A DNA stretch of 64,000 bases from Deltaproteobacteria bacterium. Lineage in GTDB: Bacteria > Desulfobacterota > Binatia > UBA1149 > JAJCZL01. Shown here one piece after another: positions 1-64,000 of the stretch (position 1 is its first letter; the number at the start of each line of letters is the position of its first letter). The notes under the pieces are model-generated. The model did no database searches. It worked only from the letters and a program-made list of their open reading frames with translations, and was not told where the DNA came from. The position numbers and the translations under genes are program-made. The stretch lies in contig JAJCZL010000033.1 in assembly GCA_029262415.1 (NCBI GenBank), forward strand, positions 1 through 64,000. Reading direction: 5' to 3'.

Positions 1-425
1 TTCTTTGCCGACTGACGGTTTACCCTGGCAACAACATCGTCCGAGAGCAGCTCGTGGAGCCTGTCGGAGTGTAGAAAGAGAAACACCCGATAAAGCTCCG
101 GGTACTCGGTGTAAAAATCGTAGAAAAAGTTCCACACCGCCCGCACCTTACGATCAGGACGGCGCCTGGACGATCGAATCTTAGTAAAGCGCTCTTCGAA
201 CAATTCCATCGCTTGAAAGAGCAACGATATGTAGAGTTCCTCTTTGCTGCGGAAATACAGGTAAATCGTACCGGGGCTGAGTTCACAGCCGTCGGCGATC
301 TGTTCGATGGTCGCCTGCGTGAACCCTTTCTCGGCGAATATACGACGAGCCGCAACGAGGATCTCGGTGCGCCGTTGCTCACGCTCACGGGCACGCCGTC
401 CCTGTCTTCTCTCCATTACATCCAT
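1..425 (-). CDS. TetR/AcrR family transcriptional regulator (3' end cut by window edge)
   Basis: The first 141 codons of a TetR-type repressor are visible; the C-terminus lies outside the window. Residues about 20-66 form the helix-turn-helix, with the family pattern 'AARRIFAEKGFTQATIEQIA' followed by 'GTIYLYFRSKEEL'. The ligand-binding domain begins after residue 75 and its pocket is only partly seen. The ATG at 425 is preferred over an in-frame ATG at 416 because a GGAG lies 9 nt before it. It is the last visible gene of the minus-strand lipid operon, 37 nt after the alcohol dehydrogenase, so it probably senses an acyl-CoA or the operon's substrate. The palindrome at 11190-11211 near the operon promoter is a candidate operator. 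Its ligand is unknown. Confidence 0.9.
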   Translation of the reverse strand, partial: MDVMERRQGRRAREREQRRTEILVAARRIFAEKGFTQATIEQIADGCELSPGTIYLYFRSKEELYISLLFQAMELFEERFTKIRSSRRRPDRKVRAVWNFFYDFYTEYPELYRVFLFLHSDRLHELLSDDVVARVNRQSAK

Positions 426-462
426 TCGATCCGGCTCCTACCTGTTGAGTGCAATAGGTCCC

Positions 463-1512
463 TCAGCCCCCGGGCTCGACTACGACGCGCACTACCCCAC
501 CGTCCTTGGCGGCTAGGTGTTGCAAGGCATCGTTGGCACGCTTGAGCGGATAGCGTGCGGAAACAGACGCGCTCAAGTCTAGACGTCCGGCGGCGATAAG
601 ATCGTAGAGATCGGTAATATCGCTACGGTCCATGCCGAACGAACCTAGCACGGCCTGTTCGCGACCGACGAACGCCATCAAGGGCGGAAGCGAGGGACGC
701 CCGGTCCCTACGCCGGCGATGACCGCACGGCCGGCCTTGTCGAGAGAGCGAATCGCAAGTTCAACGGTGTCGGCGCGACCGATGAACTCCAGTGCCAGGT
801 CGAGCCCCCTACCACCGAGGTGCCTACGAATGTGCTTGGCGACGTCACCTTCGGCCGGGTCCAAACTGAGGTCGGCACCGACGCTGACGGCGCGATCGCG
901 CGCGGCTGCATTTACGTCTACAGCGATGATCTGTGCCGCGCCCATCATACGCGCGAGCATGACCGCGTGGGTGCCGAGCCCGCCGCACCCAAACACGCCG
1001 ACGGTCTCTCCGGCGCGAAGCCTGCCGCGCGAACGCAAGGCGTGAAAAGGTGTAGCTACGCCGTCTGTAACGATCGCCCCGACGTCGAAGGGTACGCCGT
1101 CGGGGAGCACCATGACCGACCGGGCCGGTACTGCTACGTACTCGGCCAACGCTCCGTCGCGTGCCATACCGTAAACCTGCGACACCTCACACAGAGACTC
1201 ACGGCCGGCGAGACAAAACCGGCACGCCCCGCAACAAGCAGAGGGAAAAAGAGCGACCCGATCTCCCTTCCGTAAACCGGCGACATCGCTACCGATCGCC
1301 GCAATGAGACCGGCCGCCTCGTGGCCCAACGTTATCGGTGTGCGCATTACCGGCAAGTCGCCGTCTACGGCCAGGTGCAAATCGGTACCACACAATCCAC
1401 ATGCGCTGACTTTGACGAGCAGCTCCTGCGCACCCACATCGGGCACCGGAACCTGCTCGACTCGTAAGGGTTCGCCCGCTTTGATTAACCGTGCAGCAAG
1501 CATACTCGCCAT
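463..1512 (-). CDS. Zinc-dependent medium-chain alcohol dehydrogenase
   Basis: A 349-aa medium-chain dehydrogenase/reductase. Catalytic zinc ligands are visible as C41 in 'CGLCGTD' and H64-E65 in 'GHE', with D150 at the usual third-ligand region. The structural zinc site is C94, C97, C100 and C108. The nucleotide-binding turn is G175-C-G-G-L-G180. It should interconvert an alcohol and a carbonyl with NAD(P)(H). The start has a strong AGGAGGAG ribosome site. In this operon it could oxidise a hydroxyacyl-CoA or reduce the aldehyde or ketone released by aldol cleavage. The exact substrate cannot be read from the sequence; relatives include 6-hydroxycyclohexene-carboxyl-CoA dehydrogenases and general alcohol dehydrogenases. 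Confidence 0.9.
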   Translation of the reverse strand: MASMLAARLIKAGEPLRVEQVPVPDVGAQELLVKVSACGLCGTDLHLAVDGDLPVMRTPITLGHEAAGLIAAIGSDVAGLRKGDRVALFPSACCGACRFCLAGRESLCEVSQVYGMARDGALAEYVAVPARSVMVLPDGVPFDVGAIVTDGVATPFHALRSRGRLRAGETVGVFGCGGLGTHAVMLARMMGAAQIIAVDVNAAARDRAVSVGADLSLDPAEGDVAKHIRRHLGGRGLDLALEFIGRADTVELAIRSLDKAGRAVIAGVGTGRPSLPPLMAFVGREQAVLGSFGMDRSDITDLYDLIAAGRLDLSASVSARYPLKRANDALQHLAAKDGGVVRVVVEPGG

Positions 1513-1616
1513 GACGTTCTCCTCCTATCGCTCTTGGGGTCGCCGATCACCTTTCGCTGTTCGCAGGTGTTGATGCAGCAATCGTGTAGTTTGACCGCCT
1601 GAAGGGCTGCTCTCAT
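1485..1616 (-). CDS. Candidate 43-aa cysteine-containing small ORF
   Basis: A short reading frame begins at ATG 1616 behind an unusually strong ribosome-binding site (AGGAGGAGG, 7 nt before the ATG) in the gap between the hydroxylase and dehydrogenase genes. It runs 43 codons and ends inside the start of the alcohol dehydrogenase, overlapping it by 28 nt. The peptide holds 'HDCCINTCEQ' near residues 11-20 and an Arg/Lys-rich second half. I recognise no family. It may be a real small protein, a leader peptide coupled to the dehydrogenase, or a remnant N-terminus. No peptide-modifying enzyme is visible nearby. Confidence 0.35.
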   Translation of the reverse strand: MRAALQAVKLHDCCINTCEQRKVIGDPKSDRRRTSWRVCLLHG

Positions 1617-1630
1617 AGATAAACCTCCTC

Positions 1631-2290
1631 CTATTCCGTCTCACTGGGAGACGGTGCCAGACACGACCCCAGAAGGTGGTCCCACAACGGGAACGACACA
1701 TTGAAGTTTCCACGAGCCATGAGCGCGGGGTCGTGATGCCTCCTGTGGTGGATACGCACCCAGCGAACCAGGGATCTGCGTCCGATCCACGACTCGGGCG
1801 GAAAGTGATGGATGGTATGGAACCATTCGTAGACCAAGTAGTAGGCCAGGATGCACGCGTAAAACAGGTATCCGAGATCAGGCGAAACTACGCGGCCGAG
1901 TACCATTGCAACCGGCACATTCGCAATGAGAATCGCGGGTAAGAACCACCACGGGAACAGGATGTAGTAGAGTTCGGAAGCATCTCGGATGACCATCGAC
2001 TGCTCGGTGTAAACAACGTGATGCTCGAGTGTGTGGCGTTGGTAAAGAAGACCTAAAAAACGGGTACGATGGTGCATCGGCCCACGGTGGATCCACCACT
2101 CGAAGCCGTTCGCGAACACAAAAAACCCGACAAAAAACAACCACAGCCCCGGCGTGGCCTGGTCGATTCCGCGCAGGAGCAATCGGATAGTCAGCAGCGC
2201 GACGACGTTGATCAAAACGAAGTGCGCGTACCCAGAGTACCAACGCGGAATTGCGGCAAGAAGCTCTCGGCGCTTTTCTTCTATCGGCAT
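1631..2290 (-). CDS. Fatty acid hydroxylase / sterol desaturase superfamily membrane protein
   Basis: A 219-aa integral membrane protein with about four hydrophobic spans (roughly residues 22-40, 48-64, 106-130, 138-156). The di-iron histidine clusters of the superfamily are all present: H68/H73/H74, H86/H90/H91, H158/H161/H162 and H181/H182/H185/H186. Members use O2 and a reductant to hydroxylate or desaturate lipids or sterols, or act on carotenoids. The ATG follows GGGAGAAAC. It sits between an acyl-CoA dehydrogenase and an alcohol dehydrogenase, so it could introduce a hydroxyl group that the dehydrogenase then oxidises. No ferredoxin or reductase partner is encoded nearby. Confidence 0.85.
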   Translation of the reverse strand: MPIEEKRRELLAAIPRWYSGYAHFVLINVVALLTIRLLLRGIDQATPGLWLFFVGFFVFANGFEWWIHRGPMHHRTRFLGLLYQRHTLEHHVVYTEQSMVIRDASELYYILFPWWFLPAILIANVPVAMVLGRVVSPDLGYLFYACILAYYLVYEWFHTIHHFPPESWIGRRSLVRWVRIHHRRHHDPALMARGNFNVSFPLWDHLLGSCLAPSPSETE

Positions 2291-2328
2291 AACGTTTCTC
2301 CCGCTTGCTTCACTTACGCACCGGGCGG

Positions 2329-3468
2329 CTATTTCACGAGATAGCGGGCGATGGTTTCGCGCTGAATCTCGCTGGTGCCCTCGCCTAGTTCGAGGACTTT
2401 ACAATCGCGGTAAAAGCGTTGTGCGGGGCTCTCGCTCATGTATCCCTGGGCGCCGCACAGGTGCAGAGACCGCTCGCACGCCCAGGTAGCGGTCTCGGAG
2501 GCGAACAGCTTGGCCATGGAGGCTTCCTTGTCGAAGGGCTTACCCGCGTCGACGAGACGCGCCGCGGCCAGTGTGAGCTGCCAAGCTGCCTCCAGGCGCG
2601 TAGCCATGTCGGCGAGCGTAAAGCGAACAAATTGCTGCTTGACGAGCGGCGCGCCGAACTGAACGCGCTCACGGGTATACGCAGCTGCATTCTCCAGCGC
2701 GGCGCGGCCGAGCCCGACACCGAACGATGCGGCCGCGATGCGGCCCAACACCAGTACCTTCATGGCGGCGAGAAATCCGCTGCCTTCTTCGCCAAGCCGG
2801 TTGCTCACAGGTACACGGCATCCATCGAAGACGATCTCCGACATTTCCGAAGCGCCCATCCCCAGCTTCTTCATCGGTTTGCCGGTACTCACCCCTTCGC
2901 GGGTGCGTTCGACCAAGAACAAAGACATCCCTTTGAGGCCTTGGTCGGGAGCGGTCGAGGCTACCACGACCATGAAGTCGGCAAAGGGGGCATTGGTGAT
3001 GTATAGCTTGCTCCCGTCCACCACGTATTCGTCGCCGTCGCGGCGAGCGCGCGTGGATACACTGGAAACGTCGGCGCCGGCACCCGGCTCGGCGTAGGCC
3101 CAACACCCCACAGCAGTCCCACGCAGGGCGGCCGACAAGACTTCATGATGCGATTTGTCGCCAAGGTGAAGAAGTGCGCTGCACGCGAGAGCGGTATGGA
3201 CGTAGATCCCCAGCGCGGCTCCCGCCGAGCCGCGTGCCAACTCAGAGCACAGTATCGCGTAGAGGACCGATCCTCCGCCACTGCCGCCCACCGACTCGGG
3301 AAACGCGGTTCCGAGCCAACCCAGCGCGCCCAATTTTTCGAACAGCTCACGCGGGTAACGTTCTTCCTGATCCCATCGGCTCGCGTGGGGAATGACTTCG
3401 CGTTCCACGAAGGCACGCACCTGTCTTTGCAATTCGGCTTCGTCGTCTCGTAGCAACGCATCGGTCAT
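2329..3468 (-). CDS. Acyl-CoA dehydrogenase (first copy)
   Basis: A 379-aa flavin-dependent acyl-CoA dehydrogenase. The reading frame is open further upstream, but the family N-terminus and a GGAG 8 nt before the codon fix ATG 3468. The flavin segment reads 'AYAEPGAGADVSS', the substrate loop is in the middle, and the C-terminus carries 'GEGTSEIQRE' with the catalytic glutamate E363 in its usual place. It should make a trans-2-enoyl-CoA, passing electrons to ETF. It is one of two divergent copies in the operon. Paired subunits are known in steroid side-chain dehydrogenases, so the two could form a heteromer or act on different chain lengths. Confidence 0.93.
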   Translation of the reverse strand: MTDALLRDDEAELQRQVRAFVEREVIPHASRWDQEERYPRELFEKLGALGWLGTAFPESVGGSGGGSVLYAILCSELARGSAGAALGIYVHTALACSALLHLGDKSHHEVLSAALRGTAVGCWAYAEPGAGADVSSVSTRARRDGDEYVVDGSKLYITNAPFADFMVVVASTAPDQGLKGMSLFLVERTREGVSTGKPMKKLGMGASEMSEIVFDGCRVPVSNRLGEEGSGFLAAMKVLVLGRIAAASFGVGLGRAALENAAAYTRERVQFGAPLVKQQFVRFTLADMATRLEAAWQLTLAAARLVDAGKPFDKEASMAKLFASETATWACERSLHLCGAQGYMSESPAQRFYRDCKVLELGEGTSEIQRETIARYLVK

Positions 3469-3517
3469 ACGCCCGTCTCCGGTGGAAGTGAGTAGTAGTA
3501 ACGCCCGGCTTGCAGTT

Positions 3518-4297
3518 TCATTTTCCTGTAAACACCGGCTTTCGCTTCTCTCGGAACGCCGCCAGTCCTTCCCGGTGGTCCTCGCTTTGTAAGCACTGCA
3601 CCTGAGCGAAGATCTCATAGTCGAACTCGCCCTCCATCGTGTAGTCGAGCGAGCGGCGGATCGCCTTCTTCGTGTAGGCGAGCGCGCGCGGCGGACCGTC
3701 GGCCAGACGCCGGGCGAGCTTGTCAACCGTTTCATCGAGTTGGTCGGCGGGTACTACCCGGGTGACGAGACCGATTCGCTCGGCCTCTTCGGCGTCGATC
3801 AGGCGACCCGACATCATCAAGTCGGTAGCTCGCCCGAGCCCGACCAGGCGCGGCAGAAAGTATCCCGCCGACATGTCGCAGCCGGCAAGTCCGATGGGGA
3901 CGAACGGTGCCCCTAATCGGATGCCGGCGGCGGCGATGCGAAAGTCGCCGGCCATGGCCAACCCCAAACCTCCGCCGACGGTGTCGCCGTGCAGACGAGC
4001 AATGACCGGTTTTTCCAGAGAACAAATCGCGCGGACAGGATCGAGGTAGTGGTCCACGATCTTCTCCCACTCGGCGGAGTCCCTGGGGATCATCTCGCGC
4101 TGGTCGGCGCCGGCACAGAATACCCGCCCGGCGCCGGCAAGAACGATCACCCGAGCCTGTGAATCCGTGGCAAGCTTGCCTAACGCGGCTATAAGTTCAT
4201 CGAGGGTCGGAATGTCTATGACATTGAGACGGTCGGGCCGGTTCAACGTAATGGTGCCGATGCCGTCGTCGACCTCGACCTGTATGGCGTCATTCAT
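3518..4297 (-). CDS. Crotonase-family protein lacking both hydratase glutamates
   Basis: A 259-aa enoyl-CoA hydratase/isomerase fold protein. The oxyanion-hole segments are present ('FCAGAD' at 60-65 and 'GGG' at 108-110). The two glutamates of rat mitochondrial hydratase (E144 in GGGxE and E164 in PE) are replaced here by G112 and F132. A conserved-looking 'AGCDMSAGYFLPRLVG' follows, and D141 in it could act as an alternative base. It is therefore probably not a classical hydratase; isomerase, decarboxylase, hydrolase or ring-opening chemistry is possible. The start follows AAAGGAG at 9 nt. It lies between the amidohydrolase and the first acyl-CoA dehydrogenase. Confidence 0.88.
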   Translation of the reverse strand: MNDAIQVEVDDGIGTITLNRPDRLNVIDIPTLDELIAALGKLATDSQARVIVLAGAGRVFCAGADQREMIPRDSAEWEKIVDHYLDPVRAICSLEKPVIARLHGDTVGGGLGLAMAGDFRIAAAGIRLGAPFVPIGLAGCDMSAGYFLPRLVGLGRATDLMMSGRLIDAEEAERIGLVTRVVPADQLDETVDKLARRLADGPPRALAYTKKAIRRSLDYTMEGEFDYEIFAQVQCLQSEDHREGLAAFREKRKPVFTGK

Positions 4298-4315
4298 GAC
4301 TCACAACTCCTTTGA

Positions 4316-5170
4316 CTACGCTTGGATTCCGAATACGCGCATCGCGTTGCTGCGCAGGATCTTTTCGTTGACCTCGTCTGAGAAGCCGAGCTTCAGCACA
4401 TCGTCGTAGGCACGTTTGAAGTCACACAGAGGGTAGTCCGTCGCCCAAATGACCTTGTCTTGTCCGTAGCCCCCCGCGTATTTTTTGAATGACTCGGGCC
4501 AGCGCGATGCATAGCGGGCCGATGTCTCGACGTAGAGATTCGGATGCTTCCAGGCCAGAGTCATCATTTCCTCGTGCCAAGGTTGGCCGAGATGGCAGCC
4601 GAGAATCTTCAAATCGGGGAAGGCTAGGGCAACCTCGTCGAGGTAGATCGGACGACCGCATTCGCTTGGAAGTAACGGCCCCGTATGCCCGACCTGAATC
4701 GCTACAGGAACGCCGAGTTCGCAGGCTTTGATGTAGACGGGCCAGTACATCTTGTCGACGGGTGGCGCCCCCGTCATATCGTTGCCGTAGGCGTAGGGCT
4801 CGAGACGAATGCAACGCAGCCCGAGGTCGCCTACCAGGTATTCAACGCGCGCGGCCACCTCCATGGGTTTTCCGCGCGGGTCGATGGTGCCGGCACCGAC
4901 GAAACGGTCGCGGTGTGCGCGCACTGTTTCGGCGACGGTTTCGTTCGAGCAAATCTCGAAGCCGCCGTACCCAAACGCCGACAGTACCAACCATTCGGTG
5001 TCAGCCGCGTCCATCTCAGCAAGCACTTGCTCGACGGTAAACCCAGCGTTAAAACGCTCGGCGACGCCGTAACGCTCAAAGATAGACCAGAACTGTTGCG
5101 GCCATTTGTCACGAGTACCGGCGGGTATAAGTGTTGCCCACGCATCGACCGCTCCGATTTTGTAGCCCAT
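4316..5170 (-). CDS. Amidohydrolase-2 family protein with atypical N-terminal metal motif
   Basis: A 284-aa TIM-barrel protein of the amidohydrolase-2 (ACMSD-like) group. Later strand motifs are present: H in 'QVGHTGP', 'CHLGQPWHEEMM', and the aspartate in 'WATDYPLCD'. The usual first-strand D-x-H-x-H is instead 'DAWATL', so two metal ligands are missing. Relatives perform non-oxidative decarboxylation or hydrolysis of C-C or C-N bonds, but with this change neither metal content nor activity can be assumed. The ATG follows GGAGAAAACAA. Its place among CoA genes suggests a decarboxylase- or hydrolase-like step on a pathway intermediate. Confidence 0.85.
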   Translation of the reverse strand: MGYKIGAVDAWATLIPAGTRDKWPQQFWSIFERYGVAERFNAGFTVEQVLAEMDAADTEWLVLSAFGYGGFEICSNETVAETVRAHRDRFVGAGTIDPRGKPMEVAARVEYLVGDLGLRCIRLEPYAYGNDMTGAPPVDKMYWPVYIKACELGVPVAIQVGHTGPLLPSECGRPIYLDEVALAFPDLKILGCHLGQPWHEEMMTLAWKHPNLYVETSARYASRWPESFKKYAGGYGQDKVIWATDYPLCDFKRAYDDVLKLGFSDEVNEKILRSNAMRVFGIQA

Positions 5171-5186
5171 TTGTTTTCTCCTCTAA

Positions 5187-6338
5187 CTAACGCGCTGTCG
5201 CCATTTTGGCGATAATCTCTCTCATCACTTCACTCGATCCCGCTCCAATGGTGAAGGCCGCTACGTCGCGATACAGGCGGCACACCAGGTAGTCCTCCAT
5301 GTAGCCGTAGCCGCCGTGAATCTGTAAAGCTTCGTCGGCTACACGCTTGACCGCACCGGCCGTAAACAGTTTCGCTATGGAGACTTCACGACCGGCAGCT
5401 TCCCCGTGGCTCAGCAGATAGGCCGCCGAGTAGGTAAGTTGCCTGGACGCCTCGATCAACACTTCAAGATCGGCCAAGCGGTGGCGCCAAACCTGGAAGT
5501 CGATGATCGGTTTTCCGAAAATGTTTCGTCCAGATCCGTACTCGTAGGCGAGCCGATACAATTGGGTCATCAGTCCGCAGGCCAAGGCCGATAAGACCAG
5601 CCGTTCGCCTTGGAACAGATGCATGATCGCCTTGAACCCGTCCCCCTCACTGCCGAGAAGATTGGCACGCGGCACACGGCAACCGTCGAAGAACAGTTCA
5701 GCGGTATCGCCCGCGTGGTTGCCCATTTTCTCGAGCTTACGACCAACTGAGAACCCGGCGATATCGGTGGGACAGACGATGGTGCTTATTCCCGATCCAC
5801 CCTCGCCGCCGGTTCTAACCGCCAGCAATATGAAGTCGGCTCTTGTTCCGTTCGTGATGAAAATCTTACTGCCGTCAATAACGTACTCGTCGCCTTCGAG
5901 CCGAGCCGTAGTTCGTAGGGCGGCAACGTCGGATCCTGCCGACGGTTCGGAGATACCAAGCGCGAATATCTTTCGGCCGGCGATGGCGTCGGGGAGAAAG
6001 CGTTGTTTTTGTTCCTCAGTACCGAGCGCGGTAACGATCGAGGTAGCCAATTCGCATTGCACCATGAGGTTAACCGCTGTTCCTACGCTGCCGCACTGGA
6101 CCAGCTCCTCGCACAGAATCGCGGTGTAGGTGAAATCCAAGTCGCTGCCGCCGTACTCGGCCGGGTGACGCACTCCTAGGTAACCGAGTTCGCCGACGCG
6201 CGTGAAAAGCCCGCGCGGAAAGATTCCCTCGCGTTCCCACTGGTCGGCGTTCGGCACCATCTCTTTCTCGACGAACGAGCGCACCGAACGCCGGAAGCTC
6301 TCGTGCTCTTCTCTAAAATAGGGACTCAGCTTGGCCAT
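5187..6338 (-). CDS. Acyl-CoA dehydrogenase (second copy, isovaleryl-like C-terminus)
   Basis: A 383-aa acyl-CoA dehydrogenase starting at ATG 6338, four bases past the acyl-CoA ligase stop. The flavin-binding segment 'GISEPSAGSDVAALR' is canonical. At the position where most relatives have Y-E-G-T-x-E-I-Q-R, this protein reads 'TIGAGSSEVMREII', so the usual catalytic glutamate is absent. The same change is known in isovaleryl-CoA dehydrogenase, where the base comes from another helix, and I could not place that residue with confidence here. This points to a branched-chain substrate. It probably works with the other copy at 2329-3468. Confidence 0.92.
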   Translation of the reverse strand: MAKLSPYFREEHESFRRSVRSFVEKEMVPNADQWEREGIFPRGLFTRVGELGYLGVRHPAEYGGSDLDFTYTAILCEELVQCGSVGTAVNLMVQCELATSIVTALGTEEQKQRFLPDAIAGRKIFALGISEPSAGSDVAALRTTARLEGDEYVIDGSKIFITNGTRADFILLAVRTGGEGGSGISTIVCPTDIAGFSVGRKLEKMGNHAGDTAELFFDGCRVPRANLLGSEGDGFKAIMHLFQGERLVLSALACGLMTQLYRLAYEYGSGRNIFGKPIIDFQVWRHRLADLEVLIEASRQLTYSAAYLLSHGEAAGREVSIAKLFTAGAVKRVADEALQIHGGYGYMEDYLVCRLYRDVAAFTIGAGSSEVMREIIAKMATAR

Positions 6339-6342
6339 GACT

Positions 6343-7932
6343 TTATTGGACTCCGTGCACGGAACTTTCCACCCCGTGCCAGTACGGTTTGCGAACCTCG
6401 CGCCGTAGAATTTTTCCCACGGGACTTTTGGGGAGATCGGCCGCAAAGCACATTTCTTTCGGCGTCTTGAACCCCGGCAAAGATGAACGGCAATGAGAGA
6501 TGAGTTCGGTCTCCGACACCGACGCTCCAGGCCGCTGTACAACCACAGCGACTACAGCTTCTCCCCACCGTTGGTCGGGTCGGCCGATGACGCAACACTC
6601 AAGAACCGCAGGATGAGCCTGGAGAACCTCTTCGACCTCTCGCGGAAAGACGTTCTGGCCGCCGGAAATGATCATGTCGTGTTTGCGGTCGCAGATGTAT
6701 AGGTAGTGGTCTTCGTCGCGTCGTGCGATGTCGCGTGTGTGCAGCCAACCGTCGCGCAACACAGCCGCGGTCTCGTCTTGACGATTCCAGTAAGACGACA
6801 TCACCCACGGTGCACGCACGCAGATCTCGCCCTCAAGGCCCGGCTCGGACACCGTACGTCCGTTGTCGTCCACCAGCCTTACCTCGGCGAAACCGTCGTT
6901 GCAGCGACCAATCGACCCCAAGCGCGCAGGGTTCTCGCCTAGCCAGTGCAAATGTTCGGCTGGACCCATGAGTGTGTTGAGTCCGTAGGCCTCGGTCTGC
7001 CCAAACCCGGTAACAAGGCCGGCACGGGGAAAGGCCTGCATGGTTCTGGCTACTAGCCGCGCGGAGGCGGGCGCCGCTGCATACACGATGGTTCTCAACG
7101 AGCTGAGGTCGCGGCGTGTTACGTCGGTGTGGTCAACCAACGCCTGCATCAAGGTCGGGACCATGAGCATGATGTTGACGCGGTGGCGTTCGATGGCCGC
7201 AAGGATGTCGCCGGCGTCGGGTGCGCATACGATCATGGTTGCGGCGTGGGACCAGCCGGCATCCATCAATCTGCCGCCGAAGTGACTGAGGGCGAACTGC
7301 CCCAGAACAACGTCGCCGTCTTGCATCGCCGTCCACTGCGACCAACCGGCGATGGCTGCGGCGACCGCCGCGCGTGAGTGCACAACGCCCTTGGGACGCC
7401 CGGTGGTTCCCGAGGTGTAGAGAATCTGCGCGGCAGCGGTGGGATCCGCTTCTGCGCCGAGCGGTTCGGCAGCAAGATCGCACGCGACGGCGTCGTCGTA
7501 CGCAACCATCCGGCCGCTCGATACGCCGCCCGCCGCTGCGACGGAAATCACACGGCTGACTTGGGATTGATCCAGAAACCGTGAGCAGCGCGGAGCCGCC
7601 TGCGCATCGAGGCAAACGACGATTTTGGCTCCGCTGTCGCCGACGATAAAATCGTGGTCGTGATCGGGTAGGAGCCCGAGCATGGGCACGTAGACACCGC
7701 CCGCTCGTGCTACCGCACAGACGGTTTCCATGTAGCGGCGACCGTTCCTTTGAATAATGGCTACGCGATCACCCGGAGCGAGTCCGGCGCCGGCCAGATA
7801 GGCGGCCAATGAAGAAGCACACCCATCAAGCTCGCTGTACGTTGTCTGGCCATCTTCGTCGATGACCGCGACTCGCTCAGCGTGGCGTTGCGCGGCAGAG
7901 GCCAAACACGAAGAGTAGGGATGCTGGATCAA
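6343..7932 (-). CDS. AMP-forming acyl-CoA synthetase (ligase)
   Basis: A 529-aa member of the ANL family that activates a carboxylic acid to its CoA thioester through an acyl-adenylate. Visible motifs are the P-loop 'YTSGTTGRPKG', 'GFGQTEAYG', the hinge 'GWLHTRDIARRDEDHYLYI' followed by 'DRKHDMIISGGQNVFP', and the C-terminal catalytic lysine in 'SPVGKILRR'. The frame is open for another 66 codons, but TTG 7932 is chosen: it follows AGGGGAG and overlaps the upstream stop codon as TTGA. It is the likely entry enzyme of the pathway encoded by this operon. Substrate specificity is not readable. Confidence 0.92.
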   Translation of the reverse strand: MIQHPYSSCLASAAQRHAERVAVIDEDGQTTYSELDGCASSLAAYLAGAGLAPGDRVAIIQRNGRRYMETVCAVARAGGVYVPMLGLLPDHDHDFIVGDSGAKIVVCLDAQAAPRCSRFLDQSQVSRVISVAAAGGVSSGRMVAYDDAVACDLAAEPLGAEADPTAAAQILYTSGTTGRPKGVVHSRAAVAAAIAGWSQWTAMQDGDVVLGQFALSHFGGRLMDAGWSHAATMIVCAPDAGDILAAIERHRVNIMLMVPTLMQALVDHTDVTRRDLSSLRTIVYAAAPASARLVARTMQAFPRAGLVTGFGQTEAYGLNTLMGPAEHLHWLGENPARLGSIGRCNDGFAEVRLVDDNGRTVSEPGLEGEICVRAPWVMSSYWNRQDETAAVLRDGWLHTRDIARRDEDHYLYICDRKHDMIISGGQNVFPREVEEVLQAHPAVLECCVIGRPDQRWGEAVVAVVVQRPGASVSETELISHCRSSLPGFKTPKEMCFAADLPKSPVGKILRREVRKPYWHGVESSVHGVQ

Positions 7933-8768
7933 GAATCGCTCCCCTTGCGCGGCGGCAGATGTCGCAAGGCCGGGCCGGTATAGCGGGCACCGAGTTGGGC
8001 GGGGATGATTCTTAAAGGAACGCCCGATTGAATCTCTTCCACAGCGTGGGCTACCAGCGCCGGACCGTAGACCAGAGCGCCGAGACCGCCGATCTCCAGG
8101 GGATGCCAACCGCGATCGACCATCACGCATGCGATCATCCCCGCGAGATTTACGGGTAAGCTACCGCCTGTACCGCGACGTAGACCCAACGCCCGGGCAA
8201 TCTCTTCGAGAAGCCTGCATGCGCTTCCCCAAGCACCTGCAGGCTCGACCAATCGCCGCAAAGCAGCAGCGCGCGGCTCGACCTGTTTGTGCAGTGGGTG
8301 TCCGAGGCCGGGCAGATATCCCGGTGCCGCCAACCAATGCTCGACGACCGTGTTGGCAGCTTCTCCCGTTTCGAGTGCCGCGCACAACATCTCCGCGCAC
8401 TGCTGGGGAGACCCGGTCACGGTTCCACTTGCAAGCATGCCGCCGGCTAGCGCCGGGATTACACTCTCGGGCGAAGCAGACGCGGTATAGCGTGCAGCGC
8501 ATGCTGCCGAGTTGATCAACTGCTGATCGACAGCGCTCTTAAGTACTGCCTCAAGCACCTGGGCATCGGTCTGCGTCGCCAGCTCTCCACGGATGACCAG
8601 ATGAACGACTTCGACGTAGGACAGCCGTGCGATCACTTCTTCGATCGGATATCCGCGCAACAGTATCTCGCCTTCACCGGCGCGACTGATGGCGGTGCTC
8701 CAGTAGTCCGAGTAGTCCCCGGAGGCGACATAGGATCCGATGCTGCGGCGTTTCTTTCCGGCTGCCAT
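7929..8768 (-). CDS. Citrate synthase / citryl-CoA lyase-like protein with altered active site
   Basis: A 279-aa protein of the short citrate synthase-like group that includes citryl-CoA lyases. The motif around the second catalytic histidine is kept ('LGHPLHKQVEPRA', H157). The segment that carries the catalytic aspartate in relatives (P-x-N-V-D-G) reads 'LPVNLAGMI', so A209 stands at the aspartate position. A histidine is also not evident at the first catalytic site ('AGGMLASGTVTG'). It may still cleave or form a C-C bond next to a CoA thioester, or be a binding protein. It overlaps the ligase gene by 4 nt and follows the hydratase by 7 nt. Confidence 0.82.
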   Translation of the reverse strand: MAAGKKRRSIGSYVASGDYSDYWSTAISRAGEGEILLRGYPIEEVIARLSYVEVVHLVIRGELATQTDAQVLEAVLKSAVDQQLINSAACAARYTASASPESVIPALAGGMLASGTVTGSPQQCAEMLCAALETGEAANTVVEHWLAAPGYLPGLGHPLHKQVEPRAAALRRLVEPAGAWGSACRLLEEIARALGLRRGTGGSLPVNLAGMIACVMVDRGWHPLEIGGLGALVYGPALVAHAVEEIQSGVPLRIIPAQLGARYTGPALRHLPPRKGSDS

Positions 8769-8775
8769 GGTCCGC

Positions 8776-9570
8776 CTATTTGCCCTTGAACCGTGCCGGT
8801 CGTTTTTCGGCGAAAGACGCTACTCCCTCACGCGCGTCTTCACTTTGGCGTACCGGTTCGGCAAGGAACTGTTCGAGTCGCAGGCCTTCTTCCAATGAAA
8901 GATCGAGCCCGCGCAGAGCGGCCTCTTTCGCAGCTCGCACTGCGAGCGGTCCGTTCGAGCAAATTGTCGCCGCCGTCGACAGCGCTTCGTCGAGTAACCG
9001 GCCGGCGGGCGTGATCACGCGGTTGACCAAACCGATCCGCAACGCGGTCTCGGCATCGATAGCCCGTCCGCTCAATATCATTTCCATGGCAATGCCGAGT
9101 GGGACGGCGCGAGCAAGACGCTGTGTGCCGCCAGCGCCGGGAACGATGCCCCAGCGCACTTCGGGCAGACCGAAGCTTGCGTGAGGCGAGGCGAAGCGGA
9201 AGTCGCAAGCCAATGCCAACTCGAGACCACCCGCCAAGCAATGGCCGTTGACGGCCGCGATGATCGGTTTGAAGATCGGCAGGTTGCGCGTGATCCCACC
9301 GAAACCCGGCTGATGTTCCGAGCGTTGCCTGCGCTCGCTCGGGGTAAGCTCGGCGTAGAATTCCCGGACTCGGCGCAGATCGGCGCCGGCGCAGAACGAC
9401 TTCTCGCCGCTGCCGGTGAGCACCGAAACCCAGAGCTCGTCATCGTCGCGAAAACGCACCCACGCAGCGTTGAGTTCATCTGCGGTCTCCGGATCGATCG
9501 CATTGCGCGCCTCGGGCCGGTTGATGGAGATCACGGCCGTGTGCTTATCTACCTCGAAATCAATCGGCAT
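8776..9570 (-). CDS. Enoyl-CoA hydratase with intact catalytic glutamates
   Basis: A 264-aa crotonase-family protein. Both hydratase glutamates are present: E117 in 'AGGLELALACD' and E137 in 'GLPEVRWG', followed by 'GIVPGAGGTQRL'. The oxyanion segment 'FCAGAD' is at 59-64. It should hydrate a 2-enoyl-CoA to a 3-hydroxyacyl-CoA, which is the substrate an Ltp2-type retro-aldolase would cleave. ATG 9570 follows GAGAAGGAC and lies 11 nt inside the DUF35 gene, implying translational coupling. It contrasts with the glutamate-free crotonase at 3518-4297. Confidence 0.93.
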   Translation of the reverse strand: MPIDFEVDKHTAVISINRPEARNAIDPETADELNAAWVRFRDDDELWVSVLTGSGEKSFCAGADLRRVREFYAELTPSERRQRSEHQPGFGGITRNLPIFKPIIAAVNGHCLAGGLELALACDFRFASPHASFGLPEVRWGIVPGAGGTQRLARAVPLGIAMEMILSGRAIDAETALRIGLVNRVITPAGRLLDEALSTAATICSNGPLAVRAAKEAALRGLDLSLEEGLRLEQFLAEPVRQSEDAREGVASFAEKRPARFKGK

Positions 9571-9991
9571 GTCCTTCTCTCTTGTTTGCAAGCACCGGAA
9601 CAAACACGGGAACTAGAAATCCGTTCTCACGCGGCTCGAGTTCGAGGTTAAGGGTGACGCCTACACGCAGAAGCGTCGGGTCATCGCAGCGGATACCAGC
9701 CATCAGACGCGGCCCTTCGGAGAGTTCGACGAGACCGACTACATAAGGGAGAGAGTCGGCAAAAGCCGGATCATACGCACGGTGATAGGTCGCCCATGTA
9801 AGCAAGCGCGCGTACCCCGCGCTGTCGATGAACTCGGTGTCGGTGGCCCAACATCTAGGACATATCGGTGCCGGCGGTAACCAGCACTGACCGCAAGCCC
9901 GGCAGCTTTGATAAGAGAAACGGCCTTCCCGCAAACGCTGCCAGTAGACGTGCGAGATCGGATCGGGCCTCGGCACCGGTTTGTGGCTCAT
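9560..9991 (-). CDS. DUF35 OB-fold / zinc-ribbon acyl-CoA-associated protein
   Basis: A 143-aa protein with an N-terminal rubredoxin-like zinc ribbon ('CRACGQCWLPPAPICPRC', residues about 31-48) followed by the DUF35 OB-fold region ('TWATYHRAY', 'YVVGLVELSEGPRLMAGI'). DUF35 proteins are obligate partners of thiolase-fold enzymes in several systems, for example ChsH2 with the aldolase Ltp2 and the DUF35 link protein between archaeal thiolase and HMG-CoA synthase. Its gene overlaps the thiolase-fold gene by 4 nt (ATGA), which strongly suggests a stoichiometric complex. Confidence 0.93.
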   Translation of the reverse strand: MSHKPVPRPDPISHVYWQRLREGRFSYQSCRACGQCWLPPAPICPRCWATDTEFIDSAGYARLLTWATYHRAYDPAFADSLPYVVGLVELSEGPRLMAGIRCDDPTLLRVGVTLNLELEPRENGFLVPVFVPVLANKREGHAD

Positions 9992-11127
9992 GCCGCTGTG
10001 CTCGCAAGAATCAGTGTCGCGTGAGTGTTGAGTCCGAGTCCGTGGCCGCTGACCAAGCCGAGTCGTGCTTCATCGACTTGACGGTCGCCGGCCTCACCTC
10101 GCAACTGGCGCACCGCCTCTACAATATGCAACATCCCCCCTCCGTAGCCTTCGGCGAGTAGGCCCCCCGCTGTGTTGACCGGCAGACTACCGCCGGGGCC
10201 GGTCTCCCCGGCGGCAACGAAGGCCCCCGCTGCGCCCGGGCGGCAAAATCCGTAATCCTCGAGTTGCATGAGAACGACGATGGTAAAGCAGTCGTATAGT
10301 TCGCATAGATCGATGTCGGCCGGTCCGACACTGGCCATAGCGAACGCGGTCGCTCCCGACCGCGCCGCCGGAAGCTGTCGTAGGTGGCGTGCGTCAAGCA
10401 TCGGTGCCAAACAGTGGGCTTGGCCCATGCCGGCGATACGCACCGGTGCGGGTCCGTCGGCCGGCAGTTGGCGAGCGGCCGAGACTACGACCGCGGCGCC
10501 GCAATCGGAGACCGGACAACAGTCGTACTTGCGCAGAGGCTCGACGACGTACGCGGAGTCCAGATAAGCTTCAAGATTGAGCGGTTCCCTGAACTGGGCG
10601 TGTGGGGTTAGAGTCGCATGCGCTCTGGCAGTGACCGCGACCGCGCCCAACTGAGCTTCGGTGGTTCGGTAACGCTCCATGTGCAAGCGTGCGGCCATCG
10701 CATGCAGGCCCACCGCTCCGAACAATCCGTGCGTAGCGTCGTCGCCGCGGCCATACTCAAATGTGCCCGGCGCCGATACCGGCGCGTCACCGTAGACGCA
10801 CAGGCAATGCGTGCACAGGCCGGCTGCGATCGCGTTTGCGGCCCGCTGCACCATTGACACCGAACTCGCGCCGCCGAGAACTTCTGTGCCACAGAGGTTC
10901 GGAGACATACCCAGCATTTCTCCGAGTCTGAGATAGTGGGGTGTGATGCCGTCTATGACCGGTTGCGTATAGCCGGGTTCAGCCAACAGACCGTCGACGG
11001 CGGCGAGTTCGAGGCCTGCGTCCGCCACCGCGGCTCGGCACGCTTGGGCCTGGAGCGACCAGGCCGTCGCGCCCGCCAGTTTCCCTACCGGGGTTGCTCC
11101 GACCCCTGAAATGACCGTGTCAGGCAT
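9988..11127 (-). CDS. Thiolase-fold protein resembling Ltp2-type retro-aldolases
   Basis: A 379-aa protein of the SCPx/lipid-transfer thiolase group and the first gene of the operon. The nucleophile loop reads 'VLGGASSVSM' (85-89 G-G-A-S-S), so no cysteine is available for Claisen chemistry. Where thiolases have E-x-H-D-C-F, it has 'ELYDCFT' with Y278; where they have a second histidine after S-E-A, it has 'LLAEGYGGGMLHI' with Y328. A tyrosine pair in this arrangement is described for the Ltp2 steroid side-chain aldolase. Together with the coupled DUF35 gene this supports retro-aldol cleavage of a 3-hydroxyacyl-CoA with a tertiary or branched C3. The start ATG has no Shine-Dalgarno; a promoter just upstream gives a very short leader. 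Confidence 0.9.
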   Translation of the reverse strand: MPDTVISGVGATPVGKLAGATAWSLQAQACRAAVADAGLELAAVDGLLAEPGYTQPVIDGITPHYLRLGEMLGMSPNLCGTEVLGGASSVSMVQRAANAIAAGLCTHCLCVYGDAPVSAPGTFEYGRGDDATHGLFGAVGLHAMAARLHMERYRTTEAQLGAVAVTARAHATLTPHAQFREPLNLEAYLDSAYVVEPLRKYDCCPVSDCGAAVVVSAARQLPADGPAPVRIAGMGQAHCLAPMLDARHLRQLPAARSGATAFAMASVGPADIDLCELYDCFTIVVLMQLEDYGFCRPGAAGAFVAAGETGPGGSLPVNTAGGLLAEGYGGGMLHIVEAVRQLRGEAGDRQVDEARLGLVSGHGLGLNTHATLILASTAA

Positions 11128-11139
11128 GACTGAATAGGA

Positions 11140-11168
11140 TTCATAAATTAAATCATGCTCAGTGGCAA
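11140..11168 (-). promoter_or_regulatory. Sigma70-like promoter of the catabolic operon
   Basis: Read on the minus strand, TTGCCA (11168-11163) and TATGAA (11145-11140) are separated by 17 nt, close to the sigma70 consensus. Transcription would begin near 11133, leaving only about 6 nt before the ATG at 11127, which itself lacks a ribosome-binding site. The first gene may therefore be translated from a nearly leaderless message. Confidence 0.5.
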
Positions 11169-11189
11169 GCCTCGACTCCGATCGTCTGA

Positions 11190-11211
11190 GGTGAACCTGA
11201 GGCGGTTCACC
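11190..11211. promoter_or_regulatory. 22-bp palindrome, candidate operator of the catabolic operon
   Basis: Perfect 8-bp arms GGTGAACC and GGTTCACC flank a 6-nt centre. The element lies about 21 bp upstream of the -35 box of the operon promoter. Size and symmetry suit a TetR-family dimer, and the operon ends in a TetR gene. A single GGTGAACC half-site recurs at 11546-11553. The position upstream of -35 would also suit activation. Confidence 0.5.
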
Positions 11212-11487
11212 GCCGGGCGGATTCCGAGCCCATTCCGGCGTCTTCTGTACGAATAATCGGCCGTAGGATCGCGTGCTGGGCCGCGTACGGGGTGAATCGA
11301 TCGGCCGGTACCATTTAAAAGAGACTGAAATGGTTTTGGTTCAGCCCGGCCGGGTTTCGCCGCGCGACGGCAGGCATTTTCCTGAAAACTGCGGTTTTCT
11401 TGAACAGGAAAACCCGGGTGGGCAGGTCAAGGGGGAGGGCGCGATCTCGGCTGTAAACCATGTGCCCGGTACGGACCCTAGTTTAGC
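11212..11487. other. Non-coding stretch with nested inverted repeats
   Basis: I see no convincing gene here; the open frames have atypical composition and no ribosome sites. Three inverted repeats stand out: ACCATTT/AAATGGT (11310-11316 and 11328-11334), TTTTCCTG/CAGGAAAA (11377-11384 and 11405-11412), and GAAAAC/GTTTTC (11384-11389 and 11394-11399) largely nested inside the second pair. They could fold as an RNA structure or be protein sites. Function unknown. Confidence 0.4.
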
Positions 11488-11508
11488 TGGTGCCCAGGGG
11501 CGGAATCG
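11488..11508 (-). repeat. 21-bp direct copy of the tRNA-Phe 3' end (att-like)
   Basis: The 21 bases at 11488-11508 are identical to 11569-11589, which is the 3' end of the tRNA-Phe gene including the encoded CCA and part of the T arm. Direct copies of a tRNA 3' end are the usual mark left by tyrosine-recombinase integration at tRNA genes. No integrase is visible in the window, so this may be a scar of a lost or very small element. Confidence 0.6.
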
Positions 11509-11568
11509 CGAGTGCTGCGAGCCGGCGAGCAGTGCGAGATGAGTGGGTGAACCGGATTGCGATGCGGA

Positions 11569-11644
11569 TGGTGCCCAGGGGCGGAATCGAACCACCGACA
11601 CGTGGATTTTCAATCCACTGCTCTACCAACTGAGCTACCTGGGC
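11569..11644 (-). tRNA. tRNA-Phe (anticodon GAA)
   Basis: A 76-nt cloverleaf with the CCA end encoded. Acceptor arms GCCCAGG/CCTGGGC pair over 7 bp, the anticodon stem GTGGA/TCCAC encloses loop TTGAAAA giving anticodon GAA, and the T arm GGTGG/CCGCC encloses TTCGATT. It lies 66 nt downstream of gshB on the same strand and has its own possible promoter. Confidence 0.97.
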
Positions 11645-11668
11645 ACTCCCTTGAAACGGGAACGAAGA

Positions 11669-11697
11669 CACTTAGCGCCGCATGCGCGGGGGGTCAA
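11669..11697 (-). promoter_or_regulatory. Possible tRNA-Phe promoter
   Basis: On the minus strand TTGACC (11697-11692) is followed after 17 nt by TAAGTG (11674-11669), about 25 nt before the tRNA 5' end. The -35 box is good; the -10 box is weak. It lies entirely in the gap between gshB and the tRNA. Confidence 0.3.
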
Positions 11698-11710
11698 GTA
11701 AGATCCCGGC

Positions 11711-12664
11711 CTAGCGCCCGAGTTCGCCGACCTTGCGCTCGATGAAGTCAATCACGTCTGCCTCGAGGGTGACGCCTTCGAGCGCGTTGATCTCTTGGAT
11801 ACCGGTGGGGCTGGTCACGTTCACCTCGGTGAGCAGGCCGCCGATGATGTCGAGGCCGGCGAACCAGATGCCGAGACGGTCGAGGTCGGGCGCCAGGCGT
11901 TCACAGATCTCGCGCTCGCGGGGGCCGATGACAGCTCTTACCCCGGTGCCGCCGACGTGGAGGTTGCCGCGCAGGTCGTCGGAGCGCGGGACGCGCAGCA
12001 TCGCGCCGCGTGGTGTCCCGTCCAGGTAGATCAAGCGCGTGTCGCCACGGCGCGATTCGGGCAGAAAGCGTTGTGCCATCAACGGACGCTCGCCGTGGTT
12101 TGTGAGCGACTCGATGATTGCATGGGCGTTTAGGTCGCCTTCGATGATCCGATAAACACCTATGCCGCCGCAACCGTCGAGCGGCTTCACTACAATGTCG
12201 CCGCCTACGTCTTTTTGAAAAGCGAACAGGTCAGTCTTGTCCGAGGTGACCAGCGTCTCGGGGATGAGATCGGGAAAGCGCAAGATGAAGAGCTTTTCGG
12301 TCGCCTCGCGCAGCGCCGAACCGCGGTTGAACACCAGCGTGCGGCTTTCGTCGATCAGGCTGAGAAGGTGAGTGGAGAAGAAGAAGTCGGTGTCGAACGG
12401 CGGATCCTTACGCATGAACACCGCGTCGAACTGCGCTGCGGTTACGCGTGCGAATTTGTCGTAGGCGTAGTGCTCGCCTTGTACCGGCTTTACCTTTAGC
12501 GGTGCTGCGTAGGCGGCAACCCCATCGGCTCCGGCGCTCAGGCCGGAGATCGAACACGCGTAGTTCTGGTGTCCGCGTTTCTGCGCCTCGCTGAGAAAGA
12601 CGAACGAAGTGTCTTTGGTAATGTCGAAGCGTTCGATCGGATCGATGACGTGGAGAAACTTCAC
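11711..12664 (-). CDS. gshB: Glutathione synthase (ATP-grasp)
   Basis: A 317-aa protein, matching the usual length of bacterial GshB, that ligates glycine to gamma-glutamylcysteine with ATP. The N-terminal 'MDPIERF'-like signature appears as 'VIDPIERFDITKDTSF', followed by 'FMRKDPPFDTDF', the ATP-grasp segments 'IVVKPLDGCGGIGVYRI' and 'NLHVGGTG', and the metal-binding end 'LTEVNVTSPTGIQEIN'. The start is GTG 12664, overlapping the rsmE stop as GTGA. It ends a prmA-rsmE-gshB run. No gshA is in the window. Confidence 0.95.
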   Translation of the reverse strand: MKFLHVIDPIERFDITKDTSFVFLSEAQKRGHQNYACSISGLSAGADGVAAYAAPLKVKPVQGEHYAYDKFARVTAAQFDAVFMRKDPPFDTDFFFSTHLLSLIDESRTLVFNRGSALREATEKLFILRFPDLIPETLVTSDKTDLFAFQKDVGGDIVVKPLDGCGGIGVYRIIEGDLNAHAIIESLTNHGERPLMAQRFLPESRRGDTRLIYLDGTPRGAMLRVPRSDDLRGNLHVGGTGVRAVIGPREREICERLAPDLDRLGIWFAGLDIIGGLLTEVNVTSPTGIQEINALEGVTLEADVIDFIERKVGELGR

Positions 12665-13467
12665 AGGCTGAAACGGCGCGCTGCGGGAGGCTTGCGGCCG
12701 AGGTCGCCCCACAAGTGCTGGCAGACCGCTACGGCAACGATGGCTGCGGTCTCGGCGCGCAAAACGCGCGGTCCGATACCGACCGGCGTGAAGCCGTGTT
12801 CGCGGGCAAGCTCGATCTCGCTGCGTTCAAACCCGCCTTCGGGCCCGACTATGGCGACAACCTTGAAGGTATCGGGATAGCGCTGGCGTAGGGTTGCCGG
12901 CGGATCGGGATCGGCTCCCGTCGTAAACAGGATGCCTAGCGCATCGGATGGCTTTGAGGCGACGAATTCTTCGAAAGTCCTCATGCGATCGACAATCGGA
13001 ACATGCGCGCGGCCCGACTGTTCGGCGGCCGATACGGCGACGCGGCGCCAACGTTCGACACGCTCGATCGCGGTCTCGGGTTTCAGTTTGGCCACGCTGC
13101 GGGCAGAGGTGATTACGCAGATGCGGTTGGCGCCCAACTCGACGGCTTTCTCAACGACGAGGTCGTTCTTCTTACCCTTGGCCAGGCAAGGCGCGATGGT
13201 GATGTCGAGCGACGACTCGGTGCTTGTGCCGAGGTCGTGCAAGACCCGGACAATCGCGCTCTCTCCCTGGTAGGTTTCGAGAACTCCGAGTGCTTCGCGC
13301 CCTTGGCCGTCGAAAACGATGAGTTCGTCACCGATCGATAGTCGCAGGACGTTCTTTATACGGCGACACGCGTTCTCGCTCAGGATCGCGCGATCAGAGA
13401 GCAGCCGCTCGGGATCTACGAAGATACGCGTCTTGGGGAGATGGTTTGCAGCGGCGGCTGTAATCAT
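12661..13467 (-). CDS. rsmE: 16S rRNA (uracil-1498-N3) methyltransferase RsmE
   Basis: A 268-aa SPOUT-fold methyltransferase that methylates U1498 in the 30S decoding region. Motifs are 'ACRRIKNVLRL' in the N-terminal PUA-like domain, 'LAKGKKNDLVVEKAVELG', 'AAEQSGRAHVP', 'VGPEGGFERSEIE' and 'LRAETAAIVAV' in the knot. ATG 13467 is preferred over GTG 13494 because GAGG lies 8 nt before it. The gene is 70 nt downstream of prmA and overlaps gshB by 4 nt. Confidence 0.95.
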   Translation of the reverse strand: MITAAAANHLPKTRIFVDPERLLSDRAILSENACRRIKNVLRLSIGDELIVFDGQGREALGVLETYQGESAIVRVLHDLGTSTESSLDITIAPCLAKGKKNDLVVEKAVELGANRICVITSARSVAKLKPETAIERVERWRRVAVSAAEQSGRAHVPIVDRMRTFEEFVASKPSDALGILFTTGADPDPPATLRQRYPDTFKVVAIVGPEGGFERSEIELAREHGFTPVGIGPRVLRAETAAIVAVAVCQHLWGDLGRKPPAARRFSL

Positions 13468-13537
13468 CGCTTCGCCCTCACTTCTTTCGTCCACTCAGCA
13501 TTGAGATGGTTACAATTTGTTGCGTCCCAAAAACGGA

Positions 13538-14428
13538 TCACCCGGTGCTCCGCTGTAGGGCTAGGGCGACCCACGCGCCATCGCGTAGCTCGCGGACCGT
13601 TATCCAGTCCGGCCCGTGGTAGGCGTCTTGTACCAGAGGTAGCCGGTTCGACCCAATGCCTGCAAGCACGATATGCCCACCAGGAATGACGCATGACGTT
13701 ATTTGGGGCCTCATTGCAACGAGTGTTTCGGCATAGATATTGGCGATAAGGATTTGGAATCCTGTACGTTCCGGCGGTAGCTCGGGCGCGCCCGAGCGTG
13801 TCTCGACCGAGACCCGATCCACAACATTATTCATGACGATATTCTCGTTCGCGGCATTCACCGCTACAGGGTCATCGTCTGTTGCATAGGCATGGGCGGC
13901 GCCGAGACGCACAGCGGCGATCGCGAGAATGCCCGACCCGGTGCCGACATCGGCGACGATATCGCCGGGTTGGACCAAGCCGTCAAGAATTTCCAGACAA
14001 CCCGCAGTGCTCTCGTGGTGGCCGGTTCCGAAGGCCATCGCGGGGTTGATCCGAACCACCGCGCGCGCGCGTTCAGCGTCGCTAAGTTCATGCCAAGGTG
14101 GGACGACGAGTAGTCGGCGCCCGGCACGCAAAGGCGGGAAGTGGCCGCGCCAATTCTCGGTCCAGGGCTTTTCGTCGACCTCAGTGATGCGGGCCCCGGC
14201 AACGAGATCGCGCGGCAGGCTGTCGACGACGTAGCGCGCGGCGCGCTCGGCCGCGGTCGCGCGTTCTTCTGCCGATTCACCGCCGATCTCAAGGTAGACG
14301 ACGAACTGGGTGAGTCCGCCCTGCGGGTGCCGGGTTTCCCAGCCGCGGACCGCAAACAGACTCAGCTCAGCTTCGAGCCGCTCGGCGTCTGCCGGGGTGG
14401 TATCGAGAACCAGCGCGTACCAAGCCAT
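13538..14428 (-). CDS. prmA: Ribosomal protein L11 methyltransferase
   Basis: A 296-aa enzyme that trimethylates ribosomal protein L11. The PrmA hallmark 'MAFGTGHHESTAGCLEIL' is followed by the SAM-binding loop 'VADVGTGSGILAIAA' and 'LIANIYAETL' (the N-I/P motif). An N-terminal recognition domain covers roughly the first 110 residues. It is transcribed away from the glycerophosphodiesterase, with fewer than 40 nt between the two starts, so their promoters must lie in or overlap coding sequence. Confidence 0.95.
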   Translation of the reverse strand: MAWYALVLDTTPADAERLEAELSLFAVRGWETRHPQGGLTQFVVYLEIGGESAEERATAAERAARYVVDSLPRDLVAGARITEVDEKPWTENWRGHFPPLRAGRRLLVVPPWHELSDAERARAVVRINPAMAFGTGHHESTAGCLEILDGLVQPGDIVADVGTGSGILAIAAVRLGAAHAYATDDDPVAVNAANENIVMNNVVDRVSVETRSGAPELPPERTGFQILIANIYAETLVAMRPQITSCVIPGGHIVLAGIGSNRLPLVQDAYHGPDWITVRELRDGAWVALALQRSTG

Positions 14429-14466
14429 CTAGACTACGCAGCCCCTGGTTGTTAGCCTCATCAGTT

Positions 14467-15189
14467 GTGAACCCATGCCCTATCGCGATCGGTCACCGCG
14501 GTGCTTGCGGGGTTGCACCGGAGAATACCCGCGCGTCGTTTCTGAAAGCGTTGGAACTCGGCGCCGAAGCGATCGAGTTCGATGTGCGGCTGAGTGCCGA
14601 CGGTCGTGTCGTGGTGATTCACGACGGCGATCTCGGCCGTACCACCAATGGTCACGGTCGGGTCGAAGAGACGCCGTTCGCCGAACTCGCGAAGTTGGAC
14701 GCCGGCTCGTGGTTCGGCGATGGGTTTCAAGGCTGCCGGGTTCCCACCCTCGCAGAGGTACTCGATGATCTTGTCCCCCACGTGACCCTCAACGTTGAAC
14801 TTAAACCCGCCGCCGGCTTCGAGGCGCTGGTGCGCGGCGTTGTTGCCGATGTCGCCGATCGTGATGCATTCGGCTCGGTGGTGTTCTCTTCTTTTCACGG
14901 CGAGGCGATCGACCGCTTACGCGATCTTGTTCCCGACGCGCGTCTCGGTGTTTTGTTTACATCGGGCAGTCATGAATATGCGTTTGCTGCGGCGCGGCGT
15001 CTGCAAGCCGAAAACCTGCATGCCCCCGTGGATGTCACCGACGACGATTTATGCAAGCGCGCGCACGGGGCAGGGCTTCGGGTCTGGACGTGGACCGCGA
15101 ACGACCCCGGAGTGATAGCGCGGCTCTGCCGCCTCGGCGTTGACGGCATCGTATCGGACTTTCCCGACCGGGTGCTGGCCGCGCGCTAA
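14467..15189 (+). CDS. Glycerophosphodiester phosphodiesterase
   Basis: A TIM-barrel enzyme of about 240 aa that hydrolyses glycerophosphodiesters to glycerol-3-phosphate and an alcohol. Signature residues are visible: 'GHRGACGVAPENTRASF', 'EFDVRLSADGRVVVIHDGDL', and 'NVELKP'. There is no signal peptide, so it is probably cytoplasmic. The start is uncertain: GTG 14467 is chosen over TTG 14449, and neither has a good ribosome site. The stop overlaps the convergent M16 protease by 4 nt. Its product could feed glycerol metabolism, as could GlpK at 51388. Confidence 0.9.
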   Translation: MNPCPIAIGHRGACGVAPENTRASFLKALELGAEAIEFDVRLSADGRVVVIHDGDLGRTTNGHGRVEETPFAELAKLDAGSWFGDGFQGCRVPTLAEVLDDLVPHVTLNVELKPAAGFEALVRGVVADVADRDAFGSVVFSSFHGEAIDRLRDLVPDARLGVLFTSGSHEYAFAAARRLQAENLHAPVDVTDDDLCKRAHGAGLRVWTWTANDPGVIARLCRLGVDGIVSDFPDRVLAAR

Positions 15190-17939
15190 TCCAGCGACGC
15201 GCTTTCTTTACCGACTTCGCTGTCACCGACGGTTACAACCGTGCGGATCTCCGGGCGCAAATAGCGGCGCGCGGCTGCTTGCACGTCGTCGATAGAGATT
15301 TGCGAGATTCGTTCTTCGTACTTGCGTCCGTTGAGAAAGCCAAGGCCGTAGAGCTCGTTGAATAGCATCTCATCGGCGATAGCGCCGTTGGTTTGTAGCG
15401 CGATCGCGTGCGAACCGATCAGGTAACGTTTGGCACGTTCGAGCTCGCCTGCGTCTACCGGATGGACGGAGATCTTCTTGAGCTCGGCGAGTAGACCACG
15501 GATCGCCTTGCCGGTGTTTGACGGGTCGGTGGCGATATACGCACCGACGATTCCGTCGGCGAGACCCTCGGATGAGAACGCTGTGACACTGTAGGCGAGA
15601 CCCTGCACGTCGCGCAGCGAGTAAAACAACCTCCCGCCTTGCCCGGACAGGATCGTTTCCAGCACAGAGACGGCATAGCGGTCTTCGCTGCGGACATTCA
15701 CACCTGGGAAGCCGAGCACGATATGCGCCTGTGCGCGCTCGACGTCAACGTGCGCGCGCTGCACTTGCGTCGGTTTCGGCGAGGTCGGAACGCTGAACTC
15801 GTTCTTGTCGAAGTGGAGCTGGGTTCTGAAACGTTTCGATATCGTTGCGATCACCGCGTCGGCGTCGACGTCGCCGACGACCGAGAAGACCAGCTTGGAC
15901 GGATCACGCAGTGCCGAGTAGAACTCGGTCAAGTCTTGGCTGGTGATCGACTCGATGCTCGCGGTCTCGCCGAGCGTCCGCATGCCGTAAGGATGGCCGG
16001 GGAACATCGTCTCGTAGATCAAGTCGAAGGCGATGGTTGCCGTGTTGTCGCCGCGGTTCTTGATCGCAAGAAGAATCTCGCGGCGCGTCTTCTCGACCTC
16101 GTCGCCGTCGAAAGCCGGCTCTATGAAAGCATCGAGGAAAAGGTCCATGCCCTCATTGAAGTGCGAGGAGAGGAACCCGCCGCTGAGCCCGATCGAGTTG
16201 CGTCCTGAGAACCCGTCGAGGTGTCCGGCGAGTGACTCGACTTCGCGGGCGAATCCGCTGCGTGAGCGTGTCTTGGTGCCGCGCGTGAGCATTGCCGAGG
16301 CGAAACCCGCGATCCCGTTGTTCTCGGGCGTTTCCGTAAGCAACCCGCCGAGCATCCCGACGCGTACCGCGAAAAGCGGCACATCGTGGTGTTCTTGTAC
16401 GATCACACGGGCGCCGTTCTGCAGCGTGAAGATCTGCGGTTCGCTGTCGGGCCGCTCGAGCGCAAGCACCGCTTTAGCCGCGACTGCCTGCGCAGAAGGG
16501 GCCGAGGCCCAATCAATCTGCGCTTCTGCGTCGCTGATCGCGCGCGCCATGCGTCTTACAGCCCCCTCGTCGAGCGCGGAGGAGGTATTTTCGGGAACCA
16601 ACGTGACCACTGTCGCGTTGTCCGCGCAGAGGTATTGCCGGGCTGCACGCTGCAAGTCGGCTGGTGTGACCGCGGCCAAGGCTTTCAGGTAGGTGGTCGC
16701 GTACTCGGGGTCGCCGTACATTGTTATGAACTGTCCGAGTTCGCGGGCTTGGCCCTGCACCGTTTGGCTGCGGTAGATGAATTCGGCTTCCAGATTTGCG
16801 CGTGCTCTGGCAAGCTCTTCGGCGTTGACAGGCAGACGCCGGATATTAGAAATTTCGTCCATCACGGCGTCGAACGCCGGCTCTGCGTCCTCGGCTTCCA
16901 ACGAACCCGAGATCATGAACAGGCCGGGGTCTTGTGGCGTGTAGGCGTACGCGCTGATGTCGGTTACCAGCTGTGAGCGTACCGCCAGCCGTTCGTACAA
17001 CCGAGAACTGGCTCCGCCGCCGAGAATTTGCGCGAGCACGTCCAGAGTCGGTGTAGCGGCGTGGGTCGCCGATCCGATGTGAAAACCGATCGCGAGGTGC
17101 GATTCTTCGACATCCATGCGGACTTCGCTAAAGCGCAGTCCGGCCTGCGCGGGTTCGACCGGCCGCTCGGGACGCTTGACCTCGGCGGAGGCGAAACCGC
17201 CGAGTTCTTCGGCGATGCGTTCTTTCATGTGGCCGGCATCGACGTCACCCACGATCACCAGCGTGATGTTTTCCGGGGCGTAATAGCCGCTGTAGAAGTC
17301 AAGGACTTTCTTGCGTGTAATCCCGAGAATCGACTCCTCGGTGCCGATTACCGGACGCCGGTAGGGGTGTCGCTCGTATGCGGAGGCGAACAGCGTCTGA
17401 AATAGCCGCGAGCCCGGCATGTCGAGCCCGCGCTTGTACTCTTCCATGACGACACCGAGTTCTTTGCGCAGCTCGACCGGGTCGAACGACGAATGACGTA
17501 CCGCGTCAGCGAGGATGTCGAGCGCCTGGTCGGCGTAACGCGAGGCGAGTACCACGTGGTAGACGGTATTGTCCCACGCCGTCCACGCATTGACCTGTCC
17601 GCCCGCGCCTTCGACCTCGGAGGCGATCTCTCCGACGCCACGCGTCGCAGTCCCCTTGAACAGCATATGCTCGTGCACGTGCGCGATGCCCGCGTCCAGG
17701 TCGGTTTCGTCGGCGCCGCCGACGTCAACCCAGACTTGCATCGCGACGACGGGAGAGAAGTGGTCTTCCTTAATCAAGACTTTCATCCCGTTGTCGAGTT
17801 CATAAACTGTGTGTTTGGGCGCCGGCCGCGTCGGACCGCCTTGAAGAAAGCTCATTCCGGTGCAACCCGTGTGGGCCACCGCGAATAAGGCGGTGACCAG
17901 CGCGGCGAGCGCGCTCGTGCGTAGTCGTTTCGTATTCAT
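15186..17939 (-). CDS. M16 family zinc protease, lipoprotein, two-domain
   Basis: A 917-aa double-length pitrilysin-family protein. The N-terminus is a lipoprotein-type signal with a candidate lipidated C26 after 'VAHTG'. The inverted zinc motif H-x-x-E-H is present as H87-V-H-E90-H91, with the distal glutamates in 'LGVVMEEYKRG'. The second half (from about residue 490) repeats the fold without the zinc motif ('GIAGFASAMLTRGTK'), as usual for the inactive half of these clamshell proteases. Two-domain arrangement suggests a self-contained peptide-degrading enzyme in the periplasm or on a membrane. It is monocistronic. Confidence 0.93.
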   Translation of the reverse strand: MNTKRLRTSALAALVTALFAVAHTGCTGMSFLQGGPTRPAPKHTVYELDNGMKVLIKEDHFSPVVAMQVWVDVGGADETDLDAGIAHVHEHMLFKGTATRGVGEIASEVEGAGGQVNAWTAWDNTVYHVVLASRYADQALDILADAVRHSSFDPVELRKELGVVMEEYKRGLDMPGSRLFQTLFASAYERHPYRRPVIGTEESILGITRKKVLDFYSGYYAPENITLVIVGDVDAGHMKERIAEELGGFASAEVKRPERPVEPAQAGLRFSEVRMDVEESHLAIGFHIGSATHAATPTLDVLAQILGGGASSRLYERLAVRSQLVTDISAYAYTPQDPGLFMISGSLEAEDAEPAFDAVMDEISNIRRLPVNAEELARARANLEAEFIYRSQTVQGQARELGQFITMYGDPEYATTYLKALAAVTPADLQRAARQYLCADNATVVTLVPENTSSALDEGAVRRMARAISDAEAQIDWASAPSAQAVAAKAVLALERPDSEPQIFTLQNGARVIVQEHHDVPLFAVRVGMLGGLLTETPENNGIAGFASAMLTRGTKTRSRSGFAREVESLAGHLDGFSGRNSIGLSGGFLSSHFNEGMDLFLDAFIEPAFDGDEVEKTRREILLAIKNRGDNTATIAFDLIYETMFPGHPYGMRTLGETASIESITSQDLTEFYSALRDPSKLVFSVVGDVDADAVIATISKRFRTQLHFDKNEFSVPTSPKPTQVQRAHVDVERAQAHIVLGFPGVNVRSEDRYAVSVLETILSGQGGRLFYSLRDVQGLAYSVTAFSSEGLADGIVGAYIATDPSNTGKAIRGLLAELKKISVHPVDAGELERAKRYLIGSHAIALQTNGAIADEMLFNELYGLGFLNGRKYEERISQISIDDVQAAARRYLRPEIRTVVTVGDSEVGKESASLD

Positions 17940-17984
17940 CAGCCCCGCACGCTACCCGATTCCGTTGCGGATGAAAAAACCGCG

Positions 17985-18012
17985 TTGACTGCCGAAACCG
18001 TTGGACTACAAG
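17985..18012 (+). promoter_or_regulatory. Possible promoter of the cvpA-dnaG-rpoD operon
   Basis: TTGACT (17985-17990) and TACAAG (18007-18012) are spaced by 16 nt in the gap after the divergent protease gene. Transcription would start near 18019, which fits GTG 18076 as the cvpA start and argues against longer versions of that gene. Confidence 0.4.
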
Positions 18013-18075
18013 GGAGAGCGTAGGTGTGGTCTCTTGCGCGCCGTCCGATATCCGCGATCCGACCGAGCCGACCCT

Positions 18076-18657
18076 GTGGATACACTCGATATTGTACTGA
18101 TTGTCCTGATTGCGGCCTTTGCCCTGCGGGGGTTTTGGCGCGGCCTTTACTTCGAGGTCATGTCGGTTGTCGCAGTAGTAGTCGCGATCGCAGCGGCTAT
18201 CCGTTTTGCTCCGCCGGCCGCACAGTGGCTCATCGATAGTCTTTCGGTGCCGACCGCCGTCGCGCCCACCGTTGGTTTCTTTTCCGTGTTTTTTCCCGGG
18301 CTTGCGGCGATGCGTCTGGTTAGGATGATCGGACGGCGGATGCTGCCCGACCAGGGCGATTCTCCTCTAAACGCTGTAGGTGGTTTGTTTATCGGCGCTT
18401 TTAAAGGGGCGTTGCTGATCGGAACGGTACTGGCATTGCTCAGCACTCCCGTTGCCGCCTCGGACGTGGCATACCGTGAAGTCCTGGGAGATAAAGTATT
18501 CAGTCCTATCGAAAAGTTTCAGTTCAGGCTCCGGGAGTCGGAACTGGCGATGGGGCTGTCGGGCATGTCGATGGGTTTTTTCTCGTTTCTCGTGGACACC
18601 AAGGCCGCACTCGTGCCCGACACCGATACCGATCCTCGGCAAGGGGCGGACAGCTGA
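18076..18657 (+). CDS. CvpA family membrane protein
   Basis: A 193-aa inner-membrane protein with four hydrophobic segments. The N-terminus 'VDTLDIVLIVLIAAFALRGFWRGL' has the CvpA pattern in which LDI and the G-x-x-x-G/RGL turn are conserved. GTG 18076 is chosen because that pattern normally starts within a few residues of the protein start. CvpA is linked to colicin V production and, in several bacteria, to envelope or bile-salt resistance; the molecular role is unclear. It precedes dnaG by 22 nt, an arrangement seen in many proteobacteria. Confidence 0.85.
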   Translation: MDTLDIVLIVLIAAFALRGFWRGLYFEVMSVVAVVVAIAAAIRFAPPAAQWLIDSLSVPTAVAPTVGFFSVFFPGLAAMRLVRMIGRRMLPDQGDSPLNAVGGLFIGAFKGALLIGTVLALLSTPVAASDVAYREVLGDKVFSPIEKFQFRLRESELAMGLSGMSMGFFSFLVDTKAALVPDTDTDPRQGADS

Positions 18658-18679
18658 GTGCGCGTACTGAGGTCGGGGC

Positions 18680-20518
18680 GTGATCGCAGAAGATAAAATC
18701 TCCGAAATTCGCCAGGCCTCCTCGATTTCTGAATTCATCGCGCCCCATGTGCAGATCCGGCGTCGTGGGCGCACCATGACGGCTCTGTGCCCGTTTCACG
18801 CCGAGAAGACGCCTTCTTTCTCGATCAACGACGAGAAGGGTTTCTTCCACTGTTTCGGGTGTGGTGAGGGCGGCAACGTCTTCAAGTTCCTGATGCGGGT
18901 GGAGAACCTGAGCTTTCCAGAGGCGGTGCGTAAAGTTGCCTCGCACTACGGTATCGAGGTCGTTGAGGAAGGGCAGGGACCGTCTTCACAACGCGATCAG
19001 ATGTTCGCGGCTAACGCTCACGCCGCCCGATATTTTCGCCGCTACCTTACCGAGGCCGCTGAAGCCCAGCCTTTCCGCGACTACCTGGAGCGCCGCGGAG
19101 TCGATGAAGACACCGCCGAGCGCTTTTTGGTTGGGGCTGCGCCGCCCTCGGGCGACGGGCTGCTCCGCTCGCTCAAGCGTGACGGGGTAGAACCGGCGCT
19201 GGCTGCCACTGCAGGGCTGGTTGTTGACCGTGACGGTCATATGCGCGATCGGTTTTGGCGCCGGTTGATGTTCCCGATCCGTGACACCCAGGGCCGCGTA
19301 ATCGGCTTCGGTGGACGTGGAATCACCGACGATGCGGTTCCGAAGTACCTGAATAGCTCCGAATCGGAGGTCTACCATAAGAGCCGCGCGCTCTACGGAA
19401 TCTACGAGGCGCGCGAAGCACTGCGCGATACGTCGCGTTTGGTGCTGGTCGAAGGCTACCTCGACGTCATCGCACTTGCGCAGGCTGGGATAGGCGCAGT
19501 CGTGGCGACTTGTGGTACGGCGCTTACCGCGGAGCAGGCGCGTCTGATAAAACGTTTCGCAGGTGAGGTGGTTACGCTGTTCGACGGCGACCGTGCCGGC
19601 AGCGACGCTTCGGCGCGTAGCCTCCCGGTTTTTCTCGAGGCGGGTCTTTGGCCGCGCGCTGCGACGCCGCCCGACGGTGAGGATCCCGACAGCTTTGTGC
19701 GTGCGCAGGGTGCGGCCAAGACGAATGAACTCCTTAATCGCGCGGTTCCGGTGATCGACAGCTATATGCGCTATGTGATCGCGCGCGAAGGCGACGACGA
19801 CAAAGGCCGCGCACGTGCCGCCGGCGAGCTGGCCGGACTGCTCGGCAACATCGACAATCCGTTCGAGCGCGAGATCGTGCTCAAGAAAGCCGCTCTTTGG
19901 ACGGGAATCTCGGAGCAAGTCCTAGCGACGGCAACACCGCGTGCCATAGGAGGTCGCGGTGGGTCTGGGCGGGGGGCAGCCGTGCGCTCGCAGCAGGGTG
20001 CAGACGAACCGCCGCATCCCGGTGATGCAGAAATGGGTAGTACGGTCGAACGCGGCAGGGATCCGGGCCGGTCTGCCGACGCGGCCGCACGCGGCGGAGC
20101 CCCGGGCCCCGACGAGCTTCTCGTCACCTTGTTGCTCGCGGATTCTTCGATGATCGAGCAGACTGCGCGCTGCGGCATTCTCGAACAAATGGAGCAGGGC
20201 GCATGGAAAGAGGTTACTGCCCGCGTTATCGACGATATGAAGGAGGGACGAGTCGGAGATACTGGAACGTATCTGGAGCTTCTCGGCGATCACGATCGCA
20301 GCCGTGTAGCGAGAAGATTATCAGAAGATGCCTTCTCTGACCGCGGCGTGTGTGCTCATATGATAAAGGATTGTGTACGCGGCATTGAGCGCGCCGCGCG
20401 TAAGCGACAAAATCGTCAACTGTTAAGCGACTTACGAAAACAAGAAGAACTAGGCGTGGACGTCGCATCAGACGAAAGCGTACGTAGTTTCAAGCCGAGC
20501 CGACTGCCAGATGCCTAG
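18680..20518 (+). CDS. dnaG: DNA primase
   Basis: A 612-aa primase that makes RNA primers for replication. The CHC2 zinc finger uses C37, H40, C58 and C61. The TOPRIM domain shows '[16 protein letters not shown]' and '[11 protein letters not shown]'. The C-terminal third, which in the family binds the DnaB helicase, is joined by a long Gly/Arg/Ala-rich linker (about residues 420-475) that looks disordered. GTG 18680 follows GAGG. The gene overlaps rpoD by 8 nt, so primase and sigma factor are translationally linked. Confidence 0.97.
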
Positions 20519-22412
20519 GAAGAAGACTACCGATACCAAGCCCGCGAAGGCGAAGAAGACCGAATCCGTAGCGGCCTCGACAGACGCGACCGCTGCGAAG
20601 ACCTCCAAGTCGGGGAAGACCGGCGTCGAAGGTCTTCTCGAACTCGGCAAGGACCAGGGGTTCGTTACCTACGACGACGTCAATGAGTTTCTCGATGAGG
20701 ACGTTACCGATCAGGACGAGATCGACGATGTTCTTTCGGCCTTGCGAGAGAGCAAAGTCGAGTTGCGCGACGACCCTCTGGGCGAAGTCGACGTAGAAAC
20801 ACCGCTCACAAAGAAGCGGCGCGCAGCCGCAGCCAAGAAGGCAAACGGTAAGGACCCCGAACCTGACGCCGACAGGGCCGCCGACTACGTCCGCATCTAT
20901 ATGCGCGACATGGGGGCGGTGTCGCTGCTCTCGCGCGAGGGCGAGGTCGAGATCGCTATGCGGATCGAGGCCGGCGAAAACGACGTGTTTGATTATGTAT
21001 TTACTTCGCCTTTTGGTCGTCATCACATACTCGGGCTGAGCACGCTGATGAAAGAGGGCGGTATCCGCGTGCGCTCGGTGGTCAAGCTCGCGGAGCCCGA
21101 CATGGGCTCGGACGACGGAGAAGAGGCTGACGCCGACGTCGATTCCGAAGAGCAGGAGCTGGTACCGAGCGAAGACGAGCTAGAGCTTCACAAGCGCGTA
21201 ACCCGCCAGCTCGGACAGATCTGCAAGGTCGCCCGTCGGGTCGAAGAACTCGAGGCGGAGGGGCGGCGGAACGCTGCGAGCGGCGAGGCCGAACGCATCG
21301 ATGGGCAGGTCGCGAAACTCAACGCGCGGATGCTCAAAAACCTGCGCGACATCCCACTGCATCCCAAGCAGGTGCAAATTTGTGGATCCGAGATCGGGTT
21401 GTTCTACGCCAAGTTGAAACGGCTGCGCTCAACTCTTGACGGGGCCGAGAAGCGAACCGGCCGTACGCCGGAACAAATTCTCGAGTACGCCGGCCAGCTT
21501 GGGCAAGACCGTACCAAAGACCAGCGCATCTGCGGCACGCTGCGCATGAATGCCGAGGGGATTCGCCGGCTGGCAGCGCGTTTGCAGAAGGCGATCGCCG
21601 AAGTTGATGGACTCGTCCGCAGGACTTCGATGACTCTCGAAGAGCTCGATGCGTTGATGCGTGGGATCAACCACTCGCAGGCCGAGGCCGATCAAGCCAA
21701 ACGTGAACTGATTGAGGCGAACCTACGTTTGGTCGTTTCGATTGCGAAGCGTTACAACAATCGCGGGCTGCAGTTTCTCGACCTCATACAAGAGGGTAAC
21801 ATCGGTTTGATGAAGGCGGTCGATAAGTTCGACTACAAGCGCGGCTACAAGTTCTCGACATACGCGACGTGGTGGATCCGACAATCGATCACGCGCGCGA
21901 TTGCCGACCAGGCGCGGACGATCCGAATTCCCGTGCACATGATCGAATCGATTAACAAGTTGATCCGCGCCACGCGCGTGTATCTGCAAGACCACGGCCG
22001 CGAGCCGTCGCCCGAAGAGCTTTCGGGGATCGTCGAGTTGCCTGTGGACCGGGTGCGCAAAATCCTCAAGATCGCGCGTGAGCCGATCTCGCTCGAGACC
22101 CCGATCGGGGATGAAGAGGACAGCCATCTCGGAGATTTCATCGAGGACCGGCGTGCGGTCGCGCCCGCCGAGGCGGTCGTCAATATGAATCTGCAGGACC
22201 AGACCCGGAAGGTTCTGGCGACCCTGACCCCTCGCGAGGAACAAGTCCTCAAGCTCCGGTTTGGAATCGGTGAGAAAACGGACCATACACTAGAGGAGGT
22301 CGGCGGCCGTTTCGCCGTTACGCGCGAGCGTATTCGGCAGATTGAGGCGAAAGCCCTGCGCAAGCTGCGGCTGCCGAGCCGGAGTAAGAAGCTGCGAGGT
22401 TTTGTGGGCTAG
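20511..22412 (+). CDS. rpoD: RNA polymerase primary sigma factor RpoD
   Basis: A 633-aa sigma70. An N-terminal basic Lys/Ala/Thr-rich tail of about 40 residues precedes region 1.1. Region 1.2 is near residue 124 ('[18 protein letters not shown]'), followed by the acidic non-conserved region. Region 2 starts near residue 400 ('[20 protein letters not shown]', '[14 protein letters not shown]'). Region 4 begins near 573 with '[16 protein letters not shown]' and the helix-turn-helix ends at '[17 protein letters not shown]'. It recognises the -35/-10 promoters used by housekeeping genes. It is followed within 11 nt by a tRNA gene. Confidence 0.98.
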
Positions 22413-22423
22413 TCCTCCGCGAC

Positions 22424-22500
22424 GGGCCCATAGCTCAGTTGGTTAGAGCAGGGGACTCATAATCCTCTGGTCCCAGGTTCGAGTCCTGGTGGGCCCACCA
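22424..22500 (+). tRNA. tRNA with CAU anticodon, probably tRNA-Ile2 (elongator Met possible)
   Basis: A 77-nt cloverleaf with encoded CCA: acceptor GGGCCCA/TGGGCCC, D arm with GGTTAGA, anticodon stem GGGGA/TCCTC around CTCATAA, and T arm CCAGG/CCTGG. Anticodon CAU fits elongator Met or the lysidine-modified Ile2. The C4-G69 and C5-G68 pairs are those TilS favours in tRNA-Ile2, and E. coli elongator Met has other pairs there. The assignment to Ile is therefore likely but not certain. Confidence 0.9.
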
Positions 22501-22524
22501 CGCATCGCTGCGAGAGGAAGTATA

Positions 22525-23247
22525 TTGGCATCGGATCTCGAGACTTTACACGAACTACAGAAGATCGACCTCGAACTGCTTGAGAAGCGGCGCCAGGTTG
22601 AATCGTACGAGGCCGCCCTGGCCGACCGCCGCTCGAAGATGGATACCGCGGCCACAGAGCTTGAGAACCACGCTCTACGACGCAAGAAGCTCATCTCCGA
22701 GCGCGCGATGGCCGACCGCCACGTCAGCGAACGGCAAGACCAACTCCGCGAACGACGCCAACGCATCAACAAGGTGCGCAACGAGCGCGAACTCCACATG
22801 AACGAGCGCGAGGTCAAAGACCTCGACGAGGAGGTCTCTCGCGACGAAGAGAATCTGCTCACTCTCATGCAACAGGTCGAGGACGCCGACGCGGCGATCG
22901 CGGCGTGCAAGAAAGAGATTTCAGAACTCGCCGAAGCCGACCATGTTCAAATCAAAGAAGCGCAGGCGCGAATAGACGGTCTGAAAGCGGAGTTGGCTGA
23001 CGCCAGAGAGGGCCGCGACCGTTTGGCCTCCGGCATCGAAGTTCGCATACGCCGTCACTACGACAACGTTCTCGCGCGTCGCGGTGGTCAAGCCGTGGTC
23101 GAGGTCCGGGCCGGTTCTTGCAGCGGGTGCTACATGCGTGTTCCCCCGCAAACGCTCAACGAGATCATGCAGACCGGTGCGATCCGCGTCTGCCAGAGCT
23201 GCCAGCGTATTCTCTACGTCACCGTCGAAGTAGATACCGGCACCTAG
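22525..23247 (+). CDS. Coiled-coil protein with C4-type zinc ribbon
   Basis: A 240-aa protein: a long charged alpha-helical coiled coil (about residues 5-185) followed by a zinc ribbon made of two C-x-x-C pairs, 'CSGC' and 'CQSC'. TTG 22525 is chosen because GAGGAAG lies 4 nt upstream and longer versions would run into the tRNA. This family commonly sits between rpoD and rnpB in delta-type proteobacteria. A nucleic acid-related role is often assumed; no biochemical function is known to me. Confidence 0.9.
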   Translation: MASDLETLHELQKIDLELLEKRRQVESYEAALADRRSKMDTAATELENHALRRKKLISERAMADRHVSERQDQLRERRQRINKVRNERELHMNEREVKDLDEEVSRDEENLLTLMQQVEDADAAIAACKKEISELAEADHVQIKEAQARIDGLKAELADAREGRDRLASGIEVRIRRHYDNVLARRGGQAVVEVRAGSCSGCYMRVPPQTLNEIMQTGAIRVCQSCQRILYVTVEVDTGT

Positions 23248-23320
23248 CAGTAGCCACACAGGTCGAGAACAGCGGCCCGCTTTTTTCTTGGCGCGGCGAT
23301 TCCTCTAAGCTCCACAACAT

Positions 23321-23705
23321 CGGTACCAGAGTCGGCGGGGCAGCCGCCCGCGCTTCGGCGTGGGAGGAAGGTCCGGACACCACAGGGCAGGGTGGCCGTT
23401 AACGGCGGCCCGTTGTGAGGCGGGGAAAGTGCAACAGAAAGTAAACCGCCCACCGTCGCCTCGTGCGGCGGCGGGTAAGGGTGAAACGGTGGGGTAAGAG
23501 CCCACCAGGCCCGTCGGTAACGGCGGGTGCTTTGTAAACCCCACCCGGTGCAAGACCGAATAGGGGAGCGGACGGCCCGTCCGATGCTCCCGGGTTTAGG
23601 TCGCTTGAGCCGGTGGGCAACCACCGGCCCAGATGAATGGCTGCCGCGCACGGTCTGAAATGGCCGTGTTCGACAGAATCCGGCCTACACGCCGGCTCGG
23701 TACCG
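23321..23705 (+). ncRNA. rnpB: RNase P RNA (class A)
   Basis: The catalytic RNA of RNase P, which matures tRNA 5' ends. Conserved core blocks are readable: 'GGAGGAAGGTCCGGAC' with 'CACCACAGGGCAGGGTG' (CR I), 'GAAAGTGCAACAGAAAG', 'GGGTAAGAGCCCACC', 'AGATGAATGGCTGCC' and 'GACAGAATCCGGCCTACA'. The two ends pair as helix P1 (CGGTACC...GGTACCG), which sets the borders; ends may be off by a few bases. It begins 73 nt after the zinc ribbon gene. Confidence 0.95.
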
Positions 23706-23780
23706 TGTTTCGGCGCAATTGCCTCAACCGTGCTCTTGGAATTAAAGAGCAACATCGGCCCACCGCTGCAGGAGTAAGCA

Positions 23781-24152
23781 ATGATCGGATACGTCACCCT
23801 TGGTACCAACAATATCGACCGCGCCGCTAAGTTCTACGACGAGCTTCTCGGCACAATCGGCGCAAAGCGCATGATGGAGGATGGAAATTTCATCGCGTGG
23901 GCGACGCCTGCCGGGATGCCGGCGGTCTCTGTGATCAAACCCTTCGACGAGAACGCTGCGACCGTCGGCAACGGCGTGATGGTCGCTTTGCTGATGGAGA
24001 GTAAAGAGAAAGTCGACGCTTTCCACAAGAAAGCGCTGGAACTCGGTGCCGTTGACGAGGGCGCCCCGGGGCCGCGTGGTGAGAGCGGCTTTTACGCGGG
24101 CTACTTTCGCGATCCGGACGGCAACAAACTCAACGCGTTTGTGATGGGCTAG
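23781..24152 (+). CDS. VOC (glyoxalase/bleomycin resistance) superfamily protein
   Basis: A 123-aa single-domain VOC protein: 'MIGYVTLGTNNIDRAAKFYD' and the closing 'GYFRDPDGNKLNAFV' frame the two beta-alpha-beta modules. The usual metal ligands are not evident: tyrosine stands where many members have the first histidine and asparagine where the last glutamate is common. A dioxygenase or glyoxalase activity cannot be claimed. The ATG follows a good AGGAG site 76 nt after rnpB. Its stop and that of the convergent peptidase share the palindrome CTAG. Confidence 0.88.
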   Translation: MIGYVTLGTNNIDRAAKFYDELLGTIGAKRMMEDGNFIAWATPAGMPAVSVIKPFDENAATVGNGVMVALLMESKEKVDAFHKKALELGAVDEGAPGPRGESGFYAGYFRDPDGNKLNAFVMG

Positions 24153-25306
24153 GCGAACTCTCGCCGGTAGCGACGACTGTTCTTGGCGAGACGCGCGCGC
24201 GTCGTTCTCCACGCGTCGTCCCAGCCGAGCCGTGGCTCCATCAGGCCGCGACATAGTCGCAACAACCCGCTCACGTCGTCGGCGTGCACGAACTCCGGGG
24301 CCGGGCCTTGCGGCCCCCGGCAGTCCGCGCCGCCCTCGAAGCCCTGGTTGTGGTAGTTGCCGAGAGGCACCGAGATTCCGATCGCCGGCAGTCCCCACGC
24401 GGTCGCAGCCGCGGCTTCGCAGACGCCGCCGTCCATGATGCGGCGCTGGTGTTTGCCGGGTAGCAACCGCGCGGCGAGTTCGGTCAAAACCGAAAGCCCG
24501 GCCGGGTCGAATACCGTACGGCGGTCGCCGAGCCTGACGACCGGGCCTTTCCCGATGATAGCGCCGGGGAGCGTTCGCGAAGTTTCAACACTCACGCACA
24601 TCGGCTGTTTCTTGCCAGGCGGGAGCCAGCCGAGTTCGAAGTGCGCGACCGCGCCGACAAAACCGACTTCTTCGCCGCGGGTGAGCAGACCGAGAAACGG
24701 ACGACGCGACCGCGCTTTCTTCAGCGCGAGCGCGGTCTCCAAGATTGCGAACACGCCGACCAGGTCGTCGGCGGCTTTCGTATAGATGCGTTCGCCGCTT
24801 TGCCAAACCGGAGCGCGGAATCCGAACCCACCAAAGAGGCTCTTTGCCGGACGCTCGAGAATGCCGGGGTCGGCGGCACGGATGGTAAGCTCGGTAATCG
24901 CATAGCCTGCCTTGTGAATCTTGGCGGAGGTGATCTCGCCGTGACCTTGGTAGCCGGCTTGGTCGGCGATCCACACGCGCGCGCCGCGCAGGTGCTTTAC
25001 CGGAGAGCCGCCGTGCCAAATGGCTTTGAACCGGTTGCGGCCGAGACGCTCGAGTCCGTGGAAGCCCGGGTGGTCGGTGTGCGCGATGAAGAGACGCAGC
25101 GGTTCCCTTGCCGTTCCTCGCGCAATTGTGCGGTATGCGGCTCGGTCTTTCGCGCCGACGATTACGTTGCCGGCGGGGTCGTTGAAACACGGGATACGGC
25201 TGCGCCCACAAAACTCTGTCGCGTAGGCGGTGACCGCGTTTTCGCGAAACGGCGCGGTTGGCAGGGCAAGGATCTTCTTCAGACGTCTTTCTTGGCTTGT
25301 GTTCAT
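24149..25306 (-). CDS. M42/M20-type metallopeptidase (aminopeptidase)
   Basis: A 385-aa cytosolic di-zinc aminopeptidase-type protein. Putative metal-site segments are 'AHTDHPG', 'AADDLVGVFAI', 'TRGEEVGFVGA', and a late histidine in 'PLGNYHNQ'. These match the M42 arrangement (H, D, E-E, D/E, H) more than M20. ATG 25306 is taken as the start because the family-like helix 'ERRLKKILALPTAPF' begins there; GTG 25360 is an alternative. Neither has a clear ribosome site. The gene is convergent with the VOC gene and divergent from mraZ. Confidence 0.85.
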   Translation of the reverse strand: MNTSQERRLKKILALPTAPFRENAVTAYATEFCGRSRIPCFNDPAGNVIVGAKDRAAYRTIARGTAREPLRLFIAHTDHPGFHGLERLGRNRFKAIWHGGSPVKHLRGARVWIADQAGYQGHGEITSAKIHKAGYAITELTIRAADPGILERPAKSLFGGFGFRAPVWQSGERIYTKAADDLVGVFAILETALALKKARSRRPFLGLLTRGEEVGFVGAVAHFELGWLPPGKKQPMCVSVETSRTLPGAIIGKGPVVRLGDRRTVFDPAGLSVLTELAARLLPGKHQRRIMDGGVCEAAAATAWGLPAIGISVPLGNYHNQGFEGGADCRGPQGPAPEFVHADDVSGLLRLCRGLMEPRLGWDDAWRTTRARLAKNSRRYRREFA

Positions 25307-25504
25307 CGAACGCGCTGGCGAAAAAGCCCAAATCGGCAGTTTCGCGAAATCTGATCCCACCTGCCCCCACGCTTGGAAAGAGAGGCGTCGATTTCGACCT
25401 ACTGGAGGGCTATGTCGGCCAATTTAAAAAGATTTATAAAACAGGTAGATGGAGACCATGTCGGCTGCAGTGGGGGAGCGCAACGCGAAAGCTGCAGAAA
25501 AAGC
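25307..25504. other. Intergenic region between the peptidase and the mraZ promoter
   Basis: No gene is supported here. It is AT-richer than its surroundings and contains TTTATAAAAC at 25433-25442, an exact copy of the 10-mer at the mraZ -10 region 91 bp downstream, which may mark a second upstream promoter. Two CTGCAG sites are also present. Confidence 0.4.
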
Positions 25505-25531
25505 TTGACGCGACCCGATTAAGTTTATAAA
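25505..25531 (+). promoter_or_regulatory. Candidate promoter of the division and cell wall cluster
   Basis: TTGACG (25505-25510) and TATAAA (25526-25531) are spaced by 15 nt, slightly short for sigma70. Transcription from here would begin near 25538, immediately before the MraZ box array. Confidence 0.45.
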
Positions 25532-25541
25532 ACGGCAATTC

Positions 25542-25566
25542 GTGGGCGTGTGTGGGGCCATGTGGT
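25542..25566 (+). promoter_or_regulatory. MraZ-binding box array upstream of mraZ
   Basis: Three GTGG(G/T) repeats begin at 25542, 25552 and 25562, an exact 10-bp period. E. coli MraZ binds TGGGN repeats with 5-nt spacers upstream of its own operon, which is the same geometry. The array lies at the predicted transcription start, consistent with autorepression. Confidence 0.6.
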
Positions 25567-25658
25567 AACGGAGAGTGTACCCCTAAAAAAATGTCAGTCG
25601 GCCGGGGGCTCGCTAGCAGGCGCGTGTGCGACACGCGGCATGTCCACGAACTATTCGC

Positions 25659-26114
25659 ATGTTTTCTGGAACCTACGAACACGCAATCGACGAAAAGGGC
25701 AGGGTGGCAATCCCACGCCCTTGGCGCGATGCGCTCGCGGCCGCCGGCCATACCGCACAGGTGATGGCGACGGTCTCGCTGCCCCGGGAAGAGCCTCATT
25801 TGATGTTTTATACCGAGGCGCGTTGGAACGAGGCACTCGAGAGTGTTCGCAAGGTGGAGGGCGCCGGCCTGAACGGCAAGCCGGTTCGGCGTGGGATCGT
25901 CGGACAACAGGTTGCGCTTGCGTTCGACAAACAAGGCAGGATCCTCCTCCCTCCCAAGTTCCGCGAACACGCGAAAATAGTCAAGGATGTAAAATGCGTC
26001 GCGGTCGAACCGGAGAAGTTCGAGATGTGGTCGCCGACGTCCTATGCCGCGCAGGAGGTCGAAGACCTCAAGCTGTTGAACGAGGAGTTCTACGTCAAAC
26101 AGCTTAAACTGTAG
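25659..26114 (+). CDS. mraZ: Transcriptional regulator / cell division protein MraZ
   Basis: A 151-aa protein with two SpoVT-AbrB-like repeats. The first reads 'MFSGTYEHAIDEKGRVAIPRPWR' (split here: FSGTYEHAIDEKGR then VAIPRPWR) and the second 'LAFDKQGRILLPPKFRE', each carrying the family D-x-x-G-R turn. MraZ forms rings and represses the division and cell wall cluster through boxes such as those at 25542-25566. ATG 25659 matches the family start although the ribosome site is weak. It heads the 17-kb cluster. Confidence 0.95.
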   Translation: MFSGTYEHAIDEKGRVAIPRPWRDALAAAGHTAQVMATVSLPREEPHLMFYTEARWNEALESVRKVEGAGLNGKPVRRGIVGQQVALAFDKQGRILLPPKFREHAKIVKDVKCVAVEPEKFEMWSPTSYAAQEVEDLKLLNEEFYVKQLKL

Positions 26115-26227
26115 CGGTGGAAACCGCCGTCTTTTCCGTTGGCATGCGATCGCTTCAGGTGGGGTCGCGGGCGGAGTAGGGGGCGTCACGGAAAAAGTGG
26201 TTGCTTGCGCCTCGTGGAGGCCAAGCC

Positions 26228-27175
26228 GTGGTCGATAAGGCTGGGTCAGAGCGTCATCTGCCGGTAATGGCGGTGGATGTGTGTGAGATGCTGGAGCCCC
26301 GACCCGCGGGACGGTACATCGATGCGACGCTTGGGGATGGTGGCCTCACGATCGCGATTCTCGATGCATCTGCCCCGGGCGGAGAAGTTCTGGCGGTGGA
26401 CTGGGACGATGACGCTCTGGCCCGTTCGAAGAAGAACCTTGCGGCTTACTTAGACCGCGTAAGCTTCGCCCGCTCGAGTTTCGAGCGCATCCGTGAACTC
26501 CTCCCCGGCCACGGATGGGGCGACGGTGCCGACGGCATGATCCTCGATCTCGGCGTCTCGACCCACCAAATTACCGAGCCTGGGCGCGGGTTCAGCTTCC
26601 AGAAAGACGGGCCGCTCGACATGCGCATGGATCAGCGCTTGACCGAGACCGCGGCCGACCTTTGCAATACCCGCGACGAGAAGACGCTCGCAAATATCAT
26701 CTATCGCTACGGCGAGGAGCGCGCTTCTCGACGGATCGCCCGTACGATCGTCGAACGACGCTTGCGCGAGCCGCTCGAGACCACCGCCGACCTACGTCGT
26801 GCGGTTAAGGATGCCGGTGTGTTCGGCCGTCCGGGGCACGATCCGGCCACGCGCACCTTCCAGGGGCTTCGTATCGCCGTCAATGACGAACTCGGGACAC
26901 TGGAGAGGTTTCTCGAAGACGGCTTCAAATGCCTTCGTCCAGGCGGACGCATGGCGGTGCTGAGTTACCATTCGCTCGAAGACAGGCTCGTCAAGCACGC
27001 GTTTCGCAAGTGGGCCTCGGACTGTATTTGCCCGCCGGAGACGCCGATCTGTGGTTGTTCGTGGCGTGCGAAGGTAAACTTAATCGTCCGGCGGCCGAAG
27101 CGTCCAAGCGCTGAGGAAGTGGAGCGCAACCCGCGCGCACGCAGTGCGAGGCTGCGCGGTGTGCAGAGGATTTGA
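26228..27175 (+). CDS. rsmH: 16S rRNA (cytosine-1402-N4) methyltransferase RsmH
   Basis: A 315-aa methyltransferase (formerly MraW) that modifies C1402 in the ribosomal P site. Motifs include 'HLPVMAVDVCEML', the SAM loop 'DATLGDGGLTIAIL', 'DLGVSTHQITEPGRGFSF', 'DGPLDMRMD' and 'LSYHSLEDRLVK'. GTG 26228 is chosen for its GGAGG site 7 nt upstream. It follows mraZ by 113 nt and is followed within 4 nt by ftsL. Confidence 0.96.
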   Translation: MVDKAGSERHLPVMAVDVCEMLEPRPAGRYIDATLGDGGLTIAILDASAPGGEVLAVDWDDDALARSKKNLAAYLDRVSFARSSFERIRELLPGHGWGDGADGMILDLGVSTHQITEPGRGFSFQKDGPLDMRMDQRLTETAADLCNTRDEKTLANIIYRYGEERASRRIARTIVERRLREPLETTADLRRAVKDAGVFGRPGHDPATRTFQGLRIAVNDELGTLERFLEDGFKCLRPGGRMAVLSYHSLEDRLVKHAFRKWASDCICPPETPICGCSWRAKVNLIVRRPKRPSAEEVERNPRARSARLRGVQRI

Positions 27176-27179
27176 GGGG

Positions 27180-27536
27180 ATGGCAAGGAACCGCAGAAAA
27201 GTCGTTGGTTGGGGTGCGCGTTGGCAGCAGATGGTCTTCGATCCGGCTGTGGTCGGCAGGCGTTGGCGTCTCGGCGTCACGGCTCTCGCGGTCATCACTT
27301 TGATCGGCGCCCAGGTCTGGGTGCGATTGCAGGTCGATGAGCTCGGCTACCGGGTTCAGCGCACTACGGCGGTCATCGAGAAACTCGATCACGAGCACAG
27401 CGAGTTGCTCGCAGAGTTGAACAGCGAGAAGTCGCCGGCGTTGCTTTCTGAGCGCGCGAACATTGTCCTCGGATTGCGCGAGCCTGCGGCCGGCCAAGTC
27501 GTTACCGTGTATGCGGCGGAGGGAGATGGCGCGTAG
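27180..27536 (+). CDS. ftsL: Cell division protein FtsL-like
   Basis: A 118-aa bitopic membrane protein: a basic cytoplasmic N-terminus (about 40 residues), one membrane span ('LGVTALAVITLIGAQVWVRL'), and a periplasmic coiled coil ('YRVQRTTAVIEKLDHEHSEL'). Sequence identity in this family is low; the call rests on length, topology and position between rsmH and ftsI. FtsL pairs with FtsB and activates the FtsWI synthase. The gene overlaps ftsI by 11 nt. Confidence 0.82.
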   Translation: MARNRRKVVGWGARWQQMVFDPAVVGRRWRLGVTALAVITLIGAQVWVRLQVDELGYRVQRTTAVIEKLDHEHSELLAELNSEKSPALLSERANIVLGLREPAAGQVVTVYAAEGDGA

Positions 27537-29544
27537 CCGTAACAGCTTCAGCCGACGCCTCTTCTTCGTCGCGTTCGTATGCACGGCACCGTTGATTCCG
27601 ATCTTCTGGCGGATGTATACGCTGAGCGTTCTCGATGGCAGCAAGTTCGTCGATCAAGTGCGCGACATCACCTGCGGACAAAGCGTGAAGATGGCCTACC
27701 GTGGTCCGATCCTCGATCGCAACGGTGCGGCGCTGGCGACCTCGGTACAGGCGAATCGGGTTTCCAAAAGCGGACGCGATTACCAGTACGACCCTGCGGA
27801 TGCCGAAGGTCTTGCCCCCTACCTATTGATACCGGTCGATGCGCTTGATGCGCGCCTAAAGGAAGGCAAGGGCAGGTTCGGTTGGCTGGCCAAGGACATC
27901 AGCGTCGATGCTGCGCGCGCGATCGAGCGCGCGCGGATTCGTGGAATCGACGTTCACCAAGATCAAATGCGCAGCTATCCACACGGTTCGTTGGCTGCAC
28001 ACGTGGTCGGCTTCTCGGGCGCGGACGCCCAGGGGCTCGAGGGTGTGGAACTCGCACTCGACGACAAGATTCGCGGCGAAGCTGTAAGTGTCGAAGTCTG
28101 TACCGACGCGCACGGTAGGGCCCGGCTCGACGCCGGTGATATGGCCGGCGTGAACCAGGGTGCCACGGTTACGCTGACGCTCGACGCGACGCTGCAGAGC
28201 ATCGCCGAGCGCGAGCTCACCGCGCGTATCAGTGAGGTGGACGCACACGGTGGGACCGTCGTGATCCTCGATCCGCGCAGTGGTGAGTTGTTGGCGATGG
28301 TAAGCCGTCCCGTCTTCGACCCCAACCGTTACAACAGTTTTGTCGTCGGCGATCGGCGCAATCGCGCGATCACCGATCTGTTCGACCCCGGCTCGACCAC
28401 CAAGCCGTTGTTGGTGGCGGCGGCGATGCAGGTGGGTACGATAACGCCGGAGTCTCGCTACGATTGCGAACACGGTGCGATGCGCATCGGCAGACGGACC
28501 ATCCACGACCACAAGCCGCACGACGTACTCGATATCGCCGATATCCTGCGAGTGTCATCCAATATTTGTGCGGCGAAGATCGGGATCGAGATGGGCGCCG
28601 AAAAGCTGCACGCCTACCTCGGCAAGTTCGGGTTCGGGCGTCGTACCGCTATCGAACTCCCAGGTGAGTTGCCCGGTCTGTTGCGCCCCCATGCACAGTG
28701 GCGCCCGATCGAACTGGCCAATATCAGCTTTGGACAGGGGGTCAGTGTGACCGCGCTGCAAATGGCTTCGGCGTTCAGCGTCCTTGCTAACGGCGGTGTG
28801 CGCATGGAGCCTTATGTTGTCTCTGAGGTGACCGGAACCAACGGCGATGTCATTGTCGACCGTGCGCCACGCGTAGAGCAACGGGTGGTTTCCGAGGAAA
28901 TCGCAGCGACTGTTACCGAGATGCTGGAGGCCGTGGTTTCGCCTCGCGGGACTGCACCGCAGGCGATGATCGAAGGGATTCGTATCGCGGGTAAAACAGG
29001 AACTGCACAGAAAGTCGTCGACGGCACCTATAGCAAGGACCACTGGGTAGCATCGTTTGTCGGCTACTTGCCTGCCGACGATCCCCAGCTGGTGATCGCG
29101 GTTGCTATCGACGAACCGCAAACACACCACTACGGTGGTGTAGTTGCCGCCCCGGTGTTCAAACGCATCGCTGAGGCGAGTCTCGACTATCTACATATCC
29201 ACCGCACGCCGACCGAACATGAGTCGCCCGGCCGGCAGGGCGAGCCACGACAGCAGTTCGAGCTCGAGACGATTCCGTTATTGGAAGCCAGCGCGGTACC
29301 GCATTGGGAGCGTCCGCCGATGCCGTCTCCGGTCCGTCCCGGTGCGGCCCTCCCCGATTTGGCGGGTTTGAGCCTGCGTGGCGCAATGCGTGTTTTGCAG
29401 GAATGCGAGTGTGACATCCGGGTACAGGGTTCCGGCTACGTGGTGTCGCAACAGCCCCCGCCCGGCAAGCCCTTGCTGGATGCGGCGCGCGTTACACTCA
29501 TCCTGGCCCACGACGGCGTCGTCCAAGCTGTCGTGGCGCGCTAG
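27526..29544 (+). CDS. ftsI: Septal peptidoglycan transpeptidase FtsI (PBP3-like) with PASTA domain
   Basis: A 672-aa class B penicillin-binding protein. A single N-terminal membrane anchor is followed by the pedestal domain and the transpeptidase domain with S290-T-T-K293 (nucleophile S290), 'SSN' in 'VSSNICAAK', and K490-T-G-T493. A C-terminal PASTA domain (about residues 600-668, 'LPDLAGLSLRGAMRVLQE') is present, a feature more frequent in delta-type and Gram-positive division transpeptidases than in enteric FtsI. It cross-links septal peptidoglycan with FtsW. ATG 27526 has GGAGGGAG directly upstream. Confidence 0.95.
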   Translation: MARSRNSFSRRLFFVAFVCTAPLIPIFWRMYTLSVLDGSKFVDQVRDITCGQSVKMAYRGPILDRNGAALATSVQANRVSKSGRDYQYDPADAEGLAPYLLIPVDALDARLKEGKGRFGWLAKDISVDAARAIERARIRGIDVHQDQMRSYPHGSLAAHVVGFSGADAQGLEGVELALDDKIRGEAVSVEVCTDAHGRARLDAGDMAGVNQGATVTLTLDATLQSIAERELTARISEVDAHGGTVVILDPRSGELLAMVSRPVFDPNRYNSFVVGDRRNRAITDLFDPGSTTKPLLVAAAMQVGTITPESRYDCEHGAMRIGRRTIHDHKPHDVLDIADILRVSSNICAAKIGIEMGAEKLHAYLGKFGFGRRTAIELPGELPGLLRPHAQWRPIELANISFGQGVSVTALQMASAFSVLANGGVRMEPYVVSEVTGTNGDVIVDRAPRVEQRVVSEEIAATVTEMLEAVVSPRGTAPQAMIEGIRIAGKTGTAQKVVDGTYSKDHWVASFVGYLPADDPQLVIAVAIDEPQTHHYGGVVAAPVFKRIAEASLDYLHIHRTPTEHESPGRQGEPRQQFELETIPLLEASAVPHWERPPMPSPVRPGAALPDLAGLSLRGAMRVLQECECDIRVQGSGYVVSQQPPPGKPLLDAARVTLILAHDGVVQAVVAR

Positions 29545-29561
29545 CGGCAGTGCCGCTTTCG

Positions 29562-31118
29562 ATGAACCACACCAACAAAGGAATCGAACTCGGCGAGCTG
29601 ATCTCCGCGCTGCGCGCTCGAGGAGTTGCAGTGGTTGCCGGGGCCTCTGGGTCTGCAGTTGCGGGCGTCCGCGTTCGCGGTGTAGTGCAACACTCCGGTC
29701 TTGTCGGTCCAGGCGCCCTTTTCGCCGCTCTCGGCGGAACCCGTGTCGATGGCGCGGCCTACATAGCTGAGGCACGTGATCGCGGGGCGGTGGCCGTTAT
29801 ATGTGTTGCCGACGCAGACGACTGCGGACTGCCTTCGTTGCGTGTCACCGATGTCGCGCGCGCGACTGGACACGCGGCTTCAATCGTCGCGGGGGAGCCC
29901 AGCGCTGCGATGTCGGTCGTCGCAATTACAGGGACCAATGGAAAGACAAGCACAGCCTATGTGCTCGAGAGCATCCTTGCGGCCGGCGGACGTCGCGTAG
30001 GCGTATTGGGCACGATTGTGCAGCGCTGGCCAGGCGTTGAGCGCGAGTCCAAGCTTACCACGCCATCGGCTTGTGAGGTTCAGGCGGTGCTCGCCGAGAT
30101 GCGCGACGCGGGTGTCGACAGCGTCGTGATGGAGGTCTCGTCGCACGCTCTCATCCAGCAACGGGTGGCCGGTTGTCGCTTCGCTGTTGGTGTATTCACC
30201 AACTTGACGCGTGATCATTTTGACTATCACCAAGGCGAAGACGCGTACTTTGAGGCGAAGGCGTTGCTCATACGCGAGTACATCGAACCGAACGGTGCTA
30301 CAGCAGTTCTCAACCTCGACGACCCTAGAGTAGCCGGTCTTGTAAATGAACTCGGACGCGCCGATGTGTGGACATTCTCGACACACCCGGCGGCAAATGC
30401 GCGTGTATCGGTACGTGTGGCTGATGCTGGGTTGCGCGGGATGGAGCTAAAAATCGAACTTGACGGCAACACCATCGGTGTTCACACGCAGTTGGTCGGA
30501 GAGGTTAACGCCGCCAATATAGCCGCGGCAGTCGCAGCGGCAGCGGCGCTTGGCGTCGCGCCCGAGCAGCTGGCACAAGGGATCCGTGATTGTCGGCCGG
30601 TGCCGGGACGTCTCGAACGCATCGGCCTGGGAGACCCTGCTGTGTTGGTAGACTACGCGCACACTCCGGATGCGCTCGAGCGCGCGATTGCATCACTGCG
30701 CCCGTTTGTGGCCGGGCGCCTGATCGTGGCATTTGGCTGCGGAGGCGACCGCGATCGCGGTAAGCGACCCTTGATGGGGGCGGCCGCTGCACGGCTTGCC
30801 GACGTGGTGGTTGTGACATCCGATAACCCACGTAGCGAGGATCCCGAGGCGATCATCGAAGGTATAGTTGCTGAGGTTTCGGCCGGTCTTACGCTGCGCG
30901 ACGCGGATGAACTCGCCGGCGGTGCGCGTGGATACATACGCAAGACTGATCGGCGTGAGGCCATAGAGTTATCAATGGCAATAGCAGCGAAGGGTGATGC
31001 GGTGTTGATCGCGGGCAAAGGCCACGAAAACTATCAAGAAATAAACGGGGTCCGCCATGACCTCGACGATCGTGCGATCGTTGCGGCGTTGCAGCAGCAA
31101 GTGCGGGGCCGGACGTGA
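29562..31118 (+). CDS. murE: UDP-MurNAc-tripeptide synthetase MurE (meso-DAP type)
   Basis: A 518-aa Mur ligase adding the third stem residue. ATP loop 'GTNGKTSTAYVLE', 'TNLTRDHFDYH', 'YAHTPDALERAI' and 'GCGGDRDRGKRPLMG' are present. The motif 'DNPRSEDP' is the one associated with meso-diaminopimelate specificity rather than lysine. ATG 29562 is used; an in-frame GTG at 29550 is possible, and neither has a clear ribosome site. The last four bases overlap murF. Confidence 0.96.
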   Translation: MNHTNKGIELGELISALRARGVAVVAGASGSAVAGVRVRGVVQHSGLVGPGALFAALGGTRVDGAAYIAEARDRGAVAVICVADADDCGLPSLRVTDVARATGHAASIVAGEPSAAMSVVAITGTNGKTSTAYVLESILAAGGRRVGVLGTIVQRWPGVERESKLTTPSACEVQAVLAEMRDAGVDSVVMEVSSHALIQQRVAGCRFAVGVFTNLTRDHFDYHQGEDAYFEAKALLIREYIEPNGATAVLNLDDPRVAGLVNELGRADVWTFSTHPAANARVSVRVADAGLRGMELKIELDGNTIGVHTQLVGEVNAANIAAAVAAAAALGVAPEQLAQGIRDCRPVPGRLERIGLGDPAVLVDYAHTPDALERAIASLRPFVAGRLIVAFGCGGDRDRGKRPLMGAAAARLADVVVVTSDNPRSEDPEAIIEGIVAEVSAGLTLRDADELAGGARGYIRKTDRREAIELSMAIAAKGDAVLIAGKGHENYQEINGVRHDLDDRAIVAALQQQVRGRT

Positions 31119-32491
31119 TCGTTTCCGATCTCTTGCGTGCAGTCGACGGGCGACTCACGGCGGGCCTTGCGGCCGCCCGGTTTGACGGTGTATGCACCGA
31201 TACGCGAAAGATCGCGACTGGAAATCTGTTCGTCGCGCTCACCGGAGAGAAGTTTGACGGCAACGCGTTTGTCGATGAGGCACTTGCGGCCGGAGCGGCA
31301 GCTGTTGTGTGTGAGCGTCCGCCCACGGATCCCGGAACGGCCGCCATCGTGGTTGTGTCTGATGCGTTACGCGCTCTGGGTGATCTTGCCGCGGCTCATC
31401 GTAACCGCTTCGACCTGCCGGTCGTGGGCATCACCGGCTCCAACGGCAAGACCACGACCAAAGAACTGTTGCGCGTGATCCTTGCCGAGGCCTGGGGTGA
31501 AGACCGCGTGTTGGCGAACAAAGGCAACTTCAACAACCTGATCGGCATGCCGCTGACCTTGCTCCAGCTTTCTTCCGAGCACCGCGTCGCCGTGCTGGAG
31601 ATGGGCATGAATGCATTTGGCGAGATCGCGCGTCTGACCGAGATTGCACGCCCGACCCACGCAATGATCACGATGATCGGCTCGGCCCATCTCGAAGGCG
31701 TAGGTTCCGTTGAAGGTGTCGCGAGGGCCAAAGGCGAATTGTTCGCGGGGCTCGAAGCTGGGGCAACCGTGCTGATCAACACCGACGATGCGCGCGTGGC
31801 GGCACTCGGACGGGCGTTTCCCGGGAAAAAGCTCAGCTACGGGAGCCGCGGCGAGGTGCGCGCCGACGCGATCGTAGCGCGCGGGTTTGACGGCACCACG
31901 TTCCGTCTTGTGGTCCCCTCCGGGGCCGTGGCTATAGACCTCCCGCTTTCCGGCGGACACAATGTTACGAATGCGACGGCGGCTACGGCCTGCGCAATCG
32001 TCCTCGGTGTGGATACGCAAACGGTGGCACGCGGCTTGGCCAATGCCGTGCCGCCGCCGATGCGGCTGGCACCGGAAATGTTAAAGAACGGAGTTTTGGT
32101 GGTCGACGACAGCTATAACGCAAACCCCGATTCGCTGCGGGCCTCGCTCGATACGCTGGCCGAGTGTGCGGCAGGGCGTTGCATCGTGGTTCTCGGCGAC
32201 ATGCTCGAACTCGGTGACGATGCCGAACGTGTCCACGAAGAAGCCGGAGCCGCGGCAGCGGCGATCTCGCCGCTGCTGGTCTGTGCCGTCGGTGACTACG
32301 CCGACGCGATCCGGCGCGGCGCAGTTGCCGCCGGGCTCGACCCGAAGACGGCACGCGCCTGTCGCGACCAACGCGTCGCGGCCGAAGCCGTAGCTGAACT
32401 TTGGACCGAGGGTGACACGGTGCTTGTCAAGGGTTCGCGCGGATCGGCGATGGAAAGGGTGATTGATGCGTTGAGGACGGCGGCGAGCTGA
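31115..32491 (+). CDS. murF: UDP-MurNAc-tripeptide:D-Ala-D-Ala ligase MurF
   Basis: A 458-aa Mur ligase that adds D-Ala-D-Ala to complete the pentapeptide. The ATP loop is 'GITGSNGKTTTKELL', followed by 'KGNFNNLIGMPLTLL', 'EMGMNAFGEI', and 'DDSYNANPDSLRASL'. GTG 31115 overlaps the murE stop as GTGA. The gene for D-Ala-D-Ala ligase (ddl), often in this cluster, is not in the window. Confidence 0.97.
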   Translation: MIVSDLLRAVDGRLTAGLAAARFDGVCTDTRKIATGNLFVALTGEKFDGNAFVDEALAAGAAAVVCERPPTDPGTAAIVVVSDALRALGDLAAAHRNRFDLPVVGITGSNGKTTTKELLRVILAEAWGEDRVLANKGNFNNLIGMPLTLLQLSSEHRVAVLEMGMNAFGEIARLTEIARPTHAMITMIGSAHLEGVGSVEGVARAKGELFAGLEAGATVLINTDDARVAALGRAFPGKKLSYGSRGEVRADAIVARGFDGTTFRLVVPSGAVAIDLPLSGGHNVTNATAATACAIVLGVDTQTVARGLANAVPPPMRLAPEMLKNGVLVVDDSYNANPDSLRASLDTLAECAAGRCIVVLGDMLELGDDAERVHEEAGAAAAAISPLLVCAVGDYADAIRRGAVAAGLDPKTARACRDQRVAAEAVAELWTEGDTVLVKGSRGSAMERVIDALRTAAS

Positions 32492-32492
32492 G

Positions 32493-33569
32493 ATGATTTA
32501 TTACTACCTCGCGCCGTTGGCGGCCGAATATAGCTTTCTGAATGTCGTACGCTATCTCACTTTCCGCTCGGTTCTGGCGGCGCTGATCGCGTTGGTGCTC
32601 TCGTTCGTGTTGGGCCCGCGCTTGATCCGCGCGCTTCGCGCGGGCCAAATTCGCCAACCGGTCAGCGAGTTTGCTCCCGAGGGGCACGCACTCAAGACCG
32701 GGACGCCGACGATGGGCGGCTTCTTGATCCTCACCGCGATGCTCGGCTCGGTTCTGCTTACCGCCGACCTGACCAACTTCTACGTCATCATGACGGTTCT
32801 CGTCATTGTCGGATTTGGTGCGATCGGCTGGTGGGACGACTACCTCAAGGTGACACGCGGCAACAACGCCGGGTTTTCCGCACGCGTGAAGTTTGCTGCA
32901 CAGGTGCTGGTCGCGACGGTTGCGATGACCGCGCTTTACATGCGGCCGGAGTTCGACCCGACGCTCTCGGTACCGTTCATGAAGCACTTCAATCCGAATC
33001 TCGGTCTAGTCTACATCCCGTTTGCAGTGTTGGTTATCGTCGGCACCTCCAACGCGGTGAACCTCACCGACGGGCTGGATGGGCTGGCGATCGGCCCAGT
33101 CATGACCACCGCAGCCACCTACGCGATCCTCACCTACGCTGCAGGGCACGCGAAGATCGCTGGGTATTTGCTGATCCCGCGCGTTCCCGGCGCCGGTGAA
33201 CTAGCGATTGTTTGCGCCGCGATCGCGACCGCGAGTCTCGGGTTCCTATGGTTCAATACCTACCCGGCCCAGCTGTTCATGGGCGACGTCGGGTCGCTTC
33301 CGCTCGGCGCTGCGCTCGGGACCGTTGCCGTTGTCTCCAAAAACGAGCTGGTCTTGATCATCGCCGGCGGGGTGTTTCTGGTCGAGGCGCTATCGGTAAT
33401 CATTCAACTGACCTCGATCAAGTTACGCGGCAAGCGGGTCTTTCGCATGGCGCCGATTCATCACCACTTCGAGCTTACCGGCTGGCCTGAACCACTGATT
33501 ATCGTCCGGGCGTGGATCATCTCGATCATCTGCGCATTGGTAACCCTGGCCTCGCTCAAGCTACGCTGA
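32493..33569 (+). CDS. mraY: Phospho-MurNAc-pentapeptide transferase MraY
   Basis: A 358-aa polytopic inner-membrane enzyme with about ten spans that transfers phospho-MurNAc-pentapeptide to undecaprenyl phosphate to form lipid I. Recognisable are 'KTGTPTMGGFLIL', 'GWWDDYLKV', 'NAVNLTDGLDGLAIGP', 'MGDVGSLPLGAALG' and the terminal 'RMAPIHHHFELTGWPE'. It starts one base after the murF stop codon and ends 4 nt before murD. Confidence 0.98.
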   Translation: MIYYYLAPLAAEYSFLNVVRYLTFRSVLAALIALVLSFVLGPRLIRALRAGQIRQPVSEFAPEGHALKTGTPTMGGFLILTAMLGSVLLTADLTNFYVIMTVLVIVGFGAIGWWDDYLKVTRGNNAGFSARVKFAAQVLVATVAMTALYMRPEFDPTLSVPFMKHFNPNLGLVYIPFAVLVIVGTSNAVNLTDGLDGLAIGPVMTTAATYAILTYAAGHAKIAGYLLIPRVPGAGELAIVCAAIATASLGFLWFNTYPAQLFMGDVGSLPLGAALGTVAVVSKNELVLIIAGGVFLVEALSVIIQLTSIKLRGKRVFRMAPIHHHFELTGWPEPLIIVRAWIISIICALVTLASLKLR

Positions 33570-33573
33570 ATCC

Positions 33574-35004
33574 GTGGCGGGAGACAGAGACACTAGGTTG
33601 CCGGTTCCAGCGGCTTCGCCGCTTTCCCCAGGCCTGCCGGTTCTCGTTGTCGGGCGCGGTCGCAGCGCCGCGGCTGCGGCGCGCTTGGTCGCTGCGCGCG
33701 GCGGCGAGCCTCTGATCGCAGACGATACCGCCGGTGATTCCGAACTGGCAACGGGAGAGCAGGATTTTCCTGCAACCGCCCGTGCGTTGACGGTGGAGCA
33801 GGCGCACCGCGAGCTTGCTCGCGTCGGTCTGGTGGTGCCGAGTCCGGGTGTCGCGGCCGAGCACGGATTGCTGCGCGCGGCGCTCGCCGCGGGTAAACCG
33901 GTGCTCTCCGAGATCGAACTGGCCGCACGTCATATCCAGGTGCCGCTTTACGCGGTGACCGGTACCAACGGCAAGAGCACGACGGTGAGTCTCTTGGCCG
34001 CGGCGATGCGCGAGTCGGGAATGAAGGTGTTCGCGGGCGGCAACCTCGGGCAACCTTTGTGCGACGCGGTCGGTGGCGACTACCACGCGTGCGTGGTCGA
34101 AGTCTCGAGTTTTCAGCTCGAATGGGTTGAGCAATTTGCGCCGTTCGCCGCCGCACTGCTCAACATCGCCCCCGATCACCTCGACCGGCACGGCTCGATG
34201 GCGTCGTATCTAGCGGCCAAGTTGCGCATCTTCGCAAACATGAAGACCGGCAGCGCGGTTCTCGGCGATCAGTTTCTCGACCGGGCCGACGGTTTTGCCC
34301 GCAAGGGCCTGCGCATCGTTGCGTTCGGCGTGCCGTCTGGACGCGACGCTAAGCGCGTCGCAAGTACTAGCGCCGCGGTGATCGAACGGGTCATTGCGGA
34401 TCCGCTGCGCCGCTGTGTGCGAACGCCCGACTGGGAGGCGACGCTGGCGCCGTCTTGGCCGGTTGCGCCGCACGATTTCGAGAATGTCGCCGCGGCTGCC
34501 GCTCTGGCGCGCGCCGCCGGCGTGTCCGCAGGGGCCTTTGCCGCAGCTGTCGCGAGATTCGAGCCCTTGCCGCATCGCCTGGTGCTGGTCGGCGAGCACT
34601 GTGGTTTGCGTTTTTGGAATGATTCTAAGGCCACAAATCCAGCGGCGGCGGTGCGCAGCGTAGCTACGTTTCCGCCGGCGACTGTGGTCTTGCTCGCAGG
34701 CGGCAAGGCCAAGGGCGGGGATCTCGACGAACTGGCCGTCCTTGCCTCGCAACTCAAAGGTGTGGTCGCATACGGTGAGGCCCGCGCCCTTGTCGCAAGG
34801 GCGTTGGCTACCTGCGCGCGCGTCGAAAGCGCTGCGGGGATGCGCGCCGCGTGCGATATTGCGCTATCATTGGCCGATCCGGGCGACAACGTTCTGCTCG
34901 CCCCGGGTTGCGCGAGTTTCGATGAGTTCGCCGATTACGCCGCGCGGGGCGAGGCGTTCGTCGGCTGGGTTGAGGAGTTGGGTGGCAAAAGCAAGGCAAG
35001 CTGA
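33574..35004 (+). CDS. murD: UDP-MurNAc-L-alanine:D-glutamate ligase MurD
   Basis: A 476-aa Mur ligase adding D-glutamate. A Rossmann start ('LPVLVVGRGRSAAAAARLV') is followed by 'VTGTNGKSTTVSLLA', 'EVSSFQLEW', 'LNIAPDHLDRHGSM', 'NDSKATNPAAAV', and 'LLAPGCASFDEFADYAARG'. About 20 Pro/Ala-rich residues precede the Rossmann strand, so the GTG 33574 start could be slightly early. Its 3' end overlaps ftsW by 23 nt. Confidence 0.96.
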   Translation: MAGDRDTRLPVPAASPLSPGLPVLVVGRGRSAAAAARLVAARGGEPLIADDTAGDSELATGEQDFPATARALTVEQAHRELARVGLVVPSPGVAAEHGLLRAALAAGKPVLSEIELAARHIQVPLYAVTGTNGKSTTVSLLAAAMRESGMKVFAGGNLGQPLCDAVGGDYHACVVEVSSFQLEWVEQFAPFAAALLNIAPDHLDRHGSMASYLAAKLRIFANMKTGSAVLGDQFLDRADGFARKGLRIVAFGVPSGRDAKRVASTSAAVIERVIADPLRRCVRTPDWEATLAPSWPVAPHDFENVAAAAALARAAGVSAGAFAAAVARFEPLPHRLVLVGEHCGLRFWNDSKATNPAAAVRSVATFPPATVVLLAGGKAKGGDLDELAVLASQLKGVVAYGEARALVARALATCARVESAAGMRAACDIALSLADPGDNVLLAPGCASFDEFADYAARGEAFVGWVEELGGKSKAS

Positions 35005-36124
35005 GCGCAAGAGCAGGATCCGCGTACGATCTACGGATCGCTCCGACCCGTGGATCATCGGCTCGACGCTGCTGCTCGTGTTCGCGGGCTTGGTTTTCGT
35101 CCTCGACACGACCTACTTCATTTCCGAGCAGCAGTACGGATCGAATTATTGGATGCTGAGCAAGCACATCGCCTCGGTTTTGCTCGGCGCTGCGGCGATG
35201 CTGGTGCTCTCGCGGGTGCGTTCCGACAAAGTCGAAGCGCTGGCCACACCGCTTCTGATCGGGTCCTTGGCCTTCTTGGTCGCGCCGTTGGTTAGCGGAA
35301 TCGGCCACTGCAGCAACGGCGCGTGTCGCTGGGTCAATCTCGGCCCGGTCAACCTGCAGCCGGGTGAGTTCGCAAAACTCGCGTTCGTCGTTTACGCGGC
35401 AGCCACATTGACACGTGCCTCCGACAAGATCGGAGATTGGCGCTACGGTTCCGGGCCCATCTTGGGGGTTGCCGCGCTGTTCGGAACTCTTTTGCTGCTC
35501 GAACCCGATTTCGGGACTGCCGCCGTCATCTTCGTTGCAGCCGGCGCGATGTTGTTTCTCGGTGGAATTCCCCTCTGGCAGGTCGGAAGCTTAGGCACGC
35601 TGGGCGCAGTCGGCGCGGCGTTGCTGGTGTACTTGGAGCCCTACCGGATGCAACGCTTCGTTGGGTTCATGGACCCGTGGGCCGATGCGCGCGGCGCGGG
35701 CTACCAACTCGCGCAGTCATTCCGTGCGTTCGGCTCCGGGAAATTCGTTGGTGTAGGCATGGGCGGTTCGCGGCAAAAAGCAGGTTGGCTGCCTGAGGCA
35801 CATACCGATTTCATCTTCTCTGTCATTGGCGAAGAGACCGGGTTGCTCGGAGCGACGATCATTCTGGTCTGCTTTGCGGTGCTGGCCTATCGCGGCTTTC
35901 GCGTGGCCCACCGCCACCCCGATTCGTTCGGACAGATGTTGGCCGGCGGCGTCACCTTCGTGATCATCGTGCAGGCGCTTTTCAACGTCTGTGTTGCACT
36001 GGGCCTGCTGCCCACCAAGGGCATGGTACTGCCGTTTCTGAGCTATGGAGGGTCGGCGATGATGGTGACCCTGGCTATGGTCGGGTTACTGATGTCTCTG
36101 TCACGGGAGCTACGCGAGAGGTGA
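34982..36124 (+). CDS. ftsW: Septal peptidoglycan glycosyltransferase FtsW (SEDS family)
   Basis: A 380-aa SEDS polymerase with about ten membrane spans that polymerises lipid II at the septum with FtsI. Family segments include 'GPVNLQPGEFAKLAFV', 'LLEPDFGTAAVI', 'GSGKFVGVGMGGSRQK', 'LPEAHTDFIFSVIGEETG' and 'LPTKGMVLPFLSYGGSAM'. The frame is open further upstream inside murD, but GTG 34982 has GAGGAG at a good distance and gives a normal N-terminus. It overlaps murG by 4 nt. Confidence 0.96.
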   Translation: MAKARQAERKSRIRVRSTDRSDPWIIGSTLLLVFAGLVFVLDTTYFISEQQYGSNYWMLSKHIASVLLGAAAMLVLSRVRSDKVEALATPLLIGSLAFLVAPLVSGIGHCSNGACRWVNLGPVNLQPGEFAKLAFVVYAAATLTRASDKIGDWRYGSGPILGVAALFGTLLLLEPDFGTAAVIFVAAGAMLFLGGIPLWQVGSLGTLGAVGAALLVYLEPYRMQRFVGFMDPWADARGAGYQLAQSFRAFGSGKFVGVGMGGSRQKAGWLPEAHTDFIFSVIGEETGLLGATIILVCFAVLAYRGFRVAHRHPDSFGQMLAGGVTFVIIVQALFNVCVALGLLPTKGMVLPFLSYGGSAMMVTLAMVGLLMSLSRELRER

Positions 36125-37203
36125 ATGTTGTGATCGCCGGGGGCGGAACCGGCGGACACCTGTTCCCCGGGTTGGCCGTGGCTGAACGCTTGCGTGAAAC
36201 CGGGCGCGCCGACCATACGGTTTTTTTCGGTGCGCTGAGCGGAATCGAAGCGCGCGTGGTCGAACCCGCGGGGTTTACCCTCATCGCCCAAGACCTCGAA
36301 GGGATACGTGGGCGTGGCGCGGCCGCGGCGGTACGCGCCGCGCTTAAGTTCGCCAAAGCGATCACTGCCGCGCGTATCGAACTCAAGCGGCGCAAGACCG
36401 ACGTCGTCGTCGGTCTTGGCGGCTACGCATCCGCGCCCGGCGTCGCCGCTGCGGCGCTTTCTAGGATTCCCGTGGTCTTGCTCGAACAGAACCGAAAACC
36501 GGGGATGGCCAACCGAGTGCTTGCGCGTGTGAGCGCTGCAGTGTGTACGAGTTTTCCCGGCTGTGAACCCGAGTTCCCCGCCGGGTTGGTCCGGCACACC
36601 GGCAATCCTTTGCGTGCCGGGATCGACGCGCCTTTGTCTTACCAGGGGCGCGACGCGATCTTGGTCTTTGGCGGCAGCGCCGGCGCGCATAGCCTCAACA
36701 GCGCGGTGATCAGGGCCCTTGCAGGTCTAGCGCTGACTTTTGACCTGCCGCCTATCGTCCACCAAACCGGCGTCGCCGACGAACAGGCGGTTCGTGCGGC
36801 CTACGAACAGGCGGGAATTGCTGCGCAGGTGACGCCGTTTATCGACGACATGGCCGCGGCCTACGCGCGCGCGCGTCTGGCGATCTGCCGCGCCGGTGCC
36901 ACTTCGGTCGCCGAACTGGCGGCAACCGGGACACCGGCGGTGTTGGTGCCGTTCCCGGCGGCCGCGGGCAACCACCAAACCGAGAACGCGCGGGCGGTAG
37001 AAGCCGGCGGCGCGGCGCTTTGCGTGACGGACGACGACCAGACCGCCGCGAGCCTCGAAAGAGTCGTCGGCGAGTTGCTCCACAGTTCTGAGCGGTTAGA
37101 CTCCATGGCTGGATCTGCACGCGGGATGGGGCTTTCCGGCGCAGCTGATCGTGTCCTCGCGGTCCTCGAGGAGGTTGCACGTGCAGCACCAAGACCACAA
37201 TAG
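36121..37203 (+). CDS. murG: UDP-GlcNAc:lipid I GlcNAc transferase MurG
   Basis: A 360-aa GT-B glycosyltransferase, peripheral on the inner face of the membrane, that converts lipid I to lipid II. The glycine loops 'GGGTGGHLFPGLAVAERL' and 'GGSAGAHSLN' and the donor-site end 'CRAGATSVAELAATGTPAVL' with 'ENARAVEAGGA' are clear. GTG 36121 overlaps the ftsW stop. The 3' end overlaps murC by 23 nt if murC starts at its GTG. Confidence 0.96.
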   Translation: MNVVIAGGGTGGHLFPGLAVAERLRETGRADHTVFFGALSGIEARVVEPAGFTLIAQDLEGIRGRGAAAAVRAALKFAKAITAARIELKRRKTDVVVGLGGYASAPGVAAAALSRIPVVLLEQNRKPGMANRVLARVSAAVCTSFPGCEPEFPAGLVRHTGNPLRAGIDAPLSYQGRDAILVFGGSAGAHSLNSAVIRALAGLALTFDLPPIVHQTGVADEQAVRAAYEQAGIAAQVTPFIDDMAAAYARARLAICRAGATSVAELAATGTPAVLVPFPAAAGNHQTENARAVEAGGAALCVTDDDQTAASLERVVGELLHSSERLDSMAGSARGMGLSGAADRVLAVLEEVARAAPRPQ

Positions 37204-38653
37204 CCCGATGGCGTCATTATCTGAAAAGCGCCCCGCGTGGGCGGCAATCGATCTTCCTGCGGCGGCTGCAGTTGCGCCGGGTCACCTTGGACACGTCCAC
37301 TTGATCGGCATCGGCGGGATCGGCATGAGCGGCATTGCCGAGGTGCTTGGTACGCTCGGCTACCGGATTACCGGATCCGATCTCGCCGAGAGCGAGGCCA
37401 CGCGTAGGCTGGCGAAGCAGAACGCGAAGATTTTCTTCAGCCACGAAGAGGGCAACGTCGATCCGTCAACCGATGTAGTTGTCGTTTCTTCGGCTGTCGA
37501 CGACGCAAACCCCGAAGTACGCGAAGCACGCAAGCTACGTATTCCGGTGATTCCCCGTGCCGAAATGCTCGCCGAACTCATGCGCGTCAAGTGCGGACTT
37601 GCGGTTGCCGGGGCGCACGGAAAGACCACTACCACGTCGATGGTCGGCGCGGTGCTCGGCGCGGGCGGTTTGGATCCAACCGTCGTAATCGGCGGCCGTT
37701 TGAAATCGTTGGGCGGTACCAGCGCGCGGCTCGGCCGCTCACGTTACATGGTTGTTGAGGCCGACGAGAGTGACGGTACGTTCTTGTTACTCAAGCCCGC
37801 GGTCGCGGTTGTGACCAACATCGATCGCGAGCACCTGAACTACTACCGCACGATGGAACGGCTCATCGACTCTTACGTCGCTTTTATCAACGGCATCCCG
37901 TTCTACGGCCGCGCGGTGTTGTGTGTCGATTGCCCGGAAGTTGCCGGGCTTACTCCGCGCATCAAGAAACGCTACACCACGTACGGTACCGGCGCAGACG
38001 CCGATTTCCGCGCTGTCGAGATCTCCTACGATGGTCTTTCGAGCAGCTATGAAGTTGTCAACCGAGGGGTTGCGCTCGGACGCATCACGATTGCACTGCC
38101 GGGCCGCCATATGGTTCTCAACTCACTCGCTGCTGTTGCCGCTGGGCTCGAGTTTGGAATGAGTTTTGCGGATTGTGCTATCGCCCTTGCCGGGTTCGAC
38201 GGCATCATGCGGCGCTTCGAGGTCAAGGGCGAGAAGGGCGGCGTTCTCGTAGTCGATGACTACGGACATCACCCGACCGAAATTCTCGCGACGCTGGTGG
38301 CTGCGCGCAAAGGCTTTCCGCAGCGTCGTATCGTCGCGGTTTTTCAACCCCACCGCCCCTCGCGGGTGGCAGACCTGTACAACGAGTTCGCCGCAGCCTT
38401 CGGCGATGCCGACGAGGTGTTGGTAACCGACATTTACAAAGCCGGGGAGTCCGACATCGAAGGAATCACCGCCGAAGGCCTGGTCGAAGCGATGAACCGC
38501 TTGCACAAAGGAGGGGTCAGCCACGTCGGTTCGGGGGCCGGACTGGCCGACCGGGTCACGGCACGGCTCGGGCCGGGCGATATGGTCTTGACCCTTGGCG
38601 CCGGTGATATAACGCGGATCGGCCAGGAAATCCTTGCGCGCCTCGGTGACTAA
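37181..38653 (+). CDS. murC: UDP-MurNAc:L-alanine ligase MurC
   Basis: A 490-aa Mur ligase adding the first stem residue, L-alanine. The N-terminal 'HLIGIGGIGMSGIAEVLG', ATP loop 'GAHGKTTTTSMVGAVL', 'EADESDGTFLLLKPAV', 'NIDREHLNYY', and 'DDYGHHPTEILATL' are diagnostic. GTG 37181 is chosen since GAGGAGG lies 6 nt before it; ATG 37208 is a shorter alternative without a ribosome site. It overlaps murB by about 20 nt. Confidence 0.96.
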   Translation: MQHQDHNSPMASLSEKRPAWAAIDLPAAAAVAPGHLGHVHLIGIGGIGMSGIAEVLGTLGYRITGSDLAESEATRRLAKQNAKIFFSHEEGNVDPSTDVVVVSSAVDDANPEVREARKLRIPVIPRAEMLAELMRVKCGLAVAGAHGKTTTTSMVGAVLGAGGLDPTVVIGGRLKSLGGTSARLGRSRYMVVEADESDGTFLLLKPAVAVVTNIDREHLNYYRTMERLIDSYVAFINGIPFYGRAVLCVDCPEVAGLTPRIKKRYTTYGTGADADFRAVEISYDGLSSSYEVVNRGVALGRITIALPGRHMVLNSLAAVAAGLEFGMSFADCAIALAGFDGIMRRFEVKGEKGGVLVVDDYGHHPTEILATLVAARKGFPQRRIVAVFQPHRPSRVADLYNEFAAAFGDADEVLVTDIYKAGESDIEGITAEGLVEAMNRLHKGGVSHVGSGAGLADRVTARLGPGDMVLTLGAGDITRIGQEILARLGD

Positions 38654-39599
38654 GAGGTACGAGGTCTTCTTCTCCACGCTCGGCGAGTCTTCGCAGAGCG
38701 GAATTCGCCACGCCGAGCCGATGGAGAAACACACTTCTTTTCGCATCGGCGGTCCCGCCGATCTGTTTTTTCAGCCTCCCGACATTGCGTCGCTTTCCGA
38801 AACCCTCGCGGTCGCGCATGCGCACGGCATCCCGGTGACATTGATTGGGGGTGGAACCAATGTTCTGGTTTCCGACGCCGGTATCCGCGGCTTGGTGGTA
38901 CGGCTCGGCCGCGCGTTCGATACTCGCGCGTGGATTGAAGACGCGGGCGAGAGTACATGTGACGCCCACGTCGGCGCAGCCACACCACTGGCCCGGTTCG
39001 TCCGTGAAGCCGTGGCCAAGGGGCTTGCCGGACTGGAGTTTGCGGCGGGGATCCCCGGCAGCGTCGGTGGCGGTGCTTTGATGAATGCCGGCGCGTTCGG
39101 GGGCGAGATTGGTAGCGCGATTACAGCGATCGACGCGGTTGCCGAAGACGGCGAGATCCTGCGACTCAGCGGTGACGACCTGAGATTTTCCTACCGTCAC
39201 CTAGCACTCGACCGGCGGATCGTGGTAACCTCTGTCAGCTTCAGGCTCACGCGTTCGTCGGTGGGACGGCTGCGGCCGTTTGTGGAGTCGGTGCAGGAGA
39301 AGCGTAAGCGACATCAGCCGCTCGGTTTCCCAAACGCCGGTTCCATATTTAAGAATCCTACCGATAACTACGCCGGGAAGCTGATCGAGCGCAGCGGTCT
39401 TAAGGGAACGCAGGTGGGTCGCGCGCAGATCTCGCCTGAGCACGCCAACTTCATTGTGAACTTGGGTGGTGCGAAGGCGGTCGACGTGCGCGCGCTGATG
39501 GGTCGGATGCAAGAGGAAGTGTGGTGGAAGAGCGGTATCTGGTTAGAACCGGAAGTGCGGCTCGTCGGAGAGTGGGATGTGGCTGAGGCCTCTTCTTAG
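38634..39599 (+). CDS. murB: UDP-N-acetylenolpyruvoylglucosamine reductase MurB
   Basis: A 321-aa flavoenzyme that reduces enolpyruvyl-UDP-GlcNAc to UDP-MurNAc with NADPH. FAD-binding segments 'HTSFRIGGPADLFF', 'GGGTNVLV', 'GLEFAAGIPGSVGGG', the proton donor serine in 'NAGSIFKNP', and the C-terminal glutamate in 'LEPEVRLVGEW' are visible. TTG 38634 is favoured by AGGA 5 nt upstream; GTG 38646 is possible. It lies between murC and ftsQ and overlaps ftsQ by 23 nt. Confidence 0.95.
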   Translation: MRASVTKRYEVFFSTLGESSQSGIRHAEPMEKHTSFRIGGPADLFFQPPDIASLSETLAVAHAHGIPVTLIGGGTNVLVSDAGIRGLVVRLGRAFDTRAWIEDAGESTCDAHVGAATPLARFVREAVAKGLAGLEFAAGIPGSVGGGALMNAGAFGGEIGSAITAIDAVAEDGEILRLSGDDLRFSYRHLALDRRIVVTSVSFRLTRSSVGRLRPFVESVQEKRKRHQPLGFPNAGSIFKNPTDNYAGKLIERSGLKGTQVGRAQISPEHANFIVNLGGAKAVDVRALMGRMQEEVWWKSGIWLEPEVRLVGEWDVAEASS

Positions 39600-40464
39600 A
39601 AAAGCTAAGAGCGATATGTTGGTTGCGGGTCGGCTTTTGGCCGTCGCGTTCACTGCATGCGGTGTTTTCACCGCAGCTGCGTATCTGTTCGTCGGCTACC
39701 TGGTGCCCTCGGTCAGTGATCATCGCTATTTCGAACTACGCAGTGTCAAGATTGCCAGCGACGCTGAGTTGACCGACCCCGAAAGGCTTGCCACCGCGGC
39801 AGGCCTTTTCGAGGGTACCAGCCTGTGGCGCATCGACACTGAACAAGCCCGCCGTGAACTCGAAAAGCCTGGTTGGGTGCGCCGTGCCGACGTTATCCGG
39901 CGCTTTCCGGACCGCGTAACCCTGCGAATCTTCAAGCGTGTCGCTGTCGCCGCAACGATCGTCGAGGGCTCTGTATACCTGGTAGACGAAGAAGGCGTGG
40001 TGTTTCGTGAGGAAGGTCCGAGCGAGCGTCCCGATTTACCCTACCTGGTGGGTTGGCAGGACGCCGCGACCCACGGCGAACGGGTAGCCCGTCTACGCAG
40101 GCTCGTTGACGTGTTGGCCGAAGCCGGTGGTCATGGACTGGAGATCTCCGAGCTTGAAGTCGATGCCGAGGGTGGGGTGCTGTTTTACCCGGAGGCGCCG
40201 CGCATCGTAGTGCGCGTCGGTGCGCAGTCGGACTTGGTGGAGAGCTTCGATCGACTCGAGGTCGTGCTTACGAGTGTCGCTCGTGGGGTAGACAACGTTG
40301 CGGAGATCGACCTGACCTACCCCGATCGTGCGGTCGTTCGTACGCGGGCCGGCCGCATGGACAGGGTCATCTCGGCGCGCGCCGAGGTCACACTCGGTCG
40401 CGTACCGCGCGCCGTGGCCGCAGGAGGTCGCCCCGCTGGGCGACTGGAGTCCGACCGTGGCTAA
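39577..40464 (+). CDS. ftsQ: Cell division protein FtsQ
   Basis: A 295-aa bitopic division protein: short cytoplasmic segment, membrane span near residues 13-40, then a POTRA domain ('FELRSVKIASDAEL', 'LWRIDTEQARRELEKPGWV', 'VRRADVIRRFPDRVTLRI') and the beta domain. It links FtsBL and the FtsWI synthase to the early divisome. ATG 39577 follows GGAG. It overlaps ftsA by 8 nt. Confidence 0.93.
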   Translation: MWLRPLLRKAKSDMLVAGRLLAVAFTACGVFTAAAYLFVGYLVPSVSDHRYFELRSVKIASDAELTDPERLATAAGLFEGTSLWRIDTEQARRELEKPGWVRRADVIRRFPDRVTLRIFKRVAVAATIVEGSVYLVDEEGVVFREEGPSERPDLPYLVGWQDAATHGERVARLRRLVDVLAEAGGHGLEISELEVDAEGGVLFYPEAPRIVVRVGAQSDLVESFDRLEVVLTSVARGVDNVAEIDLTYPDRAVVRTRAGRMDRVISARAEVTLGRVPRAVAAGGRPAGRLESDRG

Positions 40465-41677
40465 GAAGCGTCCCATCCTTGCCGGTCTCGACATCGGTAC
40501 CCAAAAGGTTGCGATCGTGATCGCAGAGCAGACCGATGCCGGCCTGGAGATCCTTGGTGTCGGCAGTGCGTTGTCGCGCGGTATGAAGGCCGGGCGCGTC
40601 GCCGATGTTGACAAGACTGCGCAAGCCATCAGCGTTGCACTGAGTGAAGCTGAACTCATGGCCGGGTGCGAGATCCACGAGGTTACCATCAGCGCTTCTG
40701 GTGACCACATCCGCGGCACCAACAGTCACGGCGTGGTGGCCGTTGACAACGGCGAGGTTTCCGCCCGCGCCGCGCGTCGCGTAATCGAGGCGGCGCAAGC
40801 GGTGCCGTTGCCCGCCGAGCAGACCATCTTGCACCTCATCTGCCGCGACTATGTCGTCGACGACCAGGTCGGCATACAGTTCCCGGTCGGGCTCAGTGGA
40901 GTGCGCCTCGAGGCCAACGTTCATATCGTTTCGGGCTGTGAATCGGCGCTGTCAAATCTTAAAAAGTGCTGCAATAAGGCAGGGTTATCGGTTGGTGAGG
41001 TTCTCGCGAGTTCGCTTGTCGCGGGCGAAGCGGTGCTTGAGCCCGACGAACGGCAACTCGGGGTGGCGGTCATCGACTTCGGTGCAGGAACCGTAGACCT
41101 GGCCCTCTACCACAACGGCGTCGTGGTGTTCTCATGCGTTATCCCGGTTGCGGGTAACCACGTGACGATGGATCTCTCGCGTGTTCTCGAGACGTCGATG
41201 AGCGAGGCCGAAAGCCTTAAGAAGCATCATGGCTGTGCGTGCATCGACCTGGTTCACCGCCAGGCGATTGTCGAAGTCGAAGGCGTCGGAGGCCGCGCGC
41301 CGCGCTTGATCGGAGGCAAGCTTGTTGCCGACATCATCGAGCCGCGCATGGAAGAAATCTTTGAGATGGTAGGCGAACAGATCGAGCGTTCCGGCTACGC
41401 CGACAGGCTCACCAGCGGTGCGGTTTTGTGCGGCGGTTCAGCAATGATGCCGGGTATGGTCGAGATCGCTCATCGCACGCTCGGCTTGCCGGTGCGTTTG
41501 GGTGAGCCGCTCGCGGTGAGCGGGTTGTCCGAAGAAGTTGACGATCCGTCCTGGGCGACTGCGGTCGGTCTTGTGACCGGTCTTGCCGGCGGTGAATTAC
41601 CGACCGCGTGGGGCAGCGAATTCGGCTCACGGGTGGTGCCGAAGTGGCTCAAACGCCGCTTGCGCGAGTTCTTTTAG
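40457..41677 (+). CDS. ftsA: Cell division protein FtsA
   Basis: A 406-aa actin-like ATPase that tethers FtsZ to the membrane. The phosphate loops 'AGLDIGTQKVAIVIAE' and 'VIDFGAGTVDLALYHNG', the 1C domain after residue about 85, and the adenosine loop 'GAVLCGGSAMMPGM' are present. The C-terminus ends 'VPKWLKRRLREFF', a short amphipathic membrane-targeting helix as expected. GTG 40457 follows GGAG at 7 nt. A 112-nt gap separates it from ftsZ. Confidence 0.96.
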   Translation: MAKKRPILAGLDIGTQKVAIVIAEQTDAGLEILGVGSALSRGMKAGRVADVDKTAQAISVALSEAELMAGCEIHEVTISASGDHIRGTNSHGVVAVDNGEVSARAARRVIEAAQAVPLPAEQTILHLICRDYVVDDQVGIQFPVGLSGVRLEANVHIVSGCESALSNLKKCCNKAGLSVGEVLASSLVAGEAVLEPDERQLGVAVIDFGAGTVDLALYHNGVVVFSCVIPVAGNHVTMDLSRVLETSMSEAESLKKHHGCACIDLVHRQAIVEVEGVGGRAPRLIGGKLVADIIEPRMEEIFEMVGEQIERSGYADRLTSGAVLCGGSAMMPGMVEIAHRTLGLPVRLGEPLAVSGLSEEVDDPSWATAVGLVTGLAGGELPTAWGSEFGSRVVPKWLKRRLREFF

Positions 41678-41789
41678 AAAAACGTCCCTGGCTCCTTTTC
41701 GTGCCCGCGCTGGAAGTCGCAAAGCGTTACGACTGGGTGTACATTGTTGGCTCTCGCGTCGAGGCTTTTGGCCCGAGGAGGTGTGGTAG

Positions 41790-43094
41790 ATGATTGAGTT
41801 GGTAGGGGCGAATCAAAGCCGCGCACGTATTTGTGTTGTCGGAGTAGGCGGCGGCGGCGGAAATGCCGTAAATACAATGATTCGCGCTGGGCTTTCCGGC
41901 GTGGATTTCGTAATCGCAAACACGGACATCCAAGCCCTCGGCACCAACGAAGCATCGGTCAAGGTTCAGATCGGATCTGAACTGACCAAAGGGCTCGGCG
42001 CCGGGGGAAATCCCGACATCGGCCGCAAGTCAGCGCTCGAGCAAGAAGAAATCCTCCGCGAAGAACTCATCGGCTGCGACATGGTGTTCGTCACCTGCGG
42101 CATGGGCGGCGGCACCGGTACCGGCGCCGCGCCGGTCATCGCGCGCATCGCCAAAGACCTGGGTGCCCTCACGGTCGGCGTTGTCACCAAACCTTTCCAT
42201 TTTGAAGGTCGCAAACGGCTACGCCAGGCCGACGACGGCGTGCGCGAACTACGCGCCGCAGTCGATACGCTGATCGCGATTCCAAACCAGCGCTTGATAG
42301 AGGTCGCCGGTCGCAACACCACGACGATCGAAGCTTTTGCCCAAGCCGACGACGTCTTGTTGCAAGCGGTACGCGGTATCTCGCAGATCATCACCGAGCC
42401 GGGCCTCATCAATGTCGATTTCGCCGACGTGCGTACGATCATGGGTGAGATGGGCATGGCAATGATGGGCGCAGGTAGCGGCAACGGTGAGACGCGTGCG
42501 GTCGATGCCGCGACCGCCGCGATTTCGAGCCCGCTGCTCGAAGACGTTTCGATTGGAGGCGCCCGCGGGGTGCTCGTCAACATCACGGCCAGCTCCGACT
42601 TCGGCATCCAAGAGATGAACGACGCCGTCGATATGGTGCAGCAGCAGGCGCACGAAGACGCCAATATCATTGTCGGTCTGGTTCACGACTCCGAGCTCGA
42701 CGACGAAGTACGCATCACGGTTATTGCCACAGGTTTCGGTGACGCAATCCGCGATGCCCGTCCGCCGGTTGAAGCGCAGGTTGAGGCCGACTCAGCGACG
42801 CAGAGAGCAGCAACGCAGGCCGAAGGGCAGCGACGCATCGTCGATCCCGAGCGTAGCACCACGATTGCGCGAGCAACCGCGATGGAGGCCCAACGCCGTC
42901 GTCGACCGCTGCTCGACGATTCGCTTGAAGAGCCGGATTCCACGCCGCGCCGCAGAACTCTTGCGGTGGCGGAAGCCCCCGATCACGATGAATTCGCGTT
43001 CGAAGGTATCGATGCCGAAGGTGACCGGGCGGTCGATATCCCCGCCTATCTCCGCAAGCGCTGGCGCGATCGTCGCGGCCGCACGATCCGCTAG
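41790..43094 (+). CDS. ftsZ: Cell division protein FtsZ
   Basis: A 434-aa tubulin-like GTPase forming the division ring. The GTP signature is at 104-112 ('GMGGGTGTG'), preceded by the N-terminal '[15 protein letters not shown]' loop and followed by the T7-loop region '[11 protein letters not shown]'. A linker of about 100 residues rich in Arg/Glu leads to the conserved C-terminal peptide 'DIPAYLRK', which binds FtsA, with a basic end. A strong AGGAGG site precedes the ATG, and the 112-nt upstream gap could hold a separate promoter. Confidence 0.98.
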
Positions 43095-43100
43095 ATTCAC

Positions 43101-43847
43101 TTAGGGCGTGGGCTTGCGAAAAGCGCCCACGACTGAAGTTCCACAAAGCGGGTTGCCGCGGAACGCCGCTTCGATTTTACCCGCTGCGAACAGCAATCCG
43201 TTCAATGCTTTGCCGGTCGGCACGAGGTCGCTGCCGATCCGGTGTCCGCGTCCGGCGAGTCGGCGTATCACCAAGGCTGGTACGAATAGATGGCCGAAGA
43301 CGTAGGAGAGCCGCAGGGTCTCCAGGCCGGCTGCTTCGCCGGCACGGCCAAGCGTGCGTTTCGTGTAACGCCGCCGGTGTTCCAAGAACACGTCTTGTCC
43401 TGACCACAGCAGTTGGAACGCCGGGACCGTTACGAACACCAAGCCGCCGGGTCTGATCTTTTCGAGCGAGTTCTTTAGTAACTCAGTGTCGTCGTCAACG
43501 TGCTCGATGACGTCCATGGCGAGCAGCACGTCCGCGCTTTCGGCCTCGACGCGTGCAAGTGAGTTTTCGAACCGGTCGGAGGGCGTTGCCCACCGCGTGG
43601 TAAAGCCGTCTGGTAGCGCGACATCGACGCCCGTCAGCTTGCCGACCCTTGATCGTGACGGGCTGCGAGCGCGCAAGTACTGAAGGTTTACGCCGGTGCC
43701 GCAGCCTATCTCCAAGATATCTGCACGCACGCCGTGGGTAGGAACGTAGCCTTGTAGCGCCGCCTCCAAGTGAAGAAAGCGAGTCTTGATCCACCAGTGC
43801 TCGAGTTCCTCACCTGCGGAGAACTGTGAGGCTTCTTTTAGGTCCAA
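43101..43847 (-). CDS. Class I SAM-dependent methyltransferase
   Basis: A 248-aa Rossmann methyltransferase of the broad Methyltransf_11/23 type. SAM motif I is 'ILEIGCGTGVNLQYL', motif II-like 'LTGVDVALP', then 'DVLLAMDVIEHVDDDTELLK' and 'GGLVFVTVPAFQLLWSGQD'. The 'FLEHRRRYTKRTL' segment is typical of small-molecule or cell-surface glycan methyltransferases. A C-terminal hydrophobic stretch is present. The substrate cannot be assigned. It converges on ftsZ with only 6 nt between stops. Confidence 0.88.
   Translation of the reverse strand: MDLKEASQFSAGEELEHWWIKTRFLHLEAALQGYVPTHGVRADILEIGCGTGVNLQYLRARSPSRSRVGKLTGVDVALPDGFTTRWATPSDRFENSLARVEAESADVLLAMDVIEHVDDDTELLKNSLEKIRPGGLVFVTVPAFQLLWSGQDVFLEHRRRYTKRTLGRAGEAAGLETLRLSYVFGHLFVPALVIRRLAGRGHRIGSDLVPTGKALNGLLFAAGKIEAAFRGNPLCGTSVVGAFRKPTP
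43107..43131. terminator. Hairpin between convergent ftsZ and methyltransferase
   Basis: CGTGGGC (43107-43113) and GCCCACG (43125-43131) can form a 7-bp stem just past the ftsZ stop, inside the last codons of the convergent methyltransferase. No clear T-run follows on either strand, so it is at best a weak bidirectional terminator. Confidence 0.3.
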
Positions 43848-43955
43848 TGGTGCTCCGGTCCGCCTACGCCAGGTCTACCACGTAAGCAGCATCGGTACAT
43901 TGTTTGCGGTCCGGTTTGTCTCCCCGTACCCCTCACCCCATACTGGCCGCCGAGT

Positions 43956-45665
43956 TTGAGCGAGCGCAACGAGCAATTCCTCTTCAAACCGAACGTATCG
44001 GGCGCGGTCGGTGTCTGTCTGGCCTACCCGAACACCTATCCGGTCGCGATGGCCAACCTGGGCTACCAGGCGGTGTTTGGGCTTTTCTCGACGCTGCCGG
44101 GCCTGTTGTGTGAACGCTGGTTTCTCGACACCGCCGCGGACGGGACCTTCGAGCACCGGCGAAGTCCAGCAGATTTCGACATTCTCGCGTTTTCACTCTC
44201 CTTTGAAAGCGACTACCCCAATATTGTCCGTATGCTCGACGCGGCCGGGATTCCTGCACGTGCGCAGGATCGGCGCGCGAGCCGCCGAGATTGGCCGCTG
44301 CTGATGGCCGGCGGGCCGGCGACTTTCTTGAATCCGGAACCGATCGCGCCGTTCTTCGACCTATTTTTGATCGGCGAGGCGGAAGAGATGGTGGTCGAGG
44401 CCTTTGACGGTGCCGAGAGGTGGGCCGGCATCGGTTTTGAACTGCTTCGCGAACGGCTGTCGTCGGTTGAAGGTGCGTATCGTCCCGACTTGTACGAGCC
44501 GGTTTATGGTGGTGCGGGTGAGTCGGGAGATCTTATCGAGTTACGCGTAGCCGAGGGCGCATCCGAACGAGTGAAGCGACGTTACCTCAGCGATCTTGAC
44601 AGTGCACCGGTTACCACTGCGGTGGTCGCTCCGGACTCGGTCTTCGGCAACCAGTACCTGGTGGAAGCGAGCCGGGGATGTGAGTGGGGCTGTCGCTTTT
44701 GTGCAGCCGGGTTCATGTATCGTCCGGTGCGCCACCGTAGCCATGAGGGCGTGACCCGTGATGCGCTTGCGGGCCTCGAACTCGCCAAGACGATCGGTCT
44801 GGTCGGCGCGGAGATGGCGAGCCATCCGGGCCTTGCGACTACTTGCGAACGAGTGCGAGCGCAGGGCGGACGTGTCTCTCCGTCCTCGCTCAAGGCCGAC
44901 GTCATATCGCCGCGGCTCGCCGCTGCGCTCGCCAGCAGCGGCGCGCGTTCAGTCACCGTTGCTCCCGAGGCCGGCAGCGAGCGTATGCGGCGCGTAATCA
45001 ACAAGAACCTCTCCGAAGCCGAGATCTTGCGTGCCGCCGATCTACTGGTTGGCGATGGGGTCGAGTCGCTGAAGACCTACTTCATGTGTGCGCTTCCGAC
45101 TGAGACAGAGGACGATTTGCAGGGCATCGTCGATATCGTCGCTAAGATGCGTGATCGCATGATCGGCCACGGGCGTGCGCGTGGAAGGGTAGGGCGGATC
45201 AAAGTTTCGGTGAACCCCTTTGTCCCTAAACCTTGGACGCCGTTTCAGTGGGACCCGATGGAAGATGTCGGGGGCGCGCAGAAGAAAATCGCGCGTTTGA
45301 AGAGAGGCTTCGGCCGTATGGCCAACGTCGAGATGGAAAGCGAGTCGCCCCGTGAGGCCTATCTGCAGACGCTTCTTTCGCGCGGCGACCGGCGGGCGGC
45401 CGATATCGTCGAGGCTTTGGCCCGCGGCGAAGACCGATGGTGGCAGAAACTTCAGTCGATGCGCCGCGGCGAGCATCAAGGGGTGTCAGTCGATCCCGAC
45501 GTGTTTGTCCATCGCACCTATCCGAACGATGCGCTTTTCCCGTGGGATTTCATCGACCATCACATAGACAAGAGCTACCTCTGGTTGGAGCGGCGCCGTG
45601 CTCTGGCCGAGCGCGAGACGGAGCCCTGCGATGTCGCCACTTGCCACACCTGCGGCGCGTGTTGA
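43956..45665 (+). CDS. B12-binding-domain radical SAM protein (TIGR03960-like)
   Basis: A 569-aa protein. The first 150 residues resemble a cobalamin-binding fold ('GVCLAYPNTYPVAMANLGYQ'), followed by the radical SAM core with C242-x3-C246-x2-C249 and 'APEAGSERMRRVINKNLSE'. A Cys-rich end ('CDVATCHTCGAC') could hold a second metal site. The family is widespread and often adjacent to or fused with a DUF2344 protein and ribonuclease E/G genes; that partner is absent here. RNA or tRNA modification has been guessed for the family but is not established. TTG 43956 has a weak ribosome site. Confidence 0.88.
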   Translation: MSERNEQFLFKPNVSGAVGVCLAYPNTYPVAMANLGYQAVFGLFSTLPGLLCERWFLDTAADGTFEHRRSPADFDILAFSLSFESDYPNIVRMLDAAGIPARAQDRRASRRDWPLLMAGGPATFLNPEPIAPFFDLFLIGEAEEMVVEAFDGAERWAGIGFELLRERLSSVEGAYRPDLYEPVYGGAGESGDLIELRVAEGASERVKRRYLSDLDSAPVTTAVVAPDSVFGNQYLVEASRGCEWGCRFCAAGFMYRPVRHRSHEGVTRDALAGLELAKTIGLVGAEMASHPGLATTCERVRAQGGRVSPSSLKADVISPRLAAALASSGARSVTVAPEAGSERMRRVINKNLSEAEILRAADLLVGDGVESLKTYFMCALPTETEDDLQGIVDIVAKMRDRMIGHGRARGRVGRIKVSVNPFVPKPWTPFQWDPMEDVGGAQKKIARLKRGFGRMANVEMESESPREAYLQTLLSRGDRRAADIVEALARGEDRWWQKLQSMRRGEHQGVSVDPDVFVHRTYPNDALFPWDFIDHHIDKSYLWLERRRALAERETEPCDVATCHTCGAC

Positions 45666-45675
45666 AACTCGTACT

Positions 45676-46968
45676 ATGCGTGTCTCCTGCGACAGCTTTG
45701 TAGCGCTGGGTCAGCGCACAGCTACCGGCAGTACTGTTTTCGCGAAAAACAGCGACCGTCCCGCTGCCGAGTGTCAGCCGCTCAAGCAGGTCGCGCAACA
45801 TGACCACGAGCCTGGTTCGCGGTTGCGATGTCAGTACATCGAAATAGACCAAGTCGAACGAACCTACGGTTTTACCGGTGCGGGCCCATATTGGCTGTGG
45901 GGACTCGAGCACGGGGTCAACGATCATGGGGTCGCGATCGGAAACAACTCAATATTCACGAAAGATGCAGTACCCGACCAAGGCTTGCAGGGAATGGATC
46001 TGGTCCGGCTGGCGCTCGAGCGCGGCGGCAGCGCGGCCGAGGCCGCCGGCGTGATCGCTGAACTGATCGAACGCTACGGCCAAGGTGGATCGGGCTATCT
46101 CGACACCCACTGGGCCTACAACAATTCATTTCTTATCGCCGATGCATCCGCAGCGTTCCTATTGGAGGCGAGCGCGCGCCACTGGGCGCTGCGCCGCATT
46201 CAGGGCGCAGGCAGTGCAAGCAATCACGCCACGATCACTGACGACTGGGATCGAGTTTCGAGCGGCTGCGCCGCGCACGCATGCACGCAAGGGTGGTGGA
46301 GTGGCGAAGGGCGTTTGGATTTCGCCGCCGCTTACCGCGATACCAGCGTTGTCCCACCGGTTGTTTCGTCGGGACGCTACGCGCAGACCTGCGCCGCCGC
46401 GCGCGCGCCGGTTGATCTCGCAAGCGTCAAACGCTTGATGCGCGATCACTACAACGGGGCCACGGTCTACAGTCCGGGGCGGCCTCCGGACGATGAACGT
46501 TACTACAGTGTGTGTATGCACGCCGACCCTGTCGGTACGACGACCGCGTCGCTGGTCATCGAACTCGAGGCCGAGAACCCGCTCGGCGCGATCTACTGGG
46601 CGGCTTTCGCCAGTCCGTGCATAGGCCCGTTCATTCCGTTGTTCACGTGCGGCGAGCTGCCCGGCGAACTGATGCAAGGCGGAGAGACTCCCGAGCAGGG
46701 GGGGGCGTGGTGGCGGTTCAAGGCGTTGCTCGGTGAGGTCGAGAAAGACTACCCACGCCGCGCGTCTGTGGTGCGTGAGTACTGGGACACTTTCGAGCAG
46801 AGACTGGCTGAACGTGCGAATGCGCTCAAGCGGCCCGCCTCGGGGATCCCCGTCGGCGGAGAGGGCGAGGCCGAGTTTCGCCGGCGCGCCACCGCTTTCA
46901 TGGCCGAGGCTTGGAGAGATACGAGCGCAGCGCTCGACGAGATCATCCTAGCGGTGCAAGCCCTCTGA
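45676..46968 (+). CDS. C69-family Ntn hydrolase (secernin/dipeptidase-like)
   Basis: A 430-aa protein whose start 'MRVSCDSFVAL' places C5 as the likely N-terminal nucleophile after short processing, followed by 'GSTVFAKNSDRP', the C69 signature. Members are cysteine aminopeptidases/dipeptidases or the eukaryotic secernins. ATG 45676 is chosen because it sets the cysteine near the N-terminus; there is no strong ribosome site. It begins 10 nt after the radical SAM gene and may be co-transcribed. Substrate unknown. Confidence 0.88.
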   Translation: MRVSCDSFVALGQRTATGSTVFAKNSDRPAAECQPLKQVAQHDHEPGSRLRCQYIEIDQVERTYGFTGAGPYWLWGLEHGVNDHGVAIGNNSIFTKDAVPDQGLQGMDLVRLALERGGSAAEAAGVIAELIERYGQGGSGYLDTHWAYNNSFLIADASAAFLLEASARHWALRRIQGAGSASNHATITDDWDRVSSGCAAHACTQGWWSGEGRLDFAAAYRDTSVVPPVVSSGRYAQTCAAARAPVDLASVKRLMRDHYNGATVYSPGRPPDDERYYSVCMHADPVGTTTASLVIELEAENPLGAIYWAAFASPCIGPFIPLFTCGELPGELMQGGETPEQGGAWWRFKALLGEVEKDYPRRASVVREYWDTFEQRLAERANALKRPASGIPVGGEGEAEFRRRATAFMAEAWRDTSAALDEIILAVQAL

Positions 46969-47009
46969 GGTCACGCTGCGACCAGGACCGCCGGGTGTAG
47001 TGTAGTCGG

Positions 47010-47486
47010 CTACCGGCCTGAGACAGCCGCAGCAGCGATACCGCCGGGTTCTTGCCCGGTACCCATGACCATCAAGTAATCGCGGATGGCGACGACGATC
47101 TTGAACTGCTCGTGGGCATCGGGGTCGCTGTAGATCGGGTTGCCGTCATCGTCCTCGTTGAAGAAGAAGTAGTTGGGCATCTTGGTGCCTGCTTGGAGCG
47201 ACTGCGGGTCGATCAGCCAATGCAGGATCCATTCCGGACGCAGGCGCTGCTTGGCCAGGATCAGGTTCGGCGCGATGATGTCGTCGTTCAGCGGCTGGCC
47301 CTCGCGAATGGCGTGGCACTTTGCGCACTGGTAGGCCTCAAACATCTGCTTTCCGAGCGTAGCGCTGGCTTCGAAAGCAAGAGTGTCGGTACGGAAATAC
47401 GAGGTCGTCGCTGCCGACGCTTGTTGCGCGACCCCAGTAAACACGACCGCCAAGGCCGCGATACCCGTGAATTGCCGGAAATTCAT
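47010..47486 (-). CDS. Secreted single-heme c-type cytochrome
   Basis: A 158-aa protein with a signal peptide (cleavage likely after 'QQASA', residue 25) and one heme site C54-A-K-C57-H58. A probable distal ligand is M103 in 'TKMPNYF'. It should be a periplasmic electron carrier of the cytochrome c class I type. A second block ('FFFNEDDDGNPIYSDPDAHE') is acidic and may bind metal. It stands alone, with no oxidase or reductase gene next to it. Confidence 0.9.
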   Translation of the reverse strand: MNFRQFTGIAALAVVFTGVAQQASAATTSYFRTDTLAFEASATLGKQMFEAYQCAKCHAIREGQPLNDDIIAPNLILAKQRLRPEWILHWLIDPQSLQAGTKMPNYFFFNEDDDGNPIYSDPDAHEQFKIVVAIRDYLMVMGTGQEPGGIAAAAVSGR

Positions 47487-47619
47487 CGCACATCCCTACC
47501 AAGCACGCCGCTGCTGGGCAAGTCCTGGCGGGCGGACCGCCTGTGCCTAACGGAGTTGCCGATGGAATCCGCCGTTTCTATACTTTTTCCCGCTGTGCGC
47601 AAAGGAGACTCGATACGCC

Positions 47620-48234
47620 ATGCCCAAACAGACAGACCCGATAGAAGTAGACGCACGTAGCCGCGCAAAGATCCCTCAGGAGTCCGCAGCCGAAGGGGCT
47701 TCGCTGTTGTCCTGGGTCGGTGACCTCGCCGGGCGTGTCGGCGTGGACCGGGTGGGAAGCTATCTCGGCGCCGAACGGGTCGGCAACGTCCTGGGTGAGG
47801 CCATGCAGAGCGCGGCGCGAACCAAGGCGCGGCTGGATAAGAACATGCAGCTGCTCCTGACAGTGGTCAACCTTCCGAGCAAGCGCGACTACGAAAGGCT
47901 GCAGGTGAAGCTCGACGCCTTGCAGGCTGGACTTATGACGGTCAGTTCCAAGCTCGACCGGTTGTACGACGAACTCGATACTCGCGGTACCTGGAGTGGA
48001 AACGGAATCGCGATCGGGGACGAGGAGGCCGCATCGACGTTGAGCGCTCGCGCGCGCGCGGCGATTGCACGTTCGGCTGCTGCGGCGGCGGGGCGAGCCG
48101 TTCCGCCGGCTGCGAGCACAGCAAAGAAAGTCGTCGCATCCAAGCAAACCACCCGCACTGCAAAGAACTCGGCAGCGCGGACGCGAAAGAGCACCGCAGC
48201 GTCTGCGGCTGCGCGCAAGACCACGCGCCGCTAA
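47620..48234 (+). CDS. Phasin-like (PHA granule-associated) protein with histone-like tail
   Basis: A 204-aa protein. Residues about 60-125 form a predicted helix/coiled coil ('LDKNMQLLLTVVNLPSKRDY', 'LDALQAGLMTVSSKLDRLYD') resembling polyhydroxyalkanoate granule-associated proteins. The last 70 residues are an Ala/Lys/Arg/Thr-rich basic tail like those of PhaF-type phasins and histone H1-like proteins, which bind DNA. No PHA synthase is in the window, so the granule link is inferred. An AAAGGAG precedes the ATG by 12 nt. Confidence 0.65.
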   Translation: MPKQTDPIEVDARSRAKIPQESAAEGASLLSWVGDLAGRVGVDRVGSYLGAERVGNVLGEAMQSAARTKARLDKNMQLLLTVVNLPSKRDYERLQVKLDALQAGLMTVSSKLDRLYDELDTRGTWSGNGIAIGDEEAASTLSARARAAIARSAAAAAGRAVPPAASTAKKVVASKQTTRTAKNSAARTRKSTAASAAARKTTRR

Positions 48235-48276
48235 GGTCGCGGGTGTCGGCGCCTGGGCTGATAGACCGACGCGTTT

Positions 48277-49458
48277 CTAGCCGCCGGGGTGGCCGCCGTT
48301 AGCGGTTAGAAGCGCTGCGAGCAGCGCGATCTCAACGGGGCCGCTAACGTCGTTGTCCAGGGCCGGTACGAGGGCGATCGGGCCGCGCGCCGCTGCGTCC
48401 GCCCACGCTGCGGTCAGGGCTTCGACGGCGCTGGATTCGGCAGCGCGGATCTCGGCCATTGCCGCCTGCATTCGTGCTGCGGCTTGCTCGGTGCCGACGG
48501 GTGCGCCGCGAAAGCGGTCGCTTGTGAGCGACGGATAAGGTTCCACTCGGCCCGCGACTCCGGCTCCTGGGCCTCGGGTGGTGTCGGCGGATGGAGTGAT
48601 GCGATTGACGATCAGCGCGTCAGTGGCGATCCCGGTCCGGGCGAGCGCGCGCGCGAATGCAATCGTCCCTGTGACGCGGTCTGCCTCGGGCCGGGTCACG
48701 AGGCAGAAAGCTGTTGTTTGCTCGTGGAGAAGCCGATCGATGGCGCGCGCGCGTCCTTCGAGGCCTTCGAGGAGCGACTCGAAGTTGGCGATGAACTCGG
48801 CGACCTGCCGCGTCAATGAGATCCCGCTTGCACGCTCGATCACGGTGATGAGCGCGAGAACAGTAGCCTTGGCCAGGCGTGACCCGCCGCGTGCGAGGAT
48901 CCGCGCCGGGTCGGCTAGGATCGCCGGTGCGCCTGTCTCGAGCAGGGCACCGAGTCGCAACGGTGTCGCGAGCAACTCTTCGGCGTGGGTAGCAGGCGGC
49001 GTGTCGATGACGATCAAGTCGTATGCCTGCTCCTCGATAAGTTCGTGCAGGCGTTGGAAGGCCATGAAGTGCTCACTCCCGCCAAGGGAAGCCGACAGGG
49101 CTTGGTAAACCGGATTTGCGATGATGGCGCGCGCGGTCGTCTCGGATGGTGCCATTGATTCGACCATCGCATCGAAGGTACGCTTAGTGTCCAAGCGCAG
49201 CGCGACCAACGTGCCCCCTTGCTCGGATCCATCGGGTAACTCGACCCGCCTGGGTTTACCGTCGATCGTTTTTAGGCCGAGTGCGTCGCCGAGACGTGGC
49301 GCCGGGTCGACCGTCAAAACCGCGACGCTGCGACCCGATGACGCGGCGGCAAGCGCAGTGGCTGCCGCGCACGATGTTTTGCCGACGCCGCCTTCGCCGA
49401 CGAATATCGCAAGCTTTGCTCGTTTCACGATATCGTGGAGGTCGCCGAAGCGTTTCAA
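48277..49458 (-). CDS. ArsA/Get3-type ATPase lacking the signature lysine
   Basis: A 393-aa P-loop ATPase of the ArsA/Get3 group. Its Walker A reads G21-E-G-G-V-G-K-T28: the nucleotide-binding K27 is present, but the signature lysine at the second position is glutamate (E22). The switch region 'LIVIDTPPATHAEELL' resembles ArsA. It overlaps the neighbouring ATPase gene by 4 nt (ATGA). In this superfamily the signature lysine reaches across the dimer, so this protein probably works as a heterodimer with its neighbour. No arsenic genes are nearby, so arsenite efflux is unlikely. Confidence 0.9.
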   Translation of the reverse strand: MKRFGDLHDIVKRAKLAIFVGEGGVGKTSCAAATALAAASSGRSVAVLTVDPAPRLGDALGLKTIDGKPRRVELPDGSEQGGTLVALRLDTKRTFDAMVESMAPSETTARAIIANPVYQALSASLGGSEHFMAFQRLHELIEEQAYDLIVIDTPPATHAEELLATPLRLGALLETGAPAILADPARILARGGSRLAKATVLALITVIERASGISLTRQVAEFIANFESLLEGLEGRARAIDRLLHEQTTAFCLVTRPEADRVTGTIAFARALARTGIATDALIVNRITPSADTTRGPGAGVAGRVEPYPSLTSDRFRGAPVGTEQAAARMQAAMAEIRAAESSAVEALTAAWADAAARGPIALVPALDNDVSGPVEIALLAALLTANGGHPGG

Positions 49459-50267
49459 AGCGAGCCCTCCATCAGCGCCGTGAGTATTCGCGTGGCTTGT
49501 TCGTCGCTCGGTACCGCTCCACGGCCGGCCCCGTTGCCCACGAAGGGGATATGGATGGCGGTACCGGTTTTGCGCTCGAAGGCGTCTGAATAGGCGAGTT
49601 GGCGCCGTCTAATCGCCAGGTAGCGCGAGGAATCGGCACACGCGCCGCTTTTTAGCAGCCAATCGGATTGTGCAGTGCCGGCGAACTCGGGAAGCACGCC
49701 GTTGACGATGCCTGGGCCGGGTTCCACGCCGAGGCCGCGCAGTTGGTCGGTCAGTTGCACGGCTTCGGCGACGCTCAGGTCTTCGGGGATGGTCACTACC
49801 ACGGCGCGGCAACGCTCGACATCGGTAATGAGAGCCAGCGCCTCGCGCGCGATTGTCGCGACTGGTCCGCGCCCGACCAAGTCTAGTACCCGCGCCGGGG
49901 CTTTCAGCAACGCAACGCAGTGCCCGCTGGCGGGCGCATCGACAACCATCACGTCAGGTGCGTCGGATCGCGGACGCGCGGCATCTACGATCGCCGACAG
50001 GGTCGCAAGATCGGCCAGTCCGGGTGCCGCTGCGGCTACTGCGTTGAACGTTGAACTGTCCATGAGCCGGTCGGAGAGAAACCTGAACCGAAGGGTACGC
50101 AGGAGGAGGGCAGAGAGGTTCTCGCGTGGATCTAAGTCGCGTACACGCACGAGCTCGGCCTTGAGTCCCCCCGCCACTGCGCCGCGGGCGAGAAGAGCCG
50201 CGACCGTCGATTTGCCCGCTCCGCCCTTGCCGGTGACGAAGAACACTGCTGAACCTTTCTTGGCCAT
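49455..50267 (-). CDS. ArsA/Get3-type ATPase with canonical deviant Walker A
   Basis: A 270-aa companion ATPase, shorter than its neighbour. The Walker A is G13-K-G-G-A-G-K-S20 with the signature lysine K14. The switch region is 'VMVVDAPASGHCVALL'. ATG 50267 follows AGGAGCGCA and gives the normal short N-terminus; the frame is open upstream without conserved sequence. It is the first gene of the pair and diverges from the acyltransferase-like gene across 120 nt. Paired ArsA ATPases of this kind occur in myxobacteria and relatives; their cargo is not known. Confidence 0.9.
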   Translation of the reverse strand: MAKKGSAVFFVTGKGGAGKSTVAALLARGAVAGGLKAELVRVRDLDPRENLSALLLRTLRFRFLSDRLMDSSTFNAVAAAAPGLADLATLSAIVDAARPRSDAPDVMVVDAPASGHCVALLKAPARVLDLVGRGPVATIAREALALITDVERCRAVVVTIPEDLSVAEAVQLTDQLRGLGVEPGPGIVNGVLPEFAGTAQSDWLLKSGACADSSRYLAIRRRQLAYSDAFERKTGTAIHIPFVGNGAGRGAVPSDEQATRILTALMEGSL

Positions 50268-50387
50268 TGCGCTCCTGTTTATTGCCGGCAGTACGTGTGC
50301 GCAACGTCGGCAGAGATCTGCTGGGCGTTTGCCCTCAGTAGAGAACGGCAATAGCGTGCGGCGTGAGACTGGAGAGAGCGGCACGGA

Positions 50388-51377
50388 GTGGCAATACAAC
50401 CGCGTGATAGCGTAGCGGTGGCGCGGCAGCGCCCCGACCCATCGAGGATTCAAGACCTCTTTCTCGCGCGCCTCGCGCAATTGGAAGAACGCGTCGCCGA
50501 AGAACTGGCGCGCCCGGCAGAGGCGAGTTCTCCGTTGCAGGAGTTCTTACTCGACGCTTCGCGCGAGGCTTGGACCGCAGTGCGCGCTGTCGGCAGCGTT
50601 GTTTCCGAGCCGCGTGGGTTCCTACGGCGCCTTGCGCTCGCCGTTTCCGCCAGGCCCAGCGACGAGTTGGGTGTCGATGCCGAAGCCGCCGACTCTGTAC
50701 GCGAACTCCTGCGACCACTGATGCGTATGTGGCTCGGCTTTGCCCATGCCGAGGGTGCGCCGCTTGCCGCTGACGGCGGTGTTTTGGTTCTCGTCAACCG
50801 CGGCGCATGGCCGCTCCCTGCAGAGCCGCTCGCGGTGTGGACGGTTTTGTCTGAGCACGCGGCGGGTCGTCCGATACACGCGCTGTGGGACGAACGATAT
50901 CTGGAGCTGCCGCTTCTCGGCGATTGGTTGTCCCGTATCGGGTTCGCTTCCCCGAGCGAAGACAACTGCCGGGCGTTGCTGGAGCGTGGACGTATCGTGA
51001 TTGGGTTCCCTGAGGGGCGTGCCGCGCTTTCGAAGACCTACGATCGTCGTTATCGGCTCGCGCGTTTCAGCGATACCGGGATGATCGCAGCGGCGATCGA
51101 CGCCGGCGCAGCGATTGTCCCTGCGGCTTTGATCGGCAACGAAGAAAGTTTTCCGGTCCTCGGCAACGCCGCCGGATTCCCCGTGACCGCGCAGTTTCCG
51201 GCTCTCGGAGCGGCGGGTCTTTTGCCGTTGCCACTGGCTTGGCGGCTTAAACTCGGCACCGCCGTGGAATACCCGCACGACGGCGATCCGGCCGCGCTTG
51301 CAGACGCAGTGCAGGCTCGCGTGCAGGCGATGCTCGCAGAGATGCTGGCCGCGCGCACTTCGATCGTGCGCGGCTGA
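50388..51377 (+). CDS. LPLAT-superfamily acyltransferase-like protein without the H-x4-D motif
   Basis: A 329-aa protein with the fold marks of the lysophospholipid acyltransferase family: 'VIGFPEGRAALSK' matches the F-P-E-G motif and is followed by 'IDAGAAIVPAALIGNEES'. The block that should be N-H-x4-D reads 'NRGAWPLPAEP', so the catalytic histidine is arginine and the aspartate is lost. It may be a non-catalytic lipid-binding protein or use other residues. The first 80 residues are helical with unknown function. It is 10 nt before glpK, suggesting a link to glycerolipid metabolism. Confidence 0.8.
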   Translation: MAIQPRDSVAVARQRPDPSRIQDLFLARLAQLEERVAEELARPAEASSPLQEFLLDASREAWTAVRAVGSVVSEPRGFLRRLALAVSARPSDELGVDAEAADSVRELLRPLMRMWLGFAHAEGAPLAADGGVLVLVNRGAWPLPAEPLAVWTVLSEHAAGRPIHALWDERYLELPLLGDWLSRIGFASPSEDNCRALLERGRIVIGFPEGRAALSKTYDRRYRLARFSDTGMIAAAIDAGAAIVPAALIGNEESFPVLGNAAGFPVTAQFPALGAAGLLPLPLAWRLKLGTAVEYPHDGDPAALADAVQARVQAMLAEMLAARTSIVRG

Positions 51378-51387
51378 GGAGAACCAC

Positions 51388-52881
51388 ATGGCCCGTTACA
51401 TTCTTGCAATCGACCAAGGCACCACCGGGTCGACGGTGATGGTGTTCGACGATCGCGGCGCCGTACGTGCGCGCGCCTACTCGGAGTTTAAACAGCACTA
51501 TCCCAAACCGGGCTGGGTCGAGCACGACCCCGAAGAGATCTGGCGGGTAACCCACAGCTTGATTGGAAAGGCCTGCCGCAAGGCCGGGATAAGACCTGCG
51601 AAGCTCTCCGGCATCGGCATCACCAACCAACGCGAGACGACCGTGGTTTGGGAACGTGCCACCGGCCGGCCGATCCATAATGCAATTGTGTGGCAGGACC
51701 GGCGCACCGCCCAAACGTGCGAGCACTTGCGTGCCGAGGGCCTCACGCAGACCGTACGGCGTAAAACCGGCTTAGTGATCGATCCCTACTTTTCCGGGAC
51801 CAAAATCGCCTGGATTCTGAAGAACGTGAAAGGCGCCGCGCGGCGCGCCGCACGGGGCGAGCTTGCGTTCGGTACCATCGACAGTTGGCTCATATGGAAG
51901 CTGACCAAGGGTGAGGTGCACGTCACCGACTACACCAACGCATCGCGGACGATGATCTACGACATTCGGCGGCGGCGTTGGGATCCGGCTTTGTGCGAGG
52001 CCGTCGGCGTTCCAATGGAGATGTTGCCCGACGTCAAGGCGTCCGCGGGGCTATTCGGCGAAACTGCACCGGGGGTGTGCGGAAGCGGCCGCGTGCCGGT
52101 TTCCGGCGTGGCCGGTGATCAGCAGGCGGCTTTGTTCGGCCAGGCCTGTTTCAAGCCCGGCATGGTCAAGAACACGTATGGCACCGGTTGTTTCATCCTG
52201 ACCTACAGCGGTGAGAAGCCTGTGGCGTCGAAGAATCAACTCGTCACCACTATCGCATGCGCGTCCGACGGTGGTCCGGCTTACGCGCTGGAAGGCTCGA
52301 TCTTCATCGGCGGTGCTGCCGTGCAGTGGCTCCGTGACGGTTTGGGGCTGGTGCGCAAAGCTGCAGAGTCGGAACGTGCGGCCCGCCGCGTTGGTTCGAC
52401 GCTTGGGTGTTACGTGGTTCCTGCGTTCGCCGGCCTCGGCGCACCTTACTGGGATGCGGATGCGCGCGGTGCGATCGTCGGGCTTACCCGTGGGGTAACC
52501 GCTGACCACCTTATCCGGGCAACCCTGGAGGCGGTGGCGTACCAGTCGCGCGACGTCGCCGATGCGATGGCGGCCGATGTCGGCAAGAAACTTCGCGTAT
52601 TGCGCGTGGACGGAGGCGCCTCGGCCAACGATTTCCTCATGCAGTTCCAGGCTGACATCCTCGGCGTGCCGGTCGACAGACCGAAAGTCGTGGAAACCAC
52701 TGCCCAAGGCGCGGCTTTCCTGGCGGGTCTCGGAATCGGCGTGTGGAAGAATGGCGCGGAGGTCGAAAAGGTCCGCCGCGTGGACAAGGTGTTTACGCCC
52801 AAGATGAAGCCGGCCGAGCGCCGCGAGCTCTACGACGGCTGGCTGCGCGCAGTTGCCCGCGCCGATTCGAAACTCGGTTGA
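51388..52881 (+). CDS. glpK: Glycerol kinase
   Basis: A 497-aa FGGY-family kinase, the normal length for GlpK, phosphorylating glycerol to glycerol-3-phosphate. Motifs are '[17 protein letters not shown]', '[15 protein letters not shown]', 'IVWQDRRTA', '[12 protein letters not shown]', '[15 protein letters not shown]', '[12 protein letters not shown]' and '[16 protein letters not shown]'. An AGGAG site precedes the ATG by 6 nt. No glycerol facilitator or GlpD is adjacent. Confidence 0.97.
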
Positions 52882-52935
52882 TTTGCGCGGCCGGAGAGGG
52901 ACAGGGCTGTTGTCCCGGGCGAGGGCTGCCGCTAC

Positions 52936-52964
52936 TTGAACGCGGCCGGTGGCCCTGTTATACA
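52936..52964 (+). promoter_or_regulatory. Possible rpmE promoter
   Basis: TTGAAC (52936-52941) and TATACA (52959-52964) are separated by 17 nt, ahead of the rpmE ATG at 52986. Transcription would begin near 52971, giving a leader of about 15 nt. Between glpK and this site I see no other feature. Confidence 0.45.
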
Positions 52965-52985
52965 GGCGCGTTTCCCAGAGGCGCC

Positions 52986-53189
52986 ATGAAGCAAGATATC
53001 CACCCCACATACCAGGAAGTCGCGGTCGTCTGCGCCTGCGGCAACACCTTCAACACTCGCTCCACCACCGACAAGATCCACGTTGAAATCTGCTCTGCAT
53101 GCCATCCGTTCTATACGGGCAAACAGAAAATGATCGATACTGAGGGGCGCGTCGAGCGCTTCCGCAAAAAGTACGGACTCAACAAATAG
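52986..53189 (+). CDS. rpmE: Ribosomal protein bL31 (zinc type)
   Basis: A 67-aa large-subunit protein. The start '[20 protein letters not shown]' and the second cysteine pair '[13 protein letters not shown]' mark the zinc-containing (C+) form of bL31, which can serve as a zinc reserve. It ends 68 nt before prfA, a common neighbour in delta-type genomes. Confidence 0.97.
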
Positions 53190-53257
53190 GCCCGCCCACG
53201 CGGTCCGGTTACAATACGTAGGCGCACAGCGCCCGGCGCCGTGCGGACATCTGAAAT

Positions 53258-54334
53258 ATGGACGCAATGGATAGGCTCGCGCAGGTAGAGGCGCGCTTCC
53301 TTGAAGTGGAGGCTATGCTGCAGGACCCTGTGGTTGCGCGCGATCGCGCGCGCTTCGCCAAGCTAGGCCGCGAGCATTCAGAGCTGACCGAGGTTGTGCG
53401 GGTCTACCGCGAGCGCTGCGCGCTTGCCGAGCAGTTGGCCGCAGCCACGGCAATGGGCGAGGATTCAGATCACGAGATCCGCGAGATGGCGTCCGAAGAG
53501 GCGCGCAGCCTCCGGCGTCAGATAGAGGCGCTCGATGAAGAACTCAAGCGGCGGCTGGTACCCAAGGACCCGCTGGACGCGCGCAACACTCTGCTCGAAC
53601 TTCGCGCCGGAACCGGCGGCGAAGAGGCCGCACTGTTCGTCGGCGACCTGCTGCGGATGTACACGCGCTATGCCGAGCGGCGTGGGTGGAAGCTCGATAC
53701 CATGACTCTGTCGCAAAGCGGGACGCACGGAATCAAGGAAGTTGTGGTTCTGGTCGAGGGTTCCGACGCTTTTGGACGACTGCGCTATGAGGGTGGAGTG
53801 CATCGCGTGCAACGCGTTCCTGAAACAGAGGCGCAGGGGCGTATCCACACTTCTGCTGTCACCGTCGCTGTGATGCCCGAGGCCGAAGAAGTCGATGTCA
53901 AAGTCGAAGATAAAGATCTCCGCGTGGACGTGTTCCGCTCCTCGGGGCCCGGTGGCCAGTCGGTTAACACTACCGATTCAGCGGTGCGGTTGACGCACAT
54001 TCCGAGCGGTTTGGTTGTGACCTGTCAGGACGAGAAATCTCAGCACAAGAACAAGGCCAAGGCGATGAAAGTGATGATGTCGCGGCTGTTTGAACAGGAA
54101 GAAGCCAAGCGCCGCGCAGAGGAAGCAGCAACCCGTAAATCTATGGTTGGGAGCGGCGACCGTTCCGAGAGAATCCGCACGTACAACTTCCCGCAGGGGC
54201 GCGTTACCGACCACCGTGTCGGCGTTACGCTGTACGCTCTCGATCGTTTCATCGACGGGGATATGGACGAGATTATCGATGCACTGGTTGCGGCGGCGCG
54301 GGCCGAGGCGCTTGAAGGGGGAGAGGGCGAATGA
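53258..54334 (+). CDS. prfA: Peptide chain release factor 1
   Basis: A 358-aa class I release factor for UAA and UAG. The hydrolysis-triggering G232-G233-Q234 sits in 'SSGPGGQSVNTTDSAVRL', and the codon-recognition region contains 'RVPETEAQGRIHTS' as in RF1. The GGQ glutamine is the target of the methyltransferase encoded by the next gene, prmC, which overlaps by 4 nt (ATGA). Confidence 0.98.
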   Translation: MDAMDRLAQVEARFLEVEAMLQDPVVARDRARFAKLGREHSELTEVVRVYRERCALAEQLAAATAMGEDSDHEIREMASEEARSLRRQIEALDEELKRRLVPKDPLDARNTLLELRAGTGGEEAALFVGDLLRMYTRYAERRGWKLDTMTLSQSGTHGIKEVVVLVEGSDAFGRLRYEGGVHRVQRVPETEAQGRIHTSAVTVAVMPEAEEVDVKVEDKDLRVDVFRSSGPGGQSVNTTDSAVRLTHIPSGLVVTCQDEKSQHKNKAKAMKVMMSRLFEQEEAKRRAEEAATRKSMVGSGDRSERIRTYNFPQGRVTDHRVGVTLYALDRFIDGDMDEIIDALVAAARAEALEGGEGE

Positions 54335-55245
54335 GCACGTACGATACTGGAGCGGCGGGCGGCAAGCAGCAGCCTAAGACGGTTCTTGACTACTTGGAGC
54401 TGGCGCATGGCTTCCTCGCGGGCAAGCAGATCGACGAAGCACGCGCGGATGCGGAGGTTCTACTGGCCGACTCGCTGGGCGTGAAGCGCATCGAGCTTTA
54501 CACTAACTACGAACGTCCGTTGACCAAAGCAGAGGTCGATAACTACCGCGAGACGCTCAAGCGTCGCGTATTGCGTGAGCCGGTGTCCTACATCGTCGGG
54601 CGCCGTGAGTTCTGGTCACTCGATCTCGCCGTCGACCGTAGGGTTTTGATACCCAGGCCGGAAACGGAAACACTGGTTGAGTCGGCGCTCGAAAAATTGC
54701 GCGCGTCGGGCATCTCGGCCCCACGTATCGCCGACATCGGCACCGGTTGCGGCGCGATCGCGGTTGCGTTGGCCACCGAGATTACCGATGCGCACATCGT
54801 GGCAACCGACAAGTCGGCTGCCACACTCGAGGTCGCGCCTCTCAATGCGCGCACGCATGGCGTTGACCGGCGAATCGAGTTCGTCGAAGGCGAGTCGCTC
54901 GCGCCGTTGGCCGGTCGTGATCGGTTCGATATGATTGTTTCCAACCCGCCCTACGTCACCGAACTTGAGCACCAGACGTTGGCTCCCGAGGTTCGTGACT
55001 GGGAGCCCTTGGGCGCGCTTGTCGCCGGTGCCGACGGGATGAGCGTGACGCGCGCGCTGATTGATGCTGCGCCCACACACCTTCGCCGCGACGGTTGGAT
55101 CCTGCTCGAAGTCGGCACGCAGGCGACGGACACCGCCGAGTACTTAACCGCGGCGGGTTGGCGTGAAGTAACCGTACGAAAAGACCTGTCGGGACGTCCG
55201 CGGGTAGCCGAGGCAAGGCCTCCAGTGAACGCGGACGCGAAGTAG
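54331..55245 (+). CDS. prmC: Release factor glutamine methyltransferase PrmC
   Basis: A 304-aa SAM-dependent enzyme that methylates the glutamine of the GGQ motif in release factors. An N-terminal helical bundle is followed by 'YIVGRREFWSLDLAVDRRVL', the SAM loop 'IADIGTGCGAIAVALA', and the catalytic N205-P-P-Y208 ('IVSNPPYVTELE'). It is coupled to prfA by a 4-nt overlap and shares one base with murA. Confidence 0.96.
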   Translation: MSTYDTGAAGGKQQPKTVLDYLELAHGFLAGKQIDEARADAEVLLADSLGVKRIELYTNYERPLTKAEVDNYRETLKRRVLREPVSYIVGRREFWSLDLAVDRRVLIPRPETETLVESALEKLRASGISAPRIADIGTGCGAIAVALATEITDAHIVATDKSAATLEVAPLNARTHGVDRRIEFVEGESLAPLAGRDRFDMIVSNPPYVTELEHQTLAPEVRDWEPLGALVAGADGMSVTRALIDAAPTHLRRDGWILLEVGTQATDTAEYLTAAGWREVTVRKDLSGRPRVAEARPPVNADAK

Positions 55246-56501
55246 TGGACAAGATCGTCATCGACGGTGGCCGGCGTCTTGCCGGGCGCGTTCGTGCCGG
55301 AGGTGCGAAGAACGCGGCGTTGCCCTTGTTGTTCGCGACGCTGTTGACCGACAAGCCCTGCACACTCCGTAACGTCCCGAGCGTGGCCGACATCCGCACC
55401 ACGCGGCGCCTGCTCGAACGGCTTGGTGGCTCGGTTGACGAACCCGAAGCGAACACCCTGGTGCTCGACTGTGCCGGCGTTGACACCCAAGAGGCACCCT
55501 ACGATCTGGTGCGTACGATGCGTGCTTCGTTCCTCACCCTCGGTCCGCTGCTCGCGCGTTTCGGTCGTGCGCGTGTTTCTCAGCCCGGTGGCTGCGCGAT
55601 CGGCTCTCGTCCGGTCGATATTCACCTCGCCGGTCTCGCGCGGATGGGGGCGCAGATCGAAAATGTTGCAGGCTATACCGAAGCGCGCTGTAAGCGTCTA
55701 AAGGGTGCGTACATCATCCTCGAGATGCCCTCGGTCGGTGCGACAGAGAACCTTCTCATGGCGGCGACGCTTGCCGAGGGCGGGACGCGCATCGAAAACG
55801 CGGCGCGCGAGCCCGAGATCACCGACCTGGCCGACGCTTTGACCGCGATGGGTGCACGCATTGAAGGAGCGGGCAGCTCGGTGATCGAGATCGAAGGAGT
55901 CGATGAGCTGGGCGGCTACGATCATCCGGTGATCGCCGATCGCATTGAGGTGGGTACGTTCTTGATCGCCGCGGCGATCACCCTCGGAGACGTTACAGTC
56001 GAAGGTGCGCGTGCCGATCATCTAGGAGTTTTTCTCGAAGCGCTCAGTGCAGCCGGTGCGTTGGTGGAAGAGGTCCCGGGAGGCATCCGCTGCGTCAACG
56101 ATGCCCGTGCCAAAGCCGTCGATATCATTACGGCGCCTTATCCCGGATTCCCGACCGATCTGCAGGCGCAGTTCATGGCGCTGATGTGCTTGGCCGACGG
56201 GGTATCTGAAGTTGCGGAGACCATCTTTGAGAACCGCTTCATGCACGTCGATGAGCTGATCCGCATGGGCGCGAGTATCCGCTTGCGTGGCGGACACGCC
56301 GACGTCACCGGCAAGGTCTCGCTGACGGGAGCACCGGTCATGGCAACGGATCTACGCGCCAGCGTTTGTCTGGTATTGGCCGGCTTGGCTGCGCGCTCGC
56401 GCACCGAGATCCTGCGTGTGTATCATCTCGACCGCGGCTATCAGCAGATCGAAGAGAAACTTTCTGCTCTGGGAGCCGATATTCGTAGGGAGAAAGCGTG
56501 A
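55245..56501 (+). CDS. murA: UDP-N-acetylglucosamine 1-carboxyvinyltransferase
   Basis: A 418-aa enolpyruvyl transferase, first committed step of peptidoglycan synthesis. K22 in 'GAKNAALPLLFA', the substrate region 'TMRASFLTLGPLLARFG' and the reactive cysteine C117 in 'QPGGCAIGSRP' are present; the cysteine predicts sensitivity to fosfomycin-type alkylation. GTG 55245 overlaps the prmC stop by one base. It supplies MurB of the cluster at 38634. Confidence 0.97.
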   Translation: MDKIVIDGGRRLAGRVRAGGAKNAALPLLFATLLTDKPCTLRNVPSVADIRTTRRLLERLGGSVDEPEANTLVLDCAGVDTQEAPYDLVRTMRASFLTLGPLLARFGRARVSQPGGCAIGSRPVDIHLAGLARMGAQIENVAGYTEARCKRLKGAYIILEMPSVGATENLLMAATLAEGGTRIENAAREPEITDLADALTAMGARIEGAGSSVIEIEGVDELGGYDHPVIADRIEVGTFLIAAAITLGDVTVEGARADHLGVFLEALSAAGALVEEVPGGIRCVNDARAKAVDIITAPYPGFPTDLQAQFMALMCLADGVSEVAETIFENRFMHVDELIRMGASIRLRGGHADVTGKVSLTGAPVMATDLRASVCLVLAGLAARSRTEILRVYHLDRGYQQIEEKLSALGADIRREKA

Positions 56502-57847
56502 TCGAACTTCTGAAAGACGGAACCAAGGCGTGCCGAGAGCGTTTGGCTCACCTGGCGCGTCGCGACCAAAGTGGCGGCAACGTGGAGAACACCGTGCGTG
56601 CGATTCTTGCCGACGTGCGCCGTCGCGGCGACAAAGCCGTCGCCGCCTATACGAAACGCTTTGACGGTGTGACGATTGCACCGGGCCGCTTTACACTCAG
56701 CGAGTCTGCCTGGGACAAAGCATCGGCACGCACAAGCCCTGAAGTTGAACGCGCGCTGAAAAACGCACACAGCCGGATTATCGCCTTCCACAAGCGACAA
56801 CGCGAGAAAGGTTTTGAGCGCCGCGAGCCGGGGATCCGCACCGGTATCAGGATTACCCCACTGGCGCGCGTGGGTTTATACGTTCCCGGCGGTTCGGCTG
56901 CGTATCCGTCGTCAGTACTGATGAACATCGTGCCCGCCAAAGTTGCGGGTGTCGAGGACATCACCGTCGTCACGCCTCCGTCGGCCGAGGGCGTGCGTCC
57001 CGAAGTCTTGACGGCCGCGCGTATAGCGGGTGCTGACCGCGTGGTTACGATTGGCGGCGCACAGGCTGTCGGGGCGCTGGCATACGGTACGCGCTCGATC
57101 CAGCGTGTCGATAAGATCGTCGGCCCCGGCAACATCTACGTCGCCACTGCGAAGCGCTTGGTGTTTGGACAGGTCGGTATCGACATGATTGCAGGTCCCT
57201 CCGAGGTTCTCATTATCGCCGATGGTCGGGCGAGTGCCGCAAACGTCGCTGCCGACATGCTCGCGCAGAGCGAACACGACCCTCTTGCGGCAGCGATCTG
57301 TTTGACTCCGAGCGCTAAGCTGGCGGCTGCGGTTGCGGCTTCAGTCGCCGAGCAACTCGCAGTGTTGCCGCGCAGACAGATCGCGGGCCGGTCGATCCGG
57401 CGCTACGGCACGATTATCGTGACGCCCTCGCTTGCGCGGGCTGCCGAACTCGCCGACGAAATCGGCCCCGAACACCTGGAGATATTCACGGCCTCACCGC
57501 GCAAACTGCTCGGCTCGATCCGCAATGCGGGAGCGATCTTCCTTGGCGAGGCGACCACCGAGCCGGTCGGGGACTACGCGGCGGGTCCCAATCACGTATT
57601 GCCGACCGGCGGCGCAGCACGATTTTCCTCTCCACTCGGCGTATATGATTTCGTCAAGCGAACGAGTATCATCGAGGTTGACGAGCGCGGGCTGGCCACG
57701 CTCGCGCCGACCATAACGACGCTCGCGCGCGCCGAAGGGTTGGAAGCGCACGCGCGGGCCGTCGATGTGAGAACGCGAACCAAGTCCAAGTCCAGGTCGA
57801 CGAAAAGCAAATCAAACCGGACCAACACGAAGAGAGAGTCAAGGTGA
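56498..57847 (+). CDS. hisD: Histidinol dehydrogenase
   Basis: A 449-aa NAD-dependent zinc enzyme for the last two steps of histidine synthesis. Visible motifs are 'VGLYVPGGSAAYPSSVLMN', 'IDKIVGPGNIYVATAKRLV', 'IDMIAGPSEVLI', 'AQSEHDPLAAAI' and 'YAAGPNHVLPTGGAARF'. A Lys/Ser/Arg/Thr-rich tail of about 25 residues at the C-terminus is not part of the usual fold. GTG 56498 overlaps the murA stop by 4 nt. A hisG gene, often found between murA and hisD, is missing. Confidence 0.96.
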   Translation: MIELLKDGTKACRERLAHLARRDQSGGNVENTVRAILADVRRRGDKAVAAYTKRFDGVTIAPGRFTLSESAWDKASARTSPEVERALKNAHSRIIAFHKRQREKGFERREPGIRTGIRITPLARVGLYVPGGSAAYPSSVLMNIVPAKVAGVEDITVVTPPSAEGVRPEVLTAARIAGADRVVTIGGAQAVGALAYGTRSIQRVDKIVGPGNIYVATAKRLVFGQVGIDMIAGPSEVLIIADGRASAANVAADMLAQSEHDPLAAAICLTPSAKLAAAVAASVAEQLAVLPRRQIAGRSIRRYGTIIVTPSLARAAELADEIGPEHLEIFTASPRKLLGSIRNAGAIFLGEATTEPVGDYAAGPNHVLPTGGAARFSSPLGVYDFVKRTSIIEVDERGLATLAPTITTLARAEGLEAHARAVDVRTRTKSKSRSTKSKSNRTNTKRESR

Positions 57848-58497
57848 ACAGGCAAGCCAAACGATCGGCCGCAAAGACGGTCGCTGCAAAATCCGCGGCT
57901 GCGCAGCAGCGGCGAGGGTCGGTGAATCGTGAGACCAAGGAGACCGCGATCCGCGTGGATCTCAACCTCGACGGTTCCGGTACCTATAAGATTGATACCG
58001 GGATTCCGTTTCTCGACCACATGCTCGAATCGTTGTCGCGGCACTCGATGATCGACCTTGAGGTGAACGCACGCGGAGATATCCACATCGACGATCACCA
58101 CACCGTCGAAGACGTCGGCATCGCGATCGGGCAGGCGATGGACGAGGCGCTCGGCGATAAGAAGGGTATCTTGCGCTTTGGTAGCGCCGAGGTACCCCTG
58201 GATGAGGCGCTCGTCGGTGTAACCGTCGATCTGAGCGGTCGTCCGTTCATCGTGTACAACGTCGAAGTCAAAGCCCAACGGGTTGGTAAGTTCGACTGCG
58301 AGTTGATCAACGACTTCATGCAGGCGCTGATGAACGCTGCTGGGATGAACCTGCACATCAACATGCGCTACGGCCGCAACGCGCACCACATCATTGAAGC
58401 AATGTTCAAAGCGCTCGCGCGGGCGTTATCGCAGGCGTGCACAATCGACGCCCGAATCGCCGATGTGCCGTCGACCAAGGGCAGCCTGCGCGGCTGA
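57844..58497 (+). CDS. hisB: Imidazoleglycerol-phosphate dehydratase
   Basis: A monofunctional HisB (217 aa from GTG 57844). The two metal-binding repeats are seen as 'FLDHMLESLSRHSMIDL' with 'DIHIDDHHTVEDVGIA', and 'GRNAHHIIEAMFKALARAL'. About 26 basic Lys/Ala-rich residues precede the conserved core. GTG 57844 overlaps hisD by 4 nt; GTG 57922, behind GAGGG, would remove the extension and is a real alternative. There is no fused phosphatase domain. Confidence 0.96.
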   Translation: MNRQAKRSAAKTVAAKSAAAQQRRGSVNRETKETAIRVDLNLDGSGTYKIDTGIPFLDHMLESLSRHSMIDLEVNARGDIHIDDHHTVEDVGIAIGQAMDEALGDKKGILRFGSAEVPLDEALVGVTVDLSGRPFIVYNVEVKAQRVGKFDCELINDFMQALMNAAGMNLHINMRYGRNAHHIIEAMFKALARALSQACTIDARIADVPSTKGSLRG

Positions 58498-58505
58498 GAG
58501 GTCTA

Positions 58506-59138
58506 GTGATCGCCGTCGTCGACTACGGCATGGGTAACCTCCGCAGCGTCTCCAAGGCGCTCGAGCGGGTCGGGGCCGATACCGAGGTAACTGCGGATGC
58601 ACGTACCATCGAGCGTGCCGATGCGGTGGTGTTGCCGGGTGTCGGCGCTTTCGCGCGCTGCATGGAGAATCTCAGCCAGAGCGGGCTGGAAGGCCCGGTG
58701 CGGGAAGCGGCGGCGACAAAACCTTTTCTCGGGATCTGCGTAGGCATGCAGATCTTGTTCGAGGAGAGTGAAGAGTTTGGGCGCGTAGCCGGCCTAGGGA
58801 TCCTACCCGGCCGTGTTCGTCGCTTTGACGGTGCAGGCGGCACTCTTAAGGTTCCACACATGGGCTGGAACACCATCGAGAAACGCGGCGAACCGCCATT
58901 GCTCGCTGCAGTGGAAGAGGGTGCCCGTGTTTATTTCGTGCACTCATACTATGTCGAAGCGGGCGACCCCGAAATTGTTGCCGCGACGACCACGTACGGA
59001 TCGGTGGTTTGTTCCGCGGCTTGGCGGAAAAACCTGTTCGCTGTGCAGTTCCATCCGGAGAAAAGCCAAGCGGTCGGCTTGGCGATTCTCGCCGACTTTT
59101 GCCGTTTGGCGGGTGCAGTGGGCCGTCCTCCGGCTTGA
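58506..59138 (+). CDS. hisH: Imidazole glycerol phosphate synthase, glutaminase subunit
   Basis: A 210-aa class I glutamine amidotransferase that feeds ammonia to HisF. The nucleophile C78 lies in 'FLGICVGMQILFEESEE', the catalytic His-Glu pair in 'AVQFHPEKSQ'. 'VVDYGMGNLRSV' is the usual N-terminus. GTG 58506 follows GAGAGG, 8 nt after hisB. Confidence 0.97.
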   Translation: MIAVVDYGMGNLRSVSKALERVGADTEVTADARTIERADAVVLPGVGAFARCMENLSQSGLEGPVREAAATKPFLGICVGMQILFEESEEFGRVAGLGILPGRVRRFDGAGGTLKVPHMGWNTIEKRGEPPLLAAVEEGARVYFVHSYYVEAGDPEIVAATTTYGSVVCSAAWRKNLFAVQFHPEKSQAVGLAILADFCRLAGAVGRPPA

Positions 59139-59224
59139 CTTCGCTGCAGGCGAGCGCGTGGAGCCCAACCCATGAGGCATTGCGGCGTTGGTGGCGGCGT
59201 GCGGCTTCGACAATAATCCGGGCG

Positions 59225-59971
59225 GTGTTGATCCTTCCAGCCATCGATGTTCGAGGCGGCCGCTGCGTGCGGTTGTTCCAAGGTGACTACGACAAAGAGA
59301 CGATTTTCGGCGAAGACCCGGTTGCGATGGCGGCGAGGTGGATCGGTGAAGGTGCAGCGGGCTTACACATCGTTGACCTCGACGGTGCACGCGGCGAGTA
59401 CACCGCGAACCAGGGTGCGGTCGAAGCGATAGTCCTGGCCGTCAAGGAAAAGAGCGGTGCCCGGCCGGTGACGACTCAGGTCGGTGGCGGCATCCGCGCG
59501 ATGCATTCGATTGAACGCTGGCTGTCGATGGGAATCGACCGCGTGATTATCGGCACTGCCGCGGTCGAGGAGCCGGAGTTGATCACCCGCGCTGCGGTGA
59601 AGTTCCCGGGCCGCGTTTGGGTCGGTATCGATGCTAGAGGCGGCAAGGTCGCCGTCGATGGTTGGACCCGAACCACCGAGAAGGATGCCGTAGATCTCGC
59701 ACATGAGGTCCAAGACCGCGGCGCGGGCGGAATCGTCTATACCAATATCGAGCGCGACGGGACCGGCAAGGGGGTCGATGCCGAGGCGGTAGCCGACCTG
59801 GCCGAACAGCTCGACGTTCCGGTCATCGCCTCGGGCGGCGTTCACAACGCCGACGACGTACGGCGATTGCGGGAGTACGGCACGACCAATATTGTCGGTG
59901 TCATCGTTGGTCGCGCGTTGTACGAGAACAGCGTCAGCATGGCCGAACTGCTTGTCGCTGCCGGACAGTGA
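59225..59971 (+). CDS. hisA: Phosphoribosylformimino-AICAR-phosphate isomerase
   Basis: A 248-aa TIM-barrel isomerase. The N-terminal '[20 protein letters not shown]' holds the catalytic acid, and a second aspartate is in '[14 protein letters not shown]'. Phosphate loops '[15 protein letters not shown]' and '[15 protein letters not shown]' are present. GTG 59225 is the best start although the ribosome site is weak. The 86 nt after hisH contain no other gene. It overlaps a possible longer hisF by 4 nt. Confidence 0.95.
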
Positions 59972-59985
59972 CCCGGCCCTACGCT

Positions 59986-60837
59986 ATGCTGGCCAAACGA
60001 ATCATTCCATGTCTTGACGTCAAAGGCGGCCGAGTCGTCAAGGGCGTCAATTTCATCGGTCTCCGCGATGCGGGGGATCCTGTCGAGTGCGCGGCTCGTT
60101 ACGATGCCGAAGGCGCCGATGAACTGACGTTTCTGGACATCACTGCGAGCCACGAGCAACGCGACATCATTTTCGAGATTGTCTCGGCAACTGCGAACCA
60201 GGCGTTCATGCCGCTTACGGTAGGCGGCGGTGTGCGCCGCGAAGACGATGTACGCCGCTTGCTCAAGGCAGGAGCAGACAAGGTCTCGATCAACACCGCT
60301 GCGGTTAGCGACCCGGATTTCGTCGGCGCGGCTGCACGTCGGTTCGGTGCACAGTGCATTGTGGTTGCTGTCGATGCGCGCCGACGCGGAGGAGACTTGG
60401 AGCTTGCCACCGACGGTGGGGGCACAGACGGGCGTCCGGCGTGGGCGGGTACCTATCCCGAGTTGCTCGTCGACGGTGCGTCGGCCGACGGCTGGGAAGT
60501 TTATACGCACGGCGGTCGCAGGCCGACGGGGATTGACGTCGTCAAGTGGTGCCGACGCATGGAAGAGCTGGGTTCCGGCGAGATTCTTCTGACGAGTATG
60601 GACAGGGACGGAACCAAGCAGGGCTACGACTGCCACCTAACCGCAGCGGTAAGCGATGCGGTGGGTGTGCCGGTGATCGCGTCGGGCGGTGTGGGAAATC
60701 CCGGGCACATGTTTGAAGGATTCACCAAAGGAAAGGCCGATGCGGTGCTCGCAGCTTCGATTTTTCACTATGGCGAGTACACGATCGCCGAATGTAAGGA
60801 ATACCTCGTAGAGCGCGGAGTGACTGTCAGGGTTTGA
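59986..60837 (+). CDS. hisF: Imidazole glycerol phosphate synthase, cyclase subunit
   Basis: A 283-aa cyclase, longer than the usual 250-260. Catalytic aspartates are D11 in '[15 protein letters not shown]' and the one in '[15 protein letters not shown]'. About 30 extra residues (roughly 135-168, Gly/Asp/Ala-rich) are inserted after 'VVAVDARRR', before '[13 protein letters not shown]'. ATG 59986 gives the standard '[11 protein letters not shown]' start. Its 3' end overlaps the convergent DUF374 gene by 11 nt. Confidence 0.96.
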
Positions 60838-61621
60838 CGCCCCCTATTTCGCGCCTTACCAATCTTTCTTCGGCGGGCAGTCGCGTGAGCCGTGGCCGCG
60901 GTGGGATCCCCTGCTTCTCGAACGCGCCGTTGTGCATCGTATGAAGCGTTGTTTCTATCTCCACGCGCATCGCTTCCAGCGCATCGCGGTCGGAGGGCGA
61001 GACCGGCTTGATCGGGGCGGACAGTTCAACGGTGATCTTGCCGAAGGGGAGCGGCAGCATCGTTTGGTCCCAGGTGGGCAAGTAGTATGCGCGCGAGGCG
61101 TGTACGTCTAAGCAGCAGGCGTCGACTCCGACTTGGCAGGCGAACACGGCGATGCCGCCACGGCAGACTCCGGCGGGGCCGCGCGAACCGTCGGGGGTGA
61201 TGATGGTTATGAACCCCTCACCCTTGCGCTTGCGTCCTTCGCGGACCAACGCCTGTAAAACCGGTGAACGGCGGCTTACGCGCGTGCTCGATCCCCCACG
61301 TGTAGCCGTGATGCCGCAGCGGTTAAGGACGGCCATCAGTATTGCGCCGGCATCGCCGACACTGACCAGTGTGCTTAACTCGCCGAGCGTACGCATCAGA
61401 GCCGGCGCGGCGAGCAAGTCTTGGTGGAGCATCGCCACGACGGTGTCTTTGCCCTCGCTGCGCCGCGCAGCGAGGGCCTCAACGCCGGCGACTACGACGG
61501 TGCTTGTCGCGAGCACCAAGCGCATATAGGCGAGGTACAAGCGGCAAGCGATTGCGCCGACGAAAGGGACACACGCCTGCTTGATTCGCCGATGAAGCGG
61601 GAGGCGGCCGTGATCGGTCAC
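60827..61621 (-). CDS. DUF374 lysophospholipid acyltransferase-family protein
   Basis: A protein of about 264 aa in the DUF374 branch of the LPLAT superfamily. The acyltransferase histidine is probably in '[14 protein letters not shown]', and '[20 protein letters not shown]' matches the family's P-D-G-S-R-G-P motif. '[17 protein letters not shown]' lies between. Relatives act on lipid A or other glycolipids. The start is uncertain: GTG 61621 has AAGG at 6 nt, while TTG 61663 lies inside trxB; both sit at a strong hairpin. Confidence 0.87.
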
Positions 61622-61629
61622 GGCCGCCT
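61602..61629 (-). terminator. 12-bp perfect stem-loop at the end of trxB
   Basis: AGGCGGCCGTGA and TCACGGCCGCCT pair perfectly around a 4-nt loop, beginning at the trxB stop codon. No T-run follows, so it is not a standard intrinsic terminator. It also covers the likely start of the DUF374 gene, so it may control that gene's translation. Confidence 0.5.
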
Positions 61630-62567
61630 TAGTGGTTGGCTTCGAGCCACCGTTCCGCGTCAATCGCGGCCGCGCAGCCGCTGCCCGCGGCGGTTACGGC
61701 CTGCCTGTAAACGGAGTCTTGCACGTCTCCGCACGCGAACACCCCTTCTACGCTCGTGTAGGTGCAGTCGGCTTTGGTCACGATGTATCCGGCCGCGTTC
61801 AGTTCGAGTTGTCCGACCAGCAGATCGGTGTTCGGCTTGTGGCCGATCGCCATGAACACGCCGTCGCAGGCGAACTCGTTTTTCTCGCCGGTTACCGTGT
61901 CCTGCAGCGTAACCCCGGTGACACCGCCGCTGTCTGCAGTGCCTTGGATTTCCAAGATGGTCTTGTTGAGCTGGAATTCGATCTTGTCGTTAGCTTTGGC
62001 GCGATCGAGCATGATCGCCGATGCGCGGAACTCTTCGCGCCGGTGGATGATCGAAACGCTGGATGCAAACTTGGTCAGGAATGCTGCCTCTTCCATCGCT
62101 GAGTCGCCACCGCCGACAACGACGACTTTCTTGCCTTTGAAGAAGAACCCGTCGCAAGTCGCGCAGGCTGACACACCGAAGCCCATCAGACGGGTTTCGG
62201 ATTCGATCCCGAGCAACTTTGCCGACGCACCCGTCGATATTATCAGCGCGTCGCAGGTGTACTCGGTGGTTGCGGTTTCAAGTCGGAACGGCCGCTTTGA
62301 GGTATCGACCGTGGCGACGTCGCCGGTTGCAAACTTAGTGCCGAACTTCTCGGCTTGCTTGCGGAAGTCCTGCATCATGTCGGGACCCATGATGCCGTCG
62401 GGGTATCCGGGATAATTCTCGACCTCGGTCGTGATAGTCAGCTGGCCGCCGGGTTGAGCGCCTTCGATGACCAGCGGTTCGAGGTTCGCGCGTGCGTTGT
62501 AGAGTGCCGCTGTAAGGCCGGCAGGACCCGAGCCGAGGATTATGACCTTGTGGTGTTGGTGCGCCAT
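61629..62567 (-). CDS. trxB: Thioredoxin-disulfide reductase
   Basis: A 312-aa FAD/NADPH enzyme that reduces thioredoxin. FAD loop 'ILGSGPAGLTAALYNARA', redox pair C135-A-T-C138 in 'SACATCDGFFF', NADPH loop 'VVVVGGGDSAMEEAAFLTKF', and 'VEGVFACGDVQDSVYRQAVT' are diagnostic. ATG 62567 is chosen by family length; the longer open frame upstream has no conserved sequence. It is divergent from the 51-aa frame and moaC. Confidence 0.97.
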   Translation of the reverse strand: MAHQHHKVIILGSGPAGLTAALYNARANLEPLVIEGAQPGGQLTITTEVENYPGYPDGIMGPDMMQDFRKQAEKFGTKFATGDVATVDTSKRPFRLETATTEYTCDALIISTGASAKLLGIESETRLMGFGVSACATCDGFFFKGKKVVVVGGGDSAMEEAAFLTKFASSVSIIHRREEFRASAIMLDRAKANDKIEFQLNKTILEIQGTADSGGVTGVTLQDTVTGEKNEFACDGVFMAIGHKPNTDLLVGQLELNAAGYIVTKADCTYTSVEGVFACGDVQDSVYRQAVTAAGSGCAAAIDAERWLEANH

Positions 62568-62584
62568 TATCTCGTTGTCCCCTT

Positions 62585-62740
62585 GTGCGGCCGCGACCGT
62601 TCGTGGACAATCCCGAAGTCTGGTCGGATCTGTTGCGGGCCGCCAGTCGGAGCCCCAATACGCGCGGCGCGACTGCGCGGAAGATGGAGGCGGTATACGG
62701 ACTTCGCACCGAGCTTGCAAGTCAGGGTAGGAGAAGGTGA
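62585..62740 (+). CDS. Candidate 51-aa small ORF coupled to moaC
   Basis: A short frame starts at GTG 62585 (or GTG 62603) and ends with TGATG, the stop sharing one base with the moaC start. The second part reads like a folded helical peptide ('[16 protein letters not shown]', '[16 protein letters not shown]'). The stop-start overlap and composition suggest a translated gene, but I recognise no family and the ribosome site is weak. A leader peptide for moaC is another reading. Confidence 0.4.
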
Positions 62741-63258
62741 TGGCGGAATTCACGCATTTGGACGAGCAGGGGCGCGCGAAGATGGTCGACGTGTCGGCAA
62801 AACCCGCGACCGAGCGTTTCGCTTGCGCGGGCGCGCGCGTGGTCATGAAGGGCGACACCCTTACGAAGATCGTTTCCAGCGGAATGCCCAAGGGTGACGT
62901 GCTCGCGGTTGCCCGCACGGCGGGCATCATGGCTGCCAAGCGGACACCGGATCTGATTCCGTTGTGCCACCCGATTGCGCTCGCGTCTGTCGAGGTGGAG
63001 TTCGACACTGAGTCGGCACCAGCGGATCGGGACTCAGCGAAGGACGTTGCCGTGTTGACCGTCCGCGTGCGGGTAGCTCTGAACGGGCGAACAGGAGCCG
63101 AGATGGAAGCGCTGACCGCAGTCTCCGTCGCTGCGCTTACGATTTACGATATGTGCAAGGCCGTCGATCGTGGGATGAAGATCACCGATATTCGTCTGCT
63201 CGAAAAGGGTGGCGGCAAGAGCGGTCATTTTGTCGCGTCGGAGGACACGGTTTCATGA
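62740..63258 (+). CDS. moaC: Cyclic pyranopterin monophosphate synthase MoaC
   Basis: A 172-aa enzyme of molybdenum cofactor synthesis that, with MoaA, makes cyclic pyranopterin monophosphate. Family blocks '[17 protein letters not shown]', '[20 protein letters not shown]', '[17 protein letters not shown]', '[20 protein letters not shown]' and '[19 protein letters not shown]' are intact. AGGAG precedes the ATG by 6 nt. MoaA and other Mo genes are not in the window. Confidence 0.97.
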
Positions 63259-63306
63259 CGGATATGGCGTTGACGGTGCCGGAGCTGTGGTGCTCAGTTC
63301 TTTCGC

Positions 63307-63999
63307 ATGATTGTGCCACTTCAACGCCACTCCCGTGCTGACCTGCCGCGTGAACGGCTGAGCAATGTCGGCTGTGCAGCACTGTCAGACGGCGAGCTTA
63401 TCGCGCTGGTTCTGGGCACCGGGCGGCCACGCGGCGGCGGTGCCGTTGCGCTGGCGCAGGATTTGCTCACTGCCTTCGGTAGTCTGCGCGGATTGGCCAC
63501 AGCTGAGTGCGGTGAGCTTGCGGCCGTAAATGGTGTTGGCCGTGCGCGTGCGAGCCGACTGATTGCGGCTGGAGAGATCGCACGCCGTCTTGCGGCTGAG
63601 CGTCTCGATGCAGGCACGGCGATCTCGAGTTCCTCGGCGGTTTACGCGCATTTCGGGCCGCTGCTCGCCGACGAAAAACGCGAACTGTTCTACGCTCTCA
63701 TGCTCGACACCAAAAACCGTTTGCTAGCGAAGGTGAGAATTTCCGAGGGCTCGTTGGCCTCGGCGCTGGTACACCCGCGCGAGGCTTTCAGGCCGGCGGT
63801 GCGCGCGGCTGCGGCGTCTGTGATCTTTCTCCACAACCATCCGAGCGGTGATCCCTCACCCTCGATCGAAGACAAGCGCATAACGACTCGGCTGCGAGAG
63901 GCGGGAACTCTGCTGGGCATTCCGGTTCTCGATCACGTTGTCGCTGGTGCCGGCCGCTACTATTCGTTCGCGGATAGCGGGTGGCAGGATCTGATCTAA
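63307..63999 (+). CDS. radC: RadC-family JAB/MPN domain protein
   Basis: A 230-aa protein with an N-terminal helix-hairpin-helix part ('LAAVNGVGRARASRLIAA') and a C-terminal JAMM metal site H176-x-H178...S186-x2-D189 ('HNHPSGDPSPSIED'). Despite the name, a role in DNA repair is not established; JAMM proteins are zinc peptidases. The ATG at 63307 gives the usual start. The gene ends one base before the window edge and is complete. Confidence 0.93.
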   Translation: MIVPLQRHSRADLPRERLSNVGCAALSDGELIALVLGTGRPRGGGAVALAQDLLTAFGSLRGLATAECGELAAVNGVGRARASRLIAAGEIARRLAAERLDAGTAISSSSAVYAHFGPLLADEKRELFYALMLDTKNRLLAKVRISEGSLASALVHPREAFRPAVRAAAASVIFLHNHPSGDPSPSIEDKRITTRLREAGTLLGIPVLDHVVAGAGRYYSFADSGWQDLI

Positions 64000-64000
64000 G

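Follow-up and report, generated by a model that had tools for sequence, protein, structure and literature searches.

We propose that a twelve-gene operon at the start of the window (the whole 64,000-nt stretch of DNA analysed here, from a genome of the class Binatia) serves the catabolism of a branched or alicyclic carboxylic acid by way of an aldolase-type cleavage, with its enzymes divided between two arms; we put the probability of this reading at roughly 60%. That the genes form one co-inherited pathway is a supported conclusion: with this gene set present in nine genomes, chance does not explain the arrangement. Retro-aldol chemistry is likewise well supported, as a prediction from residues and phylogeny, for the thiolase homologue at the head of the operon.

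Layout and recurrence of the operon

The original prediction of a twelve-gene operon on a single strand was confirmed for all twelve genes and their positions: 1-11127 holds, on the minus strand, 11 complete genes and one TetR gene cut at the contig end (Table 1). Intergenic distances range from -11 to +49 nt (the DUF35 and thiolase genes share 4 nt), the exception being a 118-nt gap between the genes for the membrane protein and the Zn-dependent alcohol dehydrogenase (Zn-ADH). The window begins where its contig of 120,470 bases begins, so the TetR gene, an open reading frame of 141 aa at the contig edge, is truncated, and the operon may extend past the assembly. A promoter scan was uninformative, giving one promoter-like site, fewer than in shuffled sequences. 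The best NCBIfam match of the ligase (NF004837) reached 422 bits, under its cut-off of 476. The membrane protein had no Pfam match over threshold, and its reading as a hydroxylase is due to its histidine-box pattern. The tRNA-Phe gene whose end is repeated upstream of the operon lies at 11569-11644.

Table 1. Features of the operon and its upstream flank (window coordinates)
Feature	Position	Strand	Basis and assignment
TetR-family regulator, truncated	1..425	-	PF00440
Zn-dependent MDR alcohol dehydrogenase (Zn-ADH)	463..1512	-	PF08240, PF00107
Membrane protein, fatty-acid-hydroxylase-like histidine boxes	1631..2290	-	His-box pattern; 63% identical to L021 protein
Acyl-CoA dehydrogenase acad1	2329..3468	-	Pfam, alignments
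Crotonase ech1	3518..4297	-	Alignment; predicted double-bond isomerase
PF04909 amidohydrolase-fold protein	4316..5170	-	PF04909, alignment, structure model
Acyl-CoA dehydrogenase acad2	5187..6338	-	Pfam, alignments
AMP-forming acyl-CoA ligase	6343..7935, start within 7905-7935	-	PF00501, PF13193
ccl, citrate-synthase-fold protein, citryl-CoA lyase subfamily	7929..8768	-	PF00285; NF004869 under cut-off
Crotonase ech2	8776..9570	-	PF00378; predicted enoyl-CoA hydratase
DUF35, zinc ribbon + OB fold	9560..9991	-	PF12172, PF01796; predicted aldolase partner subunit
Thiolase (SCP2-thiolase/Ltp2/Sal-like protein, 379 aa)	9988..11127	-	Pfam Thiolase_C_1; predicted acyl-CoA retro-aldolase
Exact repeat of last 20 nt of tRNA-Phe, att-site-like	11488..11507	-	Sequence match

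Tight clusters with nearly the entire enzyme set were found in nine genomes belonging to seven genera and six families, with several gene orders among them. The cluster is restricted to these 9 of the 148 genomes of the class, and marker genes are co-present in 8-10 of the 148. Orthologues of ccl and of ech1 each occur in nine genomes, and both in eight (nominal hypergeometric p ~2e-11, with relatedness ignored; such co-occurrence statistics are inflated by kinship, as three carrier genomes come from one genus). Independent scatter of the genes in relatives would have spoken against the original prediction; the comparison gave these nine clusters instead. Zn-ADH orthologues are present in six of the nine (truncated at a contig end in one case), and the contig of a seventh stops before the gene. 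The di-iron membrane hydroxylase had been listed as an operon component; its window type occurs in only two of the nine clusters, which makes it an occasional accessory outside the core. Across an even sample of the phylum we found only two further, more distant ccl relatives (43-46%), neither with the operon. The plasmid relatives inspected lack the full gene set; among the matches listed, their thiolases are at most 44% and their ccl proteins at most 34% identical.

Active sites of the enzymes

The nucleophilic Cys of thiolases is missing from the thiolase homologue: the window protein has GGASS at 85-89, and all nine orthologues have a Cys-free GGA(S/G) loop. A Tyr278-Asp-Cys280-Phe (YDCF) motif, which fits the YD[C/H][F/Y] pattern around the catalytic Tyr of Sal/Ltp2-type aldolases, is invariant in the nine, its Tyr and Cys corresponding to Tyr302 and Cys304 of CtSal, both shown to be catalytic (PMC12329534). 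Tyr328 is Tyr in seven orthologues and Phe in two, and one orthologue has Tyr for His in the GHG motif, which fits loss of thiolase chemistry. The operon thiolases form a single clade of their own (99/96) adjoining Ltp2 (99/99); the nearest solved structures are 4u4e, TcLtp2 (6ok1) and CtSal (9myr). Loss of the nucleophile, retention of YDCF and the place of the clade next to Ltp2 together give good support to a predicted retro-aldol rather than thiolytic cleavage, in agreement with the original description of an aldolase-like thiolase. DUF35 orthologues adjoin the thiolase gene in all nine clusters, every one with a Cys4-type zinc ribbon (CxxC...CPxCW), and a homologous aldolase has been found to require DUF35 (PMC12502768).

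Both hydratase glutamates of ech2 (Glu117 and Glu137) are kept in the nine aligned operon copies, and ech2 is predicted to be an enoyl-CoA hydratase. Neither is found in ech1, which has Gly112 and Phe132 at those positions; its Asp141, invariant in orthologues, falls at the Asp position of the PaaG-like family of 6sl9, and its PaaG NCBIfam score is 186 bits, under the 345-bit cut-off. We predict ech1 to be a PaaG-type double-bond isomerase. The earlier idea that a crotonase replaces the MaoC hydratase is supported for ech2, the only one of the two crotonases that looks like a hydratase. The two acyl-CoA dehydrogenases have complete domains, each with its own, different catalytic Glu: acad1 has the common C-terminal Glu363, and acad2 the isovaleryl-CoA-dehydrogenase-type Glu244, its usual C-terminal site being occupied by Ala365 (one source of these acad2 numbers counts from one residue after Met). 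Because their bases differ, they do not look like the halves of a steroid heterotetramer such as ChsE1-ChsE2, and the analogy to a steroid pair drawn in the original prediction is not supported in that form.

The supposed amidohydrolase conserves the PF04909 fold (model pLDDT 88.2; best fold match 3irs, with further matches to ACMSD-type decarboxylases, the LigJ hydratase and the LigY C-C hydrolase), but its HxH metal motif is gone, replaced by DAW (Val8-Asp-Ala-Trp-Ala) in all nine clusters; His162, His193 and Asp245 are kept. The protein ccl had been taken for a citryl-CoA-lyase-like protein. It has the citrate-synthase-type fold by sequence (PF00285; nearest solved relative 6hxp, the citryl-CoA lyase of Hydrogenobacter thermophilus, 28% identical, profile E 9.6e-52), but Thr118, His157 and Ala209 stand where that enzyme has catalytic His, His and Asp, so that two of the three catalytic residues are lost, in all nine copies. 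Its AlphaFold model is weak (pLDDT 68.6), so we did not use the fold match beyond the family known from sequence. The Asp-to-Ala change equals that named in the titles of the ACLY D1026A and D541A mutant structures. Judged by these residues, ccl cannot carry out standard citryl-CoA lyase chemistry, and the fixed substitutions led us to drop the idea that it is a second working aldolase on 3-hydroxy-3-methyl acyl-CoAs. This fixed loss of catalytic residues is a concrete case of enzyme repurposing, open to test. For ccl, ech1 and the PF04909 protein alike, the sequence fits several alternative activities.

Proposed reactions and rival readings

For the reactions, their order and the substrate class we infer the following scheme. 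The ligase would convert the acid, suggested in the original prediction to be branched, cyclic or isoprenoid, to its CoA thioester, acad2 would form the 2,3-enoyl-CoA, and ech2 would hydrate this to the 3-hydroxyacyl-CoA. The thiolase homologue with DUF35 would then make the retro-aldol cut, Tyr278 acting as the base and Cys280, Tyr328 or both as the acid, to yield a ketone or aldehyde together with acetyl- or propionyl-CoA; Zn-ADH may process the carbonyl product. Against the scheme, the operon contains no aldehyde dehydrogenase, which an aldehyde product of the Sal type would need. The separable second arm (acad1, ech1 and the PF04909 protein) would act at a different stage, whose probable course is a shift of a double bond and then C-C hydrolysis, decarboxylation or hydration. 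For its part, ccl might catalyse an altered C-C reaction with an acyl-CoA as substrate, or act as a CoA-binding partner.

The operon could be a divergent one for steroid or bile-acid side chains, running the igr or Shy-Sal pathway. In favour are the homology of its aldolase-DUF35 pair to Ltp2 and Sal, with Ltp2 the phylogenetically nearest, the presence of a ligase, two acyl-CoA dehydrogenases and a hydratase, and the sphingomonad bile-salt clusters that likewise join TetR, amidohydrolase, acyl-CoA dehydrogenase and ligase genes (PMC12882949). We consider this reading unlikely. A genome-wide search gave no candidate for KstD (3-ketosteroid dehydrogenase), the only two strong FAD_binding_2 matches being L-aspartate oxidase (NadB) and succinate dehydrogenase (SdhA); this bears out, for genes of the KstD type, the earlier remark that steroid-ring genes are missing and makes a steroid nucleus unlikely, although at 97% genome completeness the absence is not absolute. 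Nor did any operon protein match MaoC, the DUF35 ribbon is Cys4 where that of Shy is Cys3His1 (PMC12329534), and the dehydrogenases do not resemble heterotetramer halves. An operon for remodelling membrane lipid, with the hydroxylase, thioesterase and CoA enzymes acting in lipid modification or biosynthesis, would account for the fatty-acid-hydroxylase-type proteins in four of nine clusters and the DUF4442 hot-dog protein in five. Neither is universal, however, the hydroxylase of L022/L025 is a different one, and the core of two acyl-CoA dehydrogenases, hydratase and aldolase is a catabolic set; this reading is quite improbable.

Ordinary beta-oxidation, with the thiolase homologue as a normal 3-ketoacyl-CoA thiolase, agrees with its NCBIfam family name (acetyl-CoA acetyltransferase) and with every other enzyme type, but the nucleophilic Cys is gone in nine of nine, the GHG His is not invariant and the operon has no 3-hydroxyacyl-CoA dehydrogenase. 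We rejected an ordinary thiolase on residues and give such an operon very little probability. Finally, the ligase, acad2, ech2, thiolase, DUF35 and ccl genes could be one sub-operon and the amidohydrolase, ech1 and acad1 genes another, sharing a locus and acting on unrelated substrates. The arms are divergently placed in six clusters; one genome (G110) has only amidohydrolase-acad-ech1-acad1, and another (G106) has the other arm and the amidohydrolase, and neither ech1 nor acad1. Yet eight of ten carriers, from several families, hold both arms side by side, and we find this separation highly unlikely.

A bolder version of the catabolic reading is that the operon is a complete, undescribed pathway with two unusual C-C cleavages, one by a crotonase-fed aldolase, of the clade next to Ltp2, acting on non-steroid acids, the other by ccl, through a new reaction enabled by its swapped His and Asp; we hold this as tentative and rather doubtful. 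The gene set was not described in the literature searched, which lay largely outside subscription journals. To our knowledge, steroids and ibuprofen are the main substrates for which thiolase-DUF35 retro-aldol release of short acyl-CoAs has been characterised; if true, a co-inherited version for non-steroid acids, with its crotonase as a separate protein, would represent a more general bypass of branched or quaternary carbons.

Comparison with known systems

Sal, the bile-acid side-chain aldolase of the proteobacterium C. testosteroni, is likewise paired with a DUF35 domain, that of Shy (PMC12329534). Like the operon protein it lacks the nucleophilic Cys, and a YDC motif provides its catalytic Tyr and Cys. 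Shy is a MaoC fused to DUF35, whereas the operon hydratase is a separate crotonase. The igr operon with Ltp2 and the DUF35 of ChsH2 (actinobacteria; ORF40-44 of C. testosteroni TA441, PMC12502768) also combines aldolase-DUF35 with acyl-CoA dehydrogenase and hydratase genes. The operon thiolases share with Ltp2 a short loop around Tyr344, which is the second acid residue of Ltp2 (Sal uses a Cys) and the position of Tyr in the seven copies noted above, but they have YDCF where Ltp2 has YDHF; a ligase and the citrate-synthase-fold and PF04909 proteins are extra relative to igr. The ibuprofen pathway ipfABDEF (PMC9195938) similarly proceeds from a CoA ligase to a retro-aldolase-type cut by a thiolase homologue (ipfDE) that gives propionyl-CoA, but with a ring dioxygenase in place of acyl-CoA dehydrogenase and hydratase. 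In an uncharacterised catabolic cluster on a plasmid of Variovorax sp. WDL1, a ccl-like gene adjoins a thiolase-domain gene, DUF35, two acyl-CoA dehydrogenases and an AMP-binding ligase; in contrast to the operon protein its ccl (33.7% identical) keeps the Asp, and the cluster also has MaoC, CoA transferases and LysR.

Conservation and modularity of the gene set

The original prediction placed twelve genes on one strand, and all were located where it had put them, on the minus strand. Intergenic spacing runs from −11 to +49 nt with a single exception of 118 nt, and the TetR gene is cut because window position 1 is the contig end. With the citrate-synthase-fold protein Ccl as query against 148 genomes of the class, and the DNA around matches then read for neighboring genes, orthologs (at least 57% identical) were found in nine genomes of seven genera. 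Whole-set conservation in relatives, the check proposed with that prediction, is largely borne out by the clustering of the same enzymes in these genomes: ech2, ccl, DUF35, thiolase and amidohydrolase genes are together in all nine copies, ligase and acad2 in all eight whose contigs extend far enough, and ech1 and acad1 in eight of nine. Six clusters have two divergent arms, arm A (amidohydrolase, ech1, acad1) and arm B (acad2, thiolase, DUF35, ech2, ccl, ligase, often adh); the core is unidirectional in the window, L039 and L040. Matches to Ech1 (at least 60%) occur in nine genomes, eight in common with the ccl carriers, and matches to the amidohydrolase (at least 57%) in ten, including every ccl and every ech1 carrier; the nominal hypergeometric p values for co-occurrence, 2e-11 to 1e-13, are inflated by relatedness of the genomes. 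Genome G110 has arm A without arm B. In G106, arm B is accompanied by the amidohydrolase gene, with both ech1 and acad1 absent. The genes are therefore inherited together, yet in a modular way.

Features and related clusters, by position
Feature	Location	Positions	Content
Operon	window, minus strand	1-11127	twelve genes
Copy of tRNA-Phe 3' end	window	11488-11507	20 nt
tRNA-Phe 3' end	window	11569-11588	20 nt
Housekeeping genes	window	18680-22412 and 27463-43094	DnaG, sigma-70 family factor, then cell-wall/division cluster (PBP, Mur ligase, family-4 glycosyltransferase, FtsZ)
G110 arm A	L092	9823-13796	arm A, additional ACAD (34% to acad1), own TetR gene
Second cluster of the window's genome	L096 (G000 contig 9, 67001-86900)	about 6033-13730 of locus	OYE-family flavoprotein, amidohydrolase (31%), thiolase (31%, motif YGAY), DUF35, crotonase, ACAD, ligase
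Plasmid cluster	L044, Variovorax sp. WDL1	8992-16782	citryl-CoA-lyase-like, thiolase-domain, DUF35, two ACADs, ligase, MaoC

Predicted chemistry

The closest solved structures to the thiolase homolog are an uncharacterised thiolase (4u4e) and the steroid side-chain aldolases TcLtp2 and CtSal. All nine copies have the nucleophilic Cys replaced (loop GGAS or GGAG) and carry the motif YDCF; in the corresponding YDCY motif of CtSal, Tyr302 and Cys304 are catalytic by mutagenesis (PMC12329534). The position of Ltp2 Tyr344 is Tyr in seven copies and Phe in two. The copies form a single clade (support 99/96), which Ltp2 and one protein from Variovorax join with support 99/99, in a tree of 18 rows where Ltp2 sits on a long branch. 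From these residues and the tree, retro-aldol chemistry is the best reading for this protein.

A steroid role is unlikely, given the Cys4 ribbon of DUF35, the failure to find MaoC in the operon, and the lack of KstD among the genome's strong FAD_binding_2 matches (L-aspartate oxidase and succinate dehydrogenase), with about 3% of the genome possibly missing; for genes of the KstD type, the earlier claim of no steroid-ring genes holds genome-wide within that limit. The best of four Rieske matches weakly resembles glycine betaine monooxygenase.

Ccl is alignable with citryl-CoA lyase 6HXP, with Thr118 at the catalytic His and Ala209 at the catalytic Asp in all nine copies, making standard citryl-CoA lyase chemistry unlikely. 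By structure titles, Asp-to-Ala is the change in solved ATP-citrate lyase mutants. Two relatives from outside the class (43-46% identical) have Thr and Asp at these sites. Many 30%-identical relatives within the class (L026-L030, L032, L033) show a third type, with the first catalytic His kept and Thr in place of the Asp (NVTG).

The two hydratase glutamates are retained in Ech2 and missing from Ech1, which has Asp at the site of the PaaG-type isomerase Asp. Acad2 has the isovaleryl-CoA-dehydrogenase-type Glu244, with Ala at the usual Glu position, where Acad1 has Glu363. We take both glutamates to be catalytic from established knowledge of the family; each protein having its own, the two appear by sequence to be complete enzymes. 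The PF04909 amidohydrolase lacks HxH, with Asp-Ala-Trp in its place, and keeps His162, His193 and Asp245; its model (pLDDT 88.2) best matches 3irs (Z 27.9), followed by decarboxylases and, lower down, LigJ hydratase and LigY hydrolase. The putative di-iron membrane hydroxylase, previously counted as a pathway member, is present in just two of nine clusters (window and L021); L022 and L025 have a different fatty-acid-hydroxylase family protein. A DUF4442 hot-dog protein occurs in five clusters, the window's not among them. The proposed retro-aldol pathway is upheld in outline (lost Cys, YDCF, Ltp2-side clade), with details amended for Ccl (unlikely to be a working citryl-CoA lyase), one crotonase and the di-iron protein.

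Genomic location and possible transfer

The operon lies 3' of tRNA-Phe, whose last 20 nt are exactly duplicated 61 nt beyond the tRNA in att-site-like fashion; the sequence has two copies in the entire genome. The gshB-tRNA-Phe synteny is kept in most genomes of the order, and the operon enzyme genes are absent from this site in the relatives G001 and G003. Acquisition at a tRNA attachment site fits this combination; no integrase was seen. G003 has a comparable near-exact duplication downstream of tRNA-Phe (L120).

Between-cluster identity is not strictly in line with kinship: the cluster of G006, from the window's order, is 72-74% identical to clusters of another family, versus 57% to the window's, which suggests horizontal transfer. 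The second cluster in the window's own genome has the enzyme types of the operon but lacks ccl, and the plasmid cluster, uncharacterised, comes from linuron-contaminated soil.

Follow-up and report, generated by a model that had tools for sequence, protein, structure and literature searches.

A predicted non-steroid retro-aldolase of the thiolase fold, with a DUF35 partner and a mixed active site, in a conserved gene cluster of Binatia and Proteobacteria

The window, a 64,000-nucleotide stretch of DNA from a Deltaproteobacteria bacterium of the class Binatia (contig JAJCZL010000033.1, positions 1 to 64,000), encodes a 379-residue thiolase-fold protein together with a small DUF35 protein. This gene pair probably specifies a retro-aldolase, i.e., a thiolase-fold carbon-carbon lyase, and its DUF35 partner, predicted to act on a non-steroid 3-hydroxyacyl-CoA. 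Homology gives good support to an Ltp2-like retro-aldol function exercised with a DUF35 partner: a glycine stands in place of the thiolase nucleophilic cysteine, a tyrosine pair is present as in Ltp2, the DUF35 protein is nearest to ChsH2(DUF35), and a hydratase gene adjoins. What is new here is the separate clade, with its mixed active site, to which the protein belongs, and the undescribed, widely conserved gene cluster in which it is encoded.

The hydratase, DUF35, and aldolase genes (Table 1) all overlap: the hydratase gene (ECH1) overlaps the DUF35 gene by about 11 nt, and the DUF35 gene overlaps the aldolase gene by 4 nt, as the original prediction had stated. The 379-residue protein matches the Pfam family Thiolase_C_1 (E 4e-49), with Thiolase_N below threshold. 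No NCBIfam model reaches its cut-off; the best, PRK06158, reaches 281 where 421 is required, and the protein therefore lies outside every curated family. The 143-residue partner contains the OB fold and zinc ribbon of DUF35 proteins (OB_ChsH2_C and zf-ChsH2, PF01796/PF12172) encoded beside a thiolase-fold gene, and its best PDB match is ChsH2(DUF35) (6ok1_B, E 4.8e-17). The C4 zinc finger is kept in the window protein and in its group, and the DUF35 gene adjoins the aldolase gene in nearly all orthologous loci.

Table 1. Genes of the operon that contains the predicted aldolase, in operon order.
Feature	Coordinates	Strand	Remarks
Thiolase-fold protein, predicted retro-aldolase	9988..11127	(-)	379 aa, ATG...TGA
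DUF35 partner (OB_ChsH2_C + zf-ChsH2)	9560..9991	(-)	143 aa, C4 zinc finger Cx2Cx10Cx2C
ECH1, crotonase-fold enoyl-CoA hydratase	8776..9570	(-)	both catalytic Glu present
Citryl-CoA-lyase-like protein	7929..8768	(-)	citrate-synthase catalytic residues replaced, 39/39
AMP-forming acyl-CoA synthetase	6343..7930	(-)	start approximate
Acyl-CoA dehydrogenase 1 (ACAD1)	5187..6338	(-)	
Amidohydro_2 family protein	4316..5170	(-)	without N-terminal HxH
ECH2, crotonase-fold	3518..4297	(-)	GCDM motif conserved; neither hydratase Glu retained
Acyl-CoA dehydrogenase 2 (ACAD2)	2329..3468	(-)	start approximate
Histidine-rich membrane hydroxylase-like protein	1631..2290	(-)	called from sequence; no Pfam match
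Zn-dependent alcohol dehydrogenase	463..1512	(-)	

The AlphaFold2 model of the 379-residue protein, built from a 65-sequence alignment, has a mean pLDDT of 92.5 and a pTM of 0.93. Foldseek places 4u4e, Sal, and Ltp2 at the top of the ranking for this model. VIA-align Z scores are 52.6 for TbSLP, 51.9 for Sal, and 51.4 for Ltp2 (rmsd 1.9-2.2 A), as against 38 for classical thiolases.

The nucleophile loop (L84-G85-G86-A87-S88-S89) has no cysteine. G86 aligns with the thiolase cysteine, corresponds to Gly89 of Sal, and is invariant in 65 of 65 family members. The cysteine loss claimed in the original prediction is real at this position; what the prediction overlooked is C280, two residues past Y278 in the ELYDCFT motif, an invariant residue that falls on the catalytic Cys304 of CtSal (a match obtained by residue count in the 9myr alignment, allowing for a 24-residue tag). 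Y278 does stand, as proposed, in place of the HDAF histidine of thiolases, and it aligns with Y302 of CtSal. When the protein is aligned to 6ok1 by HMMER, Y278 is paired with TcLtp2 Y294, C280 with H296, and Y328 with Y344, in one ungapped block of about 94 residues. The companion claim that Y328 (in AEGYGG) occupies the site of a second thiolase histidine varies with the aligner: HMMER sets Y328 against the GHP histidine, and in the MAFFT alignment that histidine falls within a 3-residue deletion immediately ahead of Y328. By alignment, Y278, C280, and Y328 would all face the active site. With a tyrosine pair as in Ltp2 and a cysteine as in Sal, the window protein combines both published aldolase sites (Tyr-Cys-Tyr), and because of C280 it is equally Sal-like.

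Among 39 orthologs, G86, H142, Y278, and C280 are invariant (39/39), and Y328 and H362 are found in all except one (38/39). In that sole exception (L048, 10001-11107), a phenylalanine at 328 accompanies a tyrosine at 362, a double swap which suggests that the two positions interact. H142 and H362 set the ortholog clade apart from other aligned relatives, in which these positions are Tyr and Glu/Gln; histidine stands at both in a small group from the class Binatia outside the clade (L019, L022, and L024). G86, H142, Y278, C280, Y328, and H362 make up the predicted active-site set. Some orthologous loci were retrieved from contigs by the patterns DGITPH and LYDCF, and since the latter contains the motif, YDCF conservation in distant relatives is partly a product of selection; relatives found pattern-free (L013-L035) likewise have YDC.

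Three strongly supported clades are present in the tree of thiolase-fold relatives: the window orthologs (100/99), Ltp2 (100/100), and Sal (100/97). This tree was enlarged with plasmid-encoded Ltp2, IpfD, and Sal relatives, the first tree having contained single long-branch references. The Ltp2 clade takes in IpfD and the Novosphingobium and Vibrio sequences; YDHF is found in all six of its members, including IpfD, and YDCF in all window orthologs. Grouping the orthologs with Ltp2 as one clade is weakly rejected (AU p=0.032), and grouping them with Sal is strongly rejected (AU p=1.1e-6). Judged from its sequence, the window protein is a member of a separate third clade, neither Ltp2 nor Sal, whose orthologous loci number about 42 and come from genomes of Binatia and Proteobacteria and from genomes labelled Myxococcota. 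The YDC...Y combination recurs in an adjacent group of the tree (L013-L033), from genomes of the same class as the window's. The original assignment to an Ltp2-type aldolase survives in the tyrosine pair, the glycine, and the DUF35 partner, but not in the motif (there is no YDHF) or in the tree, which includes the Ltp2 relatives and puts the window protein in a clade of its own.

The steroid C3 side-chain aldolase TcLtp2-ChsH2(DUF35) (PDB 6ok1), in which Y294 acts as catalytic base and Y344 as acid (PMC12329534), is like the window pair in its ungapped tyrosine pair, the glycine at the nucleophile position, and the C4 DUF35 protein. It differs in clade and sequence (33-35% identity), in having YDHF with His296 where the window protein has YDCF, and in the fusion of DUF35 to MaoC, whereas DUF35 is free-standing in the window. 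The bile-acid C5 side-chain aldolase CtSal-CtShy(DUF35) of Comamonas testosteroni (PDB 9myr) has the thiolase fold in common with the window protein, along with the glycine at the nucleophile position, the aligned Tyr and Cys of YDC[YF], the DUF35 partner, and a hydratase encoded alongside. CtSal uses Y302 and C304 of YDCY, activity being abolished by Y302F and C304A/S/H, and has a glutamine at the position of TcLtp2 Y344 (PMC12329534). The window protein (31-35% identity, separate clade) has YDCF rather than YDCY and a tyrosine at 328 that is absent from Sal. It has GGLLAEGY where Sal has GGQLSFGQ, and Gln347 and Gln352, said to activate Cys304 in Sal, are not conserved, which counts against the retro-aldolase reading. 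The DUF35 zinc finger is C4 in the window and C3H1 in the Sal partner, and the hydratase is a crotonase in the window cluster, which has no steroid link, and MaoC with Sal.

IpfDE of ibuprofen degraders, reported to be a proteobacterial, non-steroid retro-aldolase that releases propionyl-CoA (PMC9195938), resembles the window in its adjoining thiolase-like, DUF35, and crotonase genes (plasmid pIBU218, L131; the IpfD label on this gene comes from the plasmid, position, and product, not from a locus tag). IpfD differs in belonging to the Ltp2 clade, in being 58.6% identical to TcLtp2 and having YDHF, and in its different cluster. IpfDE, CtSal, Comamonas Ltp2 (a known aldolase outside the Actinobacteria; PMC12502768), and Ltp2 homologs (58-68% identity) on Novosphingobium, Vibrio, Sphingopyxis, and Rhizorhabdus plasmids take away the novelty that the original prediction saw in an aldolase outside that group. 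The closest solved sequence, the Sphaerobacter thermophilus ‘thiolase’ (PDB 4u4e, 39-40% identity), also lacks the nucleophilic cysteine and has a YD-F motif, but it reads YDSF (Ser for Cys) and has no tyrosine at 328. The top structural match, the SCP2-thiolase-like protein TbSLP of Trypanosoma brucei (PDB 5ab4-5ab7), shares YDCF but has no DUF35 partner and is only 24-26% identical. SCP2/SCPx thiolases have the nucleophilic cysteine where the window protein has G86.

The operon runs from 11127 to 463 on the (-) strand, with intergenic gaps of -22 to 118 nt. Ten of its genes are found again, in varying arrangement, across the 42 orthologous loci, mostly at 45-80% identity (lower for DUF35). 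Distant aldolase relatives are without the citryl-CoA-lyase-like and amidohydrolase genes and without a close synthetase. Homologs of the membrane protein, which resembles the fatty acid hydroxylase/sterol desaturase type, occur in few loci (L049 and L057; weak in L052, L056, and L059). ECH1 is the predicted supplier of 3-hydroxyacyl-CoA. Judged by its residues, the citryl-CoA-lyase-like protein is a refitted citrate-synthase fold: relative to 6hxp, H is replaced by T118, D by A209, R by Y234, and H by Q82 in 39/39, and H157 (GxGH) is retained. Its gene is found in most of the 42 loci. Across the Amidohydro_2 group the HxH metal motif has become A.DaWAT, with QVGHTGP, GCHxGQPWHE, and WATDYPL conserved; the GCDM motif of ECH2 is invariant. 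That several neighbours have no assigned role, or lack residues on which catalysis in their families normally depends, counts against the retro-aldolase reading. Motif (not profile) searches of the 42 orthologous loci found a 3-hydroxyacyl-CoA dehydrogenase motif in 0 ORFs, a MaoC hydratase motif in none, and the canonical thiolase GHP motif in only 1 locus. No paper on the ten-gene cluster was found in a search that reached few subscription journals.

Hydration followed by retro-aldol cleavage fits this gene content, because the oxidative half of beta-oxidation is missing and a competent hydratase accompanies DUF35 and a thiolase fold that lacks its cysteine. The CoA ligase of the cluster would convert an acid to its acyl-CoA, an acyl-CoA dehydrogenase would desaturate it, and the adjacent crotonase would hydrate the product to a 3-hydroxyacyl-CoA. 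The aldolase and DUF35 proteins probably form an alpha-beta-beta-alpha heterotetramer, as do Ltp2-ChsH2(DUF35) and Sal-Shy(DUF35). In the proposed reaction, Y278 would accept the proton of the 3-hydroxyl, which the backbone NH of G86, at the site of the thiolase nucleophile, would also hold in place. Cleavage of the C2-C3 bond would leave an acyl-CoA enolate to be protonated by C280 (as in Sal), by Y328 (as in Ltp2), or by both, and the products would be a ketone or aldehyde and acetyl- or propionyl-CoA. A more ambitious proposal combines a new CoA-dependent route by which a non-steroid, beta-blocked substrate would be degraded without the oxidative half of beta-oxidation, a hybrid Tyr-Cys-Tyr aldolase with two clade-specific histidines, and a refitted citrate-synthase-fold protein; taken as a whole, it is tentative and somewhat unlikely.

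That the pair is instead an Ltp2-clade steroid side-chain aldolase, using the tyrosine-pair mechanism in a sterol or bile-acid degrader, is very unlikely. Both tyrosines align with those of TcLtp2 and the DUF35 protein is nearest to ChsH2(DUF35), but the clade is separate by the AU test, a cysteine takes the place of the YDHF histidine, the MaoC motif is absent from the 42 loci, and the steroid-ring marker KstD, a 3-oxosteroid 1-dehydrogenase, passes its cut-off in none of the genomes searched. The KstD model (NF005882/PRK07843, which we take to be the model for this enzyme) has no match in the window's genome and exceeds its cut-off in 0 of 44 genomes, 25 of the 44 being without a match even at E 1e-40. 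A steroid role for the cluster was accordingly rejected. More room, though still not much, can be given to carbon-carbon bond formation in a biosynthetic route, by an aldol or Claisen-type reaction like those of PhlC or the HMG-CoA-synthase-coupled thiolases. DUF35-bound thiolase folds do include synthases such as PhlABC (5m3k, a structural neighbour of the model), and the citrate-synthase-fold protein of the cluster comes from another family that works on carbon-carbon bonds. PhlC and HMG-CoA-synthase-coupled enzymes of the thiolase type retain the nucleophilic cysteine, however, which the window protein has lost, and the presence of a CoA ligase, a pair of acyl-CoA dehydrogenases, and hydratases gives the cluster a catabolic look.

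A further reading, as a decarboxylase or some other enzyme that forms an enolate, is suggested by TbSLP, the top structural neighbour, which has the same YDCF motif and decarboxylates malonyl-CoA very slowly; yet that rate is negligible, Sal shows no such activity, and TbSLP has itself been proposed to be an aldolase (PMC12329534), so there is little chance that this reading is correct. The loss of textbook catalytic residues in several cluster proteins could point to a non-catalytic scaffold or CoA-binding subunit. Such a role is highly improbable for the thiolase-fold protein, in which the conservation of Y278, C280, and H142 in every ortholog, and of Y328 and H362 in all except one, over deep divergence is unlike a decayed site.

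For the preferred retro-aldolase, a new, non-steroid substrate is plausible and a steroid unlikely; a beta-branched or ring-bearing acyl-CoA can be suggested with low confidence. Genes for a class I benzoyl-CoA reductase (A-D) and for had, oah, and dch-like proteins lie directly upstream of the aldolase gene in L052 (812-9113), the reductase genes a few kb from it. Of 41 carrier genomes, 13 have subunit B of this reductase above cut-off, and 13 have BoxB. Among Burkholderiales, subunit B is found in 8 of 9 carriers against 7 of 300 genomes in the order (Fisher p ~1e-11, phylogenetically uncorrected, in a test prompted by L052). Because the reductase and BoxB are both absent from the window's genome and from other Binatia-like carriers, a benzoyl-CoA link was set aside as a side lead.

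The acid/base residues differ between Ltp2 and Sal on what is one and the same scaffold, so that a clade with both sets makes the identity of the working residue, and the change of site, directly testable. The ten-gene cluster, common to Binatia and Proteobacteria, has the look of a catabolic pathway not yet described, several of whose proteins are without the catalytic residues usual in their superfamilies, and thiolase-fold/DUF35 aldolases would extend well beyond steroids and ibuprofen. Elsewhere in the superfamily, one plasmid of Vibrio alfacsensis, a fish isolate, carries both Ltp2-type and Sal-type aldolase gene groups (L134 and L135).
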